Assembly: GCF_016495725.1 (NCBI RefSeq) | Contig: NZ_CP054705.1 | Location: 620,001-684,000, forward strand | DNA: 64,000 bases | Source: Salicibibacter cibarius | GTDB lineage: Bacteria; Bacillota; Bacilli; Bacillales; Marinococcaceae | Direction: 5' to 3' | Shown here: in pieces, positions 1 to 64,000 of the stretch | How positions within the stretch are numbered: position 1 is the first letter of the stretch | How the letters are laid out: the number at the start of each line of letters is the position of its first letter | The notes under the pieces: generated by a model | The model's input: only the letters and a program-made list of their open reading frames with translations | What the model was told of the DNA's origin: nothing | The model's database searches: none | Position numbers and translations under genes: made by a program

Positions 1-66
1 AACCGTGAATTTAATTCTGTGATACTTGAGAAATTGAAAATACCAGTAAATTGGAAAATGCCCTGA
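1..66 (+). CDS. C-terminal end of an upstream gene (partial)
   Basis: An open frame enters from the window edge and ends in TGA at 64-66, giving about 21 residues ending NWKMP. It stops 37 bases before the DsrE-like gene on the same strand, so it may be the preceding gene of the same operon. Too little is visible to name a family; whether it is coding at all rests only on the open frame and the spacing. Confidence 0.4.
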   Translation, partial: NREFNSVILEKLKIPVNWKMP

Positions 67-103
67 GTATTTGAAAAATAATAATTATTGGAGAGGAACT
101 ATT

Positions 104-475
104 ATGGCTAAGCTTTTAATTCATTTAACGCATGGTCCTGATGCTCCTACACAAGCTGACCGAGCATTTTTAATTGCTAAAACAGCAGTAAGAGAAGGGC
201 ACCAGGTTTCAATGTTTTTAGCAGGAAAAGCAGTAGAGTTACTGAGAGATGAAGTCTTAGATAGTGTATTGGGAGTGGGAAAAGGAGTTACTACGGTACG
301 TGAATCTTATAACGAAATTATTGAAGGGAACGGAAAGATTTACTTGTCTCAGGTATCATGCGGAGCAAGAGGAATAACAGATGAAGATTTACAAAATAAA
401 GATGTAGAACTGGGAGAGCCAAATGTTTTGGTGCAATTGACCGTGGAGCACGATCAAGTAATAACCTATGGATAA
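104..475 (+). CDS. DsrE/DsrF-like family protein
   Basis: Protein of 123 residues. The start at ATG 104 is chosen because GGAGAGG lies 6-12 bases upstream; the longer TTG-initiated frame has no such site. The N-terminus (MAKLLIHLTHGPDAPTQADR) and the pattern of a beta strand, an AFLIAK helix and a FLAGKAV segment match the DsrE fold, which in known members relays sulfur or binds small thiol ligands. One cysteine, C86 in SQVSCGARG, sits where DsrE-type proteins often carry their reactive cysteine. It is the first gene of the molybdenum hydroxylase cluster, so a role near sulfuration of the Mo centre or in substrate handling is conceivable, but that is inference. It is less likely to be a true DsrE sulfur-oxidation subunit because no dsr partners are present. 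Confidence 0.75.
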   Translation: MAKLLIHLTHGPDAPTQADRAFLIAKTAVREGHQVSMFLAGKAVELLRDEVLDSVLGVGKGVTTVRESYNEIIEGNGKIYLSQVSCGARGITDEDLQNKDVELGEPNVLVQLTVEHDQVITYG

Positions 476-514
476 ATAAAATTAAAACATAATTGATTGC
501 GGAGGTATATATCA

Positions 515-961
515 ATGAATATTAATGGAAAAGAGAAATTCGAAGATCCATTAGAAAAGGTTTGGGATTCTTTGCATGATCCAGAAATATTAAAGAACAT
601 AATTCCTGGATGTGAAGAATTAAATTATCAAGGTGATGGAGAGTATGAAGTGATTATGAAGCTTGGTGTAGCCGCTGTAAAAGGGGAGTACACAGGAAAG
701 GTCAAACTGGACGATATTGAAAAACCGTATCATTATATATTAACAGCGCAAGGCAGTGGGTCTCCCGGTCATGTGGATGTAGAAATGGATTGTAAATTAA
801 ACGAATTAGAAGATGAAGGGTGCGAGCTAGTTTGGGACTGTCAAGCAGACGTTGGAGGTAAAATTGCCGGTGTTGGTTCACGAGTTTTAGGAGGTATCGC
901 AAAATACATGGCTGGTAAGTTTTTCAAGGACATGAAAAGCCAAATGAAAGCAAAAGCTTAA
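515..961 (+). CDS. coxG: CoxG-like SRPBCC family protein
   Basis: Protein of 148 residues. ATG 515 follows GGAGG at 501-505 with good spacing, so the upstream in-frame TTG is not needed. The sequence (start MNINGKEKF, then VWDSLHDPEILKNIIPGCE, GKVKL, and a C-terminal glycine/alanine-rich GVGSRVLGGIAKYMAGKFF amphipathic tail) is typical of the carbon monoxide dehydrogenase subunit G family, an SRPBCC fold thought to anchor or recruit Cox-type molybdenum hydroxylases to the membrane. It directly precedes the FAD, FeS and Mo subunits. The family also occurs beside hydroxylases that do not use CO, so the name does not imply CO oxidation. Confidence 0.85.
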   Translation: MNINGKEKFEDPLEKVWDSLHDPEILKNIIPGCEELNYQGDGEYEVIMKLGVAAVKGEYTGKVKLDDIEKPYHYILTAQGSGSPGHVDVEMDCKLNELEDEGCELVWDCQADVGGKIAGVGSRVLGGIAKYMAGKFFKDMKSQMKAKA

Positions 962-998
962 ATCAATAACCTACTTGAAAAATTTGGAGGTCAGGGTT

Positions 999-1874
999 AT
1001 GAAACCAGCACATTTTGAATACTTAAAACCAATTACACCTGATGAGTTGTATAATCAGCTTTCATTTTACGGTGAGGATGCAAAAATCATGGCAGGTGGC
1101 CAAAGTTTAGTGCCAATAATGAATATGAGGCTATCAACCCCGAAATATATTATTGATATTAATCATATAGAAGATTTTAGTTATATCAAATTGGACGGAG
1201 ATCATATTGCCATTGGCGCGTTGACAAGACAGACCGAAGTTGAGAACTCGTCCATCGTAGAAAAATATTGCCCGCTATTACAAGAGGCAATCCGGTATGT
1301 AGGTCATGCTCAGATTCGAAATATGGGGACTATTGGAGGGACGATAGCTCATGCAGATCCTTCTGCTGAAGTACCATGTGTTCTCAGTACTTTGAGAGGA
1401 GAAATTGTAGTTGCTAATGTTGAAGAAGAGCGGGTTGTGTCACCAGAAGAATTTTTTCTTACGTATATGTTGAGTTCCCTTGAACCCACAGAAGTAATTA
1501 AAGAAATTCGAATTCCAATTTTAAGTAAGGATAGCGGTTATGCATTTGAAGAAATAGCTAGGAGAGATGGAGATTTCGCTATCCTTGAAGCCATTGCTGT
1601 TATTGACCTTAATGAAAATGGACAGGTAGCTGCCGCTAAGATAGGTGTGGGCGGGGCAGGTCCTACTCCTGAGATTCTGGAAGATGTAGAAGATTTTGTT
1701 GTGGGAAAAGAACTTACAGATAATGTGTTAGACGATGCGTGTGAACAAATTAAGGACATTTTAGAGCCTGATAGCGATCTTCACGGGTCAGCTGAATACA
1801 GAAAAGATTTAGCATCTGTCTTGGTGAAACGTGCTTTGGAAACTGCGCTCACCAGAGCAAAGGAAGGTGCATAA
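999..1874 (+). CDS. coxM: Molybdenum hydroxylase FAD-binding medium subunit (CoxM/CutM type)
   Basis: Protein of 291 residues. Start ATG 999 follows GGAGG at 986-990. The two FAD motifs of the vanillyl-alcohol-oxidase-like fold are visible: AGGQS at residues 32-36 and TIGG at 111-114 within a segment reading RNMGTIGGTIAHADPSAE. Length and domain order match the medium subunit of CO dehydrogenase/xanthine dehydrogenase-type enzymes (FAD domain, then the CO-dehydrogenase flavoprotein C-terminal domain). It would take electrons from the 2Fe-2S subunit encoded 3 bases downstream and pass them to a quinone or other acceptor. It may also serve the second large subunit at 26.9-29.3 kb, which has no medium subunit of its own. 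Confidence 0.93.
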   Translation: MKPAHFEYLKPITPDELYNQLSFYGEDAKIMAGGQSLVPIMNMRLSTPKYIIDINHIEDFSYIKLDGDHIAIGALTRQTEVENSSIVEKYCPLLQEAIRYVGHAQIRNMGTIGGTIAHADPSAEVPCVLSTLRGEIVVANVEEERVVSPEEFFLTYMLSSLEPTEVIKEIRIPILSKDSGYAFEEIARRDGDFAILEAIAVIDLNENGQVAAAKIGVGGAGPTPEILEDVEDFVVGKELTDNVLDDACEQIKDILEPDSDLHGSAEYRKDLASVLVKRALETALTRAKEGA

Positions 1875-1877
1875 AAC

Positions 1878-2369
1878 ATGACTGAAACTATTAGCGTATT
1901 AGTGAATGGTAAAAAAATTACTAGTGAAGTAGAACCTCGATTATTATTATCAGATTATTTGCGTGAAAAATTGGATTTGACTGGCACACATCTAGGTTGT
2001 GAACACGGTGTATGTGGTGCTTGTACAATACTTGTTAACGGAAGAACAGTACGTTCATGCCTCATGTTGGCTGTTCAAGTAGATGGATGTGAAGTGGATA
2101 CTGTTGAATCATTGACAGAAGGAGATGGTATGTTGTCACCCCTACAACAAGCGTTTGCTGATAATCATGCACTACAATGCGGATTCTGCACTCCAGGATT
2201 TCTCATGACAATCACAGGGTTTTTAGAAAATAATCCCGACCCAAATGACGAAGAAATTAAGCAAGCAATATCAGGAAATCTATGCCGATGTACTGGCTAT
2301 ACAAATATACTCAAAGCAGTAAAACAGGTTTCTAAAAGCAGGAAGTTGAAAGAGGTAGTTAAAGAATGA
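1878..2369 (+). CDS. coxS: Molybdenum hydroxylase 2Fe-2S small subunit (CoxS/CutS type)
   Basis: Protein of 163 residues with both iron-sulfur domains complete. The plant-ferredoxin-type cluster uses C41, C46, C49 and C61 (CEHGVCGAC segment), and the four-helix second cluster uses C101, C104, C136 and C138 (QCGFCTPG and LCRCTGY). This is the electron relay between the Mo cofactor and the FAD in xanthine-oxidase-family enzymes. It starts 3 bases after the FAD gene and its stop overlaps the large-subunit start by 4 bases (ATGA), so the three subunits are translationally coupled. It is the only visible small subunit, so it may partner with either of the two large subunits in the window. Confidence 0.95.
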   Translation: MTETISVLVNGKKITSEVEPRLLLSDYLREKLDLTGTHLGCEHGVCGACTILVNGRTVRSCLMLAVQVDGCEVDTVESLTEGDGMLSPLQQAFADNHALQCGFCTPGFLMTITGFLENNPDPNDEEIKQAISGNLCRCTGYTNILKAVKQVSKSRKLKEVVKE

Positions 2370-4717
2370 CATTCACAGGAAAAAATATAAAACGTAAAGA
2401 AGATTATCGACTTCTTTCCGGTAATAGCCAATTTGTTGCTGATATGCAGGAACCCGGAATGGCTGAAGCTTTATTTGTGCGAAGCGAACATGCCCATGCA
2501 AAACTCAATAAGATTGATATTTCAAAAGCTGAAAATATGGGTGGTGTTTACTCAGTCATTATAGCTGAACATTTTAATGGTGAGGTTGATCAACTCCCTC
2601 CACATTCAGAATTTACGTTGCCGCAAAACTTGATTGATGAAATTAATCCAATAATTCAACCTTGTCCGGAGGATATATTAGCCAAAGATCGTGTGATATA
2701 TGTCGGCCAACCGATTGCCATTATTGTTGCTGACAACAGATACATTGCCGAAGATGCAGCGGAGTTAATAGAAATTGAATATGAGTCACTTCCGTCAATA
2801 ACTGATCCATACAAGGCTATGGAACAAGATGTAGACATTATTCATGAACAAATGAGCTCTAACATTCAAGCGCAGTTTGATTTGAGTACTGGGAACTATG
2901 ATCAGGCATTAAAAGATTCTGATAATGTCTTGAAAGAAAGAATAAAGACCCCAAGAGTAGCTGCTAACCCTATAGAAACTAGAGGGATTTTAAGCACATA
3001 CGATTCACGAAATGGCAAACTTCAAGTGTGGTCATCTACTCAGGTAACGTTTATGGTTCGCAAATACATTTCCAAATTATTAGGTCTTGTTGAACATAAT
3101 GTACGTGTGGTTGCCCCAGATGTAGGTGGTGGATTTGGGTCAAAATGTGCTGTTTACCCAGAAGAAATTATTATTCCATATCTTTCGATGAAACTTGATC
3201 GTCCTGTTCGTTGGATTGAAGATCGTATGGAACACCTTTTAAGCACACGACAATCTCGTGACCAAACTCATGATGTGAAAGTATCTTATAATAATGATGG
3301 AACCATAACCGGGATTCAAGACTATTTTGTTCTTGATAATGGTGCATATAATCCTTTGGTACTCACATGTTCATATAACACGGCTGCACATTTACGAGGA
3401 GTGTATGACATTCCTAACTTTGTAATAGGAGGTAATTGTGTAGTTACAAATAAGGCACCTACTATTGCTTATCGAGGTGCAGGAAGGCCTGAGGCTGTTT
3501 TTGTAATGGATCGAATTATCCATTTGGTTGCAACTAGTCTTGAGTTGGATCCGGTAGAGGTAATGATGAAAAATATGATTAAACCTGAACAATTGCCGTA
3601 CGACTCAGGTTTGATCTATAGAGATGGAGAAAAAGTCATCTATGATTCCGGCGATTATCCTGATGGTCTAAAACAAGCATTAGAACTTGCCAATTATGAC
3701 AAATTCCGGAAAGAACAAAAAAAAGTAAAGTCTGATGGATCTTATGTCGGTATCGGTATATCATCATATGTGGAAGGTACTGGTATAGGTCCTCATGAAG
3801 GTGCAATTGTTAGATTGGATAGTTCAGGGCATGTAATGGCTTTTGTTGGATCTGCACCACATGGCCAAAGTCATGAGACAACTCTCTCGCAAATTTGTGC
3901 AGATGAATTCGGGTTGGATCCTGAAAAGGTAACGGTAAAAGCCGGCGATACGGACTTAATTCCCTACGGGGTAGGAACGTTTGCAAGCCGAGGTGCTGTG
4001 ACGGCCGGTAATGCCGTACACGTGGCGTCTAAAAAATTACAAGAAAAATTATTAGCTATAGCTGGAGAAATACTAGAGATATCACCATCAGATCTTGAAA
4101 TGAACGATGGAAAAGTATTTCCACGAGCGATGCAGAATAAATACGTCACCTTAGAAGATCTTGCCTTGGCCGCTAAGCCGGGTCCAAAATGTAAAGTGCC
4201 AGAAGGTATGGAACCTGGTGTAGAGGCTACACATTATTTTGTACCTCCTACAGTTACGTATTCCTCAGGTTATCACGTTGCAATAGTAGAAGTAGATGAA
4301 GAAACAGGATTTGTAGATATTTTGAAATATTATGTGGTACATGATGCTGGAAAAGTTTTGAATCCAAAGATTGTAGACGGCCAAATCCAGGGTGGTGTTG
4401 CCCAAGGAATAGGAGCAGCCTTATACGAAGAATTAGTATATGACGATAATGGCCAGTTACTAACCGGAACATATATGGACTATTTGATTCCAACTGCTAT
4501 GGAAATCCCTGATGTAGAGATGGACCACCAGGAATTTTTATCAACTAGAAACCCAATGGGAGTCAAAGGTGTAGGAGAAGGTGGGACAATCTCTCCTCCA
4601 GCAGCAATAACAAATGCGGTCTGTGATGCACTGAATCCATTAGATATCAAATTGAATGACCTACCGATCAGCCCTTCTAAACTGAGACAACGAATCAAAG
4701 TAGCCAAAACTTCTTAA
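2366..4717 (+). CDS. coxL: Molybdenum hydroxylase large subunit (CoxL-like, form-II signature)
   Basis: Protein of 783 residues, the Mo-pterin catalytic subunit of a xanthine-oxidase/CO-dehydrogenase-type enzyme. The N-terminal IKRKEDYRLL and the aldehyde-oxidase a/b hammerhead domain are followed by the Mo-binding domains. The active-site loop reads AYRGAGR (368-374); true CO dehydrogenase (form I) has a cysteine-containing AYxCSFR loop, so CO is unlikely to be the substrate. The conserved base, a glutamate, is E738 in GVGEGG. Such enzymes hydroxylate aromatic or N-heteroaromatic carbon using water. The family normally uses molybdopterin cytosine dinucleotide plus a terminal sulfido ligand, which fits the downstream XdhC. 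A paralogue lies at 26,927-29,296. Confidence 0.93.
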   Translation: MTFTGKNIKRKEDYRLLSGNSQFVADMQEPGMAEALFVRSEHAHAKLNKIDISKAENMGGVYSVIIAEHFNGEVDQLPPHSEFTLPQNLIDEINPIIQPCPEDILAKDRVIYVGQPIAIIVADNRYIAEDAAELIEIEYESLPSITDPYKAMEQDVDIIHEQMSSNIQAQFDLSTGNYDQALKDSDNVLKERIKTPRVAANPIETRGILSTYDSRNGKLQVWSSTQVTFMVRKYISKLLGLVEHNVRVVAPDVGGGFGSKCAVYPEEIIIPYLSMKLDRPVRWIEDRMEHLLSTRQSRDQTHDVKVSYNNDGTITGIQDYFVLDNGAYNPLVLTCSYNTAAHLRGVYDIPNFVIGGNCVVTNKAPTIAYRGAGRPEAVFVMDRIIHLVATSLELDPVEVMMKNMIKPEQLPYDSGLIYRDGEKVIYDSGDYPDGLKQALELANYDKFRKEQKKVKSDGSYVGIGISSYVEGTGIGPHEGAIVRLDSSGHVMAFVGSAPHGQSHETTLSQICADEFGLDPEKVTVKAGDTDLIPYGVGTFASRGAVTAGNAVHVASKKLQEKLLAIAGEILEISPSDLEMNDGKVFPRAMQNKYVTLEDLALAAKPGPKCKVPEGMEPGVEATHYFVPPTVTYSSGYHVAIVEVDEETGFVDILKYYVVHDAGKVLNPKIVDGQIQGGVAQGIGAALYEELVYDDNGQLLTGTYMDYLIPTAMEIPDVEMDHQEFLSTRNPMGVKGVGEGGTISPPAAITNAVCDALNPLDIKLNDLPISPSKLRQRIKVAKTS

Positions 4718-4728
4718 GGAGTCTCGGA

Positions 4729-5640
4729 ATGGACCTCTTTAATAGTGATCAATTAAAGCAACTTCAAAATCAATTAGAGCAAAATCAATATTTTGCTGAT
4801 TTGGATTTGATAATCTCTATTTTTCTATCTAATAATTTAGAGCGCCCTTTGTTCATTGAGGGGGAGCCAGGAGTCGGAAAAACGGAAATAGCAAAAGTAA
4901 TGGCCAACGTTCTAAACGCAGAGTTAATCCGCGTTCAATGCTATCCTGGAATGGAAAGTGATGAAATTCTTTACGAATGGAATTATTTAAAACAGATTTT
5001 AAGTCTTCGAATGAAGGAAGACCAGTTAAATGAGGCAAATAAAAAAATACACTATATGGATTTATTTTCGAAGGAATTTCTAATAGCGCGCCCATTAATG
5101 AAAGCCATTACACAAGAGAAGCCTGTAGTTTTGTTAATAGATGAAATTGATCGAGCAGATGAACGTTTTGAAGCGTATTTACTGGAATATCTGTCGGATT
5201 TCCAGATTAGTGTACCTGAACTAGGCACTATCAAAGCATTAAATACGCCTTACGTTACAATAACCTCAAATTCTACAAGGGATATTCACGATGCGCTCAA
5301 AAGACGATGCATATATCAGTGGATAGACTTCCCATCATATGAAAAAGAAAAGAGCATTGTTTTATCTAAAACTAATGATTTATCTGCAAAGATGGCTGAA
5401 CAAATCTGTGTGTTCATGTCCGTGATTAGACAATACCCATTTGAAAAAAAGCCAGGTTTGTCTGAGACCTTAGATTGGGCAGAAGTGGTTACACAGTTGG
5501 AAATCAACGAATTGTTTCATAAGGACATAGCAAAAACATTCGGATGCTTATTTAAAAGTAAAGAAGATGTGAGCTTAGCAGAGAATTTATTAGAGCAAAT
5601 GTTCGGAGAATCTAAATCATTTTTATCAAGATTGAGTTGA
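4729..5640 (+). CDS. coxD: MoxR-type AAA+ ATPase (CoxD-like)
   Basis: Protein of 303 residues. Walker A GEPGVGKT is at residues 45-52 and Walker B LLIDEID at 135-141; a TSNSTRDIHDALKRRC sensor-1/arginine-finger region follows. MoxR ATPases act as maturation chaperones. CoxD is the member known to help build the Mo centre in CO dehydrogenase operons, and it works with the VWA protein encoded next. It starts 11 bases after the large-subunit stop, downstream of an AAGGAGT site. Expected to be cytoplasmic. Confidence 0.88.
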   Translation: MDLFNSDQLKQLQNQLEQNQYFADLDLIISIFLSNNLERPLFIEGEPGVGKTEIAKVMANVLNAELIRVQCYPGMESDEILYEWNYLKQILSLRMKEDQLNEANKKIHYMDLFSKEFLIARPLMKAITQEKPVVLLIDEIDRADERFEAYLLEYLSDFQISVPELGTIKALNTPYVTITSNSTRDIHDALKRRCIYQWIDFPSYEKEKSIVLSKTNDLSAKMAEQICVFMSVIRQYPFEKKPGLSETLDWAEVVTQLEINELFHKDIAKTFGCLFKSKEDVSLAENLLEQMFGESKSFLSRLS

Positions 5641-5643
5641 TAA

Positions 5644-6813
5644 ATGATGAAATACCTTCAAATTAATGATGATATATTTCAATTCTGTCAACTGCTACGT
5701 CAAGAAGGGATGAAGGTCAGTCAAGCGGATATCCTTGTAACATTTGATGCCTTACACTATATAAATTTGTTTAACAAAGAGGAAGTCTATTATACATTAA
5801 GGGCTGTGCTATGCCGTGATCAGGAAGATTATAAACCATTCGATAGAGTTTTTAAAGGCTTTTGGAAACAAGAAAAATCCTATGCGGGAAAAGAATACGA
5901 GGACGATACAACTTTAAAACAAGATGAAGTTGATGATTATAATGAAGATATTATTCATAAACAAAGTCCGAGCATTCAACCACCGGCGGAAGATGGAACT
6001 AACACTGGAAATGTAGATGGAACATTTTTGGAAGATAGTATGCTTGAATTTAATAAAGTCGGTACCTATTCACCACAGGAGCAGTTAACGGATAAAATAT
6101 TTATGAGTCACGACACAACGGATAAAGAAACATTACAAAAACAGTTATACGTATTGTTGCCACTAATTAAAAATTCTTTGGTGAAAGATCGATTAATAAA
6201 TGGAAGATCTCAAATAAATTTTAGACAAACAATACGAAAGAATATTAAATATGGAGGGGAAGAAATTCTTCGTCTGTATCAATCAGGAGAAAATAGAAAT
6301 AGATATAATTCTCTTGTTGTGTTAGCTGATGTGAGTGGCTCAATGGAATATTATATAAAACTGTTCCTTCCGTTGATATATCAATTACACCGTCATACGG
6401 CTCCTATGGATGTTTTCTTGTTTAGTACCACAATTTATATTATTACGTCTTATTTAAAGAAAGACTATTTAGAAACAATGAAACGGTTGGAAGAACATTT
6501 GAATAAAGTATCCAGCGGAACTAATATTGGCAAAAGCTTGAAAACGTTTAGACAACAATCATCAACTAAACTATCACCATACATGACGACTGTTATATTT
6601 CTTAGTGATGGGTGGGATCGAGGTAATTATGATCAATTAAGAAAAGAAATAAAATTTTTACGTAGTAGTGTTTACAACATAATCTGGTTGAATCCTTTGT
6701 TAGGGAAAAATGGTTATGTTCCTCAAACGAATGCTTTTGAAGTCGTTAGCCCCTATGTGGATCACATGATCTCTTTAGATGTTTATAAATCATTGTTGAG
6801 AAATGTTAAATAA
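5644..6813 (+). CDS. coxE: VWA-domain protein (CoxE-like)
   Basis: Protein of 389 residues. The C-terminal half is a von Willebrand factor A domain with the metal-binding motif DVSGS (D229-x-S231-x-S233), preceded by LVVLA and followed by a late SDGW motif. The N-terminal half has an acidic, poorly conserved linker (about residues 80-150). CoxE proteins pair with the MoxR-type CoxD ATPase as a maturation complex for molybdenum hydroxylases. The start is ATG 5644, three bases after the coxD stop; a second ATG follows immediately at 5647 and cannot be excluded. Confidence 0.85.
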   Translation: MMKYLQINDDIFQFCQLLRQEGMKVSQADILVTFDALHYINLFNKEEVYYTLRAVLCRDQEDYKPFDRVFKGFWKQEKSYAGKEYEDDTTLKQDEVDDYNEDIIHKQSPSIQPPAEDGTNTGNVDGTFLEDSMLEFNKVGTYSPQEQLTDKIFMSHDTTDKETLQKQLYVLLPLIKNSLVKDRLINGRSQINFRQTIRKNIKYGGEEILRLYQSGENRNRYNSLVVLADVSGSMEYYIKLFLPLIYQLHRHTAPMDVFLFSTTIYIITSYLKKDYLETMKRLEEHLNKVSSGTNIGKSLKTFRQQSSTKLSPYMTTVIFLSDGWDRGNYDQLRKEIKFLRSSVYNIIWLNPLLGKNGYVPQTNAFEVVSPYVDHMISLDVYKSLLRNVK

Positions 6814-6837
6814 GTTAATTTTTGGGCGGGGGATTAG

Positions 6838-7887
6838 ATGTCTTTAATAGGAGAAGCACGTGCGATGATGCGTTATATAGAGCAAGCTTGGAATAGAGGT
6901 TGTCGAGCAGCTTTGTTAACAATAGCCAATGTACAGGGTTCATCATATCGACAACCCGGTGCGAAGATGATGGTAACGTCAGATGAAGTTATGCATGGAA
7001 ATTTAAGTGGTGGGTGTTTGGAAGCTGACTTAAGAGAATGGGCAAAAAAAGCTATTAAAGATGGAGAGCCCCTACTAAAAGGTTATAACTTATCTGACAC
7101 TGATGTATGGAGTTTGGGAATTGGTTGTAAAGGTTCTATAGAAGTGTGGATCACACCTGTTAATAAAGAAAACTGTTTCTGGAAAGTTTATCAAGATGGA
7201 ATCAATAAAAATAAACATGTTTCACTTATTGCTGAAATACCATCAGGGGCTAAACTACTTTTAGATGAAAATAAAAATACACTGATAAGAGATGGGGATG
7301 TCCCTGAAGAACTGATCGAGCATGAACATAATACATCTCTATATCACAAGAAAACTAATACTATAGTTTATGAAGGACGACAATTCTTGATTGATCCGAT
7401 TAATTTAAATGAGGAGTTAATTATTTCTGGCGCAGGTCATGATGCTGTTCCTGTAGTTGAACTGGCAGCTAAAGTAGGATTTGATGTAACCGTTTTAGAT
7501 CCACGAGAGACATTTAATAATATGGATCGCTTTCCAAAAGCATCTCACCTCGTCAAAGATCCTGAAGATACAGATCCAACTCGTTTAGCAAAAAAATGGT
7601 GGGTGATCATGAATCATCAACAGTTAAGGGATGAAGCTTGCCTAAAACTTGCTGTAAATAGTCAAGCACAATATATCGGTGTGCTAGGGCCGCTGAAACG
7701 TACAAGGGAGATGTTGGATAATATAAATCAAAATTTTAATGATGGGCCGATACATGCTCCGGTTGGCCATGACCTTGCGGCGGAAACAATAGACGAGGTA
7801 GCAGTTAGCATCATTTCAGAATTAATGGCTGTTAGAGGTAAGAGGAGTGGCCAATCTCTTCATGGGAAACAAAAAATTCACAATTAA
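6838..7887 (+). CDS. xdhC: XdhC/CoxF family molybdenum cofactor insertion protein
   Basis: Protein of 349 residues with the usual two parts. The N-terminal XdhC/CoxI domain contains SSYRQPGAKM and SGGCLEADL; the C-terminal Rossmann-like domain contains IISGAGHDAVP (where relatives have GGGH) and TVLDPRE. XdhC proteins bind the molybdenum cofactor, help with its sulfuration and insert it into xanthine-dehydrogenase-type enzymes. The start ATG 6838 follows a GGGCGGGGG stretch rather than a classical GGAGG. It closes the coxG-M-S-L-D-E set and would be expected to serve both large subunits in the island. Confidence 0.88.
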   Translation: MSLIGEARAMMRYIEQAWNRGCRAALLTIANVQGSSYRQPGAKMMVTSDEVMHGNLSGGCLEADLREWAKKAIKDGEPLLKGYNLSDTDVWSLGIGCKGSIEVWITPVNKENCFWKVYQDGINKNKHVSLIAEIPSGAKLLLDENKNTLIRDGDVPEELIEHEHNTSLYHKKTNTIVYEGRQFLIDPINLNEELIISGAGHDAVPVVELAAKVGFDVTVLDPRETFNNMDRFPKASHLVKDPEDTDPTRLAKKWWVIMNHQQLRDEACLKLAVNSQAQYIGVLGPLKRTREMLDNINQNFNDGPIHAPVGHDLAAETIDEVAVSIISELMAVRGKRSGQSLHGKQKIHN

Positions 7888-7905
7888 TAGGAAGGGGATC
7901 TGTAC

Positions 7906-8406
7906 GTGAATATATTTCGTAGAATTAGAAGTTTCATTGAAAAACTTGTATATATGATCAGTATATTTTCAATGGGCGCTTTGGCTATAGTTATGATTAT
8001 TGGTGTTTTTTCTCGCTATATTCTTGAAATCTCCCTTCCTTGGGTTAACGAACTATCATTATTTTTGTTCGCATGGGTAACATTTTTGGGCGCAACGGTG
8101 GGTATAAAAAATAATGATATGGCCGCTGTACGTATTATAGTAGACAAATTTTCTGGATTAAATCTGCGTGTTATAAATTTCGTAATACAGTTGTTCATTT
8201 TACTTTTTTCTGTTATTTTATTTTATTTCTCGTACATTTTGTTTACATCACCGGCCACCCAGAATACCCTTGCCATTTCTTTAGGAATACCGATGTGGAT
8301 TCCTTACATTGTTTTACCGATTGCATTTTTAATAATGATATTGTTCAGTATTAACAATATGATAGAAATAGTGAAGAAAAATGATAAAACACAAAGTAAT
8401 ATGTGA
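7906..8406 (+). CDS. dctQ: TRAP transporter small permease (DctQ)
   Basis: Protein of 166 residues with four hydrophobic segments and the DctQ pattern: IIGVFSRYI in helix 1, WVNELSLFLFAWVTFLGA before helix 2, and a final helix followed by a charged tail. The start is GTG 7906 behind GGAAGGGG. It forms the small membrane subunit of a sodium- or proton-driven TRAP transporter with the DctM gene downstream. Position directly after the hydroxylase module suggests the transporter imports the substrate or a product of that pathway. Confidence 0.9.
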   Translation: MNIFRRIRSFIEKLVYMISIFSMGALAIVMIIGVFSRYILEISLPWVNELSLFLFAWVTFLGATVGIKNNDMAAVRIIVDKFSGLNLRVINFVIQLFILLFSVILFYFSYILFTSPATQNTLAISLGIPMWIPYIVLPIAFLIMILFSINNMIEIVKKNDKTQSNM

Positions 8407-8464
8407 TACAAGATGATTAAAGGTTTAATTCTAACTATTTTGTTTGAAAAGGAGGCGTCCGTAT

Positions 8465-9745
8465 ATGGAAGTACTTGCATTAATTGGATTTATCATTTTG
8501 TTGCTTCTAGGTGTACCTATTGCACTTGTACTGGGTTTTACATCTATAATGTTAATTTTGATAGATGGCGATTTTAGTATGCTCAATTCTATGCCACAAA
8601 TGGCATTCTCTGGTACCCAAAATTTTGGTTTGCTTGCTATTCCATTATTTATTCTAGTTGGTGAGTTGATGAGTTATGGGGGGATAACCCCACGCTTAAT
8701 CAAATTTTGTAACGAGGTTATAGGGCACTTTCGTGGTGGATTAGCCTATGTAAACGTGGCTGCGAATATGTTCTTAGCATCAATTTTAGGATCAGCAAAT
8801 TCACAGAGTGCCGTCATGAGTCGAGTGATGGTTCCAGAAATGGAAAGGGAAGGATATAGGCGGGATTTTAGCGCTGGCTTGACGACTTCTTCGTCATTGA
8901 TTGGGTCGACACTTCCACCAAGTGTATCTTTTATAATATTTGGGGTTACAGGCGGTGTGTCCATCGCCGGCTTGTTCCTAGCAGGCATTGTTCCGAGTCT
9001 GTTACTTGGGCTTGCATTTGTCATTTACATATATATCTTATCGATTAAAGAAGATTTCCCTAAACAAGATAAAAAGACTTCTTTTATCCAAATATCAAAA
9101 TCTTTAATTAGGATTATCCCTGCAATTTCCATTCCTTTTATAATTATTTTTGGAATAATTTCAGGGATAATGACCATAACAGAATCAGCCGCTGTTGCTG
9201 CATTAATTGCTTTTCTTGTTGGTGTATTTCTTTATCGAGATTTAAAAATGAAGGATATACCGAAAATTCTTTTTCAAACAGTATCCAATTCAGCAATTGT
9301 TACATTTTTAGTCGCAATGGCTAGTATATTTGCCTGGATATTAACAAAAGAGAGGCTTCCTCAAATAATTGGAGAGGGACTGCAGACCGTTACCGAGAAC
9401 CCTCTTTTATTTTTACTATTGGTGAATGTCGTTTTACTATTGATAGGAATGATCATGGAAGGACTTGCAGCCATGATTATACTGATTCCTATTTTGCTTC
9501 CTGTTGCGATGGAATTGGGCATAGATCCTTTGCATTTTGGTGTCATTATGGTCTTTAACTTGGCATTAGGCTTGTTAACGCCACCAGTCGGCACGGCATT
9601 ATTTATTACTTCGTCAATAGCAAAAGTCAAATTGGAACATCTCATAATAAGGGTAATTCCATTCCTTATTATTGGTGTTATCTTGTTAATCTTAATCACT
9701 TATGTACCTGCTCTAAGCACATGGGTGCCAAGTTTACTAGAATAG
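8465..9745 (+). CDS. dctM: TRAP transporter large permease (DctM)
   Basis: Protein of 426 residues with about twelve hydrophobic segments. ATG 8465 is chosen because GGAGG lies at 8451-8455; the upstream in-frame TTG would lie before that site. Family motifs include FLLLGVPIA-like helix 1, the GSANSQSAVMSRVMVPEMEREGY loop and the LTPPVGTALF motif near the C-terminus. It is the ion-coupled transport subunit that pairs with DctQ and the lipoprotein DctP on either side. Confidence 0.93.
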   Translation: MEVLALIGFIILLLLGVPIALVLGFTSIMLILIDGDFSMLNSMPQMAFSGTQNFGLLAIPLFILVGELMSYGGITPRLIKFCNEVIGHFRGGLAYVNVAANMFLASILGSANSQSAVMSRVMVPEMEREGYRRDFSAGLTTSSSLIGSTLPPSVSFIIFGVTGGVSIAGLFLAGIVPSLLLGLAFVIYIYILSIKEDFPKQDKKTSFIQISKSLIRIIPAISIPFIIIFGIISGIMTITESAAVAALIAFLVGVFLYRDLKMKDIPKILFQTVSNSAIVTFLVAMASIFAWILTKERLPQIIGEGLQTVTENPLLFLLLVNVVLLLIGMIMEGLAAMIILIPILLPVAMELGIDPLHFGVIMVFNLALGLLTPPVGTALFITSSIAKVKLEHLIIRVIPFLIIGVILLILITYVPALSTWVPSLLE

Positions 9746-9802
9746 AGGACGAATGTGTGATCATTAACCTACAAATATGACTAAAATTGGGAGGTGGAAA
9801 AA

Positions 9803-10831
9803 ATGGATCGAAGACAATTGTTTGGTTTCTTCTTATTACTCTTGTTTATATCAGCTTGTGGTAATGAAGAGGCAAATGTTGAAACCGTGGACGCGACAAA
9901 TAATGGGGAGCAAAAAGTAATTACCCTTGGTCATGTGACAGCAGATGATCATATACTGCATTTAGCAGTTGAAAAATTTAAAGAGGAGGTTGAAGAAAGA
10001 TCAGATGGCTCAATGACAGTAGACATTTATCCACAGCAACAACTGGGAGGAGAAGCTGATATGATGGATCAGCTTCGAAACGGAACACTTGATATGGGTG
10101 CATTAACGATTGCTGAATTAACAGCTCGATCAGAAGCATTTAATGCTTGGTACATGCCTTATCTACTGGGTGGTTTGGATGCAACTGAGGAAATGCGTCA
10201 AACTGAAGAGGCAGATGAAATACTGCACTCATTAGACGATCATGAAGGGGTACACCCATTAAGTTATTATGTGATTGAAAACCGCCATGTTTTTTCTGTA
10301 GATGAACCAGTCACTACAATGGAAGACTTCAGAAATTTGCAGGTACGGATTCCGCCGGGAACAGCGATCGATGACTTCTATCAAAGGTTAGGGGCAACAC
10401 CTTCACCGGTGGAACAGCAAGAAGTATACACATCTCTTCAAACAGGTGTATTGGAGGCTGCTGATGTAGATGTGGATGCGGTTTTGGCCAACAGGTATCA
10501 TGAAGTTGGAGATCATGTAGCTATGACTGGTCATCATGATTGGGTGATAGGAGTGTTATATAGCCAACCTTTATGGGATCAGTTAACTGAAGAACAGCAA
10601 ACCATTGTTGAAGAGTCTATAGAAATTGCTGCGCAGTATTCCCATGAAATCAGTGGAGAGTTGCAAGATGAATATATCGAAAGAGCTCAGGAAGAAGGTG
10701 TAGAAATACACGAATTCGAAGATATGGATGAAATCACCGAAATAGCTGAAGAAATGCACGAGGATTATGCTACTGACAATGAGCTTATTGAAAATTTTAT
10801 TGAAAAAGCAAGAGAAATAGAGAATCATTAA
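9803..10831 (+). CDS. dctP: TRAP transporter solute-binding lipoprotein (DctP)
   Basis: Protein of 342 residues with a short lipoprotein signal ending in the lipobox ISAC (residues 17-20), then a low-complexity acidic linker and a DctP fold (TLGHVTADDHILHLAVEKF; GGEADMMDQLRNGTLDMG; VRIPPGTAIDDFYQRLGATP). The arginine in the LQVRIP segment is the usual carboxylate-binding residue of DctP proteins, so an organic acid ligand is expected. The start ATG 9803 follows GGGAGG; an in-frame GTG at 9794 overlaps that site and is rejected. The very acidic composition suits a salt-adapted extracellular protein. Confidence 0.92.
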   Translation: MDRRQLFGFFLLLLFISACGNEEANVETVDATNNGEQKVITLGHVTADDHILHLAVEKFKEEVEERSDGSMTVDIYPQQQLGGEADMMDQLRNGTLDMGALTIAELTARSEAFNAWYMPYLLGGLDATEEMRQTEEADEILHSLDDHEGVHPLSYYVIENRHVFSVDEPVTTMEDFRNLQVRIPPGTAIDDFYQRLGATPSPVEQQEVYTSLQTGVLEAADVDVDAVLANRYHEVGDHVAMTGHHDWVIGVLYSQPLWDQLTEEQQTIVEESIEIAAQYSHEISGELQDEYIERAQEEGVEIHEFEDMDEITEIAEEMHEDYATDNELIENFIEKAREIENH

Positions 10832-10855
10832 AATTTAGTAAAAGGGATGATACTT

Positions 10856-11611
10856 ATGAAAAATAATTATCGTGTAGGTCTTATTGTACCTAGCTCAAAT
10901 ACTACAATGGAAACAGAAATACCCGCCATGTTGAATCGACGAGTAAAAGAAGGATACGAAGGATATTTTACTTTTCACTCTAGTCGTATGCGAATGAAAA
11001 ACGTAGACAAAGATGAGCTCACAAGAATGGATAAGGATAGTGAAAGGTGCGCTGTTGAATTATCAGATGCTAAATGTGACGTGCTTGCTTATGCCTGTTT
11101 AGTCGCAATAATGTGCCAAGGTCCTGGATACCATCAAATTTCGGAAGATAAATTGACGAAAGTGACTGAAGAAAATGGGGGTCCAACAAATGTTGTTAGT
11201 AGTGCCGGGGCGCTAATTCAAGGAATCAAGGAATTAAAATCTAAAAAAGTGGCTATTATAACTCCATATATGAAGCCTTTGACAAATCAGGTTATCGATT
11301 ATATTGAATCAGCAGATATACAGGTAACAGATTCTATTAGTCTGGAAGTAAGTGATAATATAGCAGTAGGTCAACTTGATCCTTTTAATTTGATTAATAT
11401 TGTGGATGATCTAGATCACAGTGAAGCGGATGCGGTTGTCCTTTCTGCTTGCGTACAAATGCCTTCACTATCAGCAATTCAAAAAGTGGAGGATAAAATA
11501 GGAAAGCCTGTTTTATCGGCAGGGACGGCTACCGTGCATCAGATTTTAAAAAGTCTTGATCTGAAACCTGTTGTACCTGATGCTGGGCATTTGTTGTCTC
11601 GAGGTTACTAA
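10856..11611 (+). CDS. Maleate isomerase-like Asp/Glu racemase superfamily enzyme
   Basis: Protein of 251 residues. Start ATG 10856 is preferred to ATG 10847 because the AAAGGG site is well spaced only for the former. The N-terminal PSSNTTMETEIP motif and the two catalytic cysteines (C81 in YACLVAIM and C199 in LSACVQMPS) match maleate cis-trans isomerases and arylmalonate decarboxylase relatives. Maleate isomerase converts maleate to fumarate, the last step of nicotinate and related pyridine catabolism through maleamate. It is the last gene of the run starting at 104. If this is its activity, the island would end in fumarate. Other members act on hydantoins or malonates, so the substrate is not certain. 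Confidence 0.78.
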   Translation: MKNNYRVGLIVPSSNTTMETEIPAMLNRRVKEGYEGYFTFHSSRMRMKNVDKDELTRMDKDSERCAVELSDAKCDVLAYACLVAIMCQGPGYHQISEDKLTKVTEENGGPTNVVSSAGALIQGIKELKSKKVAIITPYMKPLTNQVIDYIESADIQVTDSISLEVSDNIAVGQLDPFNLINIVDDLDHSEADAVVLSACVQMPSLSAIQKVEDKIGKPVLSAGTATVHQILKSLDLKPVVPDAGHLLSRGY

Positions 11612-11631
11612 AATAATTAGTTCTATTTAAT

Positions 11632-11714
11632 GTACCATATGAATGCGGGACACAAACCTTGAAGTAATATTCAATTATGTCAAAAATAGGTGTCTACTAG
11701 TATTCATATGGTAC
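11632..11714. repeat. Nested inverted repeats in the intergenic gap
   Basis: A perfect 13-base inverted repeat (GTACCATATGAAT at 11632-11644 and its complement at 11702-11714) encloses a second perfect 5-base pair of arms (GACAC at 11649-11653 and GTGTC at 11690-11694). It lies in the 178-base gap between the isomerase gene and the BenE-like gene. There is no T-tract, so it is not an ordinary terminator; it could be an operator, a folded leader or a small mobile remnant. Confidence 0.6.
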
Positions 11715-11789
11715 TCTTTCAAAGCAAAAAAATTATGCTATGCAGGAATAACGTATTAGTTATTTGTATTAATTTGGAGAGGGCATGAA

Positions 11790-12998
11790 ATGAGAATTAT
11801 TACTAAAACCAAATATGATAAAGATCCATCCACTAGAAGTTTTCTGAAAGACTTAACTACATCAAACATTTCTGCAGGCATGATATCAGGGACATTAGCT
11901 ATTGCAGGTCCCCCTGTTATTATTCTTGAAGCAGCTGCAGCCGGAAATTTTACTTATGAACAAACTATATCCTGGATCTTTTCCGTATATTTTTTTGGCG
12001 CCTTATTCGGTATTATCTTGTCTATGTATTATCGGATGCCAATTGTGGGGGCGCATTCCATTACAGGTGTCGCTTTTCTGGTCATGGTCACCCCTCAGTT
12101 TAGCTATTCTGAACTAATTGGGGGGTATATATTATCTGGTATTATCATTTTTCTAGTTGGGGTTACTAGCTTTTTTACAAAGATCATGAGTTGGATCCCG
12201 AAGGAAATAGTCTCAGCAATGTTGGCAGGTATAATTGCTACTTATGTTGTACGTCTAATCCCTGCTTTACAAGATATGCCAATTGTTGGATTTTCAGCAC
12301 TATTTGTTTTTTTTATGCTAAAAAAATGGGATATTCGTATTCCACCAGTGCTAGGTGCAGTAGCTACAGCACTAATTGTTTTATTAATCACACACGATAT
12401 TCAAGCGTATTCTTTAGGGACGTCATATGTAATGCCTACTATTCAGATACCAGAGTTTTCTTTGCTTGGCGCTATTTCGATATCGATCCCTTTGGCTTTG
12501 TTGATATTAAGTAATGATGCAACTCCTGGGATTGGCGCAGTTGAGCAAAATGGGTTTAAAGCGCCGACAAATCGTATTGTCTCCTTTAGTGGTATCTTCT
12601 CAGCTATTGCAGGTTTATTTGGTGGGCAGTCTGCGAATGTGGCTGGACTAATGTCTGCTATTTGTTCTGACGATGATGCTGGTAAAAAAGAAAAAAGGTA
12701 TATGGCATCTATTATATCTAGCATATTAATATTGATATTTGCCATTATGGCATGGAAATTAGTACCCTTTATCCAAGAATTACCTGAATCATTTACCTCA
12801 ATGTTAGCTGCATTCGTATTGATTGGTGTGCTCTCATCAAGTCTTAAAATGGGATTTTCAAATCGTCATTATGACTTGAGTGTGATTTTTGCTTTTTTAA
12901 TCTCTTTGTCTGGAGTTTCTTTTCTTTATCTTAGTTCACCAGTTTGGGCATTAATTGTCGGAACAATAATTGCAAAAACAACTGAAAAAGAAAAATAA
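11790..12998 (+). CDS. BenE-like benzoate/aromatic acid:H+ symporter
   Basis: Protein of 402 residues with about twelve hydrophobic segments. The segments SGMISGTLAIAGPPVIILEA, GAHSITGVAFL and FGGQSANVAGLMSAIC fit the BenE benzoate-transporter family, a relative of the xanthine/uracil permeases; the last motif corresponds to the conserved GG..a.ni.. loop. Start ATG 11790 follows GGAGAGG. It probably imports an aromatic or heteroaromatic carboxylate, consistent with the surrounding hydroxylase genes. A purine-type substrate cannot be excluded from sequence alone. Confidence 0.78.
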   Translation: MRIITKTKYDKDPSTRSFLKDLTTSNISAGMISGTLAIAGPPVIILEAAAAGNFTYEQTISWIFSVYFFGALFGIILSMYYRMPIVGAHSITGVAFLVMVTPQFSYSELIGGYILSGIIIFLVGVTSFFTKIMSWIPKEIVSAMLAGIIATYVVRLIPALQDMPIVGFSALFVFFMLKKWDIRIPPVLGAVATALIVLLITHDIQAYSLGTSYVMPTIQIPEFSLLGAISISIPLALLILSNDATPGIGAVEQNGFKAPTNRIVSFSGIFSAIAGLFGGQSANVAGLMSAICSDDDAGKKEKRYMASIISSILILIFAIMAWKLVPFIQELPESFTSMLAAFVLIGVLSSSLKMGFSNRHYDLSVIFAFLISLSGVSFLYLSSPVWALIVGTIIAKTTEKEK

Positions 12999-13037
12999 AT
13001 TGGCTGGGCTATATGGAAAGGATAAGCAGGTGGTCAA

Positions 13038-13961
13038 TTGGGGATATTATTTGCTTTTTTAAGTGCGTTATCGTTTGCTGTTAGTAATATAATGGTGAAA
13101 AAAGGGATTGAGAAAAGTAGTGGAGAAAGTAACGGTTATTTTGTTGTTATTTTAATTAATGTCTTCTTACTGGGTCTTGTTTTTTTAGTTCCTCTAACTT
13201 TGGGTATGTATGAATTCGTGTTTACGTGGGATGGTTTCCTTTTGTTTGTTCTGGCCGGTTTGTTTACATCTGGTTTGGGGCGATTTGCATTATTCAAAAG
13301 CATAAATCACATAGGTCCATCTAGAGCTTCGGCCATTAAAAATGCCGCTCCAATCTTCACTATTATTTATGCTCTTCTATTACTGGGAGAAACATTAAAC
13401 TTTCTATCGATTCTTGGAATATTATTATTAATTGGCGCCATTATGTTACAAGGGTTGATTATATTTTTTCAAAGTAAACAGAATTCACAAACTCAGGATG
13501 TTCATTATGATAACATGCGGGGACAGTGGTTAGGCTACTTAATTGGTATAAGCGCTGCTATATGTTTTGGCATAGGTTTAGCAATTAGAGGGCAAGGACT
13601 AATTTACCTCAATAATGCTTATTTTGGTGCCTGGGTGGGGGCTATTACTGCTTTTGTATTCATTTTCCTGTATGAAGCAGTACGAGGTAATATTGGTCAT
13701 GTTCTTTATACTCATTTCAAATCTTTTAACGCTTATTTTTTAGGTGCAGGTATATTAACTAGTTTAGGGCCTCTTTTCTTCTTTATAGCCGCTAGTCACA
13801 CTCAAGTATCATATGTAAGTGTAATCGCTGGAACAGAGCCCGTATTAACAATCCTTGTTAGTTTAATCATATTAAGGAATCAGGAGATGTTAACAAAATT
13901 CACCATTATAGTAGTCTTGCTCGTTTTATCGGGAACAGCAATGATCGTATTAGCGACATAG
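13038..13961 (+). CDS. EamA/DMT-family transporter
   Basis: Protein of 307 residues with ten predicted hydrophobic segments arranged as two five-helix EamA repeats (first repeat about 1-140, second about 165-307), ending SGTAMIVLAT. The start is taken as TTG 13038 with AGGTGG just upstream; no better ATG exists near it. DMT-family proteins export or import small metabolites; the substrate is unknown. The last 27 bases before the stop codon are repeated exactly 8.2 kb downstream at 22154-22180, on the far side of the insertion-sequence block. Confidence 0.85.
   Translation: MGILFAFLSALSFAVSNIMVKKGIEKSSGESNGYFVVILINVFLLGLVFLVPLTLGMYEFVFTWDGFLLFVLAGLFTSGLGRFALFKSINHIGPSRASAIKNAAPIFTIIYALLLLGETLNFLSILGILLLIGAIMLQGLIIFFQSKQNSQTQDVHYDNMRGQWLGYLIGISAAICFGIGLAIRGQGLIYLNNAYFGAWVGAITAFVFIFLYEAVRGNIGHVLYTHFKSFNAYFLGAGILTSLGPLFFFIAASHTQVSYVSVIAGTEPVLTILVSLIILRNQEMLTKFTIIVVLLVLSGTAMIVLAT
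13934..13960 (+). repeat. 27-bp direct repeat, copy 1 (end of eamA)
   Basis: These 27 bases, which encode the end of the EamA protein (TAMIVLAT and the first two bases of the stop codon), are identical to 22154-22180. The pair brackets the whole insertion-sequence and tctA block. It is too long for a target-site duplication of the IS families seen here and is more like the trace of a recombination or duplication event. Confidence 0.85.
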
Positions 13962-14182
13962 TTTAATATTTCAATGTGCCACAATAGCATTGCATTAATT
14001 AAGATTGAGTAATCAAAAGGGACATATAAAAATCAAGTGTTTTTAATGCAAAAAATCCTTTATAATGGAAAGACGGGTGGTATACTGTCCAAATCCAATA
14101 TAAAGGATCTTAATATGGAAAGAATACTCTACTTTCATCATTTGGTAAATGGATAGCTCCAATAGATTTTGACCTATTATAT

Positions 14183-15161
14183 CAGGCGCGTTGATTTACC
14201 ATAAAGAAAGTTCCTTCTACGTAGGAGTCATATTTTCCCTTTCACTTAGAAATTGAGCCAAGTTATTTGCGATATCCAAAGGCAATATACCAAGGATCAA
14301 TTCCCTTGCAAACTGAATAAACGTACGACGGGTTACCCTCCATTCGGGAGCCAACTGGTTGTATATAAATCGAAGGACCATGAAAACCCTGGAATGGTCA
14401 GAAGTCACACGTGGGATAGGCTCTCTCATTGGTATAGATAGACTTTTTCAGACCGAATCACAAAGCCTTTGTCATCGTCTTCAAGGCCATCGAAATCACA
14501 GATGGTGGCATAGGCCTGATCTCGAACAGACGTGACCAACTGGTGGGCAAATGAATCAGCAGCGGCCGCGTCAAGCGTCAACCCTTTGGAAGCCTCTACT
14601 TGGATCGGAAGCAGCGTATCCACCCGGAAAAATGTTTTAACGCCGGAACGTTTTCCGTGATAAGGCGCCCAAGGAAGCCGGTTTTCGCCTACAGTCATCG
14701 TTTTGGAATCAAGCGCGGCCAACGAAACCGGTAAGTCTAGAGAACGACGGGTCTCGCGATTGAAACGGGAACCTAAAACTCCAGTATCTCTTTGACGGCT
14801 TCATAGGGAAGGATGCGAGCTTTTTTCGCTAACACCGTATGAACAACGGTGTTGAGGTTCGGTTCAAATTTGAGTTTGTTCTCACTGTCACGGTAGTTTT
14901 GCCATTGTTCGCTTGATACCAGTAACCAAAAGAAAATATGATCGGGGCCCTTCCATCTTCGTCCGACCTCATCGTAGTCGTGAGAACGAAGAATAGTCTC
15001 GATTTCTTCTATCGATATAAAGGATTTAAAGACGTCTAAAAGTGTGTTAGATTGTACCATGAAGGCATCGTTCCTTTGGTAGAGTTTACCTTTATGGTAG
15101 TAGCGGTGCCTTCATTTTTTAAGTATTTTGTTTGGATAATTTTGGCTAATCAACGCGCCTG
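14183..15161 (-). mobile_element. Internally deleted IS4-type element nested in element A (element B)
   Basis: Perfect 14-base terminal inverted repeats, CAGGCGCGTTGATT at 14183-14196 and its complement at 15148-15161, are flanked by a perfect 9-base target duplication CTATTATAT (14174-14182 and 15162-15170). Removing the element and one duplicate restores the reading frame of element A's transposase (LLYEQVTK), which proves insertion into A. At 979 bases it is much shorter than a full IS4-type element and contains only transposase fragments on the minus strand. Confidence 0.9.
14217..15060 (-). pseudogene. IS4-family transposase remnant of element B
   Basis: Minus-strand pieces, read from 15060 downward. 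First an N-terminal fragment (MVQSNTLLDVFKSFISIEEI to EAVKEILEF, then a stop), next a central fragment (ALDSKTMTVGENRLPWAPYH, the DDE-fold catalytic-core type, with GVKTFFRVDTLLP), and last a C-terminal fragment ending LSERENMTPT. The pieces lie in different frames and the middle of the protein is missing, so the gene cannot make a full transposase. It could still be moved in trans because both ends are intact. Confidence 0.85.
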
Positions 15162-15440
15162 CTATTATATGAACAAGTCACCAAGCTCAAACTCGACTAT
15201 TACACGAAAAAGCTGATGACCGAAGCATATTTGAAACTAATGCTTCTGGCTCACCTGGACGAATGGGACGGTCGGCATGAGATAAGTGACGCAATGGTGG
15301 ATGACGATCTACAAAAAATTGGCTTTGAATCCATCAGTGTATCTCAGTTATCTTGCCGAAATAATGAGATCCCCGCAGACGTGTTAGCGAGGCTCTTTTT
15401 TCACCTGGTAGGGAAGATAAAGAGTTCCACGCCACGTTGA
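15162..15440 (+). pseudogene. Transposase fragment of element A, continued
   Basis: After the element B target duplication the frame reads LLYEQVTKLKLDYYTKKLMTE and then LLAHLDEWDGRHEISDAM and SVSQLSCRNNEIPADVLARL, ending at a stop at 15438-15440. This is the N-terminal domain of an IS4-type transposase of the kind with a DUF4372 N-terminal domain. The catalytic DDE region that should follow is not found, so the gene is truncated. Confidence 0.75.
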
Positions 15441-15789
15441 ACACATCGATGCCGTTTATCTTGATACCCTTTTTGACGCACGAGTTGATTCCTAACTTCT
15501 TGGACGGTCATTCTGGTATATAGATTCGTCGTGTTGAAACTGCGTTTATCGGAGCCTTTTAATTTGTGGACCCGTCTCGATCATAATATCTTTGAAGCCG
15601 TTAAAAAATTTCCGTATCATGGTACCGGTATCTTTTGTTGTTTTTGGTTGTGATACCACCATTAAAACATATACAAGGGATACTTTTGTAATTTAATACC
15701 AAAAGTGACTAATTATTTTTTGGACATGCCTAAAAACACTTGATTTTTAAACTTTATATGTCTTTTGATTATTCAATTTTAATTAATGC

Positions 15790-16612
15790 AATGCTAGTGG
15801 CGGCTACTAAAACGTTCGGTCGTATGCTGTTGTGGTTAGACCTCTATTTTCTCACTGTTCCTGCGCTTAAACGGTGGGTCCGGTGGAATCAATCAGGAGA
15901 CGGCCATATGCATATCGTGACACAAGCCAAGTCAAATGCGGTGGCCTATGAACCCCTCCCGCCCGAAAGGAAGGACGAGGGCGTCCGCGAAAGAAGGGCG
16001 CTGTCGTCAAATTGAAGGACCTCTTCAAAACCCGCGCATCCGAGTTTGAAACGGCCACCGTCACCCTGTACGGCAAGGAAGAGACTGTGCACTATCTCTG
16101 TCTGGATTTGCTATGGGGCAAAGGGCTTTATCAGGAACTACGCTTTGCCCTGGTGAACTATAACGGGCGGTTGGCGATTCTGGTGAGCGCCGACCGGACG
16201 TTTGCTGCCACGGACATTATCCACCTGTATGGGTACCGGTTCAAAATCGAGGGGATGTTCTCTGAAATGAAACAGGCCATTGGTGGATTTGGCTACCGGT
16301 TTTGGAGTAAAACCATCCCCAAGTGAACCGGTATCGGAAAAAGGACCCACTTCCTCTGGAACATGTGGTCATTGAGAAGGACAGAGGAAACATCCGCTTA
16401 ACGATCAAAGCCATCGAAGGTTTCGTCATGTGCATTGCTATTGGTCTCTTGCAACTTATCGCGGTGCGCTATTCCCATCGTGTGCCAAGCTTCTTCACGG
16501 ACGCTTTCGAAGAACGTCGTCTCCGAGGCCACAGTTATGGCTTATTTACGCCGATCTATTTTTCGCATGTTTGCGCGAAACCCGCATTTACCCATAATGA
16601 AGAAATTATTAA
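15790..16612 (+). pseudogene. Third DDE transposase remnant (element C), truncated and frameshifted
   Basis: Three consecutive frames together give a transposase C-terminal two-thirds: ATKTFGRMLLWLDLYFLTVP to QAKSNAVAYEPLPPERK, then a frame change near 16,000 into LKDLFKTRASEFETATVTLY and YRFKIEGMFSEMKQAIGGFG, then another change into NRYRKKDPLPLEHVV and ending AYLRRSIFRMFARNPHLPIM. The YRFKIEGMFSEMKQ segment with its glutamate resembles the last DDE-motif region. The 5' part is missing because element A adjoins it at about 15.79 kb. Its 3' end is joined directly to the tctA fragment. Confidence 0.8.
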
Positions 16613-17373
16613 GGATACTGGTATTAATATTAAACAAATTTACTCAGGACTCAAGTTACCATTTAAATATATAAAAACTCTGTTTCAATCTACTGTATTG
16701 GGAATTGGAATTGGTTTGGTCCCAGGAGCTGGCGGATCTGTAGCTTCATTTGCTTCATATTTTGTAGCAAAAAGCACTTCCAAAGTTAAAGAAGCTTTTG
16801 GGAAGGGGACTCCAGAGGGAATTGTGGCTCCTGAATCAGCAAACAATTCCACCACAGGTGGAGTTTTAATGACTACATTAGCCTTAGGATTACCCGCAAC
16901 TGTTACAACTGCAGTTTTGCTGGGTGCCTTAACTATGCAAGGTATGGTTCCTGGGCCTCGTTTTATTGAAACACAAGGCGAACTGGTATATGGATTAATC
17001 CTAGCTTGTCTTCTGGCTCAGATATTGATGCTATTTTTTGCCTCAGGTGTTGCCATGGGTTTGACTGGAGCTTTATCAGTTAAAACTGCATATTTAATTC
17101 CTATATTATTAGTGTTTTCAATGGTTGGTTCATTCGCTACTAGGAATGCAACTTTTGATCTTTGGGTGATGCTCATCTTTGGATTCTTAGGCTATTTGGT
17201 TAAAAAGTATAGATATTCGATTGAAGCTTTACTACTTGGTTTAATACTTGGTCCGCTTGCTAATCAAGAATTGGTACGTATCCTTCAAATTTATGGAAGT
17301 GACTCATTATGGGTGTTTTTTACAAGGCTCTTATCTTTAAGTATGGTAATAATCATTTTTATATTTTTAACAA
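16603..17373 (+). pseudogene. tctA: tctA-like permease gene, 5'-truncated and interrupted
   Basis: The frame from about 16,603 encodes the C-terminal half of a TctA-type permease of the tripartite tricarboxylate transport family. Hallmarks are GLVPGAGGSVASFASY, the KVKEAFGKGTPEGIVAPESA loop with NNSTTGG, LGLPATVTTAVLLGALTMQG and LLLGLILGPLANQELVRILQ. TctA proteins are normally about 500 residues and only about 260 remain. The 5' half is replaced by transposase remnant C, with which the frame is accidentally fused. At 17373 the gene is cut by an IS4-family element. Its last codons resume at 21963 after the target duplication TTAACAA. Confidence 0.85.
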
Positions 17374-17618
17374 CTCAACTTTCGGACATGACTAACACTC
17401 GTAAACCACTGATATAAAGGGATTTAAGACTAATTCACCCTCGAGAAAGTAACGGTTTTTGAGTATTGCATTCGGTTTGTACCACCCTTGCAATCTTTTT
17501 TACCACCAAGTGCGGAGATATTTACCACTTATTGCGGAAGCCTTTACCAATACACCACCTCCTGTATACTTAATGGGCATGCCAAACGGCATGACATTAG
17601 GAATACAGGAGGTTTTTT

Positions 17619-19169
17619 ATGTTCCCATATCGACAGATGCTGGAATTACATGACGAGGAAAGGAGTTTACGAAGTATCGCAGCTATGACCCGCCGTTCAA
17701 GGCAAAAAGTAACGGAAGTCATACGCTTGGCGGAGAAAAGAGGGTTGAAGTGTCCGCTCGATGAGGAAATGACAGATGCTTGGATTGAAGATTTTCTATA
17801 TCCAGAGAAAAAGTTAGAAGCTTCTGGACGGCAAATGATTGATTTTGATTATTTGCATGAGGAGTTGGCCAAGCCCCATGTCACTTTGACATTGCTTCAT
17901 GAGGAATATGTGAGGAAAGCCCGGGACCAAGCGAAGATTCCCTATGCCTATCGGACTTTTACGGAACACTACCACAATTTTGCCCAGAAGTATAAAGCGA
18001 CCATGAGAATTAAGCGGAAACCAGGGGAATTGTTAGAAGTCGATTGGGCAGGTTCTACCCTATTTATCATTGATCCCGATACCGGGGAAAAAGTGAAAGT
18101 CTATGTATTTGTGGCAGCTTTACCGTGTTCTCAGCTTTCCTATGTGGAGGGCTCTTTATCCATGGATTTAGCTTCTTGGATTAAGCTTCATCAACACGCG
18201 TTTGAATACATGGGAGGCACCACCCAAATTATTGTGCCCGATAATTTAAGGACAGGGGTGACCAAGCATACCTCCAAAGAGCTGGTGTTAAACAAGACGT
18301 ATGAAGAAATGGTCCGCCACTATCACTCCGTGGTCATGCCAGCACGCGTGCGTTCACCCAAAGATAAGCCGAGTGTGGAAAGTTCGGTGAACACGGTGTC
18401 GACGTGGATTATCGCTGCGTTAAGGCATGTCCAATGTTTTACGTTGGAGGAAATGAACCAAGAGATCCGAAAGAAGCTAGGGGAGTTTAACCACCGGCCC
18501 TTCACAAAAAAAGAAGGCTCTCGCTGGTCAGCGTTTATGGAAGAAGAGAAGTTCGCCCTTACTCCTCTTCCCGTTAAACCCTACGAGATGTCTGAGTGGC
18601 GAACCGCCAAGGTGCAGCCTGATTATCACATCTCTGTGAAAAGCATGTTCTACTCCGTTCCCTATGAATACATCGGAAAGCACGTCGATGTGAAAGTCTC
18701 AGATCATGTGATCGAAGTCTATTTCGATCACATGAGGATTGCCTCACATCAAACATTATATGGGAAATACGGCCAACATTCTACTGTGAAAGATCATATG
18801 CCGGATAACCATAAGCATTACGTGGAACAAACGCCGCAAAATGCATTAGATTGGGCTACAGATGTTGGGGAACATACGCTTTCCGTGGTGAAGTTCTTGT
18901 TGGAGAGCTACGGGGTTGAAAAACAAGCGCTGAAGTCTGTTTTTGCCTTAAAGAAATTGGAACGCACCTACACGGTTTATGATATCGAACGTGCGTGTAA
19001 AATGGTCCACCAGATCACGAATCGGCCTACAGTAAAAAGTATTCAAACGCTCATCAAGAACAATAAAAAAGCAGACGCAGAGAAAGCTTTCACACAGAAG
19101 CAACAGAACGTCAAAAATAAGCATGCGTTTACACGTGGGGCTTCCTATTTTGGAGGGAAAAACAAATGA
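17619..19169 (+). CDS. istA: IS21 transposase IstA
   Basis: Protein of 516 residues. The N-terminal helix-turn-helix (LHDEERSLRSIAAMTRRSRQ) is followed by a retroviral-integrase-type DDE core with VDWAGSTLF (first D), IVPDNLRTGV (second D) and DKPSVESSVNTV (E). Length and order match IstA. The start ATG 17619 follows ACAGGAGG. The gene is intact and overlaps istB by 4 bases. IstA joins the ends to the target with help from the ATPase IstB. Confidence 0.96.
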   Translation: MFPYRQMLELHDEERSLRSIAAMTRRSRQKVTEVIRLAEKRGLKCPLDEEMTDAWIEDFLYPEKKLEASGRQMIDFDYLHEELAKPHVTLTLLHEEYVRKARDQAKIPYAYRTFTEHYHNFAQKYKATMRIKRKPGELLEVDWAGSTLFIIDPDTGEKVKVYVFVAALPCSQLSYVEGSLSMDLASWIKLHQHAFEYMGGTTQIIVPDNLRTGVTKHTSKELVLNKTYEEMVRHYHSVVMPARVRSPKDKPSVESSVNTVSTWIIAALRHVQCFTLEEMNQEIRKKLGEFNHRPFTKKEGSRWSAFMEEEKFALTPLPVKPYEMSEWRTAKVQPDYHISVKSMFYSVPYEYIGKHVDVKVSDHVIEVYFDHMRIASHQTLYGKYGQHSTVKDHMPDNHKHYVEQTPQNALDWATDVGEHTLSVVKFLLESYGVEKQALKSVFALKKLERTYTVYDIERACKMVHQITNRPTVKSIQTLIKNNKKADAEKAFTQKQQNVKNKHAFTRGASYFGGKNK

Positions 19170-19948
19170 ACCAGCAGAATATTGATAAACTAAAAACATT
19201 GAAACTATCAGGGATGGCAGAAGCCTATGAATCTCTTTTCACGAAGGCAGAAAATAAAGAGATGGATTTTGATACATTATTCGGCATCTTAATTGACCAT
19301 GAAGAATCCCGCCGGAAAAGTAATAAACTCAACCGTCTTCTCAAACAGGCAGCGTTTCCTGAACCGGCTTCAATCGAAGAGATCATGTATTATGATGACC
19401 GGAAACTAGACAAAGATTTACTCCAGCGTTTAGCCAGCGGAAGCTATATTCTGGATGGGCGAAATATTATCTTTAAAGGCGTGTCTGGAGCCGGGAAATC
19501 GTGGATGGCCGCCGCATTTGGCGTACAGGCGTGCCGACAGTTCTTCAAAGTACATTACACACGGCTTCCTGATCTATTAGAGGAATTTAAACTTGCAAAA
19601 TATCAACAGGATGACAGCTATGTCAAACTCATGAGAAAGCTTCTAAAGGTAGATCTTCTTATTCTTGATGAATGGCTGCTTCACGCCTTAACCAATGAAG
19701 AAGCAGCTCTCCTTCTTGAAATCATAAACGCAAGACGTCAGGCAAAACAATCCAACATCTTTTGTTCTCAATTTGATATTGATGGATGGTACGAGAAACT
19801 GGGAGATGGCACCTTGGCAGAAGCCATTCTCGACCGAATTATTCATGATTCCTATGATATTTTCATTGACGGAAAAGTGTCGATGCGCGAACGTCTTGGT
19901 GTGCAAAAACAAACGGCAAACGATAAAGAGAACAACAATTTTTTATAA
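19166..19948 (+). CDS. istB: IS21 helper ATPase IstB
   Basis: Protein of 260 residues, DnaC-like AAA+ ATPase. Walker A is GVSGAGKSW and Walker B is LLILDEW; the usual arginine-rich sensor region (ILDRIIHDSYDI) is near the C-terminus. It starts inside the istA stop (ATGA overlap). IstB loads on target DNA and activates IstA. Walker A has the GxxGxGKS form seen in some IS21 members. No defects were seen. Confidence 0.95.
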   Translation: MNQQNIDKLKTLKLSGMAEAYESLFTKAENKEMDFDTLFGILIDHEESRRKSNKLNRLLKQAAFPEPASIEEIMYYDDRKLDKDLLQRLASGSYILDGRNIIFKGVSGAGKSWMAAAFGVQACRQFFKVHYTRLPDLLEEFKLAKYQQDDSYVKLMRKLLKVDLLILDEWLLHALTNEEAALLLEIINARRQAKQSNIFCSQFDIDGWYEKLGDGTLAEAILDRIIHDSYDIFIDGKVSMRERLGVQKQTANDKENNNFL

Positions 19949-19976
19949 AAAACCTAGAAATGAAAGGGTGTTTAAA

Positions 19977-20294
19977 ATGAGGGAATACATGACACTCGCG
20001 GAGACTCTCGATCTCCTACACAATTATGAGATTGACTGCGATGAATTAGATGTTAGAAAATGGATCGCTGAAGGTGAAATCGAAGCAACAGAAAATGGAG
20101 AAGATTTCAATATTACAGAGCCAGCAGTATTATCGTTTTTGGTCGATTTAAGTCGTGTTGGAACACCCTATGAAAAAGGAATTAGTGATAAAACCAAAAT
20201 CGTAAGACTCGAGGAAAAAGTGGAAGAGTTACAAAAAAAGATTGATAAGCTGAAATGTGAGCTTGACTTTGAATTAGGGAGACTCCCATTTTAA
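19977..20294 (+). CDS. Small accessory protein carried by the IS21 element
   Basis: Protein of 105 residues starting at ATG 19977 behind a GAAAGGG site. Residues 1-55 (MREYMTLAETLDLLHNYEI... WIAEGEIEATENGEDFNITE) look like a small winged-helix or MerR-type DNA-binding fold; residues 70-98 form a charged coiled coil (KIVRLEEKVEELQKKIDKL). It lies 28 bases after istB and inside the inverted ends, so it travels with the element. Function is unknown; a regulator or target-choice factor is possible. Such a third gene is not part of the basic istAB pair. Confidence 0.75.
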   Translation: MREYMTLAETLDLLHNYEIDCDELDVRKWIAEGEIEATENGEDFNITEPAVLSFLVDLSRVGTPYEKGISDKTKIVRLEEKVEELQKKIDKLKCELDFELGRLPF

Positions 20295-20300
20295 TGGCTA

Positions 20301-20334
20301 AAGATATTCCCCGCCCATGGGCGGGGAATATCTT
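20301..20334. terminator. Perfect 34-bp palindrome, likely bidirectional terminator
   Basis: Bases 20301-20334 form an uninterrupted palindrome centred on CCATGG with arms AAGATATTCCCCGCCC. It lies 6 bases after the stop of the IS21 accessory gene and against the end of the minus-strand transposase frame. A hairpin of this strength would stop transcription from both sides. The flanking A and T pairs give only weak T-tracts. Confidence 0.7.
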
Positions 20335-21803
20335 ATTTCAAGCCGTTCTTTTCATCTGTGGTAAAGGGATCCGCATTGAGTGGTACATTTTCCTGCAAAA
20401 GGTGGTAAAAAAGACCGCACAAGTGGTAAGAATTGTCCGCCGTACTCAACGGTTTTCGCAAAAATTCCGGCAAGTTATCAAACAAGCGATCCAAAAACGG
20501 CTGAATTTGCTCGTCCGTGAGCAAGTGTTCTTCCGCCAGCATCGAGCCTAAAACATCAAGGATCATCAAAAGGGCTTCAGAAAATCGAAGATCCTCTATC
20601 TCATCACAACACATGAAAAACAGCTGACCAATCGTGCGAGGATCTTCTTCCTCCCGCGAGCTCACAGCGAGCATCATGTAGCGGAGAAAAACAATTGATG
20701 TGTGCGCAGTTAACGCATCATAACTGCGGCATTGGAATTCCTTGGCCAATCTCAAGTGAGATTTGGTCACTTTGAAAAAGCATTCAATGGCCCAGCGTTT
20801 ACCATAAATGCGAACAGTATCTTCTTCGGTATGATCCAGGTTCGTCGTGAGAATGGCTAACCACTGTTTCGAACGGTTACGATCACGAACAAAGATGATG
20901 CGAGCTTGAATCTCCCGTCCATTTTCATCCGAACCTAGGCCAACAAGAATGGAAGCAAGGATTTTTGCCCGGCCTCGTTTCTTGCGCACTTTTTGGTAAA
21001 GCTGGTTCAACGTATAGGATTCCCCTTCGTAGGTGTAGTGAATCTTGGGGGATCGCTTGATCATACATACGACATCCAGGGGATACTGGGTAACTACGCG
21101 TTTGATGATCGAAGGATACGCAAACCAGCTATCGAAAAGGAGCGTTTTAGCGCCAAGCTTCACAGGATTGATGTCATCCAGCAAGGTGAACAACGTTTCC
21201 GTCCCTTTCTGCAGTGCTTCTTGTCGGCGGCGGTAACCCACCGTTCGTTTGTCGATGGTCGGATTCACCTCCTGGAAACGGTTTTTTTCATTTCTCGAAC
21301 TTAGCAATGAAAAAGCCAAGGGCAGAAACGTCGCACCATCCGACCAACCAAGCGTAAGCATGCGAAAACCTTTAAAGTAGGCGCCTGTGCTGTGGTCTTT
21401 GACACGTGATAGGAGTTCGACGGCTTTACTGCGATTACGGTCATAGCTCGAGTCATCGACGATCAACACACCATCGCGATCCGTCAATGGTCGGAGGTAG
21501 GTCTCAATGAGATGCGCGCTCACCAAGACGAGACATTTTCGCCAGTTATACGTTGCGCGTTTCATCAAGTCGTACACGGCATCCTTTTCCGGCGCATCCG
21601 GAAGGCGGCCGGACTCGAGCGTCCGATAAAGATTCTTCCCTTGCAGAACGAGGGAAAAGATAAATTGTACAAGAACGAGGGCAGAAAATCCTTTTTCTTT
21701 ATGGATATTGGATTGGTCCAAAAAACGTACCAATTTTAGCCTGTTTGAAAAAGTGCGTCACGCGAGATTGTTGCTGGTTACCTTGATCAGAATTTGGTAT
21801 CAT
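20333..21803 (-). pseudogene. IS4-family transposase split by IS21 and frameshifted
   Basis: Read from 21803 (MIPNSDQGNQQQSRVTHFF) downward. The frame breaks at a run of six A on the plus strand (21720-21725); five would keep it open into FLDQSNIHKEKGFSALVLVQ. The core has the IS4 signs: DGVLIVDDSSYDRNRSK, LFDSWFAYPS and a YGKRWAIECFFKVTK segment. The IS21 insertion at 20449 replaces the natural end (LPEFLRKP then LLSRG and a stop, still present at 17435-17459) with about 30 residues read from the IS21 end. Both lesions suggest it no longer makes a normal transposase, though the A-run could be a sequencing slip. Confidence 0.85.
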
Positions 21804-21962
21804 TGAAACCACAGAAAACATCCTTTCTTTGGTTTTGGTGTGGTGCCTTTATTTTACCAAAGAACAGGGTGTTTTTTGCTTTTTTGGACAAAAAATCTGC
21901 TACAAATCCTAATTTTATAAGGGTTTACCTGTGATTTTCAGCTCCGAAAGTTGAGTTAACAA

Positions 21963-22018
21963 TAAAAGTGGTTAGATCAAAACTTAATACTTATAAATCG
22001 AATAACCTAAAAAGTTAA
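21963..22018 (+). pseudogene. tctA: Last codons of the interrupted tctA-like gene
   Basis: Directly after the second TTAACAA duplicate the frame continues IKVVRSKLNTYKSNNLKS and stops at 22016-22018. It joins in frame to tctA codons ending at 17373. This gives the true C-terminus of the gene, which is hydrophilic as usual for TctA proteins. The apparent C-terminus read directly after 17373 (TTQLSDMTNTRKPLI) is encoded by the IS end. Confidence 0.8.
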
Positions 22019-22153
22019 TACACAGAAACAAGTATGTTTTTAGTGAATACTTTGATTATATATAGTAATTGATTCATTTGTTTTGCTCTTCGGTGGGCGC
22101 CCCCGCGGGAGGGGAAAGATGGGGACATCGATTAAGATAAAAATTGATATCAA

Positions 22154-22180
22154 AACAGCAATGATCGTATTAGCGACATA
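22154..22180 (+). repeat. 27-bp direct repeat, copy 2
   Basis: Identical to 13934-13960, the end of the EamA gene, but here it has no gene in front of it. The preceding 135 bases (22019-22153) hold no gene and include a GC-rich spot near 22,100 that differs from the AT-rich surroundings. This marks the right junction of the rearranged block. Confidence 0.85.
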
Positions 22181-22228
22181 ATTATTAATTTGAAAACAAT
22201 ATTAATTAAAATAAAATTCAAAATTACC

Positions 22229-22257
22229 TTGACTTTGCGCGAGCCGTCATTTAAAGT
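22229..22257 (+). promoter_or_regulatory. Candidate sigma-A-type promoter
   Basis: TTGACT at 22229-22234 and TAAAGT at 22252-22257 are 17 bases apart. It lies 113 bases before the decarboxylase-like gene, just right of the repeat junction, and would allow the right half of the island to be transcribed independently of the interrupted left half. The -10 box matches the consensus only in part. Confidence 0.4.
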
Positions 22258-22370
22258 TAGTTAGTAATAACAAACACAAGGGAGTAGAATGGGGTGTGTT
22301 TAAATGGTTAAATAGAATCTACCTCAAATCAAGTGAAACATTATTTATATAATTATTAAGGAGGCTATTA

Positions 22371-23360
22371 ATGATGCTACGTTTAAGCTTAGCTACTGAA
22401 GATTATGACCGAGTTCGAGCTATTGCTGACCGGATTGTGAATGTACAAGGAGTCGAATTGGAAACCCTTGCATTAGAGCCGGAGGAATTGTTTTTCAGGA
22501 TGTCACGTTATCAAGATATAGATATTGCTGAATTTTCATTGTCCTCTTATACATTGAGTGTATCACGAGGTGAAAGTCCATTTATTGCTTTACCTGTATT
22601 CTTATCACGCGTGTTTCGTCATGGGAATATTTTAGTCAATAGAGATGCCGGAATTGATCACCCTGAGAAATTAAAAGGGAAACGAATAGGGGTTCCAGAA
22701 TATCAAATGACGGCTCCGGTTTGGGAAAGAGCAATTTTGGAACATGAATATGGTGTGGAACCAGGTTCAATTGAGTGGGTTACAGGAGGACAGGAGCAAC
22801 CAGGACGAGAAGAACGAATTCCTTGGAAACCACCTACAGGAATTTCAATTGAACCTGCTAGATCAGGAAAAAGTTTGACAGAAATGCTACTTGAAGGAGA
22901 GCTGGATGGTATGCTTTGCGCCCGATTACCATCTGCGTTTGATAAAGGTGATCCTCGGATTCAACGACTATTCCCAGATTTTAAAAGTGTAGAAAAACAA
23001 TATTACGAAAAAACCGGATTATTTCCAATTATGCATACAATGGTAATGAGAAAAGATCTTTATAATGAACATCCTTGGTTAGCACCAGAATTGGTAAAAG
23101 CCTTTCAAAAAGCAAAAGAAATTGCTGAAAAGAATTTATTTGAGATGGCAGCGTTAAAAACGATGTTGCCATGGCTTGTCGCAGAGGCTGAGGAAGAGCG
23201 TGAGTTTTTTCAAGGTAATTTGTGGCCTTATGGTGTAGAAGAAAATCGTAAAACGTTAGAAGCATTTTTGCAATATCACTATGAACAAGGCTTATCTGAA
23301 CGTTTAGTAGAGGTTGATGAGCTTTTTGCCCCCAATACAGTTGAGCAGTCTGCTATTTAA
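22371..23360 (+). CDS. 4,5-dihydroxyphthalate decarboxylase-like protein
   Basis: Protein of 329 residues, ATG 22371 after AAGGAGG. The sequence (LRLSLATEDYDRVRAIADRI; DIAEFSLSSY; ESPFIALPVFLSRVFRHGNI; LKGKRIGVPEYQMTAPVWER) fits the family annotated as 4,5-dihydroxyphthalate decarboxylase, a periplasmic-binding-protein-like fold with the ligand site between two lobes. There is no signal peptide, so it is cytoplasmic and more likely an enzyme than a transport receptor. It could decarboxylate a dihydroxylated aromatic or pyridine carboxylate made by the molybdenum hydroxylases. The precise substrate is unknown. Confidence 0.75.
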   Translation: MMLRLSLATEDYDRVRAIADRIVNVQGVELETLALEPEELFFRMSRYQDIDIAEFSLSSYTLSVSRGESPFIALPVFLSRVFRHGNILVNRDAGIDHPEKLKGKRIGVPEYQMTAPVWERAILEHEYGVEPGSIEWVTGGQEQPGREERIPWKPPTGISIEPARSGKSLTEMLLEGELDGMLCARLPSAFDKGDPRIQRLFPDFKSVEKQYYEKTGLFPIMHTMVMRKDLYNEHPWLAPELVKAFQKAKEIAEKNLFEMAALKTMLPWLVAEAEEEREFFQGNLWPYGVEENRKTLEAFLQYHYEQGLSERLVEVDELFAPNTVEQSAI

Positions 23361-23888
23361 TAGCTTTGTTTACCAAAACTTCATATTACTATTGAGGTGC
23401 AAAACGGTAGTCATGTCAATTACGTGCGATTTATAACAAACATAAAAGTCAAGCATATTTCGACGGACAAAAGCTGGAAACTAGAAAGTATAAATAAGTT
23501 TTCGATGTATTTTCGAGGACAAATCCCGGGATATGGGGCTCGGTTAGTATAGGCTTTTGACTTGCTTTACCTGGCCCTTATCTTTAAGTATGATAGTAAT
23601 CACTTTGGGATTTAAATCAATTAAATTGGTAAAAACAAAACATTCCTCATCTCTAACTTATGATAATAAAATCATATTCCCCATAGTGTTAGTTAGTGAT
23701 AACATTCAAATTGTTCCTTGAATACAATAACTATGCGTGCTTAAGTTTGCAAATGTAGGGAAATATATAATATAAGCAACTCATTACTAAGTACGTATAA
23801 TATGGTAGTGATATTGCTTATTTTGATTTGGTTTAATTGGGTAAAGTATTTCAGAAATCAAACGACATAATAAATTGGAGGGTAGATA
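23361..23888 (+). other. Gene-poor gap holding a second tctA-like C-terminal remnant
   Basis: No intact gene is visible. From about 23,558 to 23,717 one frame reads PLSLSMIVITLGFKSIKLV and then KTKHSSSL, which parallels LLSLSMVIIIFIFLTIKVV of the interrupted tctA. At DNA level about 33 bases near 23,577 match 17,325 with few changes. The rest looks non-coding and AT-rich and carries the leader of the next gene. This suggests that a second tctA-type gene once stood here and was lost. Confidence 0.5.
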
Positions 23889-24902
23889 TTGAAACATTTT
23901 ATAATTTTTATATTTATTTTTTTCGGATCTTTGTTATTTACAGCGTGTGAGAGTCAAGAACAGTCAACTGAGGCCGAATCGGGGGAATCTGCGAATGAAT
24001 CATTTCAAACTACTATAGCAGGTGGGACAGCCGGAGGAGCATGGACTGTTTTTACCGAGGGGATAGCAGAAACTATTCGAAGCGAAAACGAAGGATCTGT
24101 AATTACAACAGAACCAGGCGATATAATAGAAAATCCACTGGCGGTAGGAATCGACAGAATACCTTACGCTTTAACTTATTCTGTGACGGCAGATGCTGCT
24201 TTACATGGAGAAGAACCTTATGATCAATCTTATGAAGATATTAGAGCTATAAGTGTTGTTATACCTACTCAGCTTTATCAATTTGTTATAAGAGCTAATG
24301 CGGATTTTGATTCTATTGATGAAATTGTCGAAGAGCAAGCTCCGGTTCGTATAGCAATTAATGATTTTGGCAGTCCGGGAGATATTGCAACTCGAACTAT
24401 TTTTAATGAGTATGGTGTTACGTATGATGATATTCGTTCCTGGGGAGGTTCTATTGATCAATTAACTACGGCACAGTCCTTTGAATATATGGCTGATGGT
24501 CGTGTAGATATAGCTGCTGACATAGTGCCTGTTCCTGATTCTGGTATTGTGGAAGCTACAGCTACAATGGACATTGATATGTTACCTATAAGACAAGATG
24601 TTATTGATAGTGTCTCTGAAGATCTGGATGTATTTTTTGAAACTCTTCCAGAAGATACTTATGATTTCCTGGATGAAGATATAGATTCATTTAATTCTCC
24701 TGGATTGTTAATTACAAATAAGCAAGTATCTGAAGAAGAAGTTTATCAAGTTACTAAATCGATATATGAAAATTTAGACTATTTGTCTAATGTACATGAA
24801 GATCTCGCCTCTTTGGATGATGAGAATATCACTGAGGTGGGGGAGGTCCCACTTCACCCAGGTGCAGAAAAGTTTTATGAAGAAGAAGGATTGATAAATT
24901 GA
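23889..24902 (+). CDS. TAXI-type TRAP solute-binding lipoprotein
   Basis: Protein of 337 residues beginning at TTG 23889 behind GGAGGG. A lipoprotein signal ends in the lipobox FTAC, followed by a Glu/Ser-rich linker and then TIAGGTAGGAWTVFTEGIAE, the TAXI family signature (GGTxGGxW-type). It would bind the ligand for the fused permease encoded next. The ligand is unknown. Highly acidic composition suggests adaptation to salt. Confidence 0.87.
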   Translation: MKHFIIFIFIFFGSLLFTACESQEQSTEAESGESANESFQTTIAGGTAGGAWTVFTEGIAETIRSENEGSVITTEPGDIIENPLAVGIDRIPYALTYSVTADAALHGEEPYDQSYEDIRAISVVIPTQLYQFVIRANADFDSIDEIVEEQAPVRIAINDFGSPGDIATRTIFNEYGVTYDDIRSWGGSIDQLTTAQSFEYMADGRVDIAADIVPVPDSGIVEATATMDIDMLPIRQDVIDSVSEDLDVFFETLPEDTYDFLDEDIDSFNSPGLLITNKQVSEEEVYQVTKSIYENLDYLSNVHEDLASLDDENITEVGEVPLHPGAEKFYEEEGLIN

Positions 24903-24942
24903 TATCTTTGGTCCAATACCTATCAGGAAGCAGGTGTTATAA

Positions 24943-26892
24943 GTGTTATCGAAAATGAGGATGACATTAAATGGTTGGTTTACAGAGGGATATAAGCGTG
25001 AATTAATAGGACAAAAATATAGGCTGATCACATTAATAGCTTTCTTATTGTCAGTATATCAAATTTGGTCGGTTATTTTTAGTACATTGCATCCAATGAA
25101 TCAAATGTCTCTCCATCTTTCATTTATACTAATGTTAACCTACCTGATATATGGATATTCAAAAAAGACAGTATTAAGAAATGGCCCTACTGTTATGGAC
25201 TATATTTTTGTTTGTCTAGCATTCGCATCTGGGCTATATTATGCTATTCATGCTGAGAGAATAGTAAACAGAGTCTCCATTATGGACCCATTAACAAATT
25301 CAGATATCTTTTTTGGTTTAATTTTAGTAATCTTGAGTATAGAGGCTGTTCGTAGAACAATTGGTTTCCCTATTGTAGTAGTGGTGCTAGTATTTTTGAG
25401 CTATTTATTATGGGGTCACCAGTTCACAGGTATTCTCTATCATAGGGAGTTCCCTCCTATTGAAATTTTGGAAGAATTGGCGTTTAGTTTTAATGGGCTT
25501 TGGGGGAATCCTATGGCAGTAGCGGCTACATTCGTATTTATGTTTTTGCTATTTGGTGCTTTTTTACAAAAATCAGGGGCTGGAAATTTTTTCTTCGATA
25601 TTTCATCAGCAATAGCAGGTAGAACTAGAGGTGGTGCTGCTAAGATAGCAGTTCTAGCGAGTGCATTTTTTGGATCAATTACTGGAAGCCCAGTAGCTAA
25701 TGTGGCTACAACTGGTCCATTTACTATTCCTATGGCTAAACGGATTGGATATCAATCACGATTTGCGGGAGCGGTTGAAGCTGCTGCTTCTACTGGAGGA
25801 AGCTTCTTACCCCCTATTATGGGATCAGCCGCTTTTTTAATGGTGGCAGTTACACAAATGTCTTACACTTCAATAATTGTTGCTGCTTTAATACCTGGAA
25901 TTCTTTATTACGTCGCACTGATGGGTATGGTTCATTTTGAAGCATTGCGAAAGAATTTGCCCAAAGCCAGTGATGAATCGATTCCTAAGGTAAAAAAGGT
26001 ATTAAAAGAAGGATGGTACTATTTCATTCCGTTGGTAATCTTAGTTGTTTTTTTAGTAAATGGTTATAGTCCATCTCTAACAGCTTTCTATGGAATATTA
26101 GCAGTTATAGTTGTCAGTTGGTTTCGTAAAAGTACTCGGATGGGACCAAGAAAAATTTATGAAGCAATGGCTGATGGAGCTAAAACTGCAATTCCTGTAA
26201 CAACTGCTTGTGCAGCCGCTGGATTAGTGATTGCAGGGATAATGACCACGGGACTTGGTGGAAAATTAACAAGTATCGTCCTTGGCTTTACCCAAGGTAT
26301 GCTTTTCCCTACACTGTTACTAGTTATGGTGATATGTATTATTTTGGGAATGGGTATGCCAGTGGCAGCAGCTTATGTTTTAACAGCGATGTTAGCTGCA
26401 CCGGCACTTATTGAGTTAGGTGTTCCTACTTTGACTGCTCACCTTTTTATCGTTTATTTTTCCATAATTTCAGCTATTACTCCACCAGTTGCAGTTGCTG
26501 CATTTGCAGCTGCAGGGATTGCTAAGGCAAGCCCCAATATGGTAGGTTTTGGTGCTCTTAGGTTAGCAATTGCTGGATTAGTTGTACCGTTTGTGTTTGT
26601 CTTCGAACCAGCGTTACTAATGGAAGGTTCTCCGGGAGAAATTTTGTTAGCGTCTGTAACGGCAGTAATAGGTATTCTTACAATAGCTGCGGGTTTAATC
26701 GGGTGGCTTATAAAACCTGCGAATATATTAGAAAGGCTTATATTAGTCCCTAGTGGGTTAATGATAATATTTCCTGGCTTCACAACTGATTTCATGGGAA
26801 TACTCTTAATTGCTTTTGTGTATATACTGCAACGTAGTCGTAAAGATATTCCATCTTTAAGAATTACTAAACAAGAGACACCTATAAAATAA
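24943..26892 (+). CDS. TRAP transporter fused permease (DctQM-type, TAXI partner)
   Basis: Protein of 649 residues with many hydrophobic segments; the small and large permease domains are fused as in TAXI-TRAP systems. Motifs include GKRTRGGAAKIAVLASAFFG-like text (here GRTRGGAAKIAVLASAFFG) with GSITGSPVANVATTGPFTIP, SGGSFLPPIMG-type (TGGSFLPPIMG) and SAITPPVAVAAFAAAGIA. The start is taken as GTG 24943 but the ribosome site is weak; ATG 24955 or 24961 are alternatives. It forms an ion-driven importer with the preceding lipoprotein, the third carboxylate-type uptake system in the island. Confidence 0.9.
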   Translation: MLSKMRMTLNGWFTEGYKRELIGQKYRLITLIAFLLSVYQIWSVIFSTLHPMNQMSLHLSFILMLTYLIYGYSKKTVLRNGPTVMDYIFVCLAFASGLYYAIHAERIVNRVSIMDPLTNSDIFFGLILVILSIEAVRRTIGFPIVVVVLVFLSYLLWGHQFTGILYHREFPPIEILEELAFSFNGLWGNPMAVAATFVFMFLLFGAFLQKSGAGNFFFDISSAIAGRTRGGAAKIAVLASAFFGSITGSPVANVATTGPFTIPMAKRIGYQSRFAGAVEAAASTGGSFLPPIMGSAAFLMVAVTQMSYTSIIVAALIPGILYYVALMGMVHFEALRKNLPKASDESIPKVKKVLKEGWYYFIPLVILVVFLVNGYSPSLTAFYGILAVIVVSWFRKSTRMGPRKIYEAMADGAKTAIPVTTACAAAGLVIAGIMTTGLGGKLTSIVLGFTQGMLFPTLLLVMVICIILGMGMPVAAAYVLTAMLAAPALIELGVPTLTAHLFIVYFSIISAITPPVAVAAFAAAGIAKASPNMVGFGALRLAIAGLVVPFVFVFEPALLMEGSPGEILLASVTAVIGILTIAAGLIGWLIKPANILERLILVPSGLMIIFPGFTTDFMGILLIAFVYILQRSRKDIPSLRITKQETPIK

Positions 26893-26926
26893 TAATTAGT
26901 TTTGTACATTAGAGGGAGGTTCCTAT

Positions 26927-29296
26927 ATGAATACTGTAGCGAGCAAAGAAAAATCATTTATTGGAAAATCAATTCAAAGGCGTGAAGATCACAGATTACT
27001 GACGGGTGAGGGTCAATATCTGGATGATATGAAATTTCAAAATTTACATCATGTTGCATTTTTCAGATCTCCTCATGCACATGCAGAAATAAAAGATATA
27101 AATATTGAGTATGCTAACCAGCTAGATGGTGTTAAAGCAATTTTTACCGGTGAAGATTTATATAAAGCCAATGTTGATTGTTTACCACTAATGTCTCAAG
27201 TATATTCAGGTGTCAAAGAACGTGAGAACCCGGAAGTAAAACCTCAATTTCAGAGAGCACTGGCTTATGAACGTGTTCGCCATGTAGGCGAGGCTATAGC
27301 AGCTGTTGTGGCATCTTCTAGAGCTGTAGCTGAGGATGCTCTCGATCTTATTGAAGTCGAGTATGAGAAACTAAACGTTGTTGTGGATCCAAAAAATGCA
27401 TTGGATAAGAGCTCCCCACTGTTATTTGAGGAATGGGGCGACAATTCGGCTGTTTCATATACTGTTCAAGCAGGTAATGTGAATCAAGCGATTAAAAACG
27501 CGGATTATGTTTTAAAAGAATCTTTTAAAGTGAACCGCCAAAGTGGGAATCCTATTGAAACTCGAGGAGTTTTAGTAAATTGGGATTATCGATTAAATTC
27601 ATTGTCCATGTGGAGTTCGACTCAAATGCCCCATCGTTTGCAAAAGTTTATTTCTGATTGTCTTCATCTTCCGGAGAATCAAATACATGTAATCGTTCCT
27701 GATGTAGGTGGCGGTTTTGGACCTAAGGCATTAATCTATCCTGAAGAAATTGCTATGGCCTACATGGCTCAAACACTAAAAATTCCCATGAAGTGGGTTG
27801 AGGATCGCCTTGAACATATGATGAGTACTGCTCATTCTCGTGATCAATTGCATGAAATTGAAGTAGGAGTAGGAAGGGACGGTATGATCTTAGGTTTACG
27901 AGATAAATTTTTGTTAGATACCGGGGCCTATAATTTATATGGGATTAACACATCCTACAATACTGCCTCACATTTACCGGGACCATATCGTATACCGAGC
28001 TATGAGTGCGAAGCCAAAGTTGTAGCAACAAATAAAGTTCCGTGTTCGCAATATCGTGGTGCTGGCCGCCCTGAAGCAGTTTATATTATGGATCGTGTTA
28101 TAGATCTAATTGCCCGAGAATTAAACGAGGATCCAGCAGAAATACGTTATAAAAATTTAATTCATGCCGAGGAAATGCCATATGACACTGGTCGATTATA
28201 TAAAGATGGTCAACCAATGATTTATGACACCGGTGATTATCAAGACTGTTTTAGAAAAGCCTTAGAGGAGATTAAATATTCTGAGTATAAAAAGTTACAA
28301 CCGGAATATTGGCATCAAGGTAGATATATTGGTCTCGGTCTTTCAAGTTATATAGAAGGGACAGGACAAGGGCCACATGAAGGTTGTCAAATTATAATTG
28401 ATTCATATGGAGATATTGTTTGTATGTTAAGTACTGCCTCTCAAGGGCAGGGGCATGAGACAACATGGGCACAGATTTGTGCTGACCATTTAGGTGTAAA
28501 TATGGATCAAGTTCGTGTTATTAGTGGTGATACAAATATAGTGCAATATGGAAGTGGAACTTACGGGTCACGCAGTGCAGTGGTAGGGGGAAGCGCTATT
28601 AGTTTGGCAGCAAAACGAGTATCTGATAAAGCCAAAAAAATGGCATCACACTTGTTAAAAGTGAGTGAGCAAGATTTAGAGATTGAAAATGGCCGTGTTT
28701 TTGTGGGGGAAATACCTGACCGTGGTTATTCTTATGGTGAATTAGCGCAATGGTTACAACCAAATAAAATCCCTTATGGCATGGATATTGAACCGGGCTT
28801 AAAGGCTGAGGAATACTTTCTCCCCGAAACTACTACGTATTCCAATGGTGTTCATGCTGCTATTGTTGAAGTAGATATTGAAACTGGATTTTTTGACATT
28901 TTGAATTATGTGGTAGTTCATGATGCCGGAAAGATAATTAATCCTGTTATCGCTGATGGTCAAACCCTTGGGGGAGTAGCACAGGGCATCGGAGGTACTA
29001 TCTATGAAGAAATCGTATATGATGAAAAAGGTCAGCTATTAACAGGGACCTATATGGATTATTTACTGCCTACAGCCAGTGAGATCCCCAATATAAGTTC
29101 AACTCATATGGAATCACCAAGCCCAAGAAACCCATTAGGAGTAAAAGGTTTAGGTGAAAGTGGAGCAATCAGCCCTCCTGCCTGTTTATCTAATGCTGTA
29201 GAAGATGCATTACAACCATTTCAAATAAAACTTAATAAATTACCCTTATCTCCCCAATATATTTGGGAAATGATTCATCAACGTGAGAAAAATTAA
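26927..29296 (+). CDS. Second molybdenum hydroxylase large subunit (CoxL-like paralogue)
   Basis: Protein of 789 residues, start ATG 26927 after AGAGGGAGG. It aligns along its length with the 2366-4717 product: IQRREDHRLLTGEGQYLDD at the N-terminus, VPDVGGGFGPKALIYPEEIA, active-site loop QYRGAGR (375-381, where the first copy has AYRGAGR) and the catalytic glutamate E744 in GLGESG. No FAD or 2Fe-2S subunit gene is adjacent, and it ends the island. It therefore probably borrows the small subunits from the first cluster, or depends on subunits encoded elsewhere. A different, related substrate is likely. Confidence 0.9.
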   Translation: MNTVASKEKSFIGKSIQRREDHRLLTGEGQYLDDMKFQNLHHVAFFRSPHAHAEIKDINIEYANQLDGVKAIFTGEDLYKANVDCLPLMSQVYSGVKERENPEVKPQFQRALAYERVRHVGEAIAAVVASSRAVAEDALDLIEVEYEKLNVVVDPKNALDKSSPLLFEEWGDNSAVSYTVQAGNVNQAIKNADYVLKESFKVNRQSGNPIETRGVLVNWDYRLNSLSMWSSTQMPHRLQKFISDCLHLPENQIHVIVPDVGGGFGPKALIYPEEIAMAYMAQTLKIPMKWVEDRLEHMMSTAHSRDQLHEIEVGVGRDGMILGLRDKFLLDTGAYNLYGINTSYNTASHLPGPYRIPSYECEAKVVATNKVPCSQYRGAGRPEAVYIMDRVIDLIARELNEDPAEIRYKNLIHAEEMPYDTGRLYKDGQPMIYDTGDYQDCFRKALEEIKYSEYKKLQPEYWHQGRYIGLGLSSYIEGTGQGPHEGCQIIIDSYGDIVCMLSTASQGQGHETTWAQICADHLGVNMDQVRVISGDTNIVQYGSGTYGSRSAVVGGSAISLAAKRVSDKAKKMASHLLKVSEQDLEIENGRVFVGEIPDRGYSYGELAQWLQPNKIPYGMDIEPGLKAEEYFLPETTTYSNGVHAAIVEVDIETGFFDILNYVVVHDAGKIINPVIADGQTLGGVAQGIGGTIYEEIVYDEKGQLLTGTYMDYLLPTASEIPNISSTHMESPSPRNPLGVKGLGESGAISPPACLSNAVEDALQPFQIKLNKLPLSPQYIWEMIHQREKN

Positions 29297-29355
29297 AGTC
29301 GAGGCCCGTTGCATATTCTAGGATTTTGTTTTAAAGGGACAAATTTAAATCTATA

Positions 29356-29407
29356 AAATCAACCAAATGAAGGGGTATTATAATTTATCCCTTCATTTGG
29401 TTGATTT
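29356..29407. terminator. Strong hairpin after the catabolic island
   Basis: A perfect 19-base inverted repeat (AAATCAACCAAATGAAGGG at 29356-29374, complement at 29389-29407) with a 14-base loop lies 60 bases after the large-subunit stop. There is no proper T-tract on either side, so it may act as a terminator or RNA stabiliser. It also marks the change from the AT-rich island to the GC-richer part of the window. Confidence 0.6.
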
Positions 29408-29520
29408 GAACTAATACTATTCGTATTTCCAAAACTTGATCTCTGATATTAGAACCTCAATGGTGCGTATGGTAAAATAAAAAGTATATTATTAGCTGTA
29501 TGGAAGGAAGGAGGCCTCCG

Positions 29521-30534
29521 ATGACTGAAGATATTCATGACCAATTGTCGCGTCCCCTTCAGGATTTACGGATATCGATCATGGATAAGTGTAACTTTCG
29601 TTGTACGTATTGCATGCCGAAAGAGCTTTTTGGCGATGACCATGTATTTTTGCCGAAAGAAGCCCTTCTTTCTTTTGAAGAAATTACCCGGGCAGCGGAA
29701 CAATTTGCAGCCCTCGGGGTGAAAAAAATACGGTTAACGGGTGGGGAACCGCTCCTTCGAAAAGAGGTTCCGAAGCTGGTTTCTTTCCTAACCGATGTCG
29801 ATGGCATTGAGGATATTGCGCTGACGACGAACGCGGTCATGCTGCCGAAACAGGCGAAGCCTTTATATGAAGCCGGGCTTGAACGCGTGAATGTGAGCTT
29901 GGATGCCCTTGATACCGACGTATTCCAAGAGATGAGCGGGCGTAAAACGAGTCCGAATGCCGTTTTGCGCGGGATAGATGCTGCCATCGACGCCGGTCTC
30001 GGGGTGAAAGTCAATATGGTTGTCCGTAAAGGGGTCAATGACGAGGAAGTGATCCCGATGGCGCGTTACTGTAAAGAGAAAGGGCTGACGCTTCGTTTTA
30101 TCGAATTTATGGATGTCGGCCAGACGAACGGCTGGGATTTTTCCCAAGTCGTTTCGAAAAAAGAACTCCATGAACGCGTATCGCAAATTGCGCCGCTTGA
30201 AGCCCTGGAACGCAATTATTTCGGTGAAGTGGCCTCCCGTTATAAATACCGGGATTCCAATGTGGAAGTTGGGTTTATTTCTTCGGTGACTGAAACGTTT
30301 TGCGGTTCGTGTACCCGGGCGCGTCTATCTGCTGATGGCAAGTTGTTCACTTGTTTATTTTCAGAAAAGGGTTCGGATTTACGCATGATTATGCGAGATG
30401 GGGCGACAGATGAAGAGATTCGTGATTGGATACGCGCGGTTTGGGAAAAACGGGAGGATCGTTATTCGGAATTGCGGACGGAAGAATCGGCGCGGAATCG
30501 CAAGAAAATCGAGATGTCTTATATAGGTGGATGA
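29521..30534 (+). CDS. moaA: GTP 3',8-cyclase MoaA
   Basis: Protein of 337 residues. ATG 29521 follows AAGGAGG at 29508-29514; the upstream ATG at 29500 lies before that site. The radical-SAM cluster motif is C24-x3-C28-x2-C31 (CNFRCTYC), with the SAM-binding LTGGEPLLR, and the second 4Fe-4S site is [11 protein letters not shown] followed by TCLF. MoaA makes the first committed intermediate of molybdenum cofactor synthesis from GTP. It is the first gene of the cofactor operon; MoaC, its partner in the step, is not in the window. Confidence 0.96.
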
Positions 30535-30538
30535 GCAT

Positions 30539-31552
30539 ATGGATCGTTATTCCAGACAAACATTGTTCAAGCCGATGGGGATAGAAGGGCAACGCAGACT
30601 GGCAAACGGCCATGTGCTGATCGTCGGGGCTGGGGCGTTGGGGAGCGCCAACGCTGAGATGTTGACGAGGGCAGGCATTGGGAAGCTCACATTGATTGAT
30701 CGGGATTACGTGGAATATAGCAACTTGCATCGCCAGCAATTGTATACGGAAGCCGATGCCGTGGAGCAGTTGCCGAAAGCGGTTGCAGCAAAAACTCATC
30801 TGCAAGCCATTAACGGGGATACGGACGTACAGGCGCATATTATGGACGCGAGCGCGTCCAATCTTGAACCATTGCTTGAAACGGTCGACCTCATGATCGA
30901 TGGAACAGATAATTTTGACATTCGTTTCATTATGAACGATTTAGCGGCGAAAAATGAGATTCCGTGGCTGTTCGGGGCATTTGCCGGCAGTTACGGAATG
31001 GCGTATATGGTGAGGCCTTGGGACGGGCCGTGCCTAAACTGTTTATTGGCGTCGATTCCCTCTTCGGTCATGACTTGTGAAAGTGACGGGGTTATCGCGC
31101 CTGTCGTCCAACAAACGGCGCTTTTGCAGCTTGTGGAAGCGATGAAGTGGTTGACGGGCAACCGCGCATCGGTGGAGGAGCGCCTTGTTTTTTACGATGT
31201 GTGGCGGGGCGAGCAGCAACGGATGGGTGTGAGCCGTGTGAAGAGCGACGCGTGTCCAACGTGTGGGGAAGCTCCCGTGTACCCGTATTTGTCGACAGCC
31301 GAAGATGCCAAAACCGCGGTGCTTTGTGGGCGTGACACCGTACAAATCCGTCCGGAGCAAAAACGGAGTTTTGATTTGACGAACTTGGAAACGAAGTTGA
31401 AAGCGTATGGGACAACAAAACGGAATCCGTATTTGTTGTCCTGTGTGATGGGCGAGCATCGCCTCGCTGTGTTTCAGGACGGGCGTGTCCTTGTGCATGG
31501 GACAAAAAATATTGATCATGCGCGGGAATTGTATGAAACATATGTCTTGTGA
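30539..31552 (+). CDS. moeB: MoeB/ThiF-family adenylyltransferase
   Basis: Protein of 337 residues. ATG 30539 is chosen because AGGTGG lies 8 bases upstream; the GTG at 30527 overlaps that site. The nucleotide motif GAGALGS is at 30-36, the E1-like DRDYVEYSNLHRQQLY follows, and the zinc pairs are CLNC and CPTC. These enzymes adenylate the C-terminal Gly-Gly of MoaD or ThiS so that it can receive sulfur. The moa context (moaD is downstream) supports MoeB. A C-terminal extension of about 75 residues follows the zinc site and may replace a rhodanese-type domain. Confidence 0.88.
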   Translation: MDRYSRQTLFKPMGIEGQRRLANGHVLIVGAGALGSANAEMLTRAGIGKLTLIDRDYVEYSNLHRQQLYTEADAVEQLPKAVAAKTHLQAINGDTDVQAHIMDASASNLEPLLETVDLMIDGTDNFDIRFIMNDLAAKNEIPWLFGAFAGSYGMAYMVRPWDGPCLNCLLASIPSSVMTCESDGVIAPVVQQTALLQLVEAMKWLTGNRASVEERLVFYDVWRGEQQRMGVSRVKSDACPTCGEAPVYPYLSTAEDAKTAVLCGRDTVQIRPEQKRSFDLTNLETKLKAYGTTKRNPYLLSCVMGEHRLAVFQDGRVLVHGTKNIDHARELYETYVL

Positions 31553-31572
31553 AGGAAGGGGTTTGTGCGGCG

Positions 31573-32859
31573 ATGGTAGAAAAGCGAAAGCCGATGCCGG
31601 TGGCAGAAGCGGTACAAGCCGTCATGAATGTCGGCGGCAATGAAGCGAAGAAAGAAACGATCCCCCTCGCGAACAGCTACAGGCGTATACTAGCCGAAGA
31701 CCTCGTGGCCGACCATGATGTGCCGTCGTTTGATCGCTCGCCGTATGACGGTTTTGCCATCCGTGCCGCAGATAGCGCGGGGGCGAACAGAAATCGCCCT
31801 ATTTATTTCCGAGTTGCCGGGGAAATCGGTGCGGGGGAGGTATTCCCTCGTGAAGTACAAGAAGGGGAAGCCGTGCGTATCATGACAGGCGCACAAATAC
31901 CTGACGGTTGTGACGCGGTCGTGATGCTGGAGCTCATTGACGAAAATAGTGAAGAGATCATCGCCATCAAGCGTGCGTTTTCCCCCGGCGACAATATTTC
32001 TTTTCAAGGGGAAGATACCGAAAAGGGAGCCCGGCTTGTTCCCAAAGGGACATCGATCGATCCCGGCGTTATCGCTTTGCTTGCCACGTTTGGGTACGCG
32101 GAGGTGCCTGTGGCAATTCGTCCGCGCGTAGGTATTATCGCGACGGGGAGCGAGCTGCTGGAGGTTCATGAACCGTTGGAACCGGGAAAAATCCGTAATA
32201 GCAACGCGTATATGATGGCAGCCCAAGTCGAGCGGGCAGGCGGGGAACCGGTGCTTTTAGGGAAATTGCCGGATGATTTGGATGCCTGCATTGAAGCGGT
32301 TTCGCGCGCTTTGCAAGATGTGGACATGTTGATTACAACCGGCGGCGCTTCGGTCGGGGATTATGATTATGTTCCCGACATTATTGAACACCTAGGCGGA
32401 CATCCTTTGTTTAATAAAGTGGCGATGCGTCCGGGAAGCGTTACGACGGTCGCTGACATAGACAAAAAATTGTTCTTTGGGCTATCCGGAAATCCAAGTG
32501 CTTGCTTTGTTGGCTTTGAACTATTTGTTCGCCCAGTTCTGCGCCGGTCTCTTTTTTCCGAGAAACCGCATTTAAAAAGGACGAAAGCAACGCTCGGCAA
32601 AGATTATCCAAAACCGAATCCATTCACCCGCTTCGTGCGGGCAACGTTGGAAGAGGATGACGGACGTTTTGTGGCGAAGCCCGGCGGTCTCGATAAATCG
32701 GGATCCGTGACTTCTATCGCCGGGGCCGATGTTTTGATTGCGCTTCCGGGTGGCAGCCGCGGGTATGAGGCGGGAATGGATGTGGATATTTTCTTGCTGG
32801 AGGATCATAAAGGAAGCGAATGGCCATGGGACAGCAGTGTCGCGTCTTACAAGTCGTAG
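31573..32859 (+). CDS. moeA: Molybdopterin molybdenumtransferase MoeA
   Basis: Protein of 428 residues. ATG 31573 follows AAGGAAGGGG; the GTG at 31549 overlaps the moeB stop and is a weaker choice. Motifs include SFDRSPYDGFAIRAAD near the N-terminus, VPSFDRS, EGEAVRIMTGAQIPDGCDAV, the MoCF-domain GTIATGSEL-type IIATGSELLE and TTGGASVGDYD, and LPGGSRGYEAGMD near the end. MoeA inserts molybdate into adenylated molybdopterin. No MogA-type adenylyltransferase gene is seen in this window. Confidence 0.95.
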   Translation: MVEKRKPMPVAEAVQAVMNVGGNEAKKETIPLANSYRRILAEDLVADHDVPSFDRSPYDGFAIRAADSAGANRNRPIYFRVAGEIGAGEVFPREVQEGEAVRIMTGAQIPDGCDAVVMLELIDENSEEIIAIKRAFSPGDNISFQGEDTEKGARLVPKGTSIDPGVIALLATFGYAEVPVAIRPRVGIIATGSELLEVHEPLEPGKIRNSNAYMMAAQVERAGGEPVLLGKLPDDLDACIEAVSRALQDVDMLITTGGASVGDYDYVPDIIEHLGGHPLFNKVAMRPGSVTTVADIDKKLFFGLSGNPSACFVGFELFVRPVLRRSLFSEKPHLKRTKATLGKDYPKPNPFTRFVRATLEEDDGRFVAKPGGLDKSGSVTSIAGADVLIALPGGSRGYEAGMDVDIFLLEDHKGSEWPWDSSVASYKS

Positions 32860-33355
32860 GTTATAAAAATAGCGGGAAAACGACATTAATGGAAGAATTG
32901 GTGAAAGCATTTTCTGCTCGGGAGATGCACGTGGCGGCCTTGAAACATCACGGTCATGGGGGGGGCCGGCCGCCCCGGAACCTTCAACGGATAGCGAACG
33001 TTTTTCCCGGGCAGGTGCTAGTCTCTCCGCGGTCGAGGGGGATGGTGTTTTACGGTTGTCCGCGGTGCAAAATGGATGGTCATTGGAGCAATTATTGCGT
33101 GTTCAGGTGGGATTTGGACCTGATGTGATTCTTGTGGAAGGCTGGAAACACGCGAATTATCCCAAAGCCGTCTTGCTGCGCGGCCGTGAAGACTGGGGTA
33201 TTTTATCTGAACTTACCAATGTTTGTTGCGTGCTGTATCGGGGAGAAAAACCGCAAACAGAGCTGCCCTCTTTTTCTCTCGATGCGTCATCGCGCGATTA
33301 TATGCATTGGATCGTAAGCAAAGTGGAGGATAGCGATGCATTCAAATTTGTTTAA
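32826..33355 (+). pseudogene. mobB: Molybdopterin-guanine dinucleotide synthesis protein MobB, frameshifted
   Basis: The gene begins MGQQCRVLQVVGYKNSGKTT (P-loop) and runs to ALKHHGHGG. A run of eight G at 32958-32965 then throws it out of frame. In the next frame the protein continues normally (SRAGASLSAVEGDGVLRLSA, then QVGFGPDVILVEGWKHANYP) to a stop at 33353-33355. Six or nine G would restore one 175-residue reading frame. MobB is a GTPase that assists attachment of GMP to the cofactor. The intact sequence on both sides argues for a recent slip, a switchable tract or a sequencing error rather than long decay. Confidence 0.88.
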
Positions 33356-33791
33356 TTTAACGTGGGAATCTATCGACGTACAACAGGTGATTGATAAGGT
33401 CGTTGATCGAAATTGCGGGGCGATTGCAACGTTCATTGGAACCGTACGGGAAATGACCGCGGGTAAAAAAACGCTGCAGTTGGAATACCAAGCCTATGAG
33501 CCGATGGCGGTCAAAACGTTGGCGCAAATCGGTGAAAAGGTGCAAAGGAAATGGCCCGGGACAAAGGTTGCCATTACGCATCGTTTAGGCACGCTCGGCA
33601 TTTCCGATATCGCGGTCGTTATTGCTGTCTCGTCCCCGCACCGAAAACCTGCTTATGAAGCGAATGAATATATCATGGAACGAATCAAAGACATGGTTCC
33701 GATATGGAAAAAAGAATTTTGGGAAGACGGGACCCAATGGATCGGCGATCAACGGGAAACGACGTCCTATGAGAAGGAGGAGAATCGATGA
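33336..33791 (+). CDS. moaE: Molybdopterin synthase large subunit MoaE
   Basis: Protein of 151 residues. ATG 33336 overlaps the end of mobB by 20 bases. MoaE marks are FIGTVREMTAGKKTLQLEYQAY near the N-terminus, THRLGTLGISDIAVVIAVSS and the C-terminal active-site region VPIWKKEFWEDGTQW with the catalytic lysine. With MoaD it adds two sulfurs to cyclic pyranopterin monophosphate to give molybdopterin. The stop overlaps the moaD start by 4 bases (ATGA). Confidence 0.95.
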   Translation: MHSNLFNLTWESIDVQQVIDKVVDRNCGAIATFIGTVREMTAGKKTLQLEYQAYEPMAVKTLAQIGEKVQRKWPGTKVAITHRLGTLGISDIAVVIAVSSPHRKPAYEANEYIMERIKDMVPIWKKEFWEDGTQWIGDQRETTSYEKEENR

Positions 33792-34021
33792 TACAAGTAC
33801 TTCTTTTCGCCCGGGTTCAGGAAGAGGTAGGAGCTGATCGTCTCGAAGCAAATATGGCCGGAAAATCGATCAGGGAACTGAAACGTTGGATGGAAAGCCG
33901 TTATCCGGTGTCCTCGCTTGCGCGTACGATGACCGCCGTGAATGAAGAATTTGCAGGAGACGATGAAGTGATCAACGAGGGAGACACTGTGGCGTTTATT
34001 CCGCCCGTAAGTGGGGGATAA
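33788..34021 (+). CDS. moaD: Molybdopterin synthase sulfur carrier MoaD
   Basis: Protein of 77 residues with the ubiquitin-like beta-grasp pattern and the C-terminal Gly-Gly (ending PPVSGG) that becomes the thiocarboxylate. The FIPPVSGG tail is the standard MoaD end. It is translationally coupled to moaE and closes the moaA-moeB-moeA-mobB-moaE-moaD run. Confidence 0.95.
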   Translation: MIQVLLFARVQEEVGADRLEANMAGKSIRELKRWMESRYPVSSLARTMTAVNEEFAGDDEVINEGDTVAFIPPVSGG

Positions 34022-34057
34022 GAACAGTAAACCATCATAAAATGGGAGACCTGTCAA

Positions 34058-34552
34058 ATGTTAAAAAAACTATTTAAAAGTAAATCCGATGAAGACACGA
34101 TCGTCGCGCCAATGTCTGGGAAAGTCATCAAACTGGAAGACGTGCCCGATCCAACGTTTTCAGAGAAAATGATGGGCGATGGTGTTGCCATTGAGCCGTC
34201 GGATGGGAAGGTTTTAGCCCCGGTAAAAGGGAAAGTCGTGCAAATTTTTCCGACGAAGCACGCGGTTGGCATTGAAACAGAGCAAGGTGTGGAACTTTTG
34301 ATTCATATTGGATTGGAAACCGTGTCGATGGACGGCGATGGATTTGAAGGCCACGTGGAAGAAAATGATAAAGTGAAGCCAGGCACGCCCCTCGTTACGT
34401 TTGATATGGAGAAAGTGCAGGAAAAAGCAGCCAGCACGATCAGCCCTATAATTATCACGAATGGGCAGGATAAAGATCAAATGGAATTGTCGAATGAAAC
34501 AGAGGTTGAAGCAGGAAAAACAACACTTTTTACGTATCGCAGAGACTCCTGA
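34058..34552 (+). CDS. PTS EIIA-Glc-like protein
   Basis: Protein of 164 residues, ATG 34058 after GGGAG. It carries the glucose-type EIIA pattern: IVAPMSGKVIKLEDVPDPTF, the support histidine H68 (FPTKHAVGI) and the phosphorylated histidine H83 in LLIHIGLET. It would receive phosphate from HPr and pass it to an EIIB domain of a glucose- or N-acetylglucosamine-type permease, which is not nearby. The position directly after moaD is unusual and may only reflect gene order. A terminator overlaps its 3' end. Confidence 0.9.
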   Translation: MLKKLFKSKSDEDTIVAPMSGKVIKLEDVPDPTFSEKMMGDGVAIEPSDGKVLAPVKGKVVQIFPTKHAVGIETEQGVELLIHIGLETVSMDGDGFEGHVEENDKVKPGTPLVTFDMEKVQEKAASTISPIIITNGQDKDQMELSNETEVEAGKTTLFTYRRDS

Positions 34553-34567
34553 TGGGGGTCTTTTTTT
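34541..34567 (+). terminator. Rho-independent terminator after the EIIA gene
   Basis: AGACTCC, a short TGAT-centred loop, GGGGTCT and then seven T form a compact stem that includes the last bases of the EIIA gene. It would end the moa-EIIA transcription unit. Confidence 0.7.
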
Positions 34568-34633
34568 AAGGATTCTAAAATCTTGGCAGCTATAAAACGT
34601 TTATGAAGCTCAGATCGGACGGAGCGCGTTTCG

Positions 34634-34797
34634 GTTGGGCCGTCATGAAGCCCGAAATCGGAGAAAGCGCTCCGTATCGGTCGCCATGAAGCGCTCATGA
34701 AGCCCGAAACTGGAGAAAGTGTCCCGTATCGGTCGCCATGAAACGTTCATGATGCCTGAAAAGAGAGACTACGCCTCCGTGCGGTCGCCATGAAGCA
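34634..34797 (+). repeat. Tandem array of an imperfect 52-bp repeat
   Basis: In the gap 34,568-34,949 a unit of 52 bases is repeated about three times (34634-34685, 34686-34737, 34738-34789), with partial copies at both sides. Each unit begins ATGAAGCG(C/T) and ends CGGTCGCC. The first unit can fold through CCGAAATCGGAG and CTCCGTATCGG. No open frame of note crosses it. The remaining bases of the gap hold the start signals for the next gene and nothing else recognised. Confidence 0.75.
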
Positions 34798-34949
34798 TTA
34801 TAAAGTCTGGAATCAGGTCTATCCCTTCCCCTGTTGACCCTGCAATTGGCTTAGGCCCTGTTTATTGTTAAAAAGCGTTCACTTCGAATGTTGGTCCGGC
34901 CATAACGCGATATGGTAAAATGGTCCTGAGTAAATATTGGAGGCTTACC

Positions 34950-35402
34950 ATGGCTTTGTACGATTGGCTCGTATTTATCCATATATTTTCAGCGATCGCC
35001 GGCATGGGTCCGGGGTTTGCCATGACTTTTATGACCCGTGGTGCACGGACGATGGCGGAGTTAAACCACGCATTTCGATTACGTCATCGATTGCACCGGT
35101 TTGTCATGATTGGCGGGATTTTGCTGCTGATTACCGGGATATGGATGGGTGCTTTGCAGCCCGCGCTTTTTCAGCAAGGTTGGTATATCACGAGTTTAGT
35201 TTTGTTTCTCGTCGCTTTAGCGTTTGGCCCACTCGTGTTGGCGCCTCGATCCAAGCCGGTCAAAGCTATGTTAAACGAACATAAAGGCGATGATATTCCG
35301 GAATCATATTACGCTCATTCCCGAACGCTGTTTTTCTTTGAACATGTCCTCAACAGTCTCTTTTTAATCATTATTGTGCTCATGATTTTGAAGCCTTTTT
35401 AA
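34950..35402 (+). CDS. DUF2269-type four-helix membrane protein
   Basis: Protein of 150 residues, ATG 34950 after TTGGAGG; the upstream in-frame start at 34920 lies before that site. Four hydrophobic segments are seen (about 4-24, 47-68, 76-96, 124-146), with FIHIFSAIAGMGPGFAMTF at the N-terminus as in DUF2269 integral membrane proteins. No function is established. It is followed after 13 bases by another small membrane protein gene. Confidence 0.75.
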   Translation: MALYDWLVFIHIFSAIAGMGPGFAMTFMTRGARTMAELNHAFRLRHRLHRFVMIGGILLLITGIWMGALQPALFQQGWYITSLVLFLVALAFGPLVLAPRSKPVKAMLNEHKGDDIPESYYAHSRTLFFFEHVLNSLFLIIIVLMILKPF

Positions 35403-35415
35403 GTGGGGTGATGAA

Positions 35416-35814
35416 ATGAAACGAATCATTCTCAATATATGTGGCTCAATATCAGTCGCTTTAGGCGTGCTCGGAATTGTACTGCCCTTGTTGCCGACAA
35501 CACCGTTTCTATTGTTAGCGGCAGCTTGCTACGTTAGAAGTTCAGATAAATTGTACCACTGGTTAACCACGAATAAACATTTTGGCCCTTATATAAAAAA
35601 TTACCGTGAAGGAAAAGGGATCCCATTAAAAGCAAAAGTGACGGCAGTCGTGGTTTTATGGGTCTCTTTGGCTTTCACGATCTTTTTAATCATTCCTTTG
35701 ATTAGCATTCAATGGCTTCTGTTTTTCATCGGCGCGTGCGTGACCTGGTATATCCTCAAGCAAAAGACACTATATTTAAGCGAAGCGTCGCGCAACGAAC
35801 AACAGACTGAATGA
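35416..35814 (+). CDS. DUF454 (YbaN-like) membrane protein
   Basis: Protein of 132 residues starting behind AGTGGGGTG. The segments GSISVALGVLGIVLPLLPTT, PFLLLAAACYVRSS and the NYREGKGIPLKAKV loop are characteristic of the DUF454 family of inner membrane proteins. Two or three membrane segments. No function is known. Its 3' end overlaps the end of the convergent modB gene by 39 bases. Confidence 0.85.
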   Translation: MKRIILNICGSISVALGVLGIVLPLLPTTPFLLLAAACYVRSSDKLYHWLTTNKHFGPYIKNYREGKGIPLKAKVTAVVVLWVSLAFTIFLIIPLISIQWLLFFIGACVTWYILKQKTLYLSEASRNEQQTE

Positions 35815-36426
35815 TAATAATACAATCACGATTACCCACGCCCAGGCAAGTGTCGTGTCCCCGGCTTCCAACGCTGTAAAGATGGCGATCGGCATCGTTT
35901 GCGTACGACCTGGAATATTGCCCGCGAACATAAAAGTGGCTCCGAATTCGCCGAGCGCCCGGGAAAAGCTGAGGATGAGACCGGTGACGAGGGAACGGGA
36001 AATCAATGGCAGCGAAATATAAATAAATACTTGCCATTCATTAGCCCCGCTCACCCGTGCTGCTTCCTCGATTTCAGGTTCGATTGCTCCCATTCCAGTC
36101 TTGACGGCTTGATACATGAAAGGGAAACCGACAACGACGGCGACGAACACGGTTGCACTCCATGTAAACATCAGGGACTGTTCGAAGAAGAAATCAAGGA
36201 TTTGCCCTGCCCATCCGCTTGAACCAAAAATAATAATGAACAAAAAACCGATAACGGTTGGCGGCAGGACGGTAGGGAGCATAAACAGCGTCTCTACAGC
36301 CGTTTTGCCCGGGAAGCGCGTGCGAAACATCCAGCGGCCGAGGAGCGTGCCGAGCACAAAGATGATGACGAGCGCTGTAAAGGCGGTCTGAACTGAGATC
36401 AAGACCGGGCTCCAAAATTCATTCAT
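35776..36426 (-). CDS. modB: Molybdate ABC transporter permease ModB
   Basis: Protein of 216 residues, about five or six hydrophobic segments, with the ABC permease EAA-type loop EAARVSGANEWQVFIYISLP and the ModB-like RALGEFGATFMFAGNIPGRT and TMPIAIFTALEAGD. The start overlaps the modA stop by 4 bases. It would form the membrane channel for molybdate import. No modC ATPase gene follows; the next gene in that direction is on the other strand. Confidence 0.93.
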   Translation of the reverse strand: MNEFWSPVLISVQTAFTALVIIFVLGTLLGRWMFRTRFPGKTAVETLFMLPTVLPPTVIGFLFIIIFGSSGWAGQILDFFFEQSLMFTWSATVFVAVVVGFPFMYQAVKTGMGAIEPEIEEAARVSGANEWQVFIYISLPLISRSLVTGLILSFSRALGEFGATFMFAGNIPGRTQTMPIAIFTALEAGDTTLAWAWVIVIVLLSFSLLFVARRFA

Positions 36427-37229
36427 TCTTCGACCACCTCGTATCCATATGCTTCGTAGACGTCTTTGGCTTCATCACTGACGAGATAATCATAAATCTT
36501 CGCAGCGGCTTCCGGATGATCCGTGTCACGGACGATGCCGATGGGGTATAAAATGTCAGCGTGCAGATTTGCACTAATCGTCTCCCTCGTTTCGACCCGA
36601 TTAGAAGCTTCTGCATCCGTTTTAAACACAAATCCTGCATCTACACTGTTTTCTTCATTGTACGTGAGCACTTGTCGAACGCTCCTAGCTTGTACGATGT
36701 TATCTTCTAATTCCTCCCACATGTGCATGTTTTCCAACGCTTCTTTTGCGAATGTTCCTGCAGGTACACTTTCGGGAGTGCCTATGGCAATGGTTGCAAT
36801 GTTTGCTTTTGTTAGCTCTTCGACAGCGTCGATGGGCGTTTTTGTATTCGTGGGTTGGATTAAAACGAGATCGTTTGTCAGCAAATGTTCCGCTTGTTCC
36901 GGCTTGATTTTATCCGCTTCGACTAACGCGTTGAAATCCGCTTCCGATGCCGATAAAAAAATATCGAAGGGGGCGCCTTGCTCAATTTGCCGTTGCAATG
37001 ATCCCGATCCGCCAAATTGAAAGACGACGTCAATGTGTTCTTCTTGGTTTTCGATTTCTTTTTCCAAATCCCGAAGTGCATCTTGCATGCTGCTAGCTGC
37101 AGCTACCTGAATTTCGACGGTATCGTCTTCCTCCATTGAACAGGCGGAAAATAGCGTCAGCATGATTATGTAAAGAGAAGCCTTCAGAGGAGACCGAAGA
37201 CTTCTAAGCAAGGGCAAGAATTTTTTCAT
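36423..37229 (-). CDS. modA: Molybdate-binding lipoprotein ModA
   Basis: Protein of 268 residues. The start at 37229 (MKKFLPLL) is preferred; the longer frame to 37259 has no better ribosome site. A lipobox FSAC precedes the mature protein, then VQVAAASSMQDALRDLEKEI (here IQVAAASS), FGGSGSLQRQIEQGAPFDIF and a DAGFVFKTDA segment, the ModA ligand-site pattern. It would deliver molybdate to ModB, supplying the four or more molybdoenzymes encoded around it. Confidence 0.93.
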   Translation of the reverse strand: MKKFLPLLRSLRSPLKASLYIIMLTLFSACSMEEDDTVEIQVAAASSMQDALRDLEKEIENQEEHIDVVFQFGGSGSLQRQIEQGAPFDIFLSASEADFNALVEADKIKPEQAEHLLTNDLVLIQPTNTKTPIDAVEELTKANIATIAIGTPESVPAGTFAKEALENMHMWEELEDNIVQARSVRQVLTYNEENSVDAGFVFKTDAEASNRVETRETISANLHADILYPIGIVRDTDHPEAAAKIYDYLVSDEAKDVYEAYGYEVVEE

Positions 37230-37431
37230 TTCGTTCTTTTCGCTCCCGGGTTTCTGCAAGGTCGTATTTTTTCAATAAATGGAAGAGTTCGTTTAACGTT
37301 TCCTGGGATTGTTCCTGATTCAACAGGTGAGCGGCTTTAACATAAATGTTTTCCGGTAAATAAGGGTGTTGGTTGTCCAGTTTCTCTTTGACCTGTTCCG
37401 GTGTGTGGTCGATTGGGCAAGAAGACGCCAT
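37204..37431 (-). CDS. Small protein of unknown function upstream of modA
   Basis: Protein of 75 residues (MASSCPIDHTPEQVKEKLDN to KILALA). The start at 37431 follows AAAGGAG; longer starts have none. It is largely helical and charged, with one cysteine near the N-terminus, and no family was recognised. It overlaps the modA start by 26 bases, so the two are probably co-translated, and it may be a regulatory or accessory protein of molybdate uptake. Confidence 0.7.
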   Translation of the reverse strand: MASSCPIDHTPEQVKEKLDNQHPYLPENIYVKAAHLLNQEQSQETLNELFHLLKKYDLAETRERKERNEKILALA

Positions 37432-37530
37432 GATGGGACACTCCTTTCTTTGTTCCATTATTCCACAGATGGCAGTGGATGAAAAGATATCGCTGTATGT
37501 TAAAATGGAGATGAACAAAGGAGTGGTACG

Positions 37531-38226
37531 ATGAAACGCGCAGGTATTGTGGGCGGTCTCGGACCGGAATCGACGGTGGATTATTACCAGTCATTTATCC
37601 ATATGTATCAGGAAAACGTGAGCAGTAATAAAGTGCTGCCTGAACTTTTTATTAACAGTATTAACATGTATAATATCTTCCATTATATTAGCGAAAATCA
37701 AATGGATGAATTAGTCAATTATGTCGGCGGCGCGGCGCAAAAATTGGAGGAGATCGGCGCCGATTTTGTGATTATCGCGGCCAACACGCCGCACATCGTC
37801 TTTGATGAGGTGCGCGAGCAGGTCAACGTGCCGATGATCAGCATCGTGGAAGCGACCTATGCCAAAGCAGATGAGCGAGGATTGCAAAATGTAGGATTGC
37901 TTGGTACGAAATTCACGATGGAACATGATTTTTTTAAAAAACCTTTTTTGGCAAGCGATAAAAAAATCGTCGTCCCGACGGAACATGAACAAGCATTTCT
38001 GCACGAAAAAATTGTGGATGAATTGGAAAATGGCATCGTAAAACAAGACACGAAGGACGCGTTTCTGAAAATCATTAACCGGATGATTGGGGAAGAAAAC
38101 CTCGACGGTCTGATTTTAGGCTGCACGGAATTGCCGATGATTTTGAATAAAGACGATGTTGATGTTGCCCTGTTGGATACAATGGAGATTCACGTCGACA
38201 AAATGGTAGAGCAGGTTTTCGAATGA
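37531..38226 (+). CDS. Aspartate/glutamate racemase family protein (RacX-like)
   Basis: Protein of 231 residues starting MKRAGIVGGLGPESTVDYYQ, the usual start of amino acid racemases of this family. The two catalytic positions are different: the first reads AANTPH, with threonine (where relatives have cysteine or Thr), and the second is GCTELP with cysteine. The one-cysteine pattern is seen in YgeA/RacX-type broad-range racemases. The likely role is D-amino acid production, possibly for cell wall or signalling. It overlaps the next small gene by 4 bases. Confidence 0.83.
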   Translation: MKRAGIVGGLGPESTVDYYQSFIHMYQENVSSNKVLPELFINSINMYNIFHYISENQMDELVNYVGGAAQKLEEIGADFVIIAANTPHIVFDEVREQVNVPMISIVEATYAKADERGLQNVGLLGTKFTMEHDFFKKPFLASDKKIVVPTEHEQAFLHEKIVDELENGIVKQDTKDAFLKIINRMIGEENLDGLILGCTELPMILNKDDVDVALLDTMEIHVDKMVEQVFE

Positions 38227-38348
38227 AAGAATGGGTCGGAACGTGCTCCCGATGCGAAAAAGATGTCTATTGTCTGGATGGTTTCCTGAACGGCGTTTAT
38301 AAAGACGGCAAACTCTATTGTTTTCCTTGCGAAAATGAAGAAGAATAA
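38223..38348 (+). CDS. 41-residue protein with two CxxC pairs
   Basis: ATG 38223 overlaps the racemase stop (ATGA), and the frame runs 41 codons to TAA at 38346-38348. The sequence contains CSRC near residue 8 and CFPC near residue 35, with one further cysteine (YCLDG), so it could hold one zinc ion as a mini zinc ribbon. The coupled start, the codon use and the terminator just after it support that it is a real gene. No function is known. Confidence 0.7.
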   Translation: MKEWVGTCSRCEKDVYCLDGFLNGVYKDGKLYCFPCENEEE

Positions 38349-38349
38349 A

Positions 38350-38386
38350 GCCTGTGAGGTGCTACGCAACCTCATGGGCTTTTTTT
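38350..38386 (+). terminator. Rho-independent terminator after the racemase unit
   Basis: GCCTGTGAGGT (38350-38360), an 8-base loop, ACCTCATGGGC (38369-38379) and seven T. Two non-Watson-Crick positions are tolerated as G-U pairs or a small bulge. Confidence 0.85.
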
Positions 38387-38387
38387 A

Positions 38388-38547
38388 GTAGGTAAGAAAG
38401 TATAAATCAACTTTCTTACCTACATAAGTGCAACTAAGGCTTTTCGCCATAAAAGCTTGGCGAAAAGCCAAGTTTTCTAATACCAATCCCACCTCCAATC
38501 TCTAGAAAATTAGGGAGTCTCCCGCGATGAATCGGGATATTCCCTAA
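38388..38547. repeat. Three consecutive inverted repeats before the nitrate reductase-like operon
   Basis: Between the terminator and the next gene lie three hairpins in a row: GTAGGTAAGAAAGT (38388-38401 with 38410-38423, perfect), GGCTTTTCGCC (38438-38448 with 38459-38469, perfect), and TTAGGGA with TCCCTAA (38510-38547, with inner TCCCG and CGGGA arms). The last lies 62 bases before the operon's first gene and could be an operator. None has a proper T-tract. Confidence 0.55.
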
Positions 38548-38609
38548 TACCCCCCGGAGACGCTCTCTTCCTATAATAAAAGTATCACGGACTTCAAGGG
38601 AGAATGCAT

Positions 38610-39695
38610 ATGGAAACAATGAATGAGACCCCTATTAAAAGGTCTCAACGGCCACGCTTACATATTTTTGCTTCGAAATTTGCCAAAGCGATGTTTATCA
38701 CCATCATGGCTATTGCGGTTTTATCGTTTATCGGCACGCGAATGTTCACGCATGTGGATTTGAATTTGTACGGCTATATGGTAGGAACGGTCGTGTTTCT
38801 TGGCGGGATGTTTTACCGCTTTATCGCCTGGTCGGAACGGCCACCGACGAAAATTTTGTTGAAAAAAGGAATTCGTGTGTTGTTTTTGGGTTCCACTCCG
38901 AAAACAACCGTTGAACATCTGGGAACGTATCGATTTATTTGGAATCGAGGCCTTTATCGCTGGATCCAGCACGTGATGTTGGGATGGGGGACGATTCTCG
39001 CCTGCCTGATCACCTTCCCGCTCGTGTTCGGTTGGATGTATTTCACGATGGAAGAAAACGGCACGTACACCGTTGTCGCCATGGGAATGAACCTTATGCA
39101 AATCAGCGCGGATGGCGTTATGATCTTCCTGTTTTCCAACGGGCTGAATATTGCCGGGGTGATGGTGACGATTGGCGCTGCCATGGCCATTTACAGGCGT
39201 CGGAAAAACATGCAGGCAAGGGCTGAACAAAGCTTTCTTTACGATTATTTGCCGTTGTATCTTCTTTTGTTTGTCAGTGTCACAGGATTGCTCTTAACCT
39301 TCAGCAACATTGCTTTACACGGCTGGGGGCATTATACGATGTCGCTCATTCACCAGTTTTCCGTCATTGTCACGTTGATTTATGTGCCGTTTGGAAAGCT
39401 TGCCCACGTGCCCTTCCGTCCGCTCAGCATTTTTGCAAAAAATTATCGGGAACATTACGGCAACCAATCCATGAAAAAATGTAAAGTTTGCGGCGAAAAT
39501 TTCGTTTCTACGGAACAGTCCAATGACGTGATCGATGTTCTGAAGATGAACAACATTGATTTTCAAATGGAGGATGGCTTCCATTTAGCCGAACTTTGCC
39601 TGCCGTGCCGCAGAAAGTACCGTTTGTCGAGATTTTCAGGTGTTCCCACTCATGGGATCAAAGCTAAGGAGGCCAATCAGCATGCCGAAGGATAA
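38610..39695 (+). CDS. Membrane subunit of a molybdoenzyme complex, with zinc-ribbon tail
   Basis: Protein of 361 residues. ATG 38610 is preferred because AAGGGAG is 7 bases upstream; ATG 38604 is too close. It has five or six hydrophobic segments (about 28-45, 55-75, 124-150, 165-195, 222-245, 255-275) with histidines in and near them (for example QHVMLGWG, HGWGHYTM, IHQFSV), as in NarI-type or heterodisulfide-reductase-E-type cytochrome b subunits. The C-terminal part carries CKVC and LCLPC, a likely metal site. It is the first gene of the operon and overlaps the catalytic gene by 14 bases. It probably oxidises quinol for the enzyme; the haem assignment is inference. Confidence 0.7.
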   Translation: METMNETPIKRSQRPRLHIFASKFAKAMFITIMAIAVLSFIGTRMFTHVDLNLYGYMVGTVVFLGGMFYRFIAWSERPPTKILLKKGIRVLFLGSTPKTTVEHLGTYRFIWNRGLYRWIQHVMLGWGTILACLITFPLVFGWMYFTMEENGTYTVVAMGMNLMQISADGVMIFLFSNGLNIAGVMVTIGAAMAIYRRRKNMQARAEQSFLYDYLPLYLLLFVSVTGLLLTFSNIALHGWGHYTMSLIHQFSVIVTLIYVPFGKLAHVPFRPLSIFAKNYREHYGNQSMKKCKVCGENFVSTEQSNDVIDVLKMNNIDFQMEDGFHLAELCLPCRRKYRLSRFSGVPTHGIKAKEANQHAEG

Positions 39696-41847
39696 ATTTT
39701 TTCGGGATATAGAAAATATGCATCATCCCGATGAAACGTTAGTAAAAACGCATTGCAGTTATTGCGGGATGCAATGCGGGATGAACTTAAGGGTGAATAC
39801 GAAAACGAATAAAATCATTGGTGTGGAACCTCGTTACGATTGGCCGGTAACGGTTGGGAAAATGTGCCCGAAAGGCGTGACCGCCTATCAGCAAACGAAT
39901 CATGAGGATCGTATCCTCCGCCCGCTCATTCGCGATGATGCTTCTTTAAAAGGAACGAAAGAAGGATTTCGCGAGGCGAGCTGGGAAGAAGCCTACGATA
40001 AAATCACCGACAATTTCAAGCAACTGCAAACACGTTACGGGAAAAACAGCCTTTCCGTGTTTAGCGGCGTATCAATGACAAATGAAAAATGTTATTTAAC
40101 CGGTAAGTTCGCGCGCGTCGCGCTCGGGACGAAATACATCGACTACAACGGACGCTTTTGCATGTCCAGTGCCGCCGGCGGATTTTTACGATCGTTCGGG
40201 GTCGATCGGGGCTCGACGTTGCCATGGACCGACATTCACGAGACCGATTGTCTATTCATCGCCGGGAGCAACACAGCGGATTGCCATCCGACGTCAATGT
40301 TTCGCGTTTGGGAAGTGCAAACAAGAGGCGGTTACCTTATTGTCGCCGATCCCCGTGAAACTCCGATCGCGAGGCGGGCCGACATTCACCTTGATTTACG
40401 GCCGGGCACGGATCTTGCGCTCGCGAACGGCATTTTGCATCTTTTGATAAAAAATAACGATACAGACGATGCTTTCGTGGAAAAGCACACGAACGGTTTT
40501 GAAGAAACAAAAGAAGTGGTGAAATCTTTCACTCCGGAATACACAAGTGAGATCACCGGTATAGAGAAGGATAAAATTATCCGTGCCGCACACATTTACG
40601 GAAAAGCCCCGAACGCAATTGTCATGTTCGCACGCGGCATTGAGCAGCAGCGTAAAGGGGTCGATAACGTGTCGGCTTATACGAACCTTGCGCTCGTCAC
40701 CGGGAAAATCGGGCGCCCGAAAGCCGGCGTCGCTACGTTTACCGGTCAGGGGAACGGGCAAGGCGGACGAGAACACGGTCAGAAATCAGATCTGCTCCCG
40801 GGCTACAGAAAGATTACCGACCCGGAGAATGTCAAAGCCGTGAGCGAAGTATGGGGCATTGACCCGGAAGAAATGCCGGAAGAAGGCGTTTCCGCTTACG
40901 AGATGATCGAGTTGATGGCGCAAAAAGAGATTCGCGGATTGTACTTATTATGCTCGAACCCTGCCGTTTCTGCGCCCAATCTCAATTTTGTCAAACAAGC
41001 ATTGAAAACCCTTGATTTTATGGTCTGTTCCGACTTTTTTATATCCGAATCGGCGGAGTTTGCCGACGTGATTTTGCCGGCAGTAAGTTGGTCGGAAGAT
41101 GAAGGCACGGTCACTAATCTTGAAGGGCGGATCATTAAAATCAACAAAGCGCAAGAACCAATCGGAGAATCAAAGCCGGATTGGCAAATGCAAGTTGAAC
41201 TTGCGGAACGGTTGGACAGAGGACAATATTTTACGCATTTGCAAACGGCTGAGGATATAGCTGATGAATTTAGGCGCGCCACCAAAGGCGGGGTCGCCGA
41301 TTATTACGGGGCAACCTGGGACAAAATCGATAAACAGGATGGTGTCTTTTGGCCTTGTATAGATGAAAAAGACACGGGAACACCTCACATGTTTCTAGAC
41401 AAGACATTTTATCATCCCGACGGAAAGGCAAAAATTTGCGCCCTTCCTTACCGCGGAGCCGGCGAAGAACCGGATGGGGACTACCCACTGTATTTAACGA
41501 CCGGGCGTGTCGTCTATCATTATTTATCCGGCAACCAGACCCGCCGAATTCCGTTTCTCTCCGATATGGCCCCGGAGCCTTATGTGGAGATGCATCCGGA
41601 TACGGCTCGCGCATACGGATTGGCGCACGAGGAAGCGGTTCGGCTCACGACGCGGAGAGGGGCAACAGTGTTTAAAGTGAAAATCACCGAGGCCATTCGT
41701 CCGGATACGCTGTTCGTCCCCTATCATTATGGCCATGAAGAAGCGATTAACTTGTTAACGAACGCAGCGCTTGACCCCATCTCGAGGATGCCCGAGTTCA
41801 AAGTTTGCGCGGTACGCATGCACAAATTGGAAGCTGAGAAGGTGTAG
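39682..41847 (+). CDS. Molybdopterin oxidoreductase catalytic subunit (nitrate reductase-like, NarB/NasC type)
   Basis: Protein of 721 residues. ATG 39682 follows AAGGAGG. An N-terminal 4Fe-4S site uses C25, C28, C32 and C62 (CSYCGMQC and KMCPKG). The molybdenum ligand is probably C160 in NGRFCMSSAAGG. Further marks are FIAGSNTADCHPT, GQGNGQGGREHGQKSD and LPAVSWSEDEGTVTNLEGR. There is no twin-arginine signal, so the enzyme is cytoplasmic. The family includes assimilatory nitrate reductases and formate dehydrogenases; the NarK-like and NreA-like neighbours point to nitrate. Confidence 0.85.
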   Translation: MPKDKFFRDIENMHHPDETLVKTHCSYCGMQCGMNLRVNTKTNKIIGVEPRYDWPVTVGKMCPKGVTAYQQTNHEDRILRPLIRDDASLKGTKEGFREASWEEAYDKITDNFKQLQTRYGKNSLSVFSGVSMTNEKCYLTGKFARVALGTKYIDYNGRFCMSSAAGGFLRSFGVDRGSTLPWTDIHETDCLFIAGSNTADCHPTSMFRVWEVQTRGGYLIVADPRETPIARRADIHLDLRPGTDLALANGILHLLIKNNDTDDAFVEKHTNGFEETKEVVKSFTPEYTSEITGIEKDKIIRAAHIYGKAPNAIVMFARGIEQQRKGVDNVSAYTNLALVTGKIGRPKAGVATFTGQGNGQGGREHGQKSDLLPGYRKITDPENVKAVSEVWGIDPEEMPEEGVSAYEMIELMAQKEIRGLYLLCSNPAVSAPNLNFVKQALKTLDFMVCSDFFISESAEFADVILPAVSWSEDEGTVTNLEGRIIKINKAQEPIGESKPDWQMQVELAERLDRGQYFTHLQTAEDIADEFRRATKGGVADYYGATWDKIDKQDGVFWPCIDEKDTGTPHMFLDKTFYHPDGKAKICALPYRGAGEEPDGDYPLYLTTGRVVYHYLSGNQTRRIPFLSDMAPEPYVEMHPDTARAYGLAHEEAVRLTTRRGATVFKVKITEAIRPDTLFVPYHYGHEEAINLLTNAALDPISRMPEFKVCAVRMHKLEAEKV

Positions 41848-41850
41848 ATC

Positions 41851-42414
41851 ATGATGAAAAGAAGACTGTATATCGAACTGGAAAATTGCATTGGCTGCCG
41901 CGCTTGCCTGGCGGCTTGCACGCAATGCGGCGGTCATGAACAACGCAACCGCAATTATGTGTATGACATCAATCCGTTTGTGGACACGCAGACGATGCCG
42001 CTCATGTGTTTGCACTGTGAAGACCCGCCTTGTGCCCGCAGTTGCCCGGCACAAGCGATTCAAATTCATGAATCGGGAGCCGTATTGTCGGCCATGGCGG
42101 AGAAATGCATTGGTTGTCAAAATTGCACGATTGCTTGTCCTTACGGCATTCCTAAATTTGATGAAGAACAAAACCTAATGTATAAATGCGACCTTTGCAT
42201 TGATCGCACGCAATATGACATCCCGCCGATGTGCGCCAGCGTGTGTCCGTCGAATACATTGCAATGGCTCACGGAAGAAGAAATCGAGAACAAACAGCGC
42301 CGTCATGATCTGGATAACGGCAAATGGGTGGCGAGCATGCCGCCTTTGGAAAACGAAACGAACGTGAAAATTAATCTTCCCGGTATTTTGCAGGGGACGG
42401 AAAAACTGTTTTAA
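41851..42414 (+). CDS. Four-cluster 4Fe-4S electron transfer subunit
   Basis: Protein of 187 residues with four cysteine groups, as in DmsB/NrfC/PsrB-type subunits: CIGCRACLAAC, CLHCEDPPCARSC, CIGCQNCTIAC and CDLC followed by CASVC. It starts 3 bases after the catalytic gene. It would pass electrons between the membrane subunit and the molybdopterin subunit. NarH, the classical partner of respiratory nitrate reductase, is more than twice as long, so this is not a standard Nar complex. Confidence 0.9.
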   Translation: MMKRRLYIELENCIGCRACLAACTQCGGHEQRNRNYVYDINPFVDTQTMPLMCLHCEDPPCARSCPAQAIQIHESGAVLSAMAEKCIGCQNCTIACPYGIPKFDEEQNLMYKCDLCIDRTQYDIPPMCASVCPSNTLQWLTEEEIENKQRRHDLDNGKWVASMPPLENETNVKINLPGILQGTEKLF

Positions 42415-42430
42415 AAGGGGGGCGACGAAA

Positions 42431-42949
42431 ATGACAGAGCAAAATAAACCTTATGAAGAGGATAATTATACGCATAATATTCACCGCAACAGAGAGCGGA
42501 CGCTTGACCGGCGTGGGTTTATGAAAACAATGGTTGGGGCAGCAGGCGTTTTCGCCGTAAGTTCCTTGCCTTGGGGCGGCGTGGCAGCCCGGGAATTGTG
42601 GAATTTTGCTGATGATGAAGACGAGCGGCAAAAAATCGCCAATGTCACCGATGTGCCGGTCGGTGAATCGTTCGATTTTACGTACCCGACGGAGCATGAC
42701 AGCGCGCTCCTCATTCGGCTTGCCGAGAACGATTATGTTGCTTACCAAAACGCCTGCACACATCTTCAATGTCCTGTTTTCTGGGAAAAAGAAAGTTGGG
42801 AAATGATCTGTCCCTGCCATCACGGATACTTTAGCGCCGAAACCGGTGAGCCGACGGGCGGTCCGCCAAGGCGGCCGCTCCCGGAAATTGAATTGCAAGT
42901 GCAGGATGGAACCATTTACGCAGTGAAGGTGAAACGTTATGAAGCGTAG
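42431..42949 (+). CDS. Tat-exported Rieske 2Fe-2S protein
   Basis: Protein of 172 residues. The N-terminus carries a twin-arginine signal (LDRRGFMK, R27-R28) with a hydrophobic segment to about residue 47, which may remain as a membrane anchor. The Rieske motif is CTHLQC (C109, H111, C114) and CPCHH (C127, C129, H130), the pattern of high-potential quinol-oxidising Rieske proteins with an extra disulfide. It lies between the ferredoxin-like gene and a small membrane gene in the same operon. It could take electrons from menaquinol at the outer face together with the multi-helix subunit. Confidence 0.92.
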   Translation: MTEQNKPYEEDNYTHNIHRNRERTLDRRGFMKTMVGAAGVFAVSSLPWGGVAARELWNFADDEDERQKIANVTDVPVGESFDFTYPTEHDSALLIRLAENDYVAYQNACTHLQCPVFWEKESWEMICPCHHGYFSAETGEPTGGPPRRPLPEIELQVQDGTIYAVKVKRYEA

Positions 42950-43139
42950 CTATGTGGGTGTGCTAGCCCTTTGTCTCGTGTTGTTACTTAACATCGTTTT
43001 TTTGCAATTGGCCGTCCATCAATTTTTTTTCGAACGATACACGCTCGTTCTTATCTACGTTGCTCTTAATATTTTATTGTTTCCGATCGCTTTGTGGATC
43101 TATAAAAAAGAAAAAAATCAAACGATGAATTCGGGCTAA
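42939..43139 (+). CDS. Two-helix membrane peptide of the operon
   Basis: Protein of 66 residues with two hydrophobic segments (about 6-28 and 35-56), short loops and a charged KKEKNQ end. ATG 42939 overlaps the Rieske gene by 11 bases and its TAA directly touches the next start codon. No family recognised. Probably a small structural subunit or assembly factor of the membrane complex. Confidence 0.75.
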   Translation: MKRSYVGVLALCLVLLLNIVFLQLAVHQFFFERYTLVLIYVALNILLFPIALWIYKKEKNQTMNSG

Positions 43140-43499
43140 ATGTGGAGTTTAGGACATCTTATCCGTTATGAGGATGAAAACAGACAAAAATTATCCGAAA
43201 AGGGTGTTGATCCAGTGGAAAGCAAAGAATTTCAACCATTGCAACGGGAGCAGATCCCTGTCTGGGTTTGTATCCGCGATGAACATAACAGAGAGGGGGC
43301 TCCATGGGTGATGAAAACGATGGAACAAATATCCTTCTGTCCGGATCACACTCATTTACGGTTCTATTTTCAAGACGGAACTTTTTTAGCTGTCCCGCTT
43401 GCCTCGACGGTGCAGCAAACGGGCAAGGAATGGTGCGCTCGTGATCGGGAAACCGGGCTTTCGTATTTGATTAAAATGGAGGAGAAAGTATATGCGTGA
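43140..43499 (+). CDS. Unknown soluble protein of the nitrate reductase-like operon
   Basis: Protein of 119 residues beginning MWSLGHLIRYEDENRQKLSE. ATG 43140 follows directly on the preceding stop. No signal, membrane segment or known motif was found; there are three cysteines (WVCIRDE, SFCPD, EWCARD), not arranged as a cluster site. It overlaps the NarK-like gene by 8 bases. The position suggests an assembly chaperone similar in role to NarJ, but there is no sequence support for that. Confidence 0.7.
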   Translation: MWSLGHLIRYEDENRQKLSEKGVDPVESKEFQPLQREQIPVWVCIRDEHNREGAPWVMKTMEQISFCPDHTHLRFYFQDGTFLAVPLASTVQQTGKEWCARDRETGLSYLIKMEEKVYA

Positions 43500-44700
43500 A
43501 AAAATCCAGCTACCATTACAGACGGCGAATTTTGTCGTTGGCTTCATGGTATGGGTGCTCATATCTTCATTAATTCCACATATACAAGAAGATATCGCCC
43601 TTACCTCCAATCAAGTCGCTTGGGTTACCGCCATTCCCGTCATCTTGGGGTCAATCTTACGCGTGCCGATGGGTTGGTTAACAAATTTGTTTGGGGCGCG
43701 GACGATATTCGTCGCCAGCTTCGTACTTCTCTTATTACCTGTCTACTATATAAGCATAGCGACTACGTTGACTGATTTAATCATCGGTGGCTTGTTTCTC
43801 GGGATCGGCGGGGCGGTGTTTTCCGTTGGTGTCACTTCATTGCCGAAGTACTATCCGAAAGAGCGGCAAGGCCTAGTGAACGGCATTTACGGCGCGGGGA
43901 ACATCGGCACGGCGATTACGACTTTTTCTGCGCCGGCCATCGCGGTTGCGATCGGCTGGCAAGCAACGGTTCAACTTTATATGGTGCTTTTAGGCCTTTT
44001 TATTCTCATGACCTTTTTCTTCGGCGATAAAAAGGAAGAAAAAATAAAGACATCGATGGCGGAACAAATCAAAGGGGTTTACCGAAACGAGAAACTATGG
44101 CTTTTCAGCTTGTTTTATTTTATTACGTTTGGTTCATTTGTGGCGTTTACAGTATTCCTCCCAACGTTTCTTGTCAATCATTTCAGCTTGGAGACTGTGG
44201 ATGCCGGCATGCGAACCGCAGGTTTTATTGCCCTTGCCACGCTTCTAAGGCCGATCGGCGGGTGGCTCGCCGATCGTTTCAATGCCATGTATCTTTTAAT
44301 GGTTGTGTTTGCCGGCTTTACCGTGGCGGCGATTGTCCTTGCTTTTTCCCCGTCCATCGGTTTGTTTACGATTGGTTGCCTGGCGATCGCGGCGAGCGGC
44401 GGAATCGGAAACGGCGTCGTTTTCAAACTCGTTCCGTCATATTTCACGGAACATACCGGGATGGTCAACGGGATTGTATCCGCGATGGGCGGGCTTGGCG
44501 GTTTTTTCCCGCCGTTGATTTTAACGTCCCTCTACAGTCTCACCGGGCATTACGCCATTGGCTTTATGGCATTGTCACAAGTCTCACTGGCAAGTTTGAT
44601 CCTCGTGATTTGGCTCCATTATCATGACAAAAATTCCATTCGGGATGAATCAGGCGAGGGGATGCAATACGCCGGTGCCTTCAATGATAGCGGAAAATGA
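43492..44700 (+). CDS. narK: NarK-like nitrate/nitrite MFS transporter
   Basis: Protein of 402 residues, ATG 43492 after GGAGGAG. It has about twelve hydrophobic segments and the nitrate/nitrite porter family marks: RVPMGWLTNLFGARTIFVAS after helix 2, GIGGAVFSVGVTSLPKYYPK and GLVNGIYGAGNIGTAITTF, a nitrate signature (G-rich) motif, with a second copy as EHTGMVNGIVSAMGGLGGFF. It imports nitrate or exchanges it for nitrite. It follows the catalytic genes in the same operon and is the strongest hint that the enzyme reduces nitrate. Confidence 0.9.
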   Translation: MREKIQLPLQTANFVVGFMVWVLISSLIPHIQEDIALTSNQVAWVTAIPVILGSILRVPMGWLTNLFGARTIFVASFVLLLLPVYYISIATTLTDLIIGGLFLGIGGAVFSVGVTSLPKYYPKERQGLVNGIYGAGNIGTAITTFSAPAIAVAIGWQATVQLYMVLLGLFILMTFFFGDKKEEKIKTSMAEQIKGVYRNEKLWLFSLFYFITFGSFVAFTVFLPTFLVNHFSLETVDAGMRTAGFIALATLLRPIGGWLADRFNAMYLLMVVFAGFTVAAIVLAFSPSIGLFTIGCLAIAASGGIGNGVVFKLVPSYFTEHTGMVNGIVSAMGGLGGFFPPLILTSLYSLTGHYAIGFMALSQVSLASLILVIWLHYHDKNSIRDESGEGMQYAGAFNDSGK

Positions 44701-44725
44701 AAATACGATACGAGGAGATGACGCT

Positions 44726-45361
44726 ATGGAACAGCAAACAGTACACGCGAGCCGTTACATGATACAATCACAGGAAGAAGAATTAAAAAGGGTCAGTGAC
44801 GAACTTCATGACGGCATTTGCCAACGTCTATATAGCATTCATATCGGACTTCACGCGATTGAATCGGCACTCGAAGGTTCGGATTTGAAACAGTATGTCC
44901 TGCAAATGTCAGGTGAGCTGTCGAGCGCGATTCTGCAATTACGTCATTTGTCGGAAGAACTTTATCCCCCTACGCTAACGACATTAGGGTTAACACCTGC
45001 GATGAAAAATTATGCCCAATTGTTCACGTCAACGTTTGGCGTTGTTGTCGAGATTTCCTCGAATGGACCGGAAAAAATCTTGTCCGAACAAAAAAGTTTA
45101 AATGTTTTTCGCGTTTGTCAGGAAGCGTTGATCAATATTGCAAAATATGCGGAAGTTGCAACGGCTTCGCTCCAGTTCACATGGGAAGAAGAAACGTTGA
45201 AAATAGTGATAGAGGACGCCGGGAAAGGGTTTGATGCAAAGGATGTCCAATTTTTGGGGATCGCGGCGATGAAGAAACGAATGCGTCTCGCCGAAGGCGA
45301 TTTCCAACTTTCATCCCAGCTTGGCAAGGGCACAAAGATCATGCTGTCATTATCCATCTGA
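44726..45361 (+). CDS. Cytoplasmic sensor histidine kinase without a sensor domain
   Basis: Protein of 211 residues. ATG 44726 follows GAGGAGATG; the frame open to 44624 overlaps narK in full and is less likely. It consists of only the HisKA_3 dimerisation part with the phospho-acceptor H28 (ELHDGICQRLY) and the HATPase domain with VCQEALINIAKYA and EDAGKGFD. It lacks a PAS, GAF or membrane part, so it must take its signal from another protein. A second, complete kinase is encoded 1.1 kb downstream. Confidence 0.87.
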   Translation: MEQQTVHASRYMIQSQEEELKRVSDELHDGICQRLYSIHIGLHAIESALEGSDLKQYVLQMSGELSSAILQLRHLSEELYPPTLTTLGLTPAMKNYAQLFTSTFGVVVEISSNGPEKILSEQKSLNVFRVCQEALINIAKYAEVATASLQFTWEEETLKIVIEDAGKGFDAKDVQFLGIAAMKKRMRLAEGDFQLSSQLGKGTKIMLSLSI

Positions 45362-45382
45362 AAGAACAGGAGGGGTGTCCAG

Positions 45383-46039
45383 TTGATACGGGTACTGTTA
45401 GTCGATGACCACGCGGTCGTGCGCATGGGATTAAAAATGTTATTGAATTCTCTCGAAGACATGGAAGTTGTCTCAGAAGCCTCGGAAGGCAATGAGGCAA
45501 TTGAAAACGCGCATGAAACGCGGCCGGATGTCATTTTGATGGACTTTAGCATGCCGCACGGAAAAGACGGTTTATCTGCGACGGAAGAATTAAAAAACCA
45601 ACTCCCTGACACGGCGATTTTGATTTTGACGATGCACGATGATGAAGAATATTTATTTCGGGCGGTACAGGCCGGTGCTTCCGGGTGCGTGTTAAAGAGT
45701 GCTCCTCACGAAGAGTTGATTCAAGCGATTCGAAATGTCAGCAACGGCGAAGCATATTTAACCCCTTCCGCAACGAAACGGTTAATGGATGAATACTTAG
45801 GAGCAATGAAAGAGCATGGGACGGATGTTTACCAACAGCTTTCCGCCCGGGAAAAGGAAGTCCTGACATTGATTGCGAAAGGGTACGCGAACAAAGAAAT
45901 CGCCGAACAGCTTTACATTAGTGTAAAAACCGTGGAAGCCCACAGAAGCAAACTCATGGACAAGCTGCAAATGAAAACAAGGCCCGAGTTGGTTTCTTAC
46001 GCATTAAAGAAAGGATTGCTCGGCAGTGCCATCCAATAA
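45383..46039 (+). CDS. nreC: LuxR-type response regulator (NreC-like)
   Basis: Protein of 218 residues starting at TTG 45383 after CAGGAGGGG. The receiver domain has the acidic pair D8-D9, phosphorylated D54 (VILMDFSMP) and K104-type lysine in CVLKSAPHEE. The C-terminal NarL/LuxR helix-turn-helix reads LSAREKEVLTLIAKGYANKE and SVKTVEAHRSKLMDKL. It is the only regulator among two kinases and probably controls the nitrate operon upstream. It overlaps the GAF gene by 14 bases. Confidence 0.93.
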   Translation: MIRVLLVDDHAVVRMGLKMLLNSLEDMEVVSEASEGNEAIENAHETRPDVILMDFSMPHGKDGLSATEELKNQLPDTAILILTMHDDEEYLFRAVQAGASGCVLKSAPHEELIQAIRNVSNGEAYLTPSATKRLMDEYLGAMKEHGTDVYQQLSAREKEVLTLIAKGYANKEIAEQLYISVKTVEAHRSKLMDKLQMKTRPELVSYALKKGLLGSAIQ

Positions 46040-46457
46040 ACTTATTGATTTAAAGACGGATCTTGGTTGTGACTTCGTCGGCATCGCCCTTAGAGATCAA
46101 AATCTTGTCGATATTACTTGGCCCTACGCTGTTGGCTATACGAACGATAAATACTTTCGTATTAAACTTCGTTATGGAAAAGGACTCGCCGGCCAAGTGA
46201 TGAGCAGTTGCAGTGCGATGGAAATCAACCGTTTTCCCGATAACGTACGCGGCAAAGCGACAGACTACCCTATTATGTTGGCAGAAAAGCTGGTGTCAGC
46301 CTTTTCCGTTCCCATATTAAGGGACGGGAAAGCGGCAGGTGTTTTGCTTGCCGGTTACCGGACGGCTCATGACTTCCATGCAGCGGAAAAAAAGAAAGTG
46401 GAGCAAGCAGCTGTTGGCGTTTCAAAGGAGGTTTTCGAGCATGGAGAGCAGGGATAA
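46026..46457 (+). CDS. nreA: GAF-domain nitrate receptor (NreA-like)
   Basis: Protein of 143 residues, start GTG 46026 inside the 3' end of the response regulator gene. A single GAF domain with [31 protein letters not shown] and [20 protein letters not shown]. This follows the NreA pattern of a cytoplasmic nitrate-binding GAF protein that inhibits the NreB kinase in staphylococci. It overlaps the second kinase by 17 bases. The ligand is inferred from similarity and context, not shown. Confidence 0.8.
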
Positions 46458-47787
46458 AAAAACGGAACCGGAAGCAACGATCGTCATCGATGCCCTTTCA
46501 ACGATTCAATCGATTAATCCGGAAGCGCTAAGGATTTTCAGTCGTTCTGCCGAAGAATTAGATGGTCAACCCATTCAAAGGCTTATACCGAAATTCAAAC
46601 CTCATCGTCTCGAAGAAGATCGGCCCGCTCTTCAGTTCGGAGAAAGCAGCAAGGGTGAGCGCGTGCCTCTTTTTCTTCGCAAACATTCATTTACGCTGAA
46701 AAAGGAAAACTATACGCTTTTAATTTTACAATATACCCAAAACTATCCCGTGTCCGATACAGATCCGGAGAAAATATTCAAGGAACTCTTGGATACGAAA
46801 TTTGCCCTTGATAAATCAACGATTCTGGCGATTACTGATCAAAAGGGCATCATTCAATATGTGAACAAAAAGTTTTGTGAAGTGTCGCAGTATTCACGGG
46901 AGGAATTGATTGGCCGGGACCATCGCGTCGTGAATTCCGGCTATCATTCAAAAGATCTTATCCGTGATCTCTGGCGTACGATCGCGAGGGGCCGCGTTTG
47001 GACCGGGGAATTAAAAAACAAGGCAAAAGACGGCAGTTTTTACTGGGTCGACTCGACGATCGTTCCCTTTTTAAATGAAGAGGGGAAACCATATCAATAT
47101 CTGGCCATACGTTTTGAAATTACGGAACGAAAACGAGTGGAGGAAGAATTGCAACAAACGATGATGAAAATCATGGACGTTCAGGAAGAAGAGCGGCGCA
47201 AACTCTCGATGGAACTGCATGATGGCATCGGGCAAAATTTATATAGCCACCTGATTACGATCAATCGACTGCATGCTGTGAAGGCCCACCCACTCATTGA
47301 ACAGTTGCGTGATGAAGCCTCTGCGCTCATTGAAGAAGTGCGGGAAATATCGTGGGAGCTCCGTCCGTCCGTGCTCGATGACCTTGGCCTCGTCTCCGCC
47401 CTTCGCTCGTTTTTTAATCGTTACAGGGAACATTACAACATCCATATTTCTTTTGATTATTCGCTGACCCGGCACTTGCCCGATCATGTTGAAACGGCGA
47501 TTTACCGAATGGTTCAGGAATCACTGACTAATATCCGAAAATATGCAAACGTGGATGAGGCCTCTGTTGCGGTAAATGAAGATGACGAATGTATTCACGT
47601 TAAAGTCGAAGATAGCGGCATTGGCTTTGAGAAAAACCAGGCTCGCTCCGGGGTCGGGTTGGTGAGCATGGAAGAAAGGGCTAAATCCGTGAATGGAGCG
47701 TTGCGTTTAACGACAGCACCGGGAATGGGCACAACGGTTGAGTTACAAGTGCCGTTGACGCAAATAGCTACGGCAGAAAAGTTATAG
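46441..47787 (+). CDS. nreB: PAS-domain sensor histidine kinase (NreB-like)
   Basis: Protein of 448 residues. ATG 46441 lies within the nreA-like gene; the frame open further upstream belongs to that gene. An N-terminal PAS-like region (about 10-100, [14 protein letters not shown]) is followed by a clear PAS/PAC domain (about 120-230, [29 protein letters not shown]), then the HisKA_3 part with H260 ([12 protein letters not shown]) and an HATPase domain ([21 protein letters not shown]). Classical NreB carries four cysteines for an oxygen-sensing 4Fe-4S cluster in its PAS domain. Only one cysteine (KKFCEV) is seen here, so oxygen sensing by that route is unlikely. Confidence 0.87.
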
Positions 47788-47799
47788 GAGGATCTACCG

Positions 47800-48129
47800 A
47801 TGAATGTGAAAAATATCCATGATGCTAAACGATATGATGACCATCGATTGGGAAAGCAAACGCTGTTTGAAGCCGGCAAAAGCAAGGTGATCGTCTTTAC
47901 CTTTATGCCCGGGCAAGAACTTCCCACTCACGGGCATCCTCATGCCCAGGCGTATGTGCTCGTTCTTGAGGGTAACGGCGTCTGTCAGATTGATGAAACA
48001 GAACATGCCATTCGGGCAGGCGACGCGCTTCATTGCGATAAAACAGAGACGATTCGCCTTGAAAATACCGGAGACGAGCCGATGAGCGTGTACGTTGTGT
48101 TGGCGCGGGAACCGAAAACGGAGGGCTGA
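47800..48129 (+). CDS. Small cupin protein
   Basis: Protein of 109 residues, ATG 47800 after AGGAGG. One conserved cupin barrel: motif 1 PGQELPTHGHPHAQAYVLVLEG with metal-binding histidines and glutamate, and motif 2 GDALHCDKTETIRLENTG. Last gene of the nitrate-sensing run, 12 bases after the kinase. Small cupins of this kind bind a metal and may sense or modify a small molecule; the substrate is unknown. Confidence 0.83.
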   Translation: MNVKNIHDAKRYDDHRLGKQTLFEAGKSKVIVFTFMPGQELPTHGHPHAQAYVLVLEGNGVCQIDETEHAIRAGDALHCDKTETIRLENTGDEPMSVYVVLAREPKTEG

Positions 48130-48145
48130 ATGCATGGTGGGGTAA

Positions 48146-48177
48146 AGCCCTCGGGGGTGCATTTGGATCCGAGGGCT
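48146..48177 (+). terminator. Hairpin after the cupin gene
   Basis: AGCCCTCGG (48146-48154) pairs with CCGAGGGCT (48169-48177). It lies 17 bases after the cupin stop and between convergent genes, so it can end transcription from both sides, although there is only a short A-rich tail. GAGGGCTGAA occurs both at 48121 and 48171, overlapping the end of the cupin gene. Confidence 0.55.
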
Positions 48178-48197
48178 GAAAAATGGAGTAGCGGCGG

Positions 48198-48293
48198 TTA
48201 ATTACTTCCCTTTTGATCTTTGATTTCCTCCAAGTCATCTTCAGTGATACTCGTCATTTTAATAATTTCTTGAGCTGAAGGAGGCTTGCTCAC
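48198..48293 (-). pseudogene. Duplicate tail of the Rpn-type nuclease gene
   Basis: A 31-codon frame from GTG 48293 reads SAQEIIKMTSITEDDLEEIK and ends DQKGSN. It copies the C-terminal peptide of the gene directly upstream (VTRMTGLSEQELEEIKGQM). It has its own AAAGGAG site, so it could be translated, but it looks like the remnant of a partial duplication of the tail. Confidence 0.5.
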
Positions 48294-48321
48294 ATCAAAT
48301 CTCCTTTTATCTTCTTTTAGC

Positions 48322-49279
48322 TCACATTTGACCTTTGATTTCCTCCAACTCTTGTTCACTAAGACCTGTCATTCTCGTAACAGTTGCCGTCGGAAATCGT
48401 TCACTCAACATTGCTTCAGCAATTTTCTTTTTTTCTTTCAGCCTTTCTCTTTCACTTATTTCCTCTTCTTCCTTTCTCAACCTTTCAAATAAAGGTTTGA
48501 ACGTAGGGGGATCGGGAAACGAAGTATTATGCATAGGGTTCACCTCCTCTTCTGCTGTTGAGTTAAACTCGTCTTGTAGCTTTTGGTTCATTTCCTCTGG
48601 CACGGCGAGTAAAAAATCGACAAACGATATCAATGAAGTGGTTTCCTCTTGCGAATATTGTTTGTGATGGATAATCAAATCGAACAGCTGACGTTTGAAT
48701 TGATAGCGGTCATTGGCGTTGTTTTCACTTTTTAACGCGTATTTACCGGCTAATACAACAAGGGCAAAGGGGTTATTTGATCGCAGTAAGCTCTTTCATC
48801 CTTCGTCCATATCTTATAGGTGTTGTAGGCATAGGTGAGACTCGTTCCGTGGAAATGGTAGTCGTATGATGTGGGATGGAACGATCGGTTGGCGTCGGTG
48901 AGGAGGGCAATGGCGTAAATTTTTTGGTCATACTTGTCAAAAATACGGTAAAAATATTGAAACATCCGCTCCGAGAAATGATCCTCTTTGTCGCGTTGAA
49001 CCTCCACATGAACAAGAATCCACTGTTCTTTTCCGTCTTTCAGATGAACTTGCATGAGTTTATCCGAATATTTTGTCCCTTTTTTCTCCGGGAAAGTTCG
49101 CTTAAGTTCCTGTTCCAGGGAGTCTGGCTGTTTGCTCCAATCCAGTTGTTCGTAAAGGTCGGGAGCAAAAATAACATGAATGGCTCAAACAGATCGGTGA
49201 TCACTCTTTTCCATAGGCCGTCATGGTCCAAGTACGGGGCAGGTTCTTCCTGGACAAGTGTGGGCAGCGCGTTTGTCAT
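48322..49279 (-). pseudogene. Rpn/PD-(D/E)XK transposase-type nuclease gene, two frameshifts
   Basis: Read from 49279: MTNALPTLVQEEPAPYLDHD and KRVITDLFEPFMLF. A missing T at about 49,175 shifts the frame, which then resumes as LMQVHLKDGKEQWILVHVEV with DHFSERMFQYFYRIFDKY and ALLTDANRSFHP. A second shift near 48,780 leads into NNPFALVVLAGKYALKSENN and the helical tail ending LSEQELEEIKGQM. This is the Rpn family (recombination-promoting nuclease, PD-(D/E)XK transposase-like), with the catalytic E and Q-x-x (VHVEVQ) still visible. The two shifts make it a pseudogene unless they are sequencing errors. Confidence 0.8.
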
Positions 49280-49500
49280 TATTTTACCACATCCTTGGTG
49301 TGATTATGAATGATCTTATAAGCAGGATAGCATAAGCCAAAAAACAAAACAAGTGTTCCTGGTTATATTTTTCGAAAAAATAATACAAAAGGAAAGGCAA
49401 GTACTGGATCGCATAAATCAATCGAAGGCAGCCAAAATTAATGAAGGTAAGGATCATGTCATGTGATCTTTTTAAATAAAAACCACTTGGAGGCGTTCCG

Positions 49501-50025
49501 ATGAGCGAAGTTATTCGTCCCGAAGTTGAAGCTAACGATCACGCGGTTGCTGAGGAAGTGCATGAGTTGAAACAGCAGCTGAAGCAAATGCAACAACAAC
49601 AAAATCAACAGTCGTCCGGTCAGCAATCATCCGGTCAACAGCAACCTTCGAACCAACAGTTGGATTCGTTGGTCCAACAACTGCAACAGTTCAGTGACCA
49701 AACGACACAACAGAGCCAGCAAGCGGATCAACAACTTCAGCAGTCCATGCAACAAGCGGTAGACATTCTTAGCCAGGGGTTGCAAACCGTGCAATCCAAT
49801 CAAGCTTTAAGCCAGGTGAATCAGGCTTTGAAACAGGCGGAACAACAACTTGACCAAATCAGCCAACAGTCTCAGCAACAGCAACAACAGCAGCAACAAA
49901 ACCAGCAAAATCAAATGGGACAACAAAGCTCCCAAGGAATGCAAGGACAAGGACAACAGCAAGGCTCGCAGGGATCGCAGGCTTCTCAAGGATCCCAAGG
50001 AATGCAAGGATCTCAATTTCAATAA
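49501..50025 (+). CDS. Glutamine-rich low-complexity protein
   Basis: Protein of 174 residues, ATG 49501 after TTGGAGG. More than a third of it is glutamine. Residues 1-30 are mixed and acidic; a SSGQQSSGQQ block follows. A helical region of about residues 50-125 carries spaced hydrophobic residues (LVQQLQQF, AVDILSQGLQTVQSNQ, LKQAEQQLDQI) as in a coiled coil. The end is Gln/Gly/Ser-rich (QGMQGQGQQQGSQGSQASQG). There is no signal peptide. The regular pattern and strong terminator show a real gene. It may be a stress-, spore- or condensate-type structural protein; no family was recognised. The 220 bases before it (49,281-49,500) hold nothing else. Confidence 0.8.
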   Translation: MSEVIRPEVEANDHAVAEEVHELKQQLKQMQQQQNQQSSGQQSSGQQQPSNQQLDSLVQQLQQFSDQTTQQSQQADQQLQQSMQQAVDILSQGLQTVQSNQALSQVNQALKQAEQQLDQISQQSQQQQQQQQQNQQNQMGQQSSQGMQGQGQQQGSQGSQASQGSQGMQGSQFQ

Positions 50026-50035
50026 CGCCTCCCAT

Positions 50036-50072
50036 GGCCATATAACGCTACTTTGGCGTTATATGGCCTTTT
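50036..50072 (+). terminator. Rho-independent terminator after the Gln-rich gene
   Basis: GGCCATATAACGC (50036-50048) and its perfect complement (50056-50068) with a 7-base loop, followed by TTTT. It starts 10 bases after the stop codon. Confidence 0.85.
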
Positions 50073-50104
50073 GCGTTAACATGGACGAAGGAGGGTGTGG
50101 GAGA

Positions 50105-50932
50105 ATGAGGAACTTGGAAGGGAAACATGTAGCGATAACAGCTTCACGCAAAACCGATGAAATGCAGACGCTTTTACATAAACAAGGAGCGACCAGTGAT
50201 GTACGGCCAATGCAAGGAACCGTCAACCAGGAGAAGGAGAAGGAGAAGGTGATACAGGCCATTGAGAAAGCGGCGCCGAAACGCGTTGACTGGTTTATTT
50301 TCACGACCGGCATCGGTGTCGCAACACTTATGGAGGGGGCCGATGAAGCAGGAGTGACAAATGAATTTTTGACAAAAATAAAGTCCGCTCGTGTCGCCGC
50401 ACGCGGATATAAAACCGTTGCGGCTTTAAAAAAAATGGATGTTGATGTTGATATCCGCTCGGATGATGGCACAACCGCAGGGTTAATGGAACAACTGAAA
50501 GAAGTTAATTTTTCCGGGAAGCACGTGATCGTTCAGCAATATGGTTTGCCGTCGCCCGTGCTAGACCATTTTTTAGAAAAGCAGGGGGCAACGGTCACCA
50601 CGTGGTTGCCTTATATTCATGAAGCCCCGGAGCATGAGGCAGTGGACCATTTTATTCGGGAGCTGGTGTCGGAAAATAAATATGATGCCGTTTGTTTTAC
50701 GACCGGTTTGCAAGTAAAATCATTGTTTCACCGCGCGAAGGATAACGGGGATCATGAGCAGTTGCTCGATCTTTTGGAAAATAAAACCATAGCCACTGCT
50801 GTCGGTAAGGTAACGGCGGAAGCGCTCGTTGAGGAAGGGGTGAATCGGGTCGTCACGCCCTCAATGGAAAGGATGGGAGCGATGGTTGTTGAACTCAGTC
50901 GGTATGTGAATGAAGGAGAAGGCAGGGCATGA
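50105..50932 (+). CDS. hemD: Uroporphyrinogen-III synthase HemD-like
   Basis: Protein of 275 residues, ATG 50105 after AAGGAGGG. It has the two-lobed HemD pattern: LEGKHVAITASRKTDEMQTL, DWFIFTTGIGVATLME, GKHVIVQQYGLPSPVLDHFL, and YDAVCFTTGLQVKSLF with AVGKVTAEALVEEGV. The known enzyme closes and inverts the D ring of hydroxymethylbilane. Some relatives in siroheme or Nir clusters are annotated the same way. It is followed by two siroheme genes and probably feeds that branch. Confidence 0.87.
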   Translation: MRNLEGKHVAITASRKTDEMQTLLHKQGATSDVRPMQGTVNQEKEKEKVIQAIEKAAPKRVDWFIFTTGIGVATLMEGADEAGVTNEFLTKIKSARVAARGYKTVAALKKMDVDVDIRSDDGTTAGLMEQLKEVNFSGKHVIVQQYGLPSPVLDHFLEKQGATVTTWLPYIHEAPEHEAVDHFIRELVSENKYDAVCFTTGLQVKSLFHRAKDNGDHEQLLDLLENKTIATAVGKVTAEALVEEGVNRVVTPSMERMGAMVVELSRYVNEGEGRA

Positions 50933-50959
50933 AAGCATTAAAAAAGGAGGCGGTTTAAA

Positions 50960-52024
50960 ATGGTTCAACGGATCATGAGCGCGACCAAAACAATGCTCAA
51001 GGACGCCCTTCATGAGCAAGGCTTTACCCATCTTAACGTTCGAACACACGGATCCCATCTCATCATCTATTCCGAGGAAGACGGGGTAAAAGTCAATCGC
51101 TCGAGACTGACCCGATTCAACCCCGAGACGTACGAACTGAATATGTATAACCATCGCGGGGAATGGGAAGCCACCCCTTATAGTGGTACGATGGCTGATA
51201 TGCTCACCGTAATGACCGAAAAATTCCCGATCGCACTCGAGAAAACGTCGCAAGCCATTTTATACGTTGGACACGGAAGCCGTGTAAATGAAGGCAATGG
51301 GCAATTTATAATGTTTATTGATCATGTGAAAAAAAATTATGAAAAAGAATTGATTCAAGAAGTCGCCTATATTGAATTGGTTTCACCGACCATTTTGGAA
51401 GGCATCGAAGCGTGCATAAAACAAGGCGCGACGAAAATTGCAGTCGTGCCGGTATTGCTGCTAAGCGCTTCCCATGCAATCGTGGATATTCCCCGTGAAC
51501 TGGAAAGGGCAAAGGACACATACCCTGGAGTTACATTTTCTTACGGAAGACCCTTTGGCATTGAAAATGACGTGATCGATGTGGCTGTTAGTCGATTGAC
51601 AGACGCCGGATTGCCGGTATTGGGAGAAAATCAAGAGCGTGAAGACTGCACAGTGTTGGTCGTAGGCAGGGGATCTAGCGACGGAAACCAGCCGAGCGAT
51701 GTTGCGAAAATCGCCCGCTTGATCTATGAAAAAGTTGCCTGTAATAATGTGGAGACATGTTTTTTGGCCGCTACAACGCCAACGGTCGAGCAAGGTCTCG
51801 CGAAAGTGGAAAAACTGGAAGCGCCGCGTGTGTATGTGTTGCCTTATTTACTGTTTACCGGGGTGTTGATGAAAGAGTTGGGCGAGATGCTCCGTGACCG
51901 TGAAGGGTGGACGGATACCCGTTATACGCTTTGTGATTTTCTCGGTTCCGACGATGGATTGAGCGGCGTTTTGGCTAGGCGGACAGAAGAAACATTGAAC
52001 GATAGAGGGCGTGTGTATGCATGA
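50960..52024 (+). CDS. sirB: Sirohydrochlorin chelatase (SirB/CbiX) with an N-terminal extra domain
   Basis: Protein of 354 residues, ATG 50960 after AAGGAGG. Residues about 95-350 are two CbiX halves: ILYVGHGSRVNEGNGQFIMF with the metal-binding histidine, VPVLLLSASHAIVDIPREL with the second, and a degenerate second half (VLVVGRGSSDGNQPSDVAK). Residues 1-90 form an extra domain (TKTMLKDALHEQGFTHLNV, HLIIYSEEDGVKVNRSRLTR) of unknown fold. Typical SirB proteins in Bacillus lack it. It inserts iron into sirohydrochlorin and overlaps the next gene by 4 bases. Confidence 0.87.
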   Translation: MVQRIMSATKTMLKDALHEQGFTHLNVRTHGSHLIIYSEEDGVKVNRSRLTRFNPETYELNMYNHRGEWEATPYSGTMADMLTVMTEKFPIALEKTSQAILYVGHGSRVNEGNGQFIMFIDHVKKNYEKELIQEVAYIELVSPTILEGIEACIKQGATKIAVVPVLLLSASHAIVDIPRELERAKDTYPGVTFSYGRPFGIENDVIDVAVSRLTDAGLPVLGENQEREDCTVLVVGRGSSDGNQPSDVAKIARLIYEKVACNNVETCFLAATTPTVEQGLAKVEKLEAPRVYVLPYLLFTGVLMKELGEMLRDREGWTDTRYTLCDFLGSDDGLSGVLARRTEETLNDRGRVYA

Positions 52025-52647
52025 GCGCGCTCCCTTTTATGCTAGAAATGAGAGAACTGAGTTGTGTTGTCGTTGGTGGGGGCGAGGTGGCCTGCCGAAG
52101 GATAAAACCGTTATTGGAAGCAGGGGCACGGGAGCTCGTCGTTGTTGCCCCAACGCTTAATGAAGAGCTGCTGAGGTTGCAGCAAGAAGATGGGTTCAAG
52201 TGGGAACGTCGCTCGGCGGTGGCTTCGGAAGTGTTTTTATGTGATATGGTGTTTTTATGTACGGACCAGCCGGACTTACATAGCGCGATTAAGAAAAATA
52301 AAGCCCCGCGGCAATTCGTGTATTTGGCTGATGATGCCGGTGAGGGGAATTTTTACATACCGGCCCGGATTAATGACGGGTTGCTGACGGTGAGCGTATC
52401 AACTGCAGGCGCCAGTCCTTCGTATACGAAAAGGGTAAAGGAGGCAATTGAGCATGTACTACCGAGGAACGCGGGGGACGAATTAGCTTTTTTGCAGGAG
52501 GCACGCGGGAGGGTTATTCAGATGAATGTTTCGAAAGAAAAGAAGTTGGCATTGTTGAAGGAATTGGCGACGTCTGAGTTTTTGCAGGATGAACGGAGGG
52601 AAGAGAGATTTGAGGAATATGTGCGGGAAATAGGGCATAAAAAATAA
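52021..52647 (+). CDS. sirC: Precorrin-2 dehydrogenase (SirC-like)
   Basis: Protein of 208 residues. The NAD-binding motif VVVGGGEVACRR is at about residues 16-27, with DDAGEGNFYIPARI and STAGASPSYTKRVKEAIE further on, the CysG-N/SirC pattern. It oxidises precorrin-2 to sirohydrochlorin, the substrate of the preceding chelatase. The uroporphyrinogen methyltransferase (SUMT) needed before it is not in the window. Together with hemD and sirB this supplies siroheme for nitrite or sulfite reductase. Confidence 0.93.
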   Translation: MSALPFMLEMRELSCVVVGGGEVACRRIKPLLEAGARELVVVAPTLNEELLRLQQEDGFKWERRSAVASEVFLCDMVFLCTDQPDLHSAIKKNKAPRQFVYLADDAGEGNFYIPARINDGLLTVSVSTAGASPSYTKRVKEAIEHVLPRNAGDELAFLQEARGRVIQMNVSKEKKLALLKELATSEFLQDERREERFEEYVREIGHKK

Positions 52648-52726
52648 GAATTTTTCTATTTGAAAAAGGAACTAGTGTTCTGTATCATGGCATTATAGGA
52701 TGAAACAACATAGGGGAGGTGTATCC

Positions 52727-52975
52727 ATGCAGGAAGAGCGTTTAAAAAATATGGAAGGCTATATGGAACAGCTAATTCGAATGGTAGCCGATAACAACAA
52801 GATTGTTTCTGAAATGCGGCAAGATTTTAAGGACGAAAAGCAAGTGAACCAGCAAAGGTATGAAGAATTCAAAGACGAAAAGCAATTGAATCAACACCGA
52901 CATGAAATATTGCTGACAGAATTAAAAAAGCAGAATGCAGACACGGATTATCTTCGCGATCTAGTATCAAAATAA
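52727..52975 (+). CDS. Small coiled-coil protein
   Basis: Protein of 82 residues. ATG 52727 is 6 bases after GGGGAGGT; a longer frame to 52700 has no such site. Almost all residues suit one long helix, with an internal duplication FKDEKQVNQQR / FKDEKQLNQHR (about residues 35-60), and then a short LRDLVSK end. No family was recognised. It is not obviously part of the siroheme unit. Confidence 0.65.
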   Translation: MQEERLKNMEGYMEQLIRMVADNNKIVSEMRQDFKDEKQVNQQRYEEFKDEKQLNQHRHEILLTELKKQNADTDYLRDLVSK

Positions 52976-53028
52976 GGAATGGAAATCAATAGAATAAAAA
53001 CGGCGAACATATAAGGAGTTGCAATGAA

Positions 53029-53565
53029 ATGAGTCTACTGAAAGTTACGGAACTGAAGAAACAGCTGAAAACCTTGGACAACAAAGAGCTGATCAGCATT
53101 ATATCAGAAATTTATAAAATCAGCCCTGATGCGAAAAAATATTTATCCGTAAAATTTACCGGGGAAGACGGGGTAAATGATTTATATGAAGAAGCGAAGG
53201 CAAAGATTGAAGACGAGTTCTTTCCCGAGAAGGGCTTCGGGAAATTGCGGCTAAGGGAAGCGAAGAATGCTATTAACAAGTTCAAGAAATTGACAGGGGA
53301 TGATTTTAAAGTTGTCGATCTTACCCTTTTCTATGTAGAAAACGGGGTAGATTTCACGAACGAATATGGAGATATTAATGAAAGTTTTTACGATAGTATG
53401 GAACGTGCTTATGCTTCCGTCGTACGTTGGTGCAGTGAAGAGGAAGACTATTATCGGCACTTTGCAGACAGGTTACAAAATGTCGTGATCAATACGGATG
53501 GTCTTGGCTGGGGATTTCATGATGGGTTGAGTGACATGTATTATTCGCTACCTTGGGTGGAATGA
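53029..53565 (+). CDS. DUF6155-like protein
   Basis: Protein of 178 residues, ATG 53029 with AAGGAG at 53013-53018. The N-terminal LKKQLKTLDNKELISIISEI and the ISPDAKKYLSVKFTGED segment followed by helical repeats match the DUF6155 family, to my recollection. No catalytic motif is visible; it is probably a cytoplasmic helical protein. Function unknown. Confidence 0.65.
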   Translation: MSLLKVTELKKQLKTLDNKELISIISEIYKISPDAKKYLSVKFTGEDGVNDLYEEAKAKIEDEFFPEKGFGKLRLREAKNAINKFKKLTGDDFKVVDLTLFYVENGVDFTNEYGDINESFYDSMERAYASVVRWCSEEEDYYRHFADRLQNVVINTDGLGWGFHDGLSDMYYSLPWVE

Positions 53566-53650
53566 CTACGGAGATGTTTAATGTAGCGGGGCCAGTGGTC
53601 TATATCAGAAGTTCTTCCCAAAACGCCTATTCACATATCTCCCGATTCTT

Positions 53651-53858
53651 TGAGGACTGCTAAGGACAACAACCCATCTTTAGAGTCCTCCACTATCGCA
53701 CCTGAGGACTGACCGGGTTTAAAAACAGCCTTTAGAGTCCTCAGTTGCCAGGCCTGAGGACTGCTAAGGACAACAACCCATCTTTTGAGTCCTCTCTACT
53801 ATCGCACCTGAGGACTGATCGGGGTCAAAAAATAGCATGTTGAGTCCTCAGTTGCAGC
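53651..53858 (+). repeat. Four hairpin-forming tandem repeats of 52-54 bp
   Basis: In the gap 53,566-53,928 four units (53651-53702, 53703-53754, 53755-53808, 53809-about 53858) each begin TGAGGACTG and contain AGTCCTC about 26 bases later, so each folds into a GAGGACT/AGTCCTC stem. Units 1 and 3 share TAAGGACAACAACCCATCTT; units 2 and 4 share the CCGGG/TCGGGG type. Thus two unit types alternate. There are no unique spacers, so this is not a CRISPR array. Nothing else is seen in the gap. Confidence 0.85.
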
Positions 53859-53928
53859 TGGATTTTTTGTGCAGGAAAGAACTCTTGAAACGTTGCGCTA
53901 GCCCTGCCACAAAGGATGCCATTATTCA

Positions 53929-54606
53929 CTATACGATCTCTTCAGGCCATCCTTCCCGATTATAAGCCATATCCCAAAACATAAACTCATAGCGGCTCGT
54001 GTTCAGAAAAATAGCCTCCAGTCGGTCCAGCTCCGCTTCGGGTTTGCCTTCCGTGAGCTCATCAAGCTTCCTGATCAACCAATCGCCAATTTCGCCAAAT
54101 TCATCGGACGCATACATCCGCACCCATTCGCCGTATTGTTCGTGTTCGGTGGCGCCGGGGATTTTAGCGAGTTCGATGCCAATTTCATAATAGCTCCAAG
54201 CGCATGGAAGGATAGCGGCGATCAGTTCTGCGATGGAACCCTTTTGCGCTTCCGCCATCATGTAACCACTATAAGCAAGGGTGACAGGCCCGGGGACCGT
54301 TTCCTCAAGATTTTCGCTGGAAATGCCGAGTCGTTCGGCGTAGGAGCGATGTAAGTCCATTTCCATGTTCAAAGTATCATCGAGGGCTTTAGCGAATCCT
54401 GACATCGTTTCCAAATCTGGCGCAAGAACGGTGCCCATGGCCATGACGCGGGAATACTCAATTAAGTATTTGTAATCCTGGCACATGAAAAATTTAAAAG
54501 ATTCAATGTCCAATGTGCCGCGCCCGATTCCCTGTACAAAGGGATGTTCATGACTTGCTTTCCAGATCGGGTCCGCGGTTTTTCGAATGCGCTTGCTGAA
54601 TGTCAT
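53929..54606 (-). CDS. tenA: Thiaminase II / aminopyrimidine aminohydrolase TenA
   Basis: Protein of 225 residues. TenA marks: HPFVQGIGRGTLDIESFKFF, QDYKYLIEYSRV, the active-site cysteine in AAILPCAWSYYEIG, and DEFGEIGDWLIRKLDEL. It hydrolyses aminomethyl-pyrimidine to the hydroxymethyl form in thiamine salvage. Its ATG overlaps the stop of the upstream deformylase gene by one base (TAATG), and both lie behind a TPP riboswitch. Confidence 0.94.
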   Translation of the reverse strand: MTFSKRIRKTADPIWKASHEHPFVQGIGRGTLDIESFKFFMCQDYKYLIEYSRVMAMGTVLAPDLETMSGFAKALDDTLNMEMDLHRSYAERLGISSENLEETVPGPVTLAYSGYMMAEAQKGSIAELIAAILPCAWSYYEIGIELAKIPGATEHEQYGEWVRMYASDEFGEIGDWLIRKLDELTEGKPEAELDRLEAIFLNTSRYEFMFWDMAYNREGWPEEIV

Positions 54607-55877
54607 TATGATCTCTCCTTTGGTTGATTACACCACTTAACGATGAAGCGGAGCAGTGTTTTCGTGTAGTCTAGCAATTGATCGATGTCGATGTGTTCAT
54701 TAACGGCATGCGCATGTTCCAATTTTCCGGGGCCGTAGCATACCGTGGGAATGCCGGCCTCGGCGAGCCAACCACCGTCATTGACGGATGGGGACATGGA
54801 TATTTTTGCAGGTTCTGAAAATGTTTGCTCATGTGCTTCCATCAAGTCATTGACAGCTGCATGATCTTCATCAATAGAAAAAGACGGAAATACCTCGCCG
54901 CGCTCTTCAATCATCGACCCGCCGCCCCATTGAAACGTAGGCGGATGATCTTTCATCCAGAGATCGGCGTTTGCCGTTGCCAAAAGATGATCTTCGATTT
55001 CTTTTGCCACGGAATCAGCGCTTTCATCCGGATAGAAATGAACGGTGATCCATAGTCTACATTCGTCAGCCACGAAAGCGGCATGGCGCCCACCTTCAAT
55101 CACAGCGGGGTTGATGGTATTTGTGCCCGGGGTGAAACCGGGATATGATTTGTTTATCGCCCAATCGCGCTCTAATTCCTGTAGTGCTGTGATCAGTTTA
55201 TTCATTTTTTCAATGGCACTTGCCGCTCGCAATCCACCGCCGGCGTGGACCATGCGTTGACGTGTGCCATCATGGTGGGTCGCCGGGCTTTTCACCGTTA
55301 CCCAGCCTGTGATCACACCACCTTGTCCGTGAAGCTCGCAATCACTCGTGTCAGCTACTATGGCGAAATCTGCTCCATAGTCACGTTCGCAACACTGCTT
55401 CGTGCCGGCCTCTCCAACTTCTTCGCCAATCACAGACTGCAGTAACACGTCTCCGCGAAGATCGACGTCATTCTCGTGCAACAGTTGAAGTGCGAATAAA
55501 CAGGCGGCAATACCTCCTTTCATATCTGCTGATCCCCGTCCGAAGAGCGTTCGGTCTCGTATGACTGCTTCAAATGGAGGCGTTTCCCAGCCCTCGTTTT
55601 CTTCCACCGAAGCAACATCAATATGCCCATTCAATATTAGACTTTGAAAATCTTCTGAATGGGATCCTGTTCGTGTGCCAACAACATTCGGATCCCCGGG
55701 ATAAACGTCCCATTGGTCTACATCGAAACCTATTGTTTGGAGTTTGTCGGCTATGTAGCTTTGAATCTCATCCGTGTTTCTGGCCGGTGGGGCAGGTGTG
55801 CGAAACGCGATCAAATCCGATAGCAAGCCAATTAACTCATCTCTGCGCTTTTCCACTTGTTGAATGAGCGTTTTCAT
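54606..55877 (-). CDS. ylmB: M20-family deacylase, N-formyl-aminopyrimidine deformylase-like (YlmB)
   Basis: Protein of 423 residues. Start at 55877 (MKTLIQQVEKRRDELI) after GGGGGG; a longer frame to 55913 enters the terminator and is rejected. M20 zinc motifs are LNGHIDVAS, GRGSADMKGGIAA with the DMKGG metal ligand, and IGEEVGEAGTKQC with the catalytic glutamate pair. In Bacillus YlmB frees the aminopyrimidine from its N-formyl form during salvage of base-degraded thiamine. The TPP riboswitch and tenA downstream support this over acetylornithine deacetylase. Confidence 0.88.
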   Translation of the reverse strand: MKTLIQQVEKRRDELIGLLSDLIAFRTPAPPARNTDEIQSYIADKLQTIGFDVDQWDVYPGDPNVVGTRTGSHSEDFQSLILNGHIDVASVEENEGWETPPFEAVIRDRTLFGRGSADMKGGIAACLFALQLLHENDVDLRGDVLLQSVIGEEVGEAGTKQCCERDYGADFAIVADTSDCELHGQGGVITGWVTVKSPATHHDGTRQRMVHAGGGLRAASAIEKMNKLITALQELERDWAINKSYPGFTPGTNTINPAVIEGGRHAAFVADECRLWITVHFYPDESADSVAKEIEDHLLATANADLWMKDHPPTFQWGGGSMIEERGEVFPSFSIDEDHAAVNDLMEAHEQTFSEPAKISMSPSVNDGGWLAEAGIPTVCYGPGKLEHAHAVNEHIDIDQLLDYTKTLLRFIVKWCNQPKERS

Positions 55878-55889
55878 TTTTTTCCCCCC

Positions 55890-55922
55890 AAAATAAAAAC
55901 CACTTCCCATCATAGGAAGTGG
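55890..55922 (-). terminator. Terminator of the TPP riboswitch
   Basis: On the minus strand CCACTTCC and GGAAGTGG (stem 55900-55922) are followed by TTTTTATTTT. The GGAAGTGG arm-type sequence is also found at the end of the aptamer (GGGAAGTGGG), so aptamer and terminator can compete for pairing. This gives transcriptional control of ylmB-tenA. Confidence 0.88.
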
Positions 55923-55952
55923 CGATGCCGGAAACTATACTATACGTCATCA

Positions 55953-56040
55953 GCCCACTTCCCTCCGCCAGTGCGAACTGGATCAGGTGAATAAGGGTCG
56001 AGACTGCGTCTCTCTCAGCTAATAAAAGCACCCCTAGTGG
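55953..56040 (-). promoter_or_regulatory. TPP (thiamine pyrophosphate) riboswitch
   Basis: The minus strand shows the conserved thi-box order: CCACTAGGGGTGC, then GCTGAGA, then ACCCTT, ACCTGATC and CAGTT..ACTGG, and GGAGGGAAGTGG at the end. This is the aptamer that binds thiamine pyrophosphate. It precedes the terminator and the ylmB-tenA genes, so high TPP shuts off salvage. Confidence 0.95.
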
Positions 56041-56267
56041 TTTGTTTTCTTGATATTGTATTCTTATAATATAGTATCACCAATAAAAGAAATAATCAAA
56101 TATTTCCTGTCGATCGTTTGATTGGGTATGCATAAGGGAAAAGGATAACAATCATTTTCTAAAGGTATAATATGGCTGTAGTGATCGGCCACAGGGGTAA
56201 TTATCAAAAATAAAACAAATGGGAAACTCAAATTTATACTGGTAAGGGAAGGTGAGAGGGGGCCTTT

Positions 56268-57143
56268 ATGTCTGCGCAGGAAAAAAAACCGGAACTATAC
56301 GTGTTATCAGAAACCGCGATCAATATTGTTTTTGGAACGGAAATTGATCCGGAAATCCATAAACGTACAAAAAAAATGATGGACTTGTTGGAAGACGCTC
56401 CATTCGAATGGTATCTCGAATGCGTTCCGAGCTATACTGGTCTAACCGTCTTTTACGACCCGGTAAAGGTGTTCCGTATCATGGAGAAAAGAGATACTCC
56501 GAGTGCATACGTGATGGAAAAGTTGCGGGAAAAAGTTCATGAGATAGGGGAGACGACGGGGGACGACGGTATGGGGGATGTCGTAACGATCCCCGTTTGT
56601 TATGAAGAAGCTTTTGGTCCCGATTTGTCCCATGTGGCGAAGGAGAACGGCCTTTCTGAAGAAGAAGTGATCCGAATTCATACAAGCGGCGAGTATCTGG
56701 TATACATGATCGGTTTTGCTCCCGGCTTTTCTTTTCTCGGTGGGATGTCAAAAAAGATTGCTACGCCGCGAAGGAGTGAACCACGAACAAAAATCCCCGC
56801 CGGTGCTGTCGGGATCGCCGGCATTCAAACAGGAGTGTATCCGCTTGAGACACCGGGAGGATGGCAGCTGATCGGGCAAACACCCCTTAAAATGTTTGAT
56901 CCGAACCGGGAACAACCGAGCTTGCTGAAGTCCGGGGACATGGTTTATTTTAAGGCAATTACGCGCACGGAGTTTGAAGTGTACGAGGAGGGGACATGTG
57001 AGTTTATTTATCTTGAAAGCAGGCTTGTTTACGACCATTCAAGACCGAGGCCGAATTGGTTTTTTGCAGCAAGGGGTTTTGGAGAGCGGCGCGATGGATC
57101 GTATCGCTTTGCAAAGTGCAAATGCCATCGTGGGCAATCATGA
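56268..57143 (+). CDS. pxpB: 5-oxoprolinase subunit PxpB (KipI-like), with a read-through tail
   Basis: Protein of 291 residues, ATG 56268 after GAGAGGGGG. The KipI/allophanate-hydrolase-subunit-1 core has the segments SYTGLTVFYDP, VCYEEAFGPDLSHVAKENGL, GFAPGFSFLGGM and RTKIPAGAVGIAGIQTGVYP and ends about residue 243 (TEFEVYEEG). The last 47 residues run inside the pxpC gene in another frame and look random. One extra G in GGGG at 56990-56993 would give a stop at 56999-57001, overlapping the pxpC start in the usual GTGA way, so a one-base loss is likely. The core is complete and may still work. Confidence 0.88.
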   Translation: MSAQEKKPELYVLSETAINIVFGTEIDPEIHKRTKKMMDLLEDAPFEWYLECVPSYTGLTVFYDPVKVFRIMEKRDTPSAYVMEKLREKVHEIGETTGDDGMGDVVTIPVCYEEAFGPDLSHVAKENGLSEEEVIRIHTSGEYLVYMIGFAPGFSFLGGMSKKIATPRRSEPRTKIPAGAVGIAGIQTGVYPLETPGGWQLIGQTPLKMFDPNREQPSLLKSGDMVYFKAITRTEFEVYEEGTCEFIYLESRLVYDHSRPRPNWFFAARGFGERRDGSYRFAKCKCHRGQS

Positions 57144-58008
57144 AAATGAAGCCGTGCTTGAAATGACGATGAACGGTCCGGAGGTCAAGGTCGAGAGGGA
57201 TAGCCTTATAGCGGTAACAGGTGGAGGCATGGTACCAACAGTCAATGGTACGGCTTACTCACTTGGGGTGCCTCTTTTTGTCCCTGCCGAAAGTACGCTT
57301 GCGTTTAAACCGGTTGCCCTCGGTTATCGTGCTTATCTGGCGGTTGCGGGTAGTCTAGATGTACCTGTAGTGATGAATAGTAAGAGTACGTATGTGCGTG
57401 CGGGAATCGGGGGTTTGGAAGGCCGGCCACTTAAAAAAGGGGATCGGTTACATGTAGGGGAAAAGGATAGAGAAGCAAATAGGCGTTTTGAACAGATTTC
57501 CCAAAAAGCAGACGGAAGCGTATTTGCAGAAAATTGGGGGGCAAATGGCAGTCTGCTCGACCGTGGACAACAAAAAATAAGGGCGTTTCCCGGTACCCAC
57601 TTTAAGCAGTTTACAGCGAAGAGTCGGGAACGATTTTTTCAACAATCGTTTACAGTTTCGACGCAATCGGACCGTATGGGGTATCGGTTGCAAGCAGAAG
57701 AAGACGCTCCCATCGAACGCCAAGAATCTTTTAGTCTCTTATCGGAGCCTGTCGCGTTTGGAACGGTGCAAGTTCCGAGTGACGGCCAACCGATCGTTTT
57801 AATGGCTGATCGGCAGACGACAGGTGGCTATCCGCGCTTTGCACAAGTGGCAGCGGTTGATTTAGGGCGGGTTGCCCAGTTCCGGCCGAATGAAAAAGTA
57901 ATGTTTGAACCGATTACCTTTCAAGAAGCTGAAACACTTTATTTAAAACAGGCCCGAGCAATGCGTGAAAGAAAAATAGGGATTGCTTTAAAATGGGGCA
58001 GTCATTAA
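56998..58008 (+). CDS. pxpC: 5-oxoprolinase subunit PxpC (KipA-like)
   Basis: Protein of 336 residues starting at GTG 56998, 4-5 bases after GAGGAGGGG, which fits the family start (SLFILKAGLFTTIQDRGRIG). Other marks are GVLESGAMDRIALQSANAIVGN, LAVAGSLDVP, STYVRAGIGGLEGRPLKKGD and ILMADRQTTGGYPR-type (IVLMADRQTTGGYPRFA). With PxpA and PxpB it forms the ATP-dependent bacterial 5-oxoprolinase that opens pyroglutamate to glutamate. Confidence 0.94.
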   Translation: MSLFILKAGLFTTIQDRGRIGFLQQGVLESGAMDRIALQSANAIVGNHENEAVLEMTMNGPEVKVERDSLIAVTGGGMVPTVNGTAYSLGVPLFVPAESTLAFKPVALGYRAYLAVAGSLDVPVVMNSKSTYVRAGIGGLEGRPLKKGDRLHVGEKDREANRRFEQISQKADGSVFAENWGANGSLLDRGQQKIRAFPGTHFKQFTAKSRERFFQQSFTVSTQSDRMGYRLQAEEDAPIERQESFSLLSEPVAFGTVQVPSDGQPIVLMADRQTTGGYPRFAQVAAVDLGRVAQFRPNEKVMFEPITFQEAETLYLKQARAMRERKIGIALKWGSH

Positions 58009-58021
58009 AAGGGGGAGAAAA

Positions 58022-58371
58022 ATGTACAATGTTGCAGAATTGTAAGTGTTAATGCAAACATTGAATGAGCAAGGGCTAGAACATTTAAAAGTGAAAAACG
58101 ATGAAATGGAAATTGAACTTTTTAAAGGCAACGGAATAGCAAAAAAGACTCCTATTGGTAATCCTGCATTTATCGGTATCTCAAACATAGACGCACTGGA
58201 TTTTGGACAAGCTGTGTCTATAAGAGAGGGTGAAGATCCGGTTTTTGGGCGTGTGGGGTCACACCGCAAGCCGTTGCGATGGCAAGCAAACCAGATCTCA
58301 TGATTACGCATGCTCCCGGGGTATATGTTCATTACTGACGTGAAGAATGAGACACTCGGCGTACTTTAGGA
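58022..58371 (+). pseudogene. Decayed accB-ycsI fusion remnant
   Basis: From ATG 58022 the frame reads MYNVAEL, a stop (TAA 58043-58045), then VLMQTLNEQGLEHLKVKNDE and ELFKGN, the N-terminus of a biotin carboxyl carrier protein. It then passes directly into FIGISNIDALDFGQAVSIRE, and after a one-base shift [20 protein letters not shown] and after another [15 protein letters not shown] with a stop. This is the C-terminus of the YcsI/DUF1445 putative hydro-lyase family. So the 3' part of accB and the 5' part of ycsI were deleted and the remainder has decayed with one nonsense codon and two frameshifts. Confidence 0.85.
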
Positions 58372-58380
58372 GGGGATCTC

Positions 58381-59604
58381 ATGACGACAAATGGGTTAGG
58401 CCACCCCATGAGCAGTAAAGAGCGAAATAAGTTTTTACGCGGCGCAATTTTCTTAATGGCCACGTCAGCGATCGGACCTGCTTTTCTTACCCAGACCGCT
58501 CAATTTACGCAAGATTACATGGCTAGTTTTGCGTTCGCGATTGTGGCATCAATTGTGATCGATATTGGCGTTCAACTCAATATTTGGCGCGTCATCTCTG
58601 TATCTGGGAAAAGAGGTCAAGAAATATCAAACATGGTCGTTCCCGGATTAGGGTATTTGATAGCTGGACTTATTATCTTCGGAGGATTTGCATTTAATAT
58701 TGGAAATCTGGGTGGTGCGGGATTAGGTCTTAATGTCCTTTTTGACCTGTCAATAGAAGTGGGTGCGATCATTATCACCGTGGCGACCATCATTATCTTT
58801 TCTATCAAAAACTACACTCGGATTATGGATGTTTTGCTGCAAATATTTGGCGTAGTTATGATTTTGATGACTGGTTATGTTATGTTAACCATGGATCCAC
58901 CGTATCAAGAAGCACTCGTCCAATCTGTACTGCCCGATGATTACTTAATTTTACTCCTTCCCCTCGTGACAATTGTGGGTGGCACGGTAGGCGGCTACAT
59001 TTCGTTTGCCGGCGGCCATCGGCTTGTGGACGCCGGAATTACCGGACAAGCGAATGTTCCTTTTGTTAGTCGTGCTTCGATCTATGGAATCATAACGACA
59101 GGCGTTATGCGTGTTTTTCTCTTTTTGGCGTTTCTAGGTGTGGTAAGTGCAGGTTTTACTTTAGATCCGGATAATCCGGCAGCCACTCCATTTCTCGTTG
59201 GTCTTGGTGATTTAGGCTATTACATGTTTGGGATTGTTTTAACAGCGGCTGCTATTAGTTCCGTCATTGGCGTGGCTTACACAAGTATTTCGTTTTTACG
59301 CTCGTTTCATCCGATGTTTGAAAAATACAATGGGTGGTTTATCGCTGGTTTTATTACCATCTCTGCGCTTGTATTCATTACAATCGGTGAACCGGTTATG
59401 CTCCTTATTCTTGCCGGTGCAGTGAACGGTATGATATTGCCTATCGTTCTAACGACGATATTAGTGGCTTCTCGGAAAAAATCAATTGTCGGAGATTATC
59501 GACATCCGGCTTGGCTGATTGTTGTTGGAGCAATCACTGTACTTTTCACGATTGGAGCAAGCATTGTGGCCTTTGAAGATATCGTTGCCTTATGGTTTAA
59601 CTAA
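58381..59604 (+). CDS. NRAMP-family transporter (YcsG-like)
   Basis: Protein of 407 residues with about eleven hydrophobic segments, ATG 58381 after AGGAGGGG. It resembles the YcsG branch of the NRAMP fold, with SAIGPAFLTQTAQFTQDYMA where metal transporters have the DPGN motif and VGGYISFAGGHRLVDAGITG. The DPGN and MPH metal-binding residues are not seen, so it probably does not carry divalent metals. In the pxp cluster it may import pyroglutamate or a related compound. This is inferred from position. Confidence 0.82.
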   Translation: MTTNGLGHPMSSKERNKFLRGAIFLMATSAIGPAFLTQTAQFTQDYMASFAFAIVASIVIDIGVQLNIWRVISVSGKRGQEISNMVVPGLGYLIAGLIIFGGFAFNIGNLGGAGLGLNVLFDLSIEVGAIIITVATIIIFSIKNYTRIMDVLLQIFGVVMILMTGYVMLTMDPPYQEALVQSVLPDDYLILLLPLVTIVGGTVGGYISFAGGHRLVDAGITGQANVPFVSRASIYGIITTGVMRVFLFLAFLGVVSAGFTLDPDNPAATPFLVGLGDLGYYMFGIVLTAAAISSVIGVAYTSISFLRSFHPMFEKYNGWFIAGFITISALVFITIGEPVMLLILAGAVNGMILPIVLTTILVASRKKSIVGDYRHPAWLIVVGAITVLFTIGASIVAFEDIVALWFN

Positions 59605-59625
59605 TGTTAAAAGGGGAGCTATAAA

Positions 59626-60384
59626 ATGAAAACCATCGACATGAACTGTGATATGGGCGAAAGTTTTGGCGTTTACACACTCGGAACGGATAAGGAAATT
59701 CTCCCTTACGTTTCTTCCGCCAACATCGCGTGTGGATTTCATGCCGGCGATCCTTCGATCATGAGGAAAACGGTGAAACTGGCGATTGAGAATGGCGTTG
59801 CCATCGGCGCACATCCGGGTTTGCCTGATTTAATGGGATTTGGGCGTCGTCACATTGATCTTTTTCCTGAAGAAGCATATGATCTTGTCGCCTATCAAGT
59901 CGGCGCGTTGTGGGGTATTGTGCAATCGGAAGGTGGGCATCTCCGACATGTGAAAGCACACGGCATGCTCTATAATCGGGCGACTCAGGATCCGGAACTG
60001 GCAGAGTCAATAGCCCGGGCGGTTTATGATATCGATCCCGATCTGGTTCTTTTCGGCTTGGCCGGTGGCGAGCTCCTTAACGCGGGAAAAAAAGTCGGGT
60101 TGAAAACCGGCAGTGAGGTATTCGCCGACCGTACGTATCAGGAAGACGGCACCCTTACATCACGACGTGAAGCAAATGCTCTGATCGAAGATGCCGGCTT
60201 AGCAGGTGAGCAGGTCACTCGCATGATTGAAGAAGGAAAAGTGCATGCGCAACAAGGCAAGGACGTGGACATCCTTGCCGAAACTGTCTGTATCCATGGC
60301 GACGGCCCCCATGCATTGGCGTTCGCAAAGTCCATTCGGGAAAAAATCGAAAACGCCGGTATCGGCATTCGGCCAATCGGATAG
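59626..60384 (+). CDS. pxpA: 5-oxoprolinase subunit PxpA (LamB/YcsF family)
   Basis: Protein of 252 residues, ATG 59626. Family marks: [20 protein letters not shown] at the start, [34 protein letters not shown], and [18 protein letters not shown]. PxpA is the catalytic hydrolase part of the 5-oxoprolinase complex with the products of pxpB and pxpC. Genes run pxpB, pxpC, decayed accB/ycsI, carrier, pxpA. Confidence 0.95.
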
Positions 60385-60395
60385 CTGTATGCTTA

Positions 60396-60427
60396 AAGGC
60401 TGCCGTGACATTTGTCGCAACAGCCTT
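60396..60427. terminator. Hairpin between the convergent pxpA and MFS genes
   Basis: AAGGCTG (60396-60402) and CAGCCTT (60421-60427) with an inner GTGACA/TGTCGC part-stem. It lies 12 bases after the pxpA stop and before the end of the minus-strand gene, so it can serve both. There is no strong T-tract. Confidence 0.5.
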
Positions 60428-60447
60428 CATCATAAAACCCATTCTGT

Positions 60448-61710
60448 TCACCCGTTTGTCGCCTGTTGCTGATGACGAATGCGTTTGATATTAAAATGCA
60501 TCATGATAGCCATCAGAAGCGCTATCGCTAACAAAAAGATAAAGAGAACGAAGGCGCCTGTATAGTCAGCAGTGGCTCCAACAATTGTGGAAACTGCCAT
60601 CGGTCCGAAAACACCTGCCATCGCCCAGGCGGTTAGTGTATAACCATGAATCGCTCCTAACTGTTTCGTGCCGAATAAATCCCCGATGTAAGCCGGCAAA
60701 CATGCAAAGCCACCGCCGTAGCATGTCATGATAATAAACAAGAGGATCGCGAAGATCACTTCATTGGTCGTGAATGGCAAGAGAATGAATGCTCCCAATT
60801 GTAATGCGAAAAAGATCATATACGTGTTTGTGCGACCGATATAATCCGAAGCGCTTGCCCAGCCAATTCTCCCGAAACCGTTGAAAAAACCCATGATGCC
60901 GACAATGGTTGCCGCGGCGGCAGAACTTGCGCCCGTAATCGCCTGCGTCATATTCGAGGCAACAGCAAGCAGCATGATCCCTGCGGAAATGTTAATAAAC
61001 ATCATCCCCCACAACAAATAAAAACGGAATGTTTGCAGTGATTCCCGGGCATTGAGTTGGGCGAGATCTTCTTGCTTTTTCTTTTTACCCTCTTGTTTTT
61101 TCTGTTTCTGCTTTTTCATGTTTGCCGGTTCCCAGCCTTCCGGGGGTGGTGCGATATAGGAAGCTCCTGCAAACATGAGGATTAAGTAGGCAGCTCCGAG
61201 TGTATAAAACGTTGCCGGGATACTGATTATGCCCATCAAATTTTCGGCCACCGGGCTGGTAATGAGGGAACCGGCACCGAAGCCGAGGACGGCCATGCCT
61301 GTCGCGAGCCCGCGTCTGTCCGGAAACCACTTAACGAGAGTGGAAACGGGCGATATGTAACCGATTCCAAGACCGACACCACCAATCACACCGTAAAAAA
61401 GCACAAAGAGAGGCAAGCTCTCCATTTGGATCCCGAAACCTGCGCCCAATGTTCCCGTTCCAAATAGAACGGCGGAGATCATAGCGGATTTGCTAGGGCC
61501 GTTACGTTCGACAAATTTTCCGAGAAAAGCGGCAGACATACCGAGAAAAAATATAGCTGTCGTGAAAGCGAATGTTACCGCACCGATATCCCAACCAAGG
61601 GATTCGTTCAATGGATTTTGGTACACACTGTAGGCATAGACGGAACCGATCGACAAATGAATGGCAATGGCTGATACAGCAATCAACCAACGATTTTTGT
61701 TTGCTTGCAA
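60448..61710 (-). CDS. OFA-type MFS transporter
   Basis: Protein of about 420 residues with twelve hydrophobic segments. The start is taken at TTG 61710 (QANKNRWLIAV), 7 bases after AAGGGG; GTG 61719 overlaps the site. Family marks are SIGSVYAYSVYQNPLNESLG, KFVERNGPSKSAM, GVGLGIGYISPVSTLVKWFPDR and RGLATGMAVLGFGAGSL. The OFA group includes oxalate/formate antiporters and lactate- or pyruvate-type carriers. A lysine-rich loop of about residues 200-225 separates the halves. The neighbouring formate dehydrogenase hints at formate, but other carboxylates are possible. Confidence 0.85.
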   Translation of the reverse strand: MQANKNRWLIAVSAIAIHLSIGSVYAYSVYQNPLNESLGWDIGAVTFAFTTAIFFLGMSAAFLGKFVERNGPSKSAMISAVLFGTGTLGAGFGIQMESLPLFVLFYGVIGGVGLGIGYISPVSTLVKWFPDRRGLATGMAVLGFGAGSLITSPVAENLMGIISIPATFYTLGAAYLILMFAGASYIAPPPEGWEPANMKKQKQKKQEGKKKKQEDLAQLNARESLQTFRFYLLWGMMFINISAGIMLLAVASNMTQAITGASSAAAATIVGIMGFFNGFGRIGWASASDYIGRTNTYMIFFALQLGAFILLPFTTNEVIFAILLFIIMTCYGGGFACLPAYIGDLFGTKQLGAIHGYTLTAWAMAGVFGPMAVSTIVGATADYTGAFVLFIFLLAIALLMAIMMHFNIKRIRHQQQATNG

Positions 61711-61906
61711 AACGTACACCCCTTGTCACTTATGAAAATATTGAACAACTAGTAAATCTATTTCAGTGAGTACCCGCAACGCGTAGCGGTTAAACATTTA
61801 TTTAGGGTGCGCGATTTTAGACAAGGCTATGCTGGTAGATTGTTTTACAACGCTGTTAAAAAATGATATATATTAGAAAAAGAGTACGGTAAGGAGGTCT
61901 TCTGAA

Positions 61907-64000
61907 ATGCTCGATGTAAAGGTGAACGGTAAGCGCATACATGCAAAGGAAAACCAGAGCGTGCTTGACGTATTGACCGAACATGACATTGAAGTGCCAA
62001 GCCTGTGTTACCATCCAAGCCTTGGTGCGATTGAAACGTGTGACACGTGTATCGTCAGTGTGAACGGAGAATTGGTGCGCTCGTGTTCCGCGACGGTAAA
62101 GGACGGAGACGCGATCGCTACGAACGAGGAGACACACGAGGCACAACTCATCGCGATGGATCGCATTCTCGGTAACCATGAACTTTATTGTACGGTCTGT
62201 GATTACAACAACGGCAACTGCGAGATACATAATGCGGTTAAAGAGTTGAAAATGAGCCATCAAGAGACGCCTTTTGATTTCAAGCCTTATGAAGTGGACC
62301 GAAATGCCTTCTATCGTTATGATCCCGATCAGTGTATTCTGTGCGGGCGGTGTGTAGAGGCGTGTCAAGACGTACAAGTGACGGAAACGCTGACGATCGA
62401 TTGGGATCGGAAGCGTCCGCGTGTCATCTGGGACAAGGACTCCCCGATTGAGGAATCTTCCTGTGTCAATTGCGGCCACTGCTCAACCGTTTGCCCCTGC
62501 AACGCCATGATGGAAGTGGGCATGGAAGGAGAAGCCGGCTTTTTAACGGGGATTAAAGACTCTTCCATGCGCCCGATGATCAACATCACGAAAAATGTAG
62601 AAACGGGTTACGAGCAGCTCATGACCATTTCCGATATGGAGGCTTCGATGCGAGAAAATCGTATTGAAAAAACAAAAACGGTATGTACCTATTGTGGCGT
62701 GGGCTGCTCCTTTGATGTGTGGACGAAGGATCGTCAAGTCCTTAAAGTCGAACCTCAATCAGAAGCCCCGGCAAATGGCATTTCCACTTGCGTGAAAGGG
62801 AAGTTCGGTTGGGAATTTGTCAACAGCGAAGAACGTTTGACGAAGCCGCTCATCCGCGAAGGCGATGCGTTCCGCGAGGCGGAATGGGAAGAAGCTTACG
62901 ACTTGATCGTCAATAAATTCAAGGAAGAGAAAGAGAAAAACGGACCCGATTCGCTCGCGTTTATCACCTCTTCCAAATGTACGAATGAAGATTCATATGT
63001 CATGCAAAAGCTTAGTCGCGCGGTTATCGGTACGAACAATGTTGATAATTGTTCCCGTTATTGCCAGTCGCCGGCGACGATGGGTTTATGGCGAACGGTC
63101 GGTTACGGAGGGGACTCCGGAAGTATCACGGACATTGAAAAAGCCGAGCTCGTCATTATTACCGGTTCCAATACGGCGGAAGCCCACCCGGTCCTCGCGA
63201 CAAGAGTGAAACGGTCTCAAAAACTTCATGGGCAAAAAGTGATTGTCGCCGATCTGCGTAAGCATGAAATGGCTGATCGGGCCGACCGTTTTGTCCAACC
63301 GAAAGCCGGATCCGACCTCGTCTGGATTTCAGCCGTCACGAAATACATCATAGATCAAGGCTGGCATGACAGCGAATTTTTGGAGGAACATGTTAACGGC
63401 ATTGATGAATACATGGAAAGCCTTGCGCCGTACACCCTCGATTATGCCGAGGAAGTTACCGGTTTAACGAAAGAAGAAATGATCGAGATTGCCACATCGA
63501 TCCACGAAGCGGAAACGACTTGCTTTTTATGGGCGATGGGCATCACCCAACATGGCGGAGGCTCCGATACGAGCACGGCCATATCGAACTTGATGCTCGT
63601 GACCGGCAATTACATGAAACCGGGCGCAGGCACCTATCCGCTACGCGGGCATAACAATGTACAAGGTGCCAGTGACTTTGGCAGCATGCCTGATCGCTTC
63701 CCGGGTTACGAAAAAGTGCACGATGATGCGGTTCGTGAGCGTTATGAAAAAGGTTGGGGTGTGGATCTTCCGGCCGAGCCCGGACTGAACAATCATGAAA
63801 TGGTTGAGGCTATCCACGACGGTAATTTGAATATGATGTATTTAAAAGGCGAAGAGATGGGCATCGTTGATTCCAACGCCAATTATGTGCAGGAAGCGTT
63901 GGAGAAATTGGATTTCTTCGTCGTCCAGGACATCTTTTTTTCAAAAACGGCCGAGTTTGCGGATGTAGTGTTACCGGCTTCTCCGAGTTTTGAAAAAGAG
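61907..64000 (+). CDS. fdhA: Formate dehydrogenase large subunit with N-terminal FeS domains (partial)
   Basis: The frame starts at ATG 61907 after AAGGAGG and is open for 698 codons to the window edge. Domains in order: 2Fe-2S ferredoxin-like ([16 protein letters not shown]), His/Cys-rich NuoG-type cluster ([16 protein letters not shown]), two 4Fe-4S clusters ([11 protein letters not shown] and [11 protein letters not shown]), 4Fe-4S at the Mo domain (CTYCGVGC with CVKGKFG) and the molybdopterin part. The Mo ligand lies in [14 protein letters not shown] and is a cysteine (TGT or TGC), not selenocysteine. It matches the NAD-type formate dehydrogenases such as YrhE or YjgC of Bacillus. The C-terminal part is missing. 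Confidence 0.9.

Follow-up and report, generated by a model that had tools for sequence, protein, structure and literature searches.

In arsenite oxidase AioBA, the enzyme is exported, and in the haloarchaeal Rieske/cytochrome b nitrate reductase, the Rieske protein carries the full set of ligands of the high-potential type and faces the outside. The part of a published phylogeny that is relevant here states that four-cluster or membrane-anchor subunits never accompany enzymes of the NasC/AioA/NapA clade, and that NasC serves assimilation only (PMC7331816). For Bacillus bataviensis, a NasC of 729 aa has been described, in the portion of the account used here, together with an iron-sulphur gene, read by the authors as HCP, and a Rieske gene (PMC3475470); very probably, this gene set is the operon analyzed in the present work, in another species. 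This operon is a direct exception to the statement on the NasC/AioA/NapA clade, as worded in the part of the phylogeny considered (PMC7331816), and appears to encode a little-described nitrate-breathing enzyme, which combines an assimilation-type nitrate reductase with a NarI-like protein and a Rieske protein, in many Bacillus-like bacteria and some Deinococcus. Our literature search, with most subscription journals outside its coverage, recovered neither a description nor any biochemistry of the five-part complex, and no account of DUF6755.

The operon is located in a stretch of 64,000 nucleotides that was analyzed as a whole (hereafter, the window). A previous sequence-only reading of the window had proposed a nitrate reductase-like complex, and all the parts it named are present, with the coordinates and domains given below, including the two-helix peptide followed by NarK. 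Protein F, the genes of the NreB, NreC and NreA types and the PAS kinase downstream (44624-47787), as well as the double palindrome upstream (38513-38544), had been missed.

29500..34021, + strand: molybdenum cofactor genes moaA, moeB-like, moeA, moaE, moaD (Pfam matches)
35776..37259, - strand: ModB/ModA-like permease and binding protein (PF00528, PF13531); putative molybdate role, suggested by the setting
38513..38523, no strand: upstream palindrome 1, GGGAGTCTCCC, GGG-N5-CCC
38534..38544, no strand: upstream palindrome 2, GGGATATTCCC, centre 21 bp from palindrome 1
38572..38577, + strand: TATAAT, putative -10 element, from sequence only
38610..39695, + strand: B, NarI-like membrane subunit, 361 aa, six helices, HycF-like C-terminal CxxC-CxxC domain; residues numbered from the alternative ATG at 38604
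39682..41847, + strand: A, NasC-like catalytic molybdopterin subunit, 721 aa, [4Fe-4S] domain, R-F-C-M molybdenum site; start picked from relatives, open frame from GTG 39640
41851..42414, + strand: C, DmsB-like ferredoxin with room for four [4Fe-4S] clusters
42431..42949, + strand: D, Rieske protein (PF00355) with twin-arginine signal-anchor; ligands and RR invariant
42939..43139, + strand: E, membrane peptide of 66 aa, two hydrophobic segments
43140..43499, + strand: F, small beta-rich protein, CPDxTHxR motif
43492..44700, + strand: NarK-family nitrate/nitrite transporter (TIGR00886, 226.9 bits, below the cut-off of 311.7)
44624..45361, + strand: NreB-type sensor kinase (PF07730, PF02518), named by arrangement; start codon uncertain
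45383..46039, + strand: NreC-type response regulator (PF00072, PF00196)
46026..46457, + strand: NreA-type GAF nitrate sensor (NF038250, 81.9 bits, below the equivalog cut-off of 175), named by best match and arrangement
46339..47787, + strand: PAS-domain histidine kinase (PF13426, PF07730, PF02518); start codon uncertain

The gene order B-A-C-D-E was found in 79 of the 80 named loci, which are the best 80 of 159 relatives, the remaining locus being cut by its contig. The order B-A-C-D holds in 37 of 37 further genome loci, three of which repeat named ones (L106 = L021, L114 = L042, L115 = L035), and the same five genes are present in both Deinococcus plasmids examined, out of four records with the module in the plasmid collection, all from Deinococcus. 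The order recurs across Bacillaceae, where the sequence-only reading had suggested looking for it. The Rieske gene is found in every locus where the available stretch reached it (79/79 named, 37/37 others, 2/2 Deinococcus), and the metal ligands in B, C and D are unchanged across two phyla. Because gene order and ligands are retained down to ~33-34% identity of B, the operon is beyond chance, and at the sequence level B, A, C, D and E make up one conserved module, the composition of which is well supported. Two loci, L099 and L126, have a catalytic gene that is split across two frames.

Within the window's order, strong matches place the module in 68 of the 299 genomes sampled, with 5 of the 73 matching genomes (E 9.9e-5 to 8.8e-4) dropped before counting; three of the dropped matches (G045, G064, G290) adjoin a NarG gene and are probably NarI. 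The class sample yielded 36 genomes with the module out of 348, and the phylum sample only 2 out of 398, both from the window's order.

The membrane subunit B, expected from the sequence-only reading to be a multi-helix protein with a CxxC tail, indeed has six long helices in the predicted model, consistent with the hydropathy scan, and two CxxC pairs at its C-terminus. In the Pfam search at E <= 0.01, the sole match was PF02665, below its cut-off (20.8 vs 22.9 bits), and bc-type cytochrome b was not among the matches; hhalign aligned B to NarI with a probability of 95.8 (E 6.8e-9), covering TM4-TM6. The top 8 rows of the VIA comparison were all NarI (Z 7.8-8.5, values of about 8 being within the reach of helical bundles by chance), and the same list contains a single cytochrome b6 chain at rank 21 (Z 6.5). 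A Foldseek search with the B model, which is of middling quality (pLDDT 65.1, pTM 0.53), gave no match with E <= 0.001, rhodopsins and other receptors occupying the first rows. The tail matches HycF (rmsd 1.7 over 51 residues). Overall, B appears to be a NarI-like protein with a HycF-like tail, as would fit quinol oxidation; a reading as a bc1-type Rieske/cytochrome b pair was discarded, given that B matches NarI-like families and not cytochrome b. The quinol-cycle-like link proposed in the sequence-only reading is therefore retained only in part: quinol oxidation fits, but a classical Q cycle is not implied by the sequence because B is no bc-type cytochrome b.

The haem b ligands of NarI are four histidines, His56, His66, His187 and His205, according to the portion of the source cited (PMC5338063). 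In B, three histidines are invariant and there is no fourth in 60/60 rows (59 distinct), so that the NarI distal-haem site looks incomplete. H250 and H268 align with the two TM6 histidines of NarI, 18 residues apart, but none of three MAFFT runs aligned H123 with a haem histidine of NarI, and the putative inner haem pair H123/H268 is accordingly placed by topology. The alignment of TM3 with NarI is tentative.

The smaller subunits conform to the types assigned to them in the sequence-only reading. The ferredoxin C has 17 invariant cysteines in 58/58 rows, as expected of a DmsB-type iron-sulphur subunit, and is below the cut-offs of both TIGR02951 (97.3 vs 214.1 bits) and NarH-type TIGR01660 (37.5 vs 524.05 bits). 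The Rieske protein D exceeds the PF00355 cut-off (40.6 vs 20.3 bits), carries RRGFMK and one hydrophobic segment, in agreement with Tat export, and retains C109/H111/C114 and C127/C129/H130 in 58/58 rows; these ligands (C-x-H-x2-C and C-P-C-H, with the disulphide set) are also invariant in a 10-row set including two Deinococcus. The window's E reached the cut-off of no Pfam family, and its positional counterparts in Deinococcus match DUF6755 (PF20540). A counterpart of F is present in 65 of the 80 named loci; F (model pLDDT 77.4) had no Foldseek match with E <= 0.001 and no family over the profile collections searched.

Taken together, the five genes probably specify a single menaquinol-nitrate reductase, bound to the membrane and conserving energy, with the Rieske protein as its quinol partner at the outer face. 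Menaquinol would be oxidised on this side, at a site between the Rieske cluster of D and the region around H250, the single invariant histidine of B near the outside, with the protons released outside. Electrons would pass through the haem(s) of B, where the H123/H268 pair could hold one haem b near the cytoplasm, to C and on to A, with the four-cysteine tail of B predicted to be cytoplasmic. A and C lack export signals, and nitrate would be reduced on the cytoplasmic side, taking up protons there and closing a redox loop as in NarGHI, while NarK would exchange nitrate and nitrite. We infer the electron route of D: the Rieske centre might compensate for the incomplete distal-haem site, acting as the first or second acceptor of electrons from quinol. 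A point against this reading is the distance involved: if B had only one haem, on its cytoplasmic side, the Rieske protein would be far away from it, and a second, unusually ligated haem would be needed.

In a bolder version, which we regard as conceivable but doubtful, the two quinol electrons would be split at the outer face, one going to the Rieske cluster and the other to the single-histidine side of B, and either both would reach the NasC-type site or one would be diverted to an outer carrier. The complex would then represent a third architecture of respiratory nitrate reductases, with a Q-cycle-like step that evolved independently of cytochrome bc, in a protein with a NarI fold.

The setting of the operon bears on its function. 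The window operon adjoins narK and NreABC-type regulators, and 60 of 75 loci have an NreC-like gene (>= 60% identity) no more than 6 kb downstream. The GGG-N5-CCC palindrome is present in 54 of the 61 upstream regions of NreC-linked operons, compared to a mean of 3.5 in 20 shuffles, a post hoc count, the motif having been chosen from the same regions; FNR-like sites were detected upstream of 11 of the other 19 operons, one of the 80 loci having too little upstream sequence. The staphylococcal NreC box is TAGGG-N4-CCCTA. Over the window, with two mismatches, this box (16 matches vs 13.67 expected) and the FNR box (25 vs 27.72 expected) showed nothing beyond chance. The menaquinol-nitrate reductase would be switched on when O2 is absent and nitrate present, via regulators of the NreABC or FNR type.

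The catalytic subunit A was described in the sequence-only reading as a cytoplasmic enzyme of NarB/NasA size, and it is indeed NarB/NasA-like. Its size, the lack of a hydrophobic segment in the hydropathy scan and the N-terminus, in which no twin arginine was seen, agree with this description, but in the tree A lies on a separate branch from nas-operon NasC (the two join with support of 82/52 only) and, with NasC (NF047855) as the best NCBI model, scores 867.8 bits, under the equivalog cut-off of 1100. The NarG-type model TIGR01580 gave 50.1 bits, far from its cut-off of 1084.15. The R-x-C-M site is found in 15/15 operon A rows, 11/11 NasC, the NapA row and one NasA row, and C174 is present in A, the Cys ligand being absent from two AioA-type rows.

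An assimilatory nitrate reductase, with the ferredoxin and the Rieske protein merely supplying NasC with electrons and nitrate serving as a nitrogen source, seems unlikely to us. Apart from the NasC match, it is favored by the assimilatory interpretation of the B. bataviensis nasC with its iron-sulphur and Rieske genes, in the part of the paper at hand (Heylen and Keltjens 2012, PMC3475470), and by NirB-type genes, which are commoner with the operon (37 of 68 genomes) than without it (48 of 231), an enrichment that suits ammonification or assimilation. However, neither the exported Rieske protein nor the NarI-like membrane subunit serves any purpose for an enzyme that is soluble and cytoplasmic, and four genomes (G079, G116, G047, G274) hold the operon along with a separate nas-operon NasC, 43-46% identical to the window's A. 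Furthermore, no NirB-type gene is over the cut-off in 31 of the 68 operon genomes or in the window's own genome, where CysI is the only PF01077 gene, and the NreABC/FNR-type setting also speaks against assimilation.

In the window's own genome, searches for NarG and NrfA found none, no NirK was over the cut-off, and there are just three PF00384 proteins: A, one TorA/BisC-like protein and one formate dehydrogenase. NarG over the cut-off is missing from 57 of the 68 operon genomes. Bacillus sp. DNRA2 has at least the B and A genes in triplicate and, among the 10 of its 14 match rows that were listed, no NarG over the cut-off; according to the part of the report considered, this strain turns nitrate into nitrite once O2 is depleted (PMC10653820).

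Quite unlikely, too, is a respiratory enzyme in which B alone handles quinol like NarI, with the distal haem held by H250 plus a ligand other than histidine, and D forms a side branch that gives electrons to an outer cytochrome or takes them from it, or guards the quinol site. The retained TM6 histidine pair would suit such an enzyme, as would the resemblance of D to the Rieske proteins of arsenite oxidase and bc complexes, which are partners of outer electron carriers, but the presence of the Rieske gene in every locus reached fits a core role better, and the window operon contains no recognisable cytochrome c gene. It is highly improbable that A is in fact another molybdenum enzyme, such as a formate dehydrogenase, and has nitrate reductase only as a label: A falls narrowly below the cut-off of the formate dehydrogenase model TIGR01591 (657 vs 666.25 bits), which a relative from Bacillus sp. 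DNRA2 (L178) exceeds with 682 bits, and the nearest solved structures by sequence are formate dehydrogenases, but the site is R-x-C-M rather than the R-x-C-Q of the two formate dehydrogenase rows, A is 43-46% identical to nas-operon NasC vs 33-34% to formate dehydrogenases, and narK and an NreA-type nitrate sensor adjoin the operon.

The proposed menaquinol-nitrate reductase could explain how bacteria without the textbook enzyme breathe nitrate. In annotations, the module probably goes under assimilatory NasC, formate dehydrogenase or 'MFS transporter' and, if it respires nitrate, surveys counting narG and napA overlook nitrate respirers among spore-formers, and strains like Bacillus sp. DNRA2 gain the first step that they seemed to lack. 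The pairing of an obligatory Rieske protein with a NarI-like subunit whose distal-haem site looks incomplete would also be a natural test case for rewired quinol oxidation.

Compared to known systems, the operon resembles NarGHI in the NarI-like membrane subunit, the cytoplasmic four-cluster ferredoxin and molybdopterin subunits, and the NarK and NreABC-type neighbours, but differs in the NasC-type A (721 aa, vs ~1230 aa for NarG), the short ferredoxin, the extra N-terminal helix, four-cysteine tail and only three invariant histidines of B, and the added Rieske and two-helix subunits. NasC of the NasBC-NirBD systems of Bacillales is the closest catalytic subunit found (43-46%) and shares the R-x-C-M site, but the operon has membrane, ferredoxin and Rieske partners in place of NasB/NirB. 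The B. bataviensis account, in the part cited, takes the assimilatory view and mentions neither a membrane subunit nor E (PMC3475470). Cytochrome bc1/b6f and the haloarchaeal Rieske/cytochrome b nitrate reductase share the outer-face Rieske protein with the full high-potential type ligand set, whereas the operon lacks a bc-type cytochrome b and its catalytic subunit faces inward. AioBA, likewise, has a Tat-signal Rieske protein next to a molybdenum enzyme (D vs TIGR02694, 53.8 bits, below 95.65), but the AioA rows lack the Cys ligand that A possesses. Finally, QmoC, TmcC, DsrM and EtfD share NarI-like cytochrome b domains with B (QmoC 37.8 bits; EtfD Z 7.5), but B is far below all the family cut-offs, and none of these proteins, or HycF, is combined here with NasC and a Rieske protein as in the operon.

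Seven consecutive plus-strand genes lie at 38610-44700 of the window, between molybdenum cofactor genes and a set of regulatory genes; the letters A to F denote the operon genes and their products.

Genes at and around the operon of the window
29500-37259: molybdenum cofactor genes and a ModAB-like pair, upstream of the operon
38610-44700, in this order:
B (+): NarI-like membrane subunit, 361 aa
A (+): NasC-like molybdopterin subunit, 721 aa
C (+): four-cluster ferredoxin, 187 aa
D (+): Rieske protein, 172 aa
E (+): two-helix peptide, 66 aa
F (+): small beta-rich protein, 119 aa
NarK (+): 402 aa
44624-47787: NreB/NreC/NreA-type genes and a PAS kinase, downstream of NarK

The window also carries two transposase-like sets, assigned by reading of the frames (17619-19948 and 20333-21733), and two gene sets of the xanthine-dehydrogenase/CO-dehydrogenase family, of which one (26927-29296) has a large subunit matching PF02738 and PF20256 and the other (497-4717) was assigned by reading only.

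B-A-C-D-E is one unit. Among 80 named loci, the best 80 of 159 relatives (Bacillaceae, Paenibacillus and others), 79 keep this order on the same strand, and the exception, L066, stops at a contig end. All 37 further loci, 3 of which duplicate named loci, keep B-A-C-D, with a small gene directly after D in 34. Plasmids of Deinococcus sp. NW-56 and D. psychrotolerans carry the five genes in the order of the window, annotated as “MFS transporter”, molybdopterin oxidoreductase, 4Fe-4S, Rieske and DUF6755 and followed by a second MFS gene; their B proteins are ~33-34% identical to that of the window, and A of strain NW-56 shares 47% identity with the window A.

The operons of Bacilli fall into three clades, the split between II and III being our own division. 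In a sample of 299 genomes from the order, 68 had a strong operon match and 231 lacked the operon; of the 67 strongly matching genomes other than that of the window, 14 belong to clade I (B 66-74% identical to the window B) and the remaining 53 to clades II and III (~34-42%). Clade II and III operons repeatedly have Crp/FNR-like, Mrp-like and cofactor genes nearby, and a truncated-globin-like gene, named by reading, follows E in clade III (six loci). One Mrp-like ATPase gene, with relatives near other clade II/III operons, lies inside the operon of L092, between C and D (L092:10299-11039), and might have a role in iron-sulphur cluster loading. Many clade I operons, the window excepted, contain a gene of ~100 aa between E and F (L106:10790-11101; also L006, L010, L028, L044, L022, L050 and L009), which encodes a CxSCG-like C-terminal motif in several cases and for which a Pfam search returned no family. 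Two loci, L099 and L126, have the catalytic gene divided between two reading frames, which reflects either a mutation or an error in sequencing.

The best family match of A is NasC (867.8 bits vs a cut-off of 1100), and A falls just short of the formate dehydrogenase model (657 bits vs 666.25). In a tree of 35 rows, which included 11 NasC proteins encoded beside NirB genes and had several long branches elsewhere, a weak branch (support 82/52) placed these NasC and the operon A proteins on one side; NasC formed a single group (100/100), as did clades I and II taken together (100/99). The molybdenum site is R-x-C-M in all 15 operon A rows, a motif shared with NasC, NapA and one NasA row. It reads R-x-C-Q in the two FDH rows and R-L-C-H in an unannotated haloarchaeal row, whereas AioA-type rows lack the Cys present in operon A. 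Given the NasC-best match, the tree placement and the R-x-C-M site, nitrate reduction is our best guess for the activity of A, not a proof.

Of 75 loci with enough sequence, 60 have an NreC-like gene within 6 kb downstream, 26 have NarK at 50% identity or more and 35 have any NarK-like gene. In post hoc counts, 54 of 61 NreC-linked cases, including the window, had a GGG-N5-CCC palindrome in the 300 bp upstream (shuffled regions: mean 3.5, maximum 7), as against 4 of 19 cases without this link; conversely, an FNR-like site (at most one mismatch) occurred in 11 of the 19 (shuffles, mean 0.1) vs 3 of the 61. These upstream motifs suit control by oxygen and nitrate.

The window genome (98.9% complete) encodes three PF00384 proteins, namely, A, a TorA/BisC-like enzyme and a formate dehydrogenase. 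Profile searches found no NarG, NirB or NirK over the cut-off and no NrfA, and the sole PF01077 gene is CysI, adjoining CysJ. Across the order sample, NarG over the cut-off did not differ between genomes with (11/68) and without (44/231) the operon (p 0.72), and was found in 6 of 20 named operon genomes tested; a NirB-type gene, by a model that also matches NasB-like proteins, was commoner with the operon (37/68 vs 48/231, p 2e-7). Neither passed the cut-off in 24 of the 68, and four genomes (G079, G116, G047 and G274) combine the operon with the NasC of a nas operon.

Bacillus sp. DNRA2 (L044) reduces nitrate to nitrite and then ammonium once oxygen has run out (PMC10653820). Its genome carries at least B and A in triplicate, the copies coming from two clades (in the stretches taken, L181: B, A, C, D; L179: B, A, C; L178: B, A). 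A profile search for NarG found none over the cut-off in this strain; among the matches listed (10 of 14), the other molybdenum genes examined are one formate dehydrogenase and two DmsA/YnfE-like genes, one of them over the cut-off. In the available part of their paper, the authors do not connect the operon with nitrate reduction (PMC10653820).

Aligning the profile of B with a profile of 12 NarI proteins gave a probability of 95.8 over residues 184-275 of the window protein. In a VIA comparison of the B model, the first eight entries were NarI (Z 7.8-8.5, rmsd 4.6-5.4, 134-151 residues), followed by EtfD (Z 7.5), with the tool's warning that Z values of this size can arise by chance between helical bundles; no match at E <= 0.001 came from Foldseek alone. 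The tail (residues 289-342) superposes on E. coli HycF with an rmsd of 1.7 over 51 residues and 26% identity, and HycF is also the sole hit of the sequence profile (E 1.2). Charge distribution places the N-terminus, the tail and the loops at 78-122 and 198-211 in the cytoplasm. H123, H250 and H268 (numbered from the ATG at 38604) and four tail cysteines are invariant in all 60 rows (59 distinct). In three alignments, H250 and H268 align with the last two haem histidines of NarI; H123 is not aligned with the first, and its helix has no second histidine, the position ten residues on being only Ser or Ala. Because the distal haem of E. coli NarI is bound by His66 and His187 (PMC5338063), the distal site of B is predicted to have at most one of the usual ligands.

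D retains the twin arginines and every ligand and disulphide residue in all 58 rows, as well as in Deinococcus, and C likewise keeps its 17 cysteines; the solved structures nearest to D are bc-type Rieske proteins and AioB. On Cytobacillus firmus plasmid p1 (L135), an arsenite-oxidase-like gene pair adjoins phosphate transport genes.

The composition, ligands, sidedness signals and conservation of the five proteins are matters of observation, and we hold that B, A, C, D and E together would constitute a menaquinol-nitrate reductase. Quinol would be oxidized at the outer face, where the Rieske cluster would serve as partner, electrons would pass via B to C and A, and protons would be released outside and taken up inside. 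Should the inner haem site be the only complete one, the Rieske electron could take one of three routes: to a second haem on H250 and another residue, back from a Rieske cluster acting as a temporary acceptor, or onward to an outer carrier.

A literature search found no description of the five-part complex. According to Wells et al. (2020), relatives of NasC come without four-cluster and membrane partners (PMC7331816). Heylen and Keltjens (2012) noted that NasC of B. bataviensis is accompanied by a gene for an iron-sulphur protein and one for a Rieske protein, and they proposed that this set is an alternative assimilatory system (PMC3475470).
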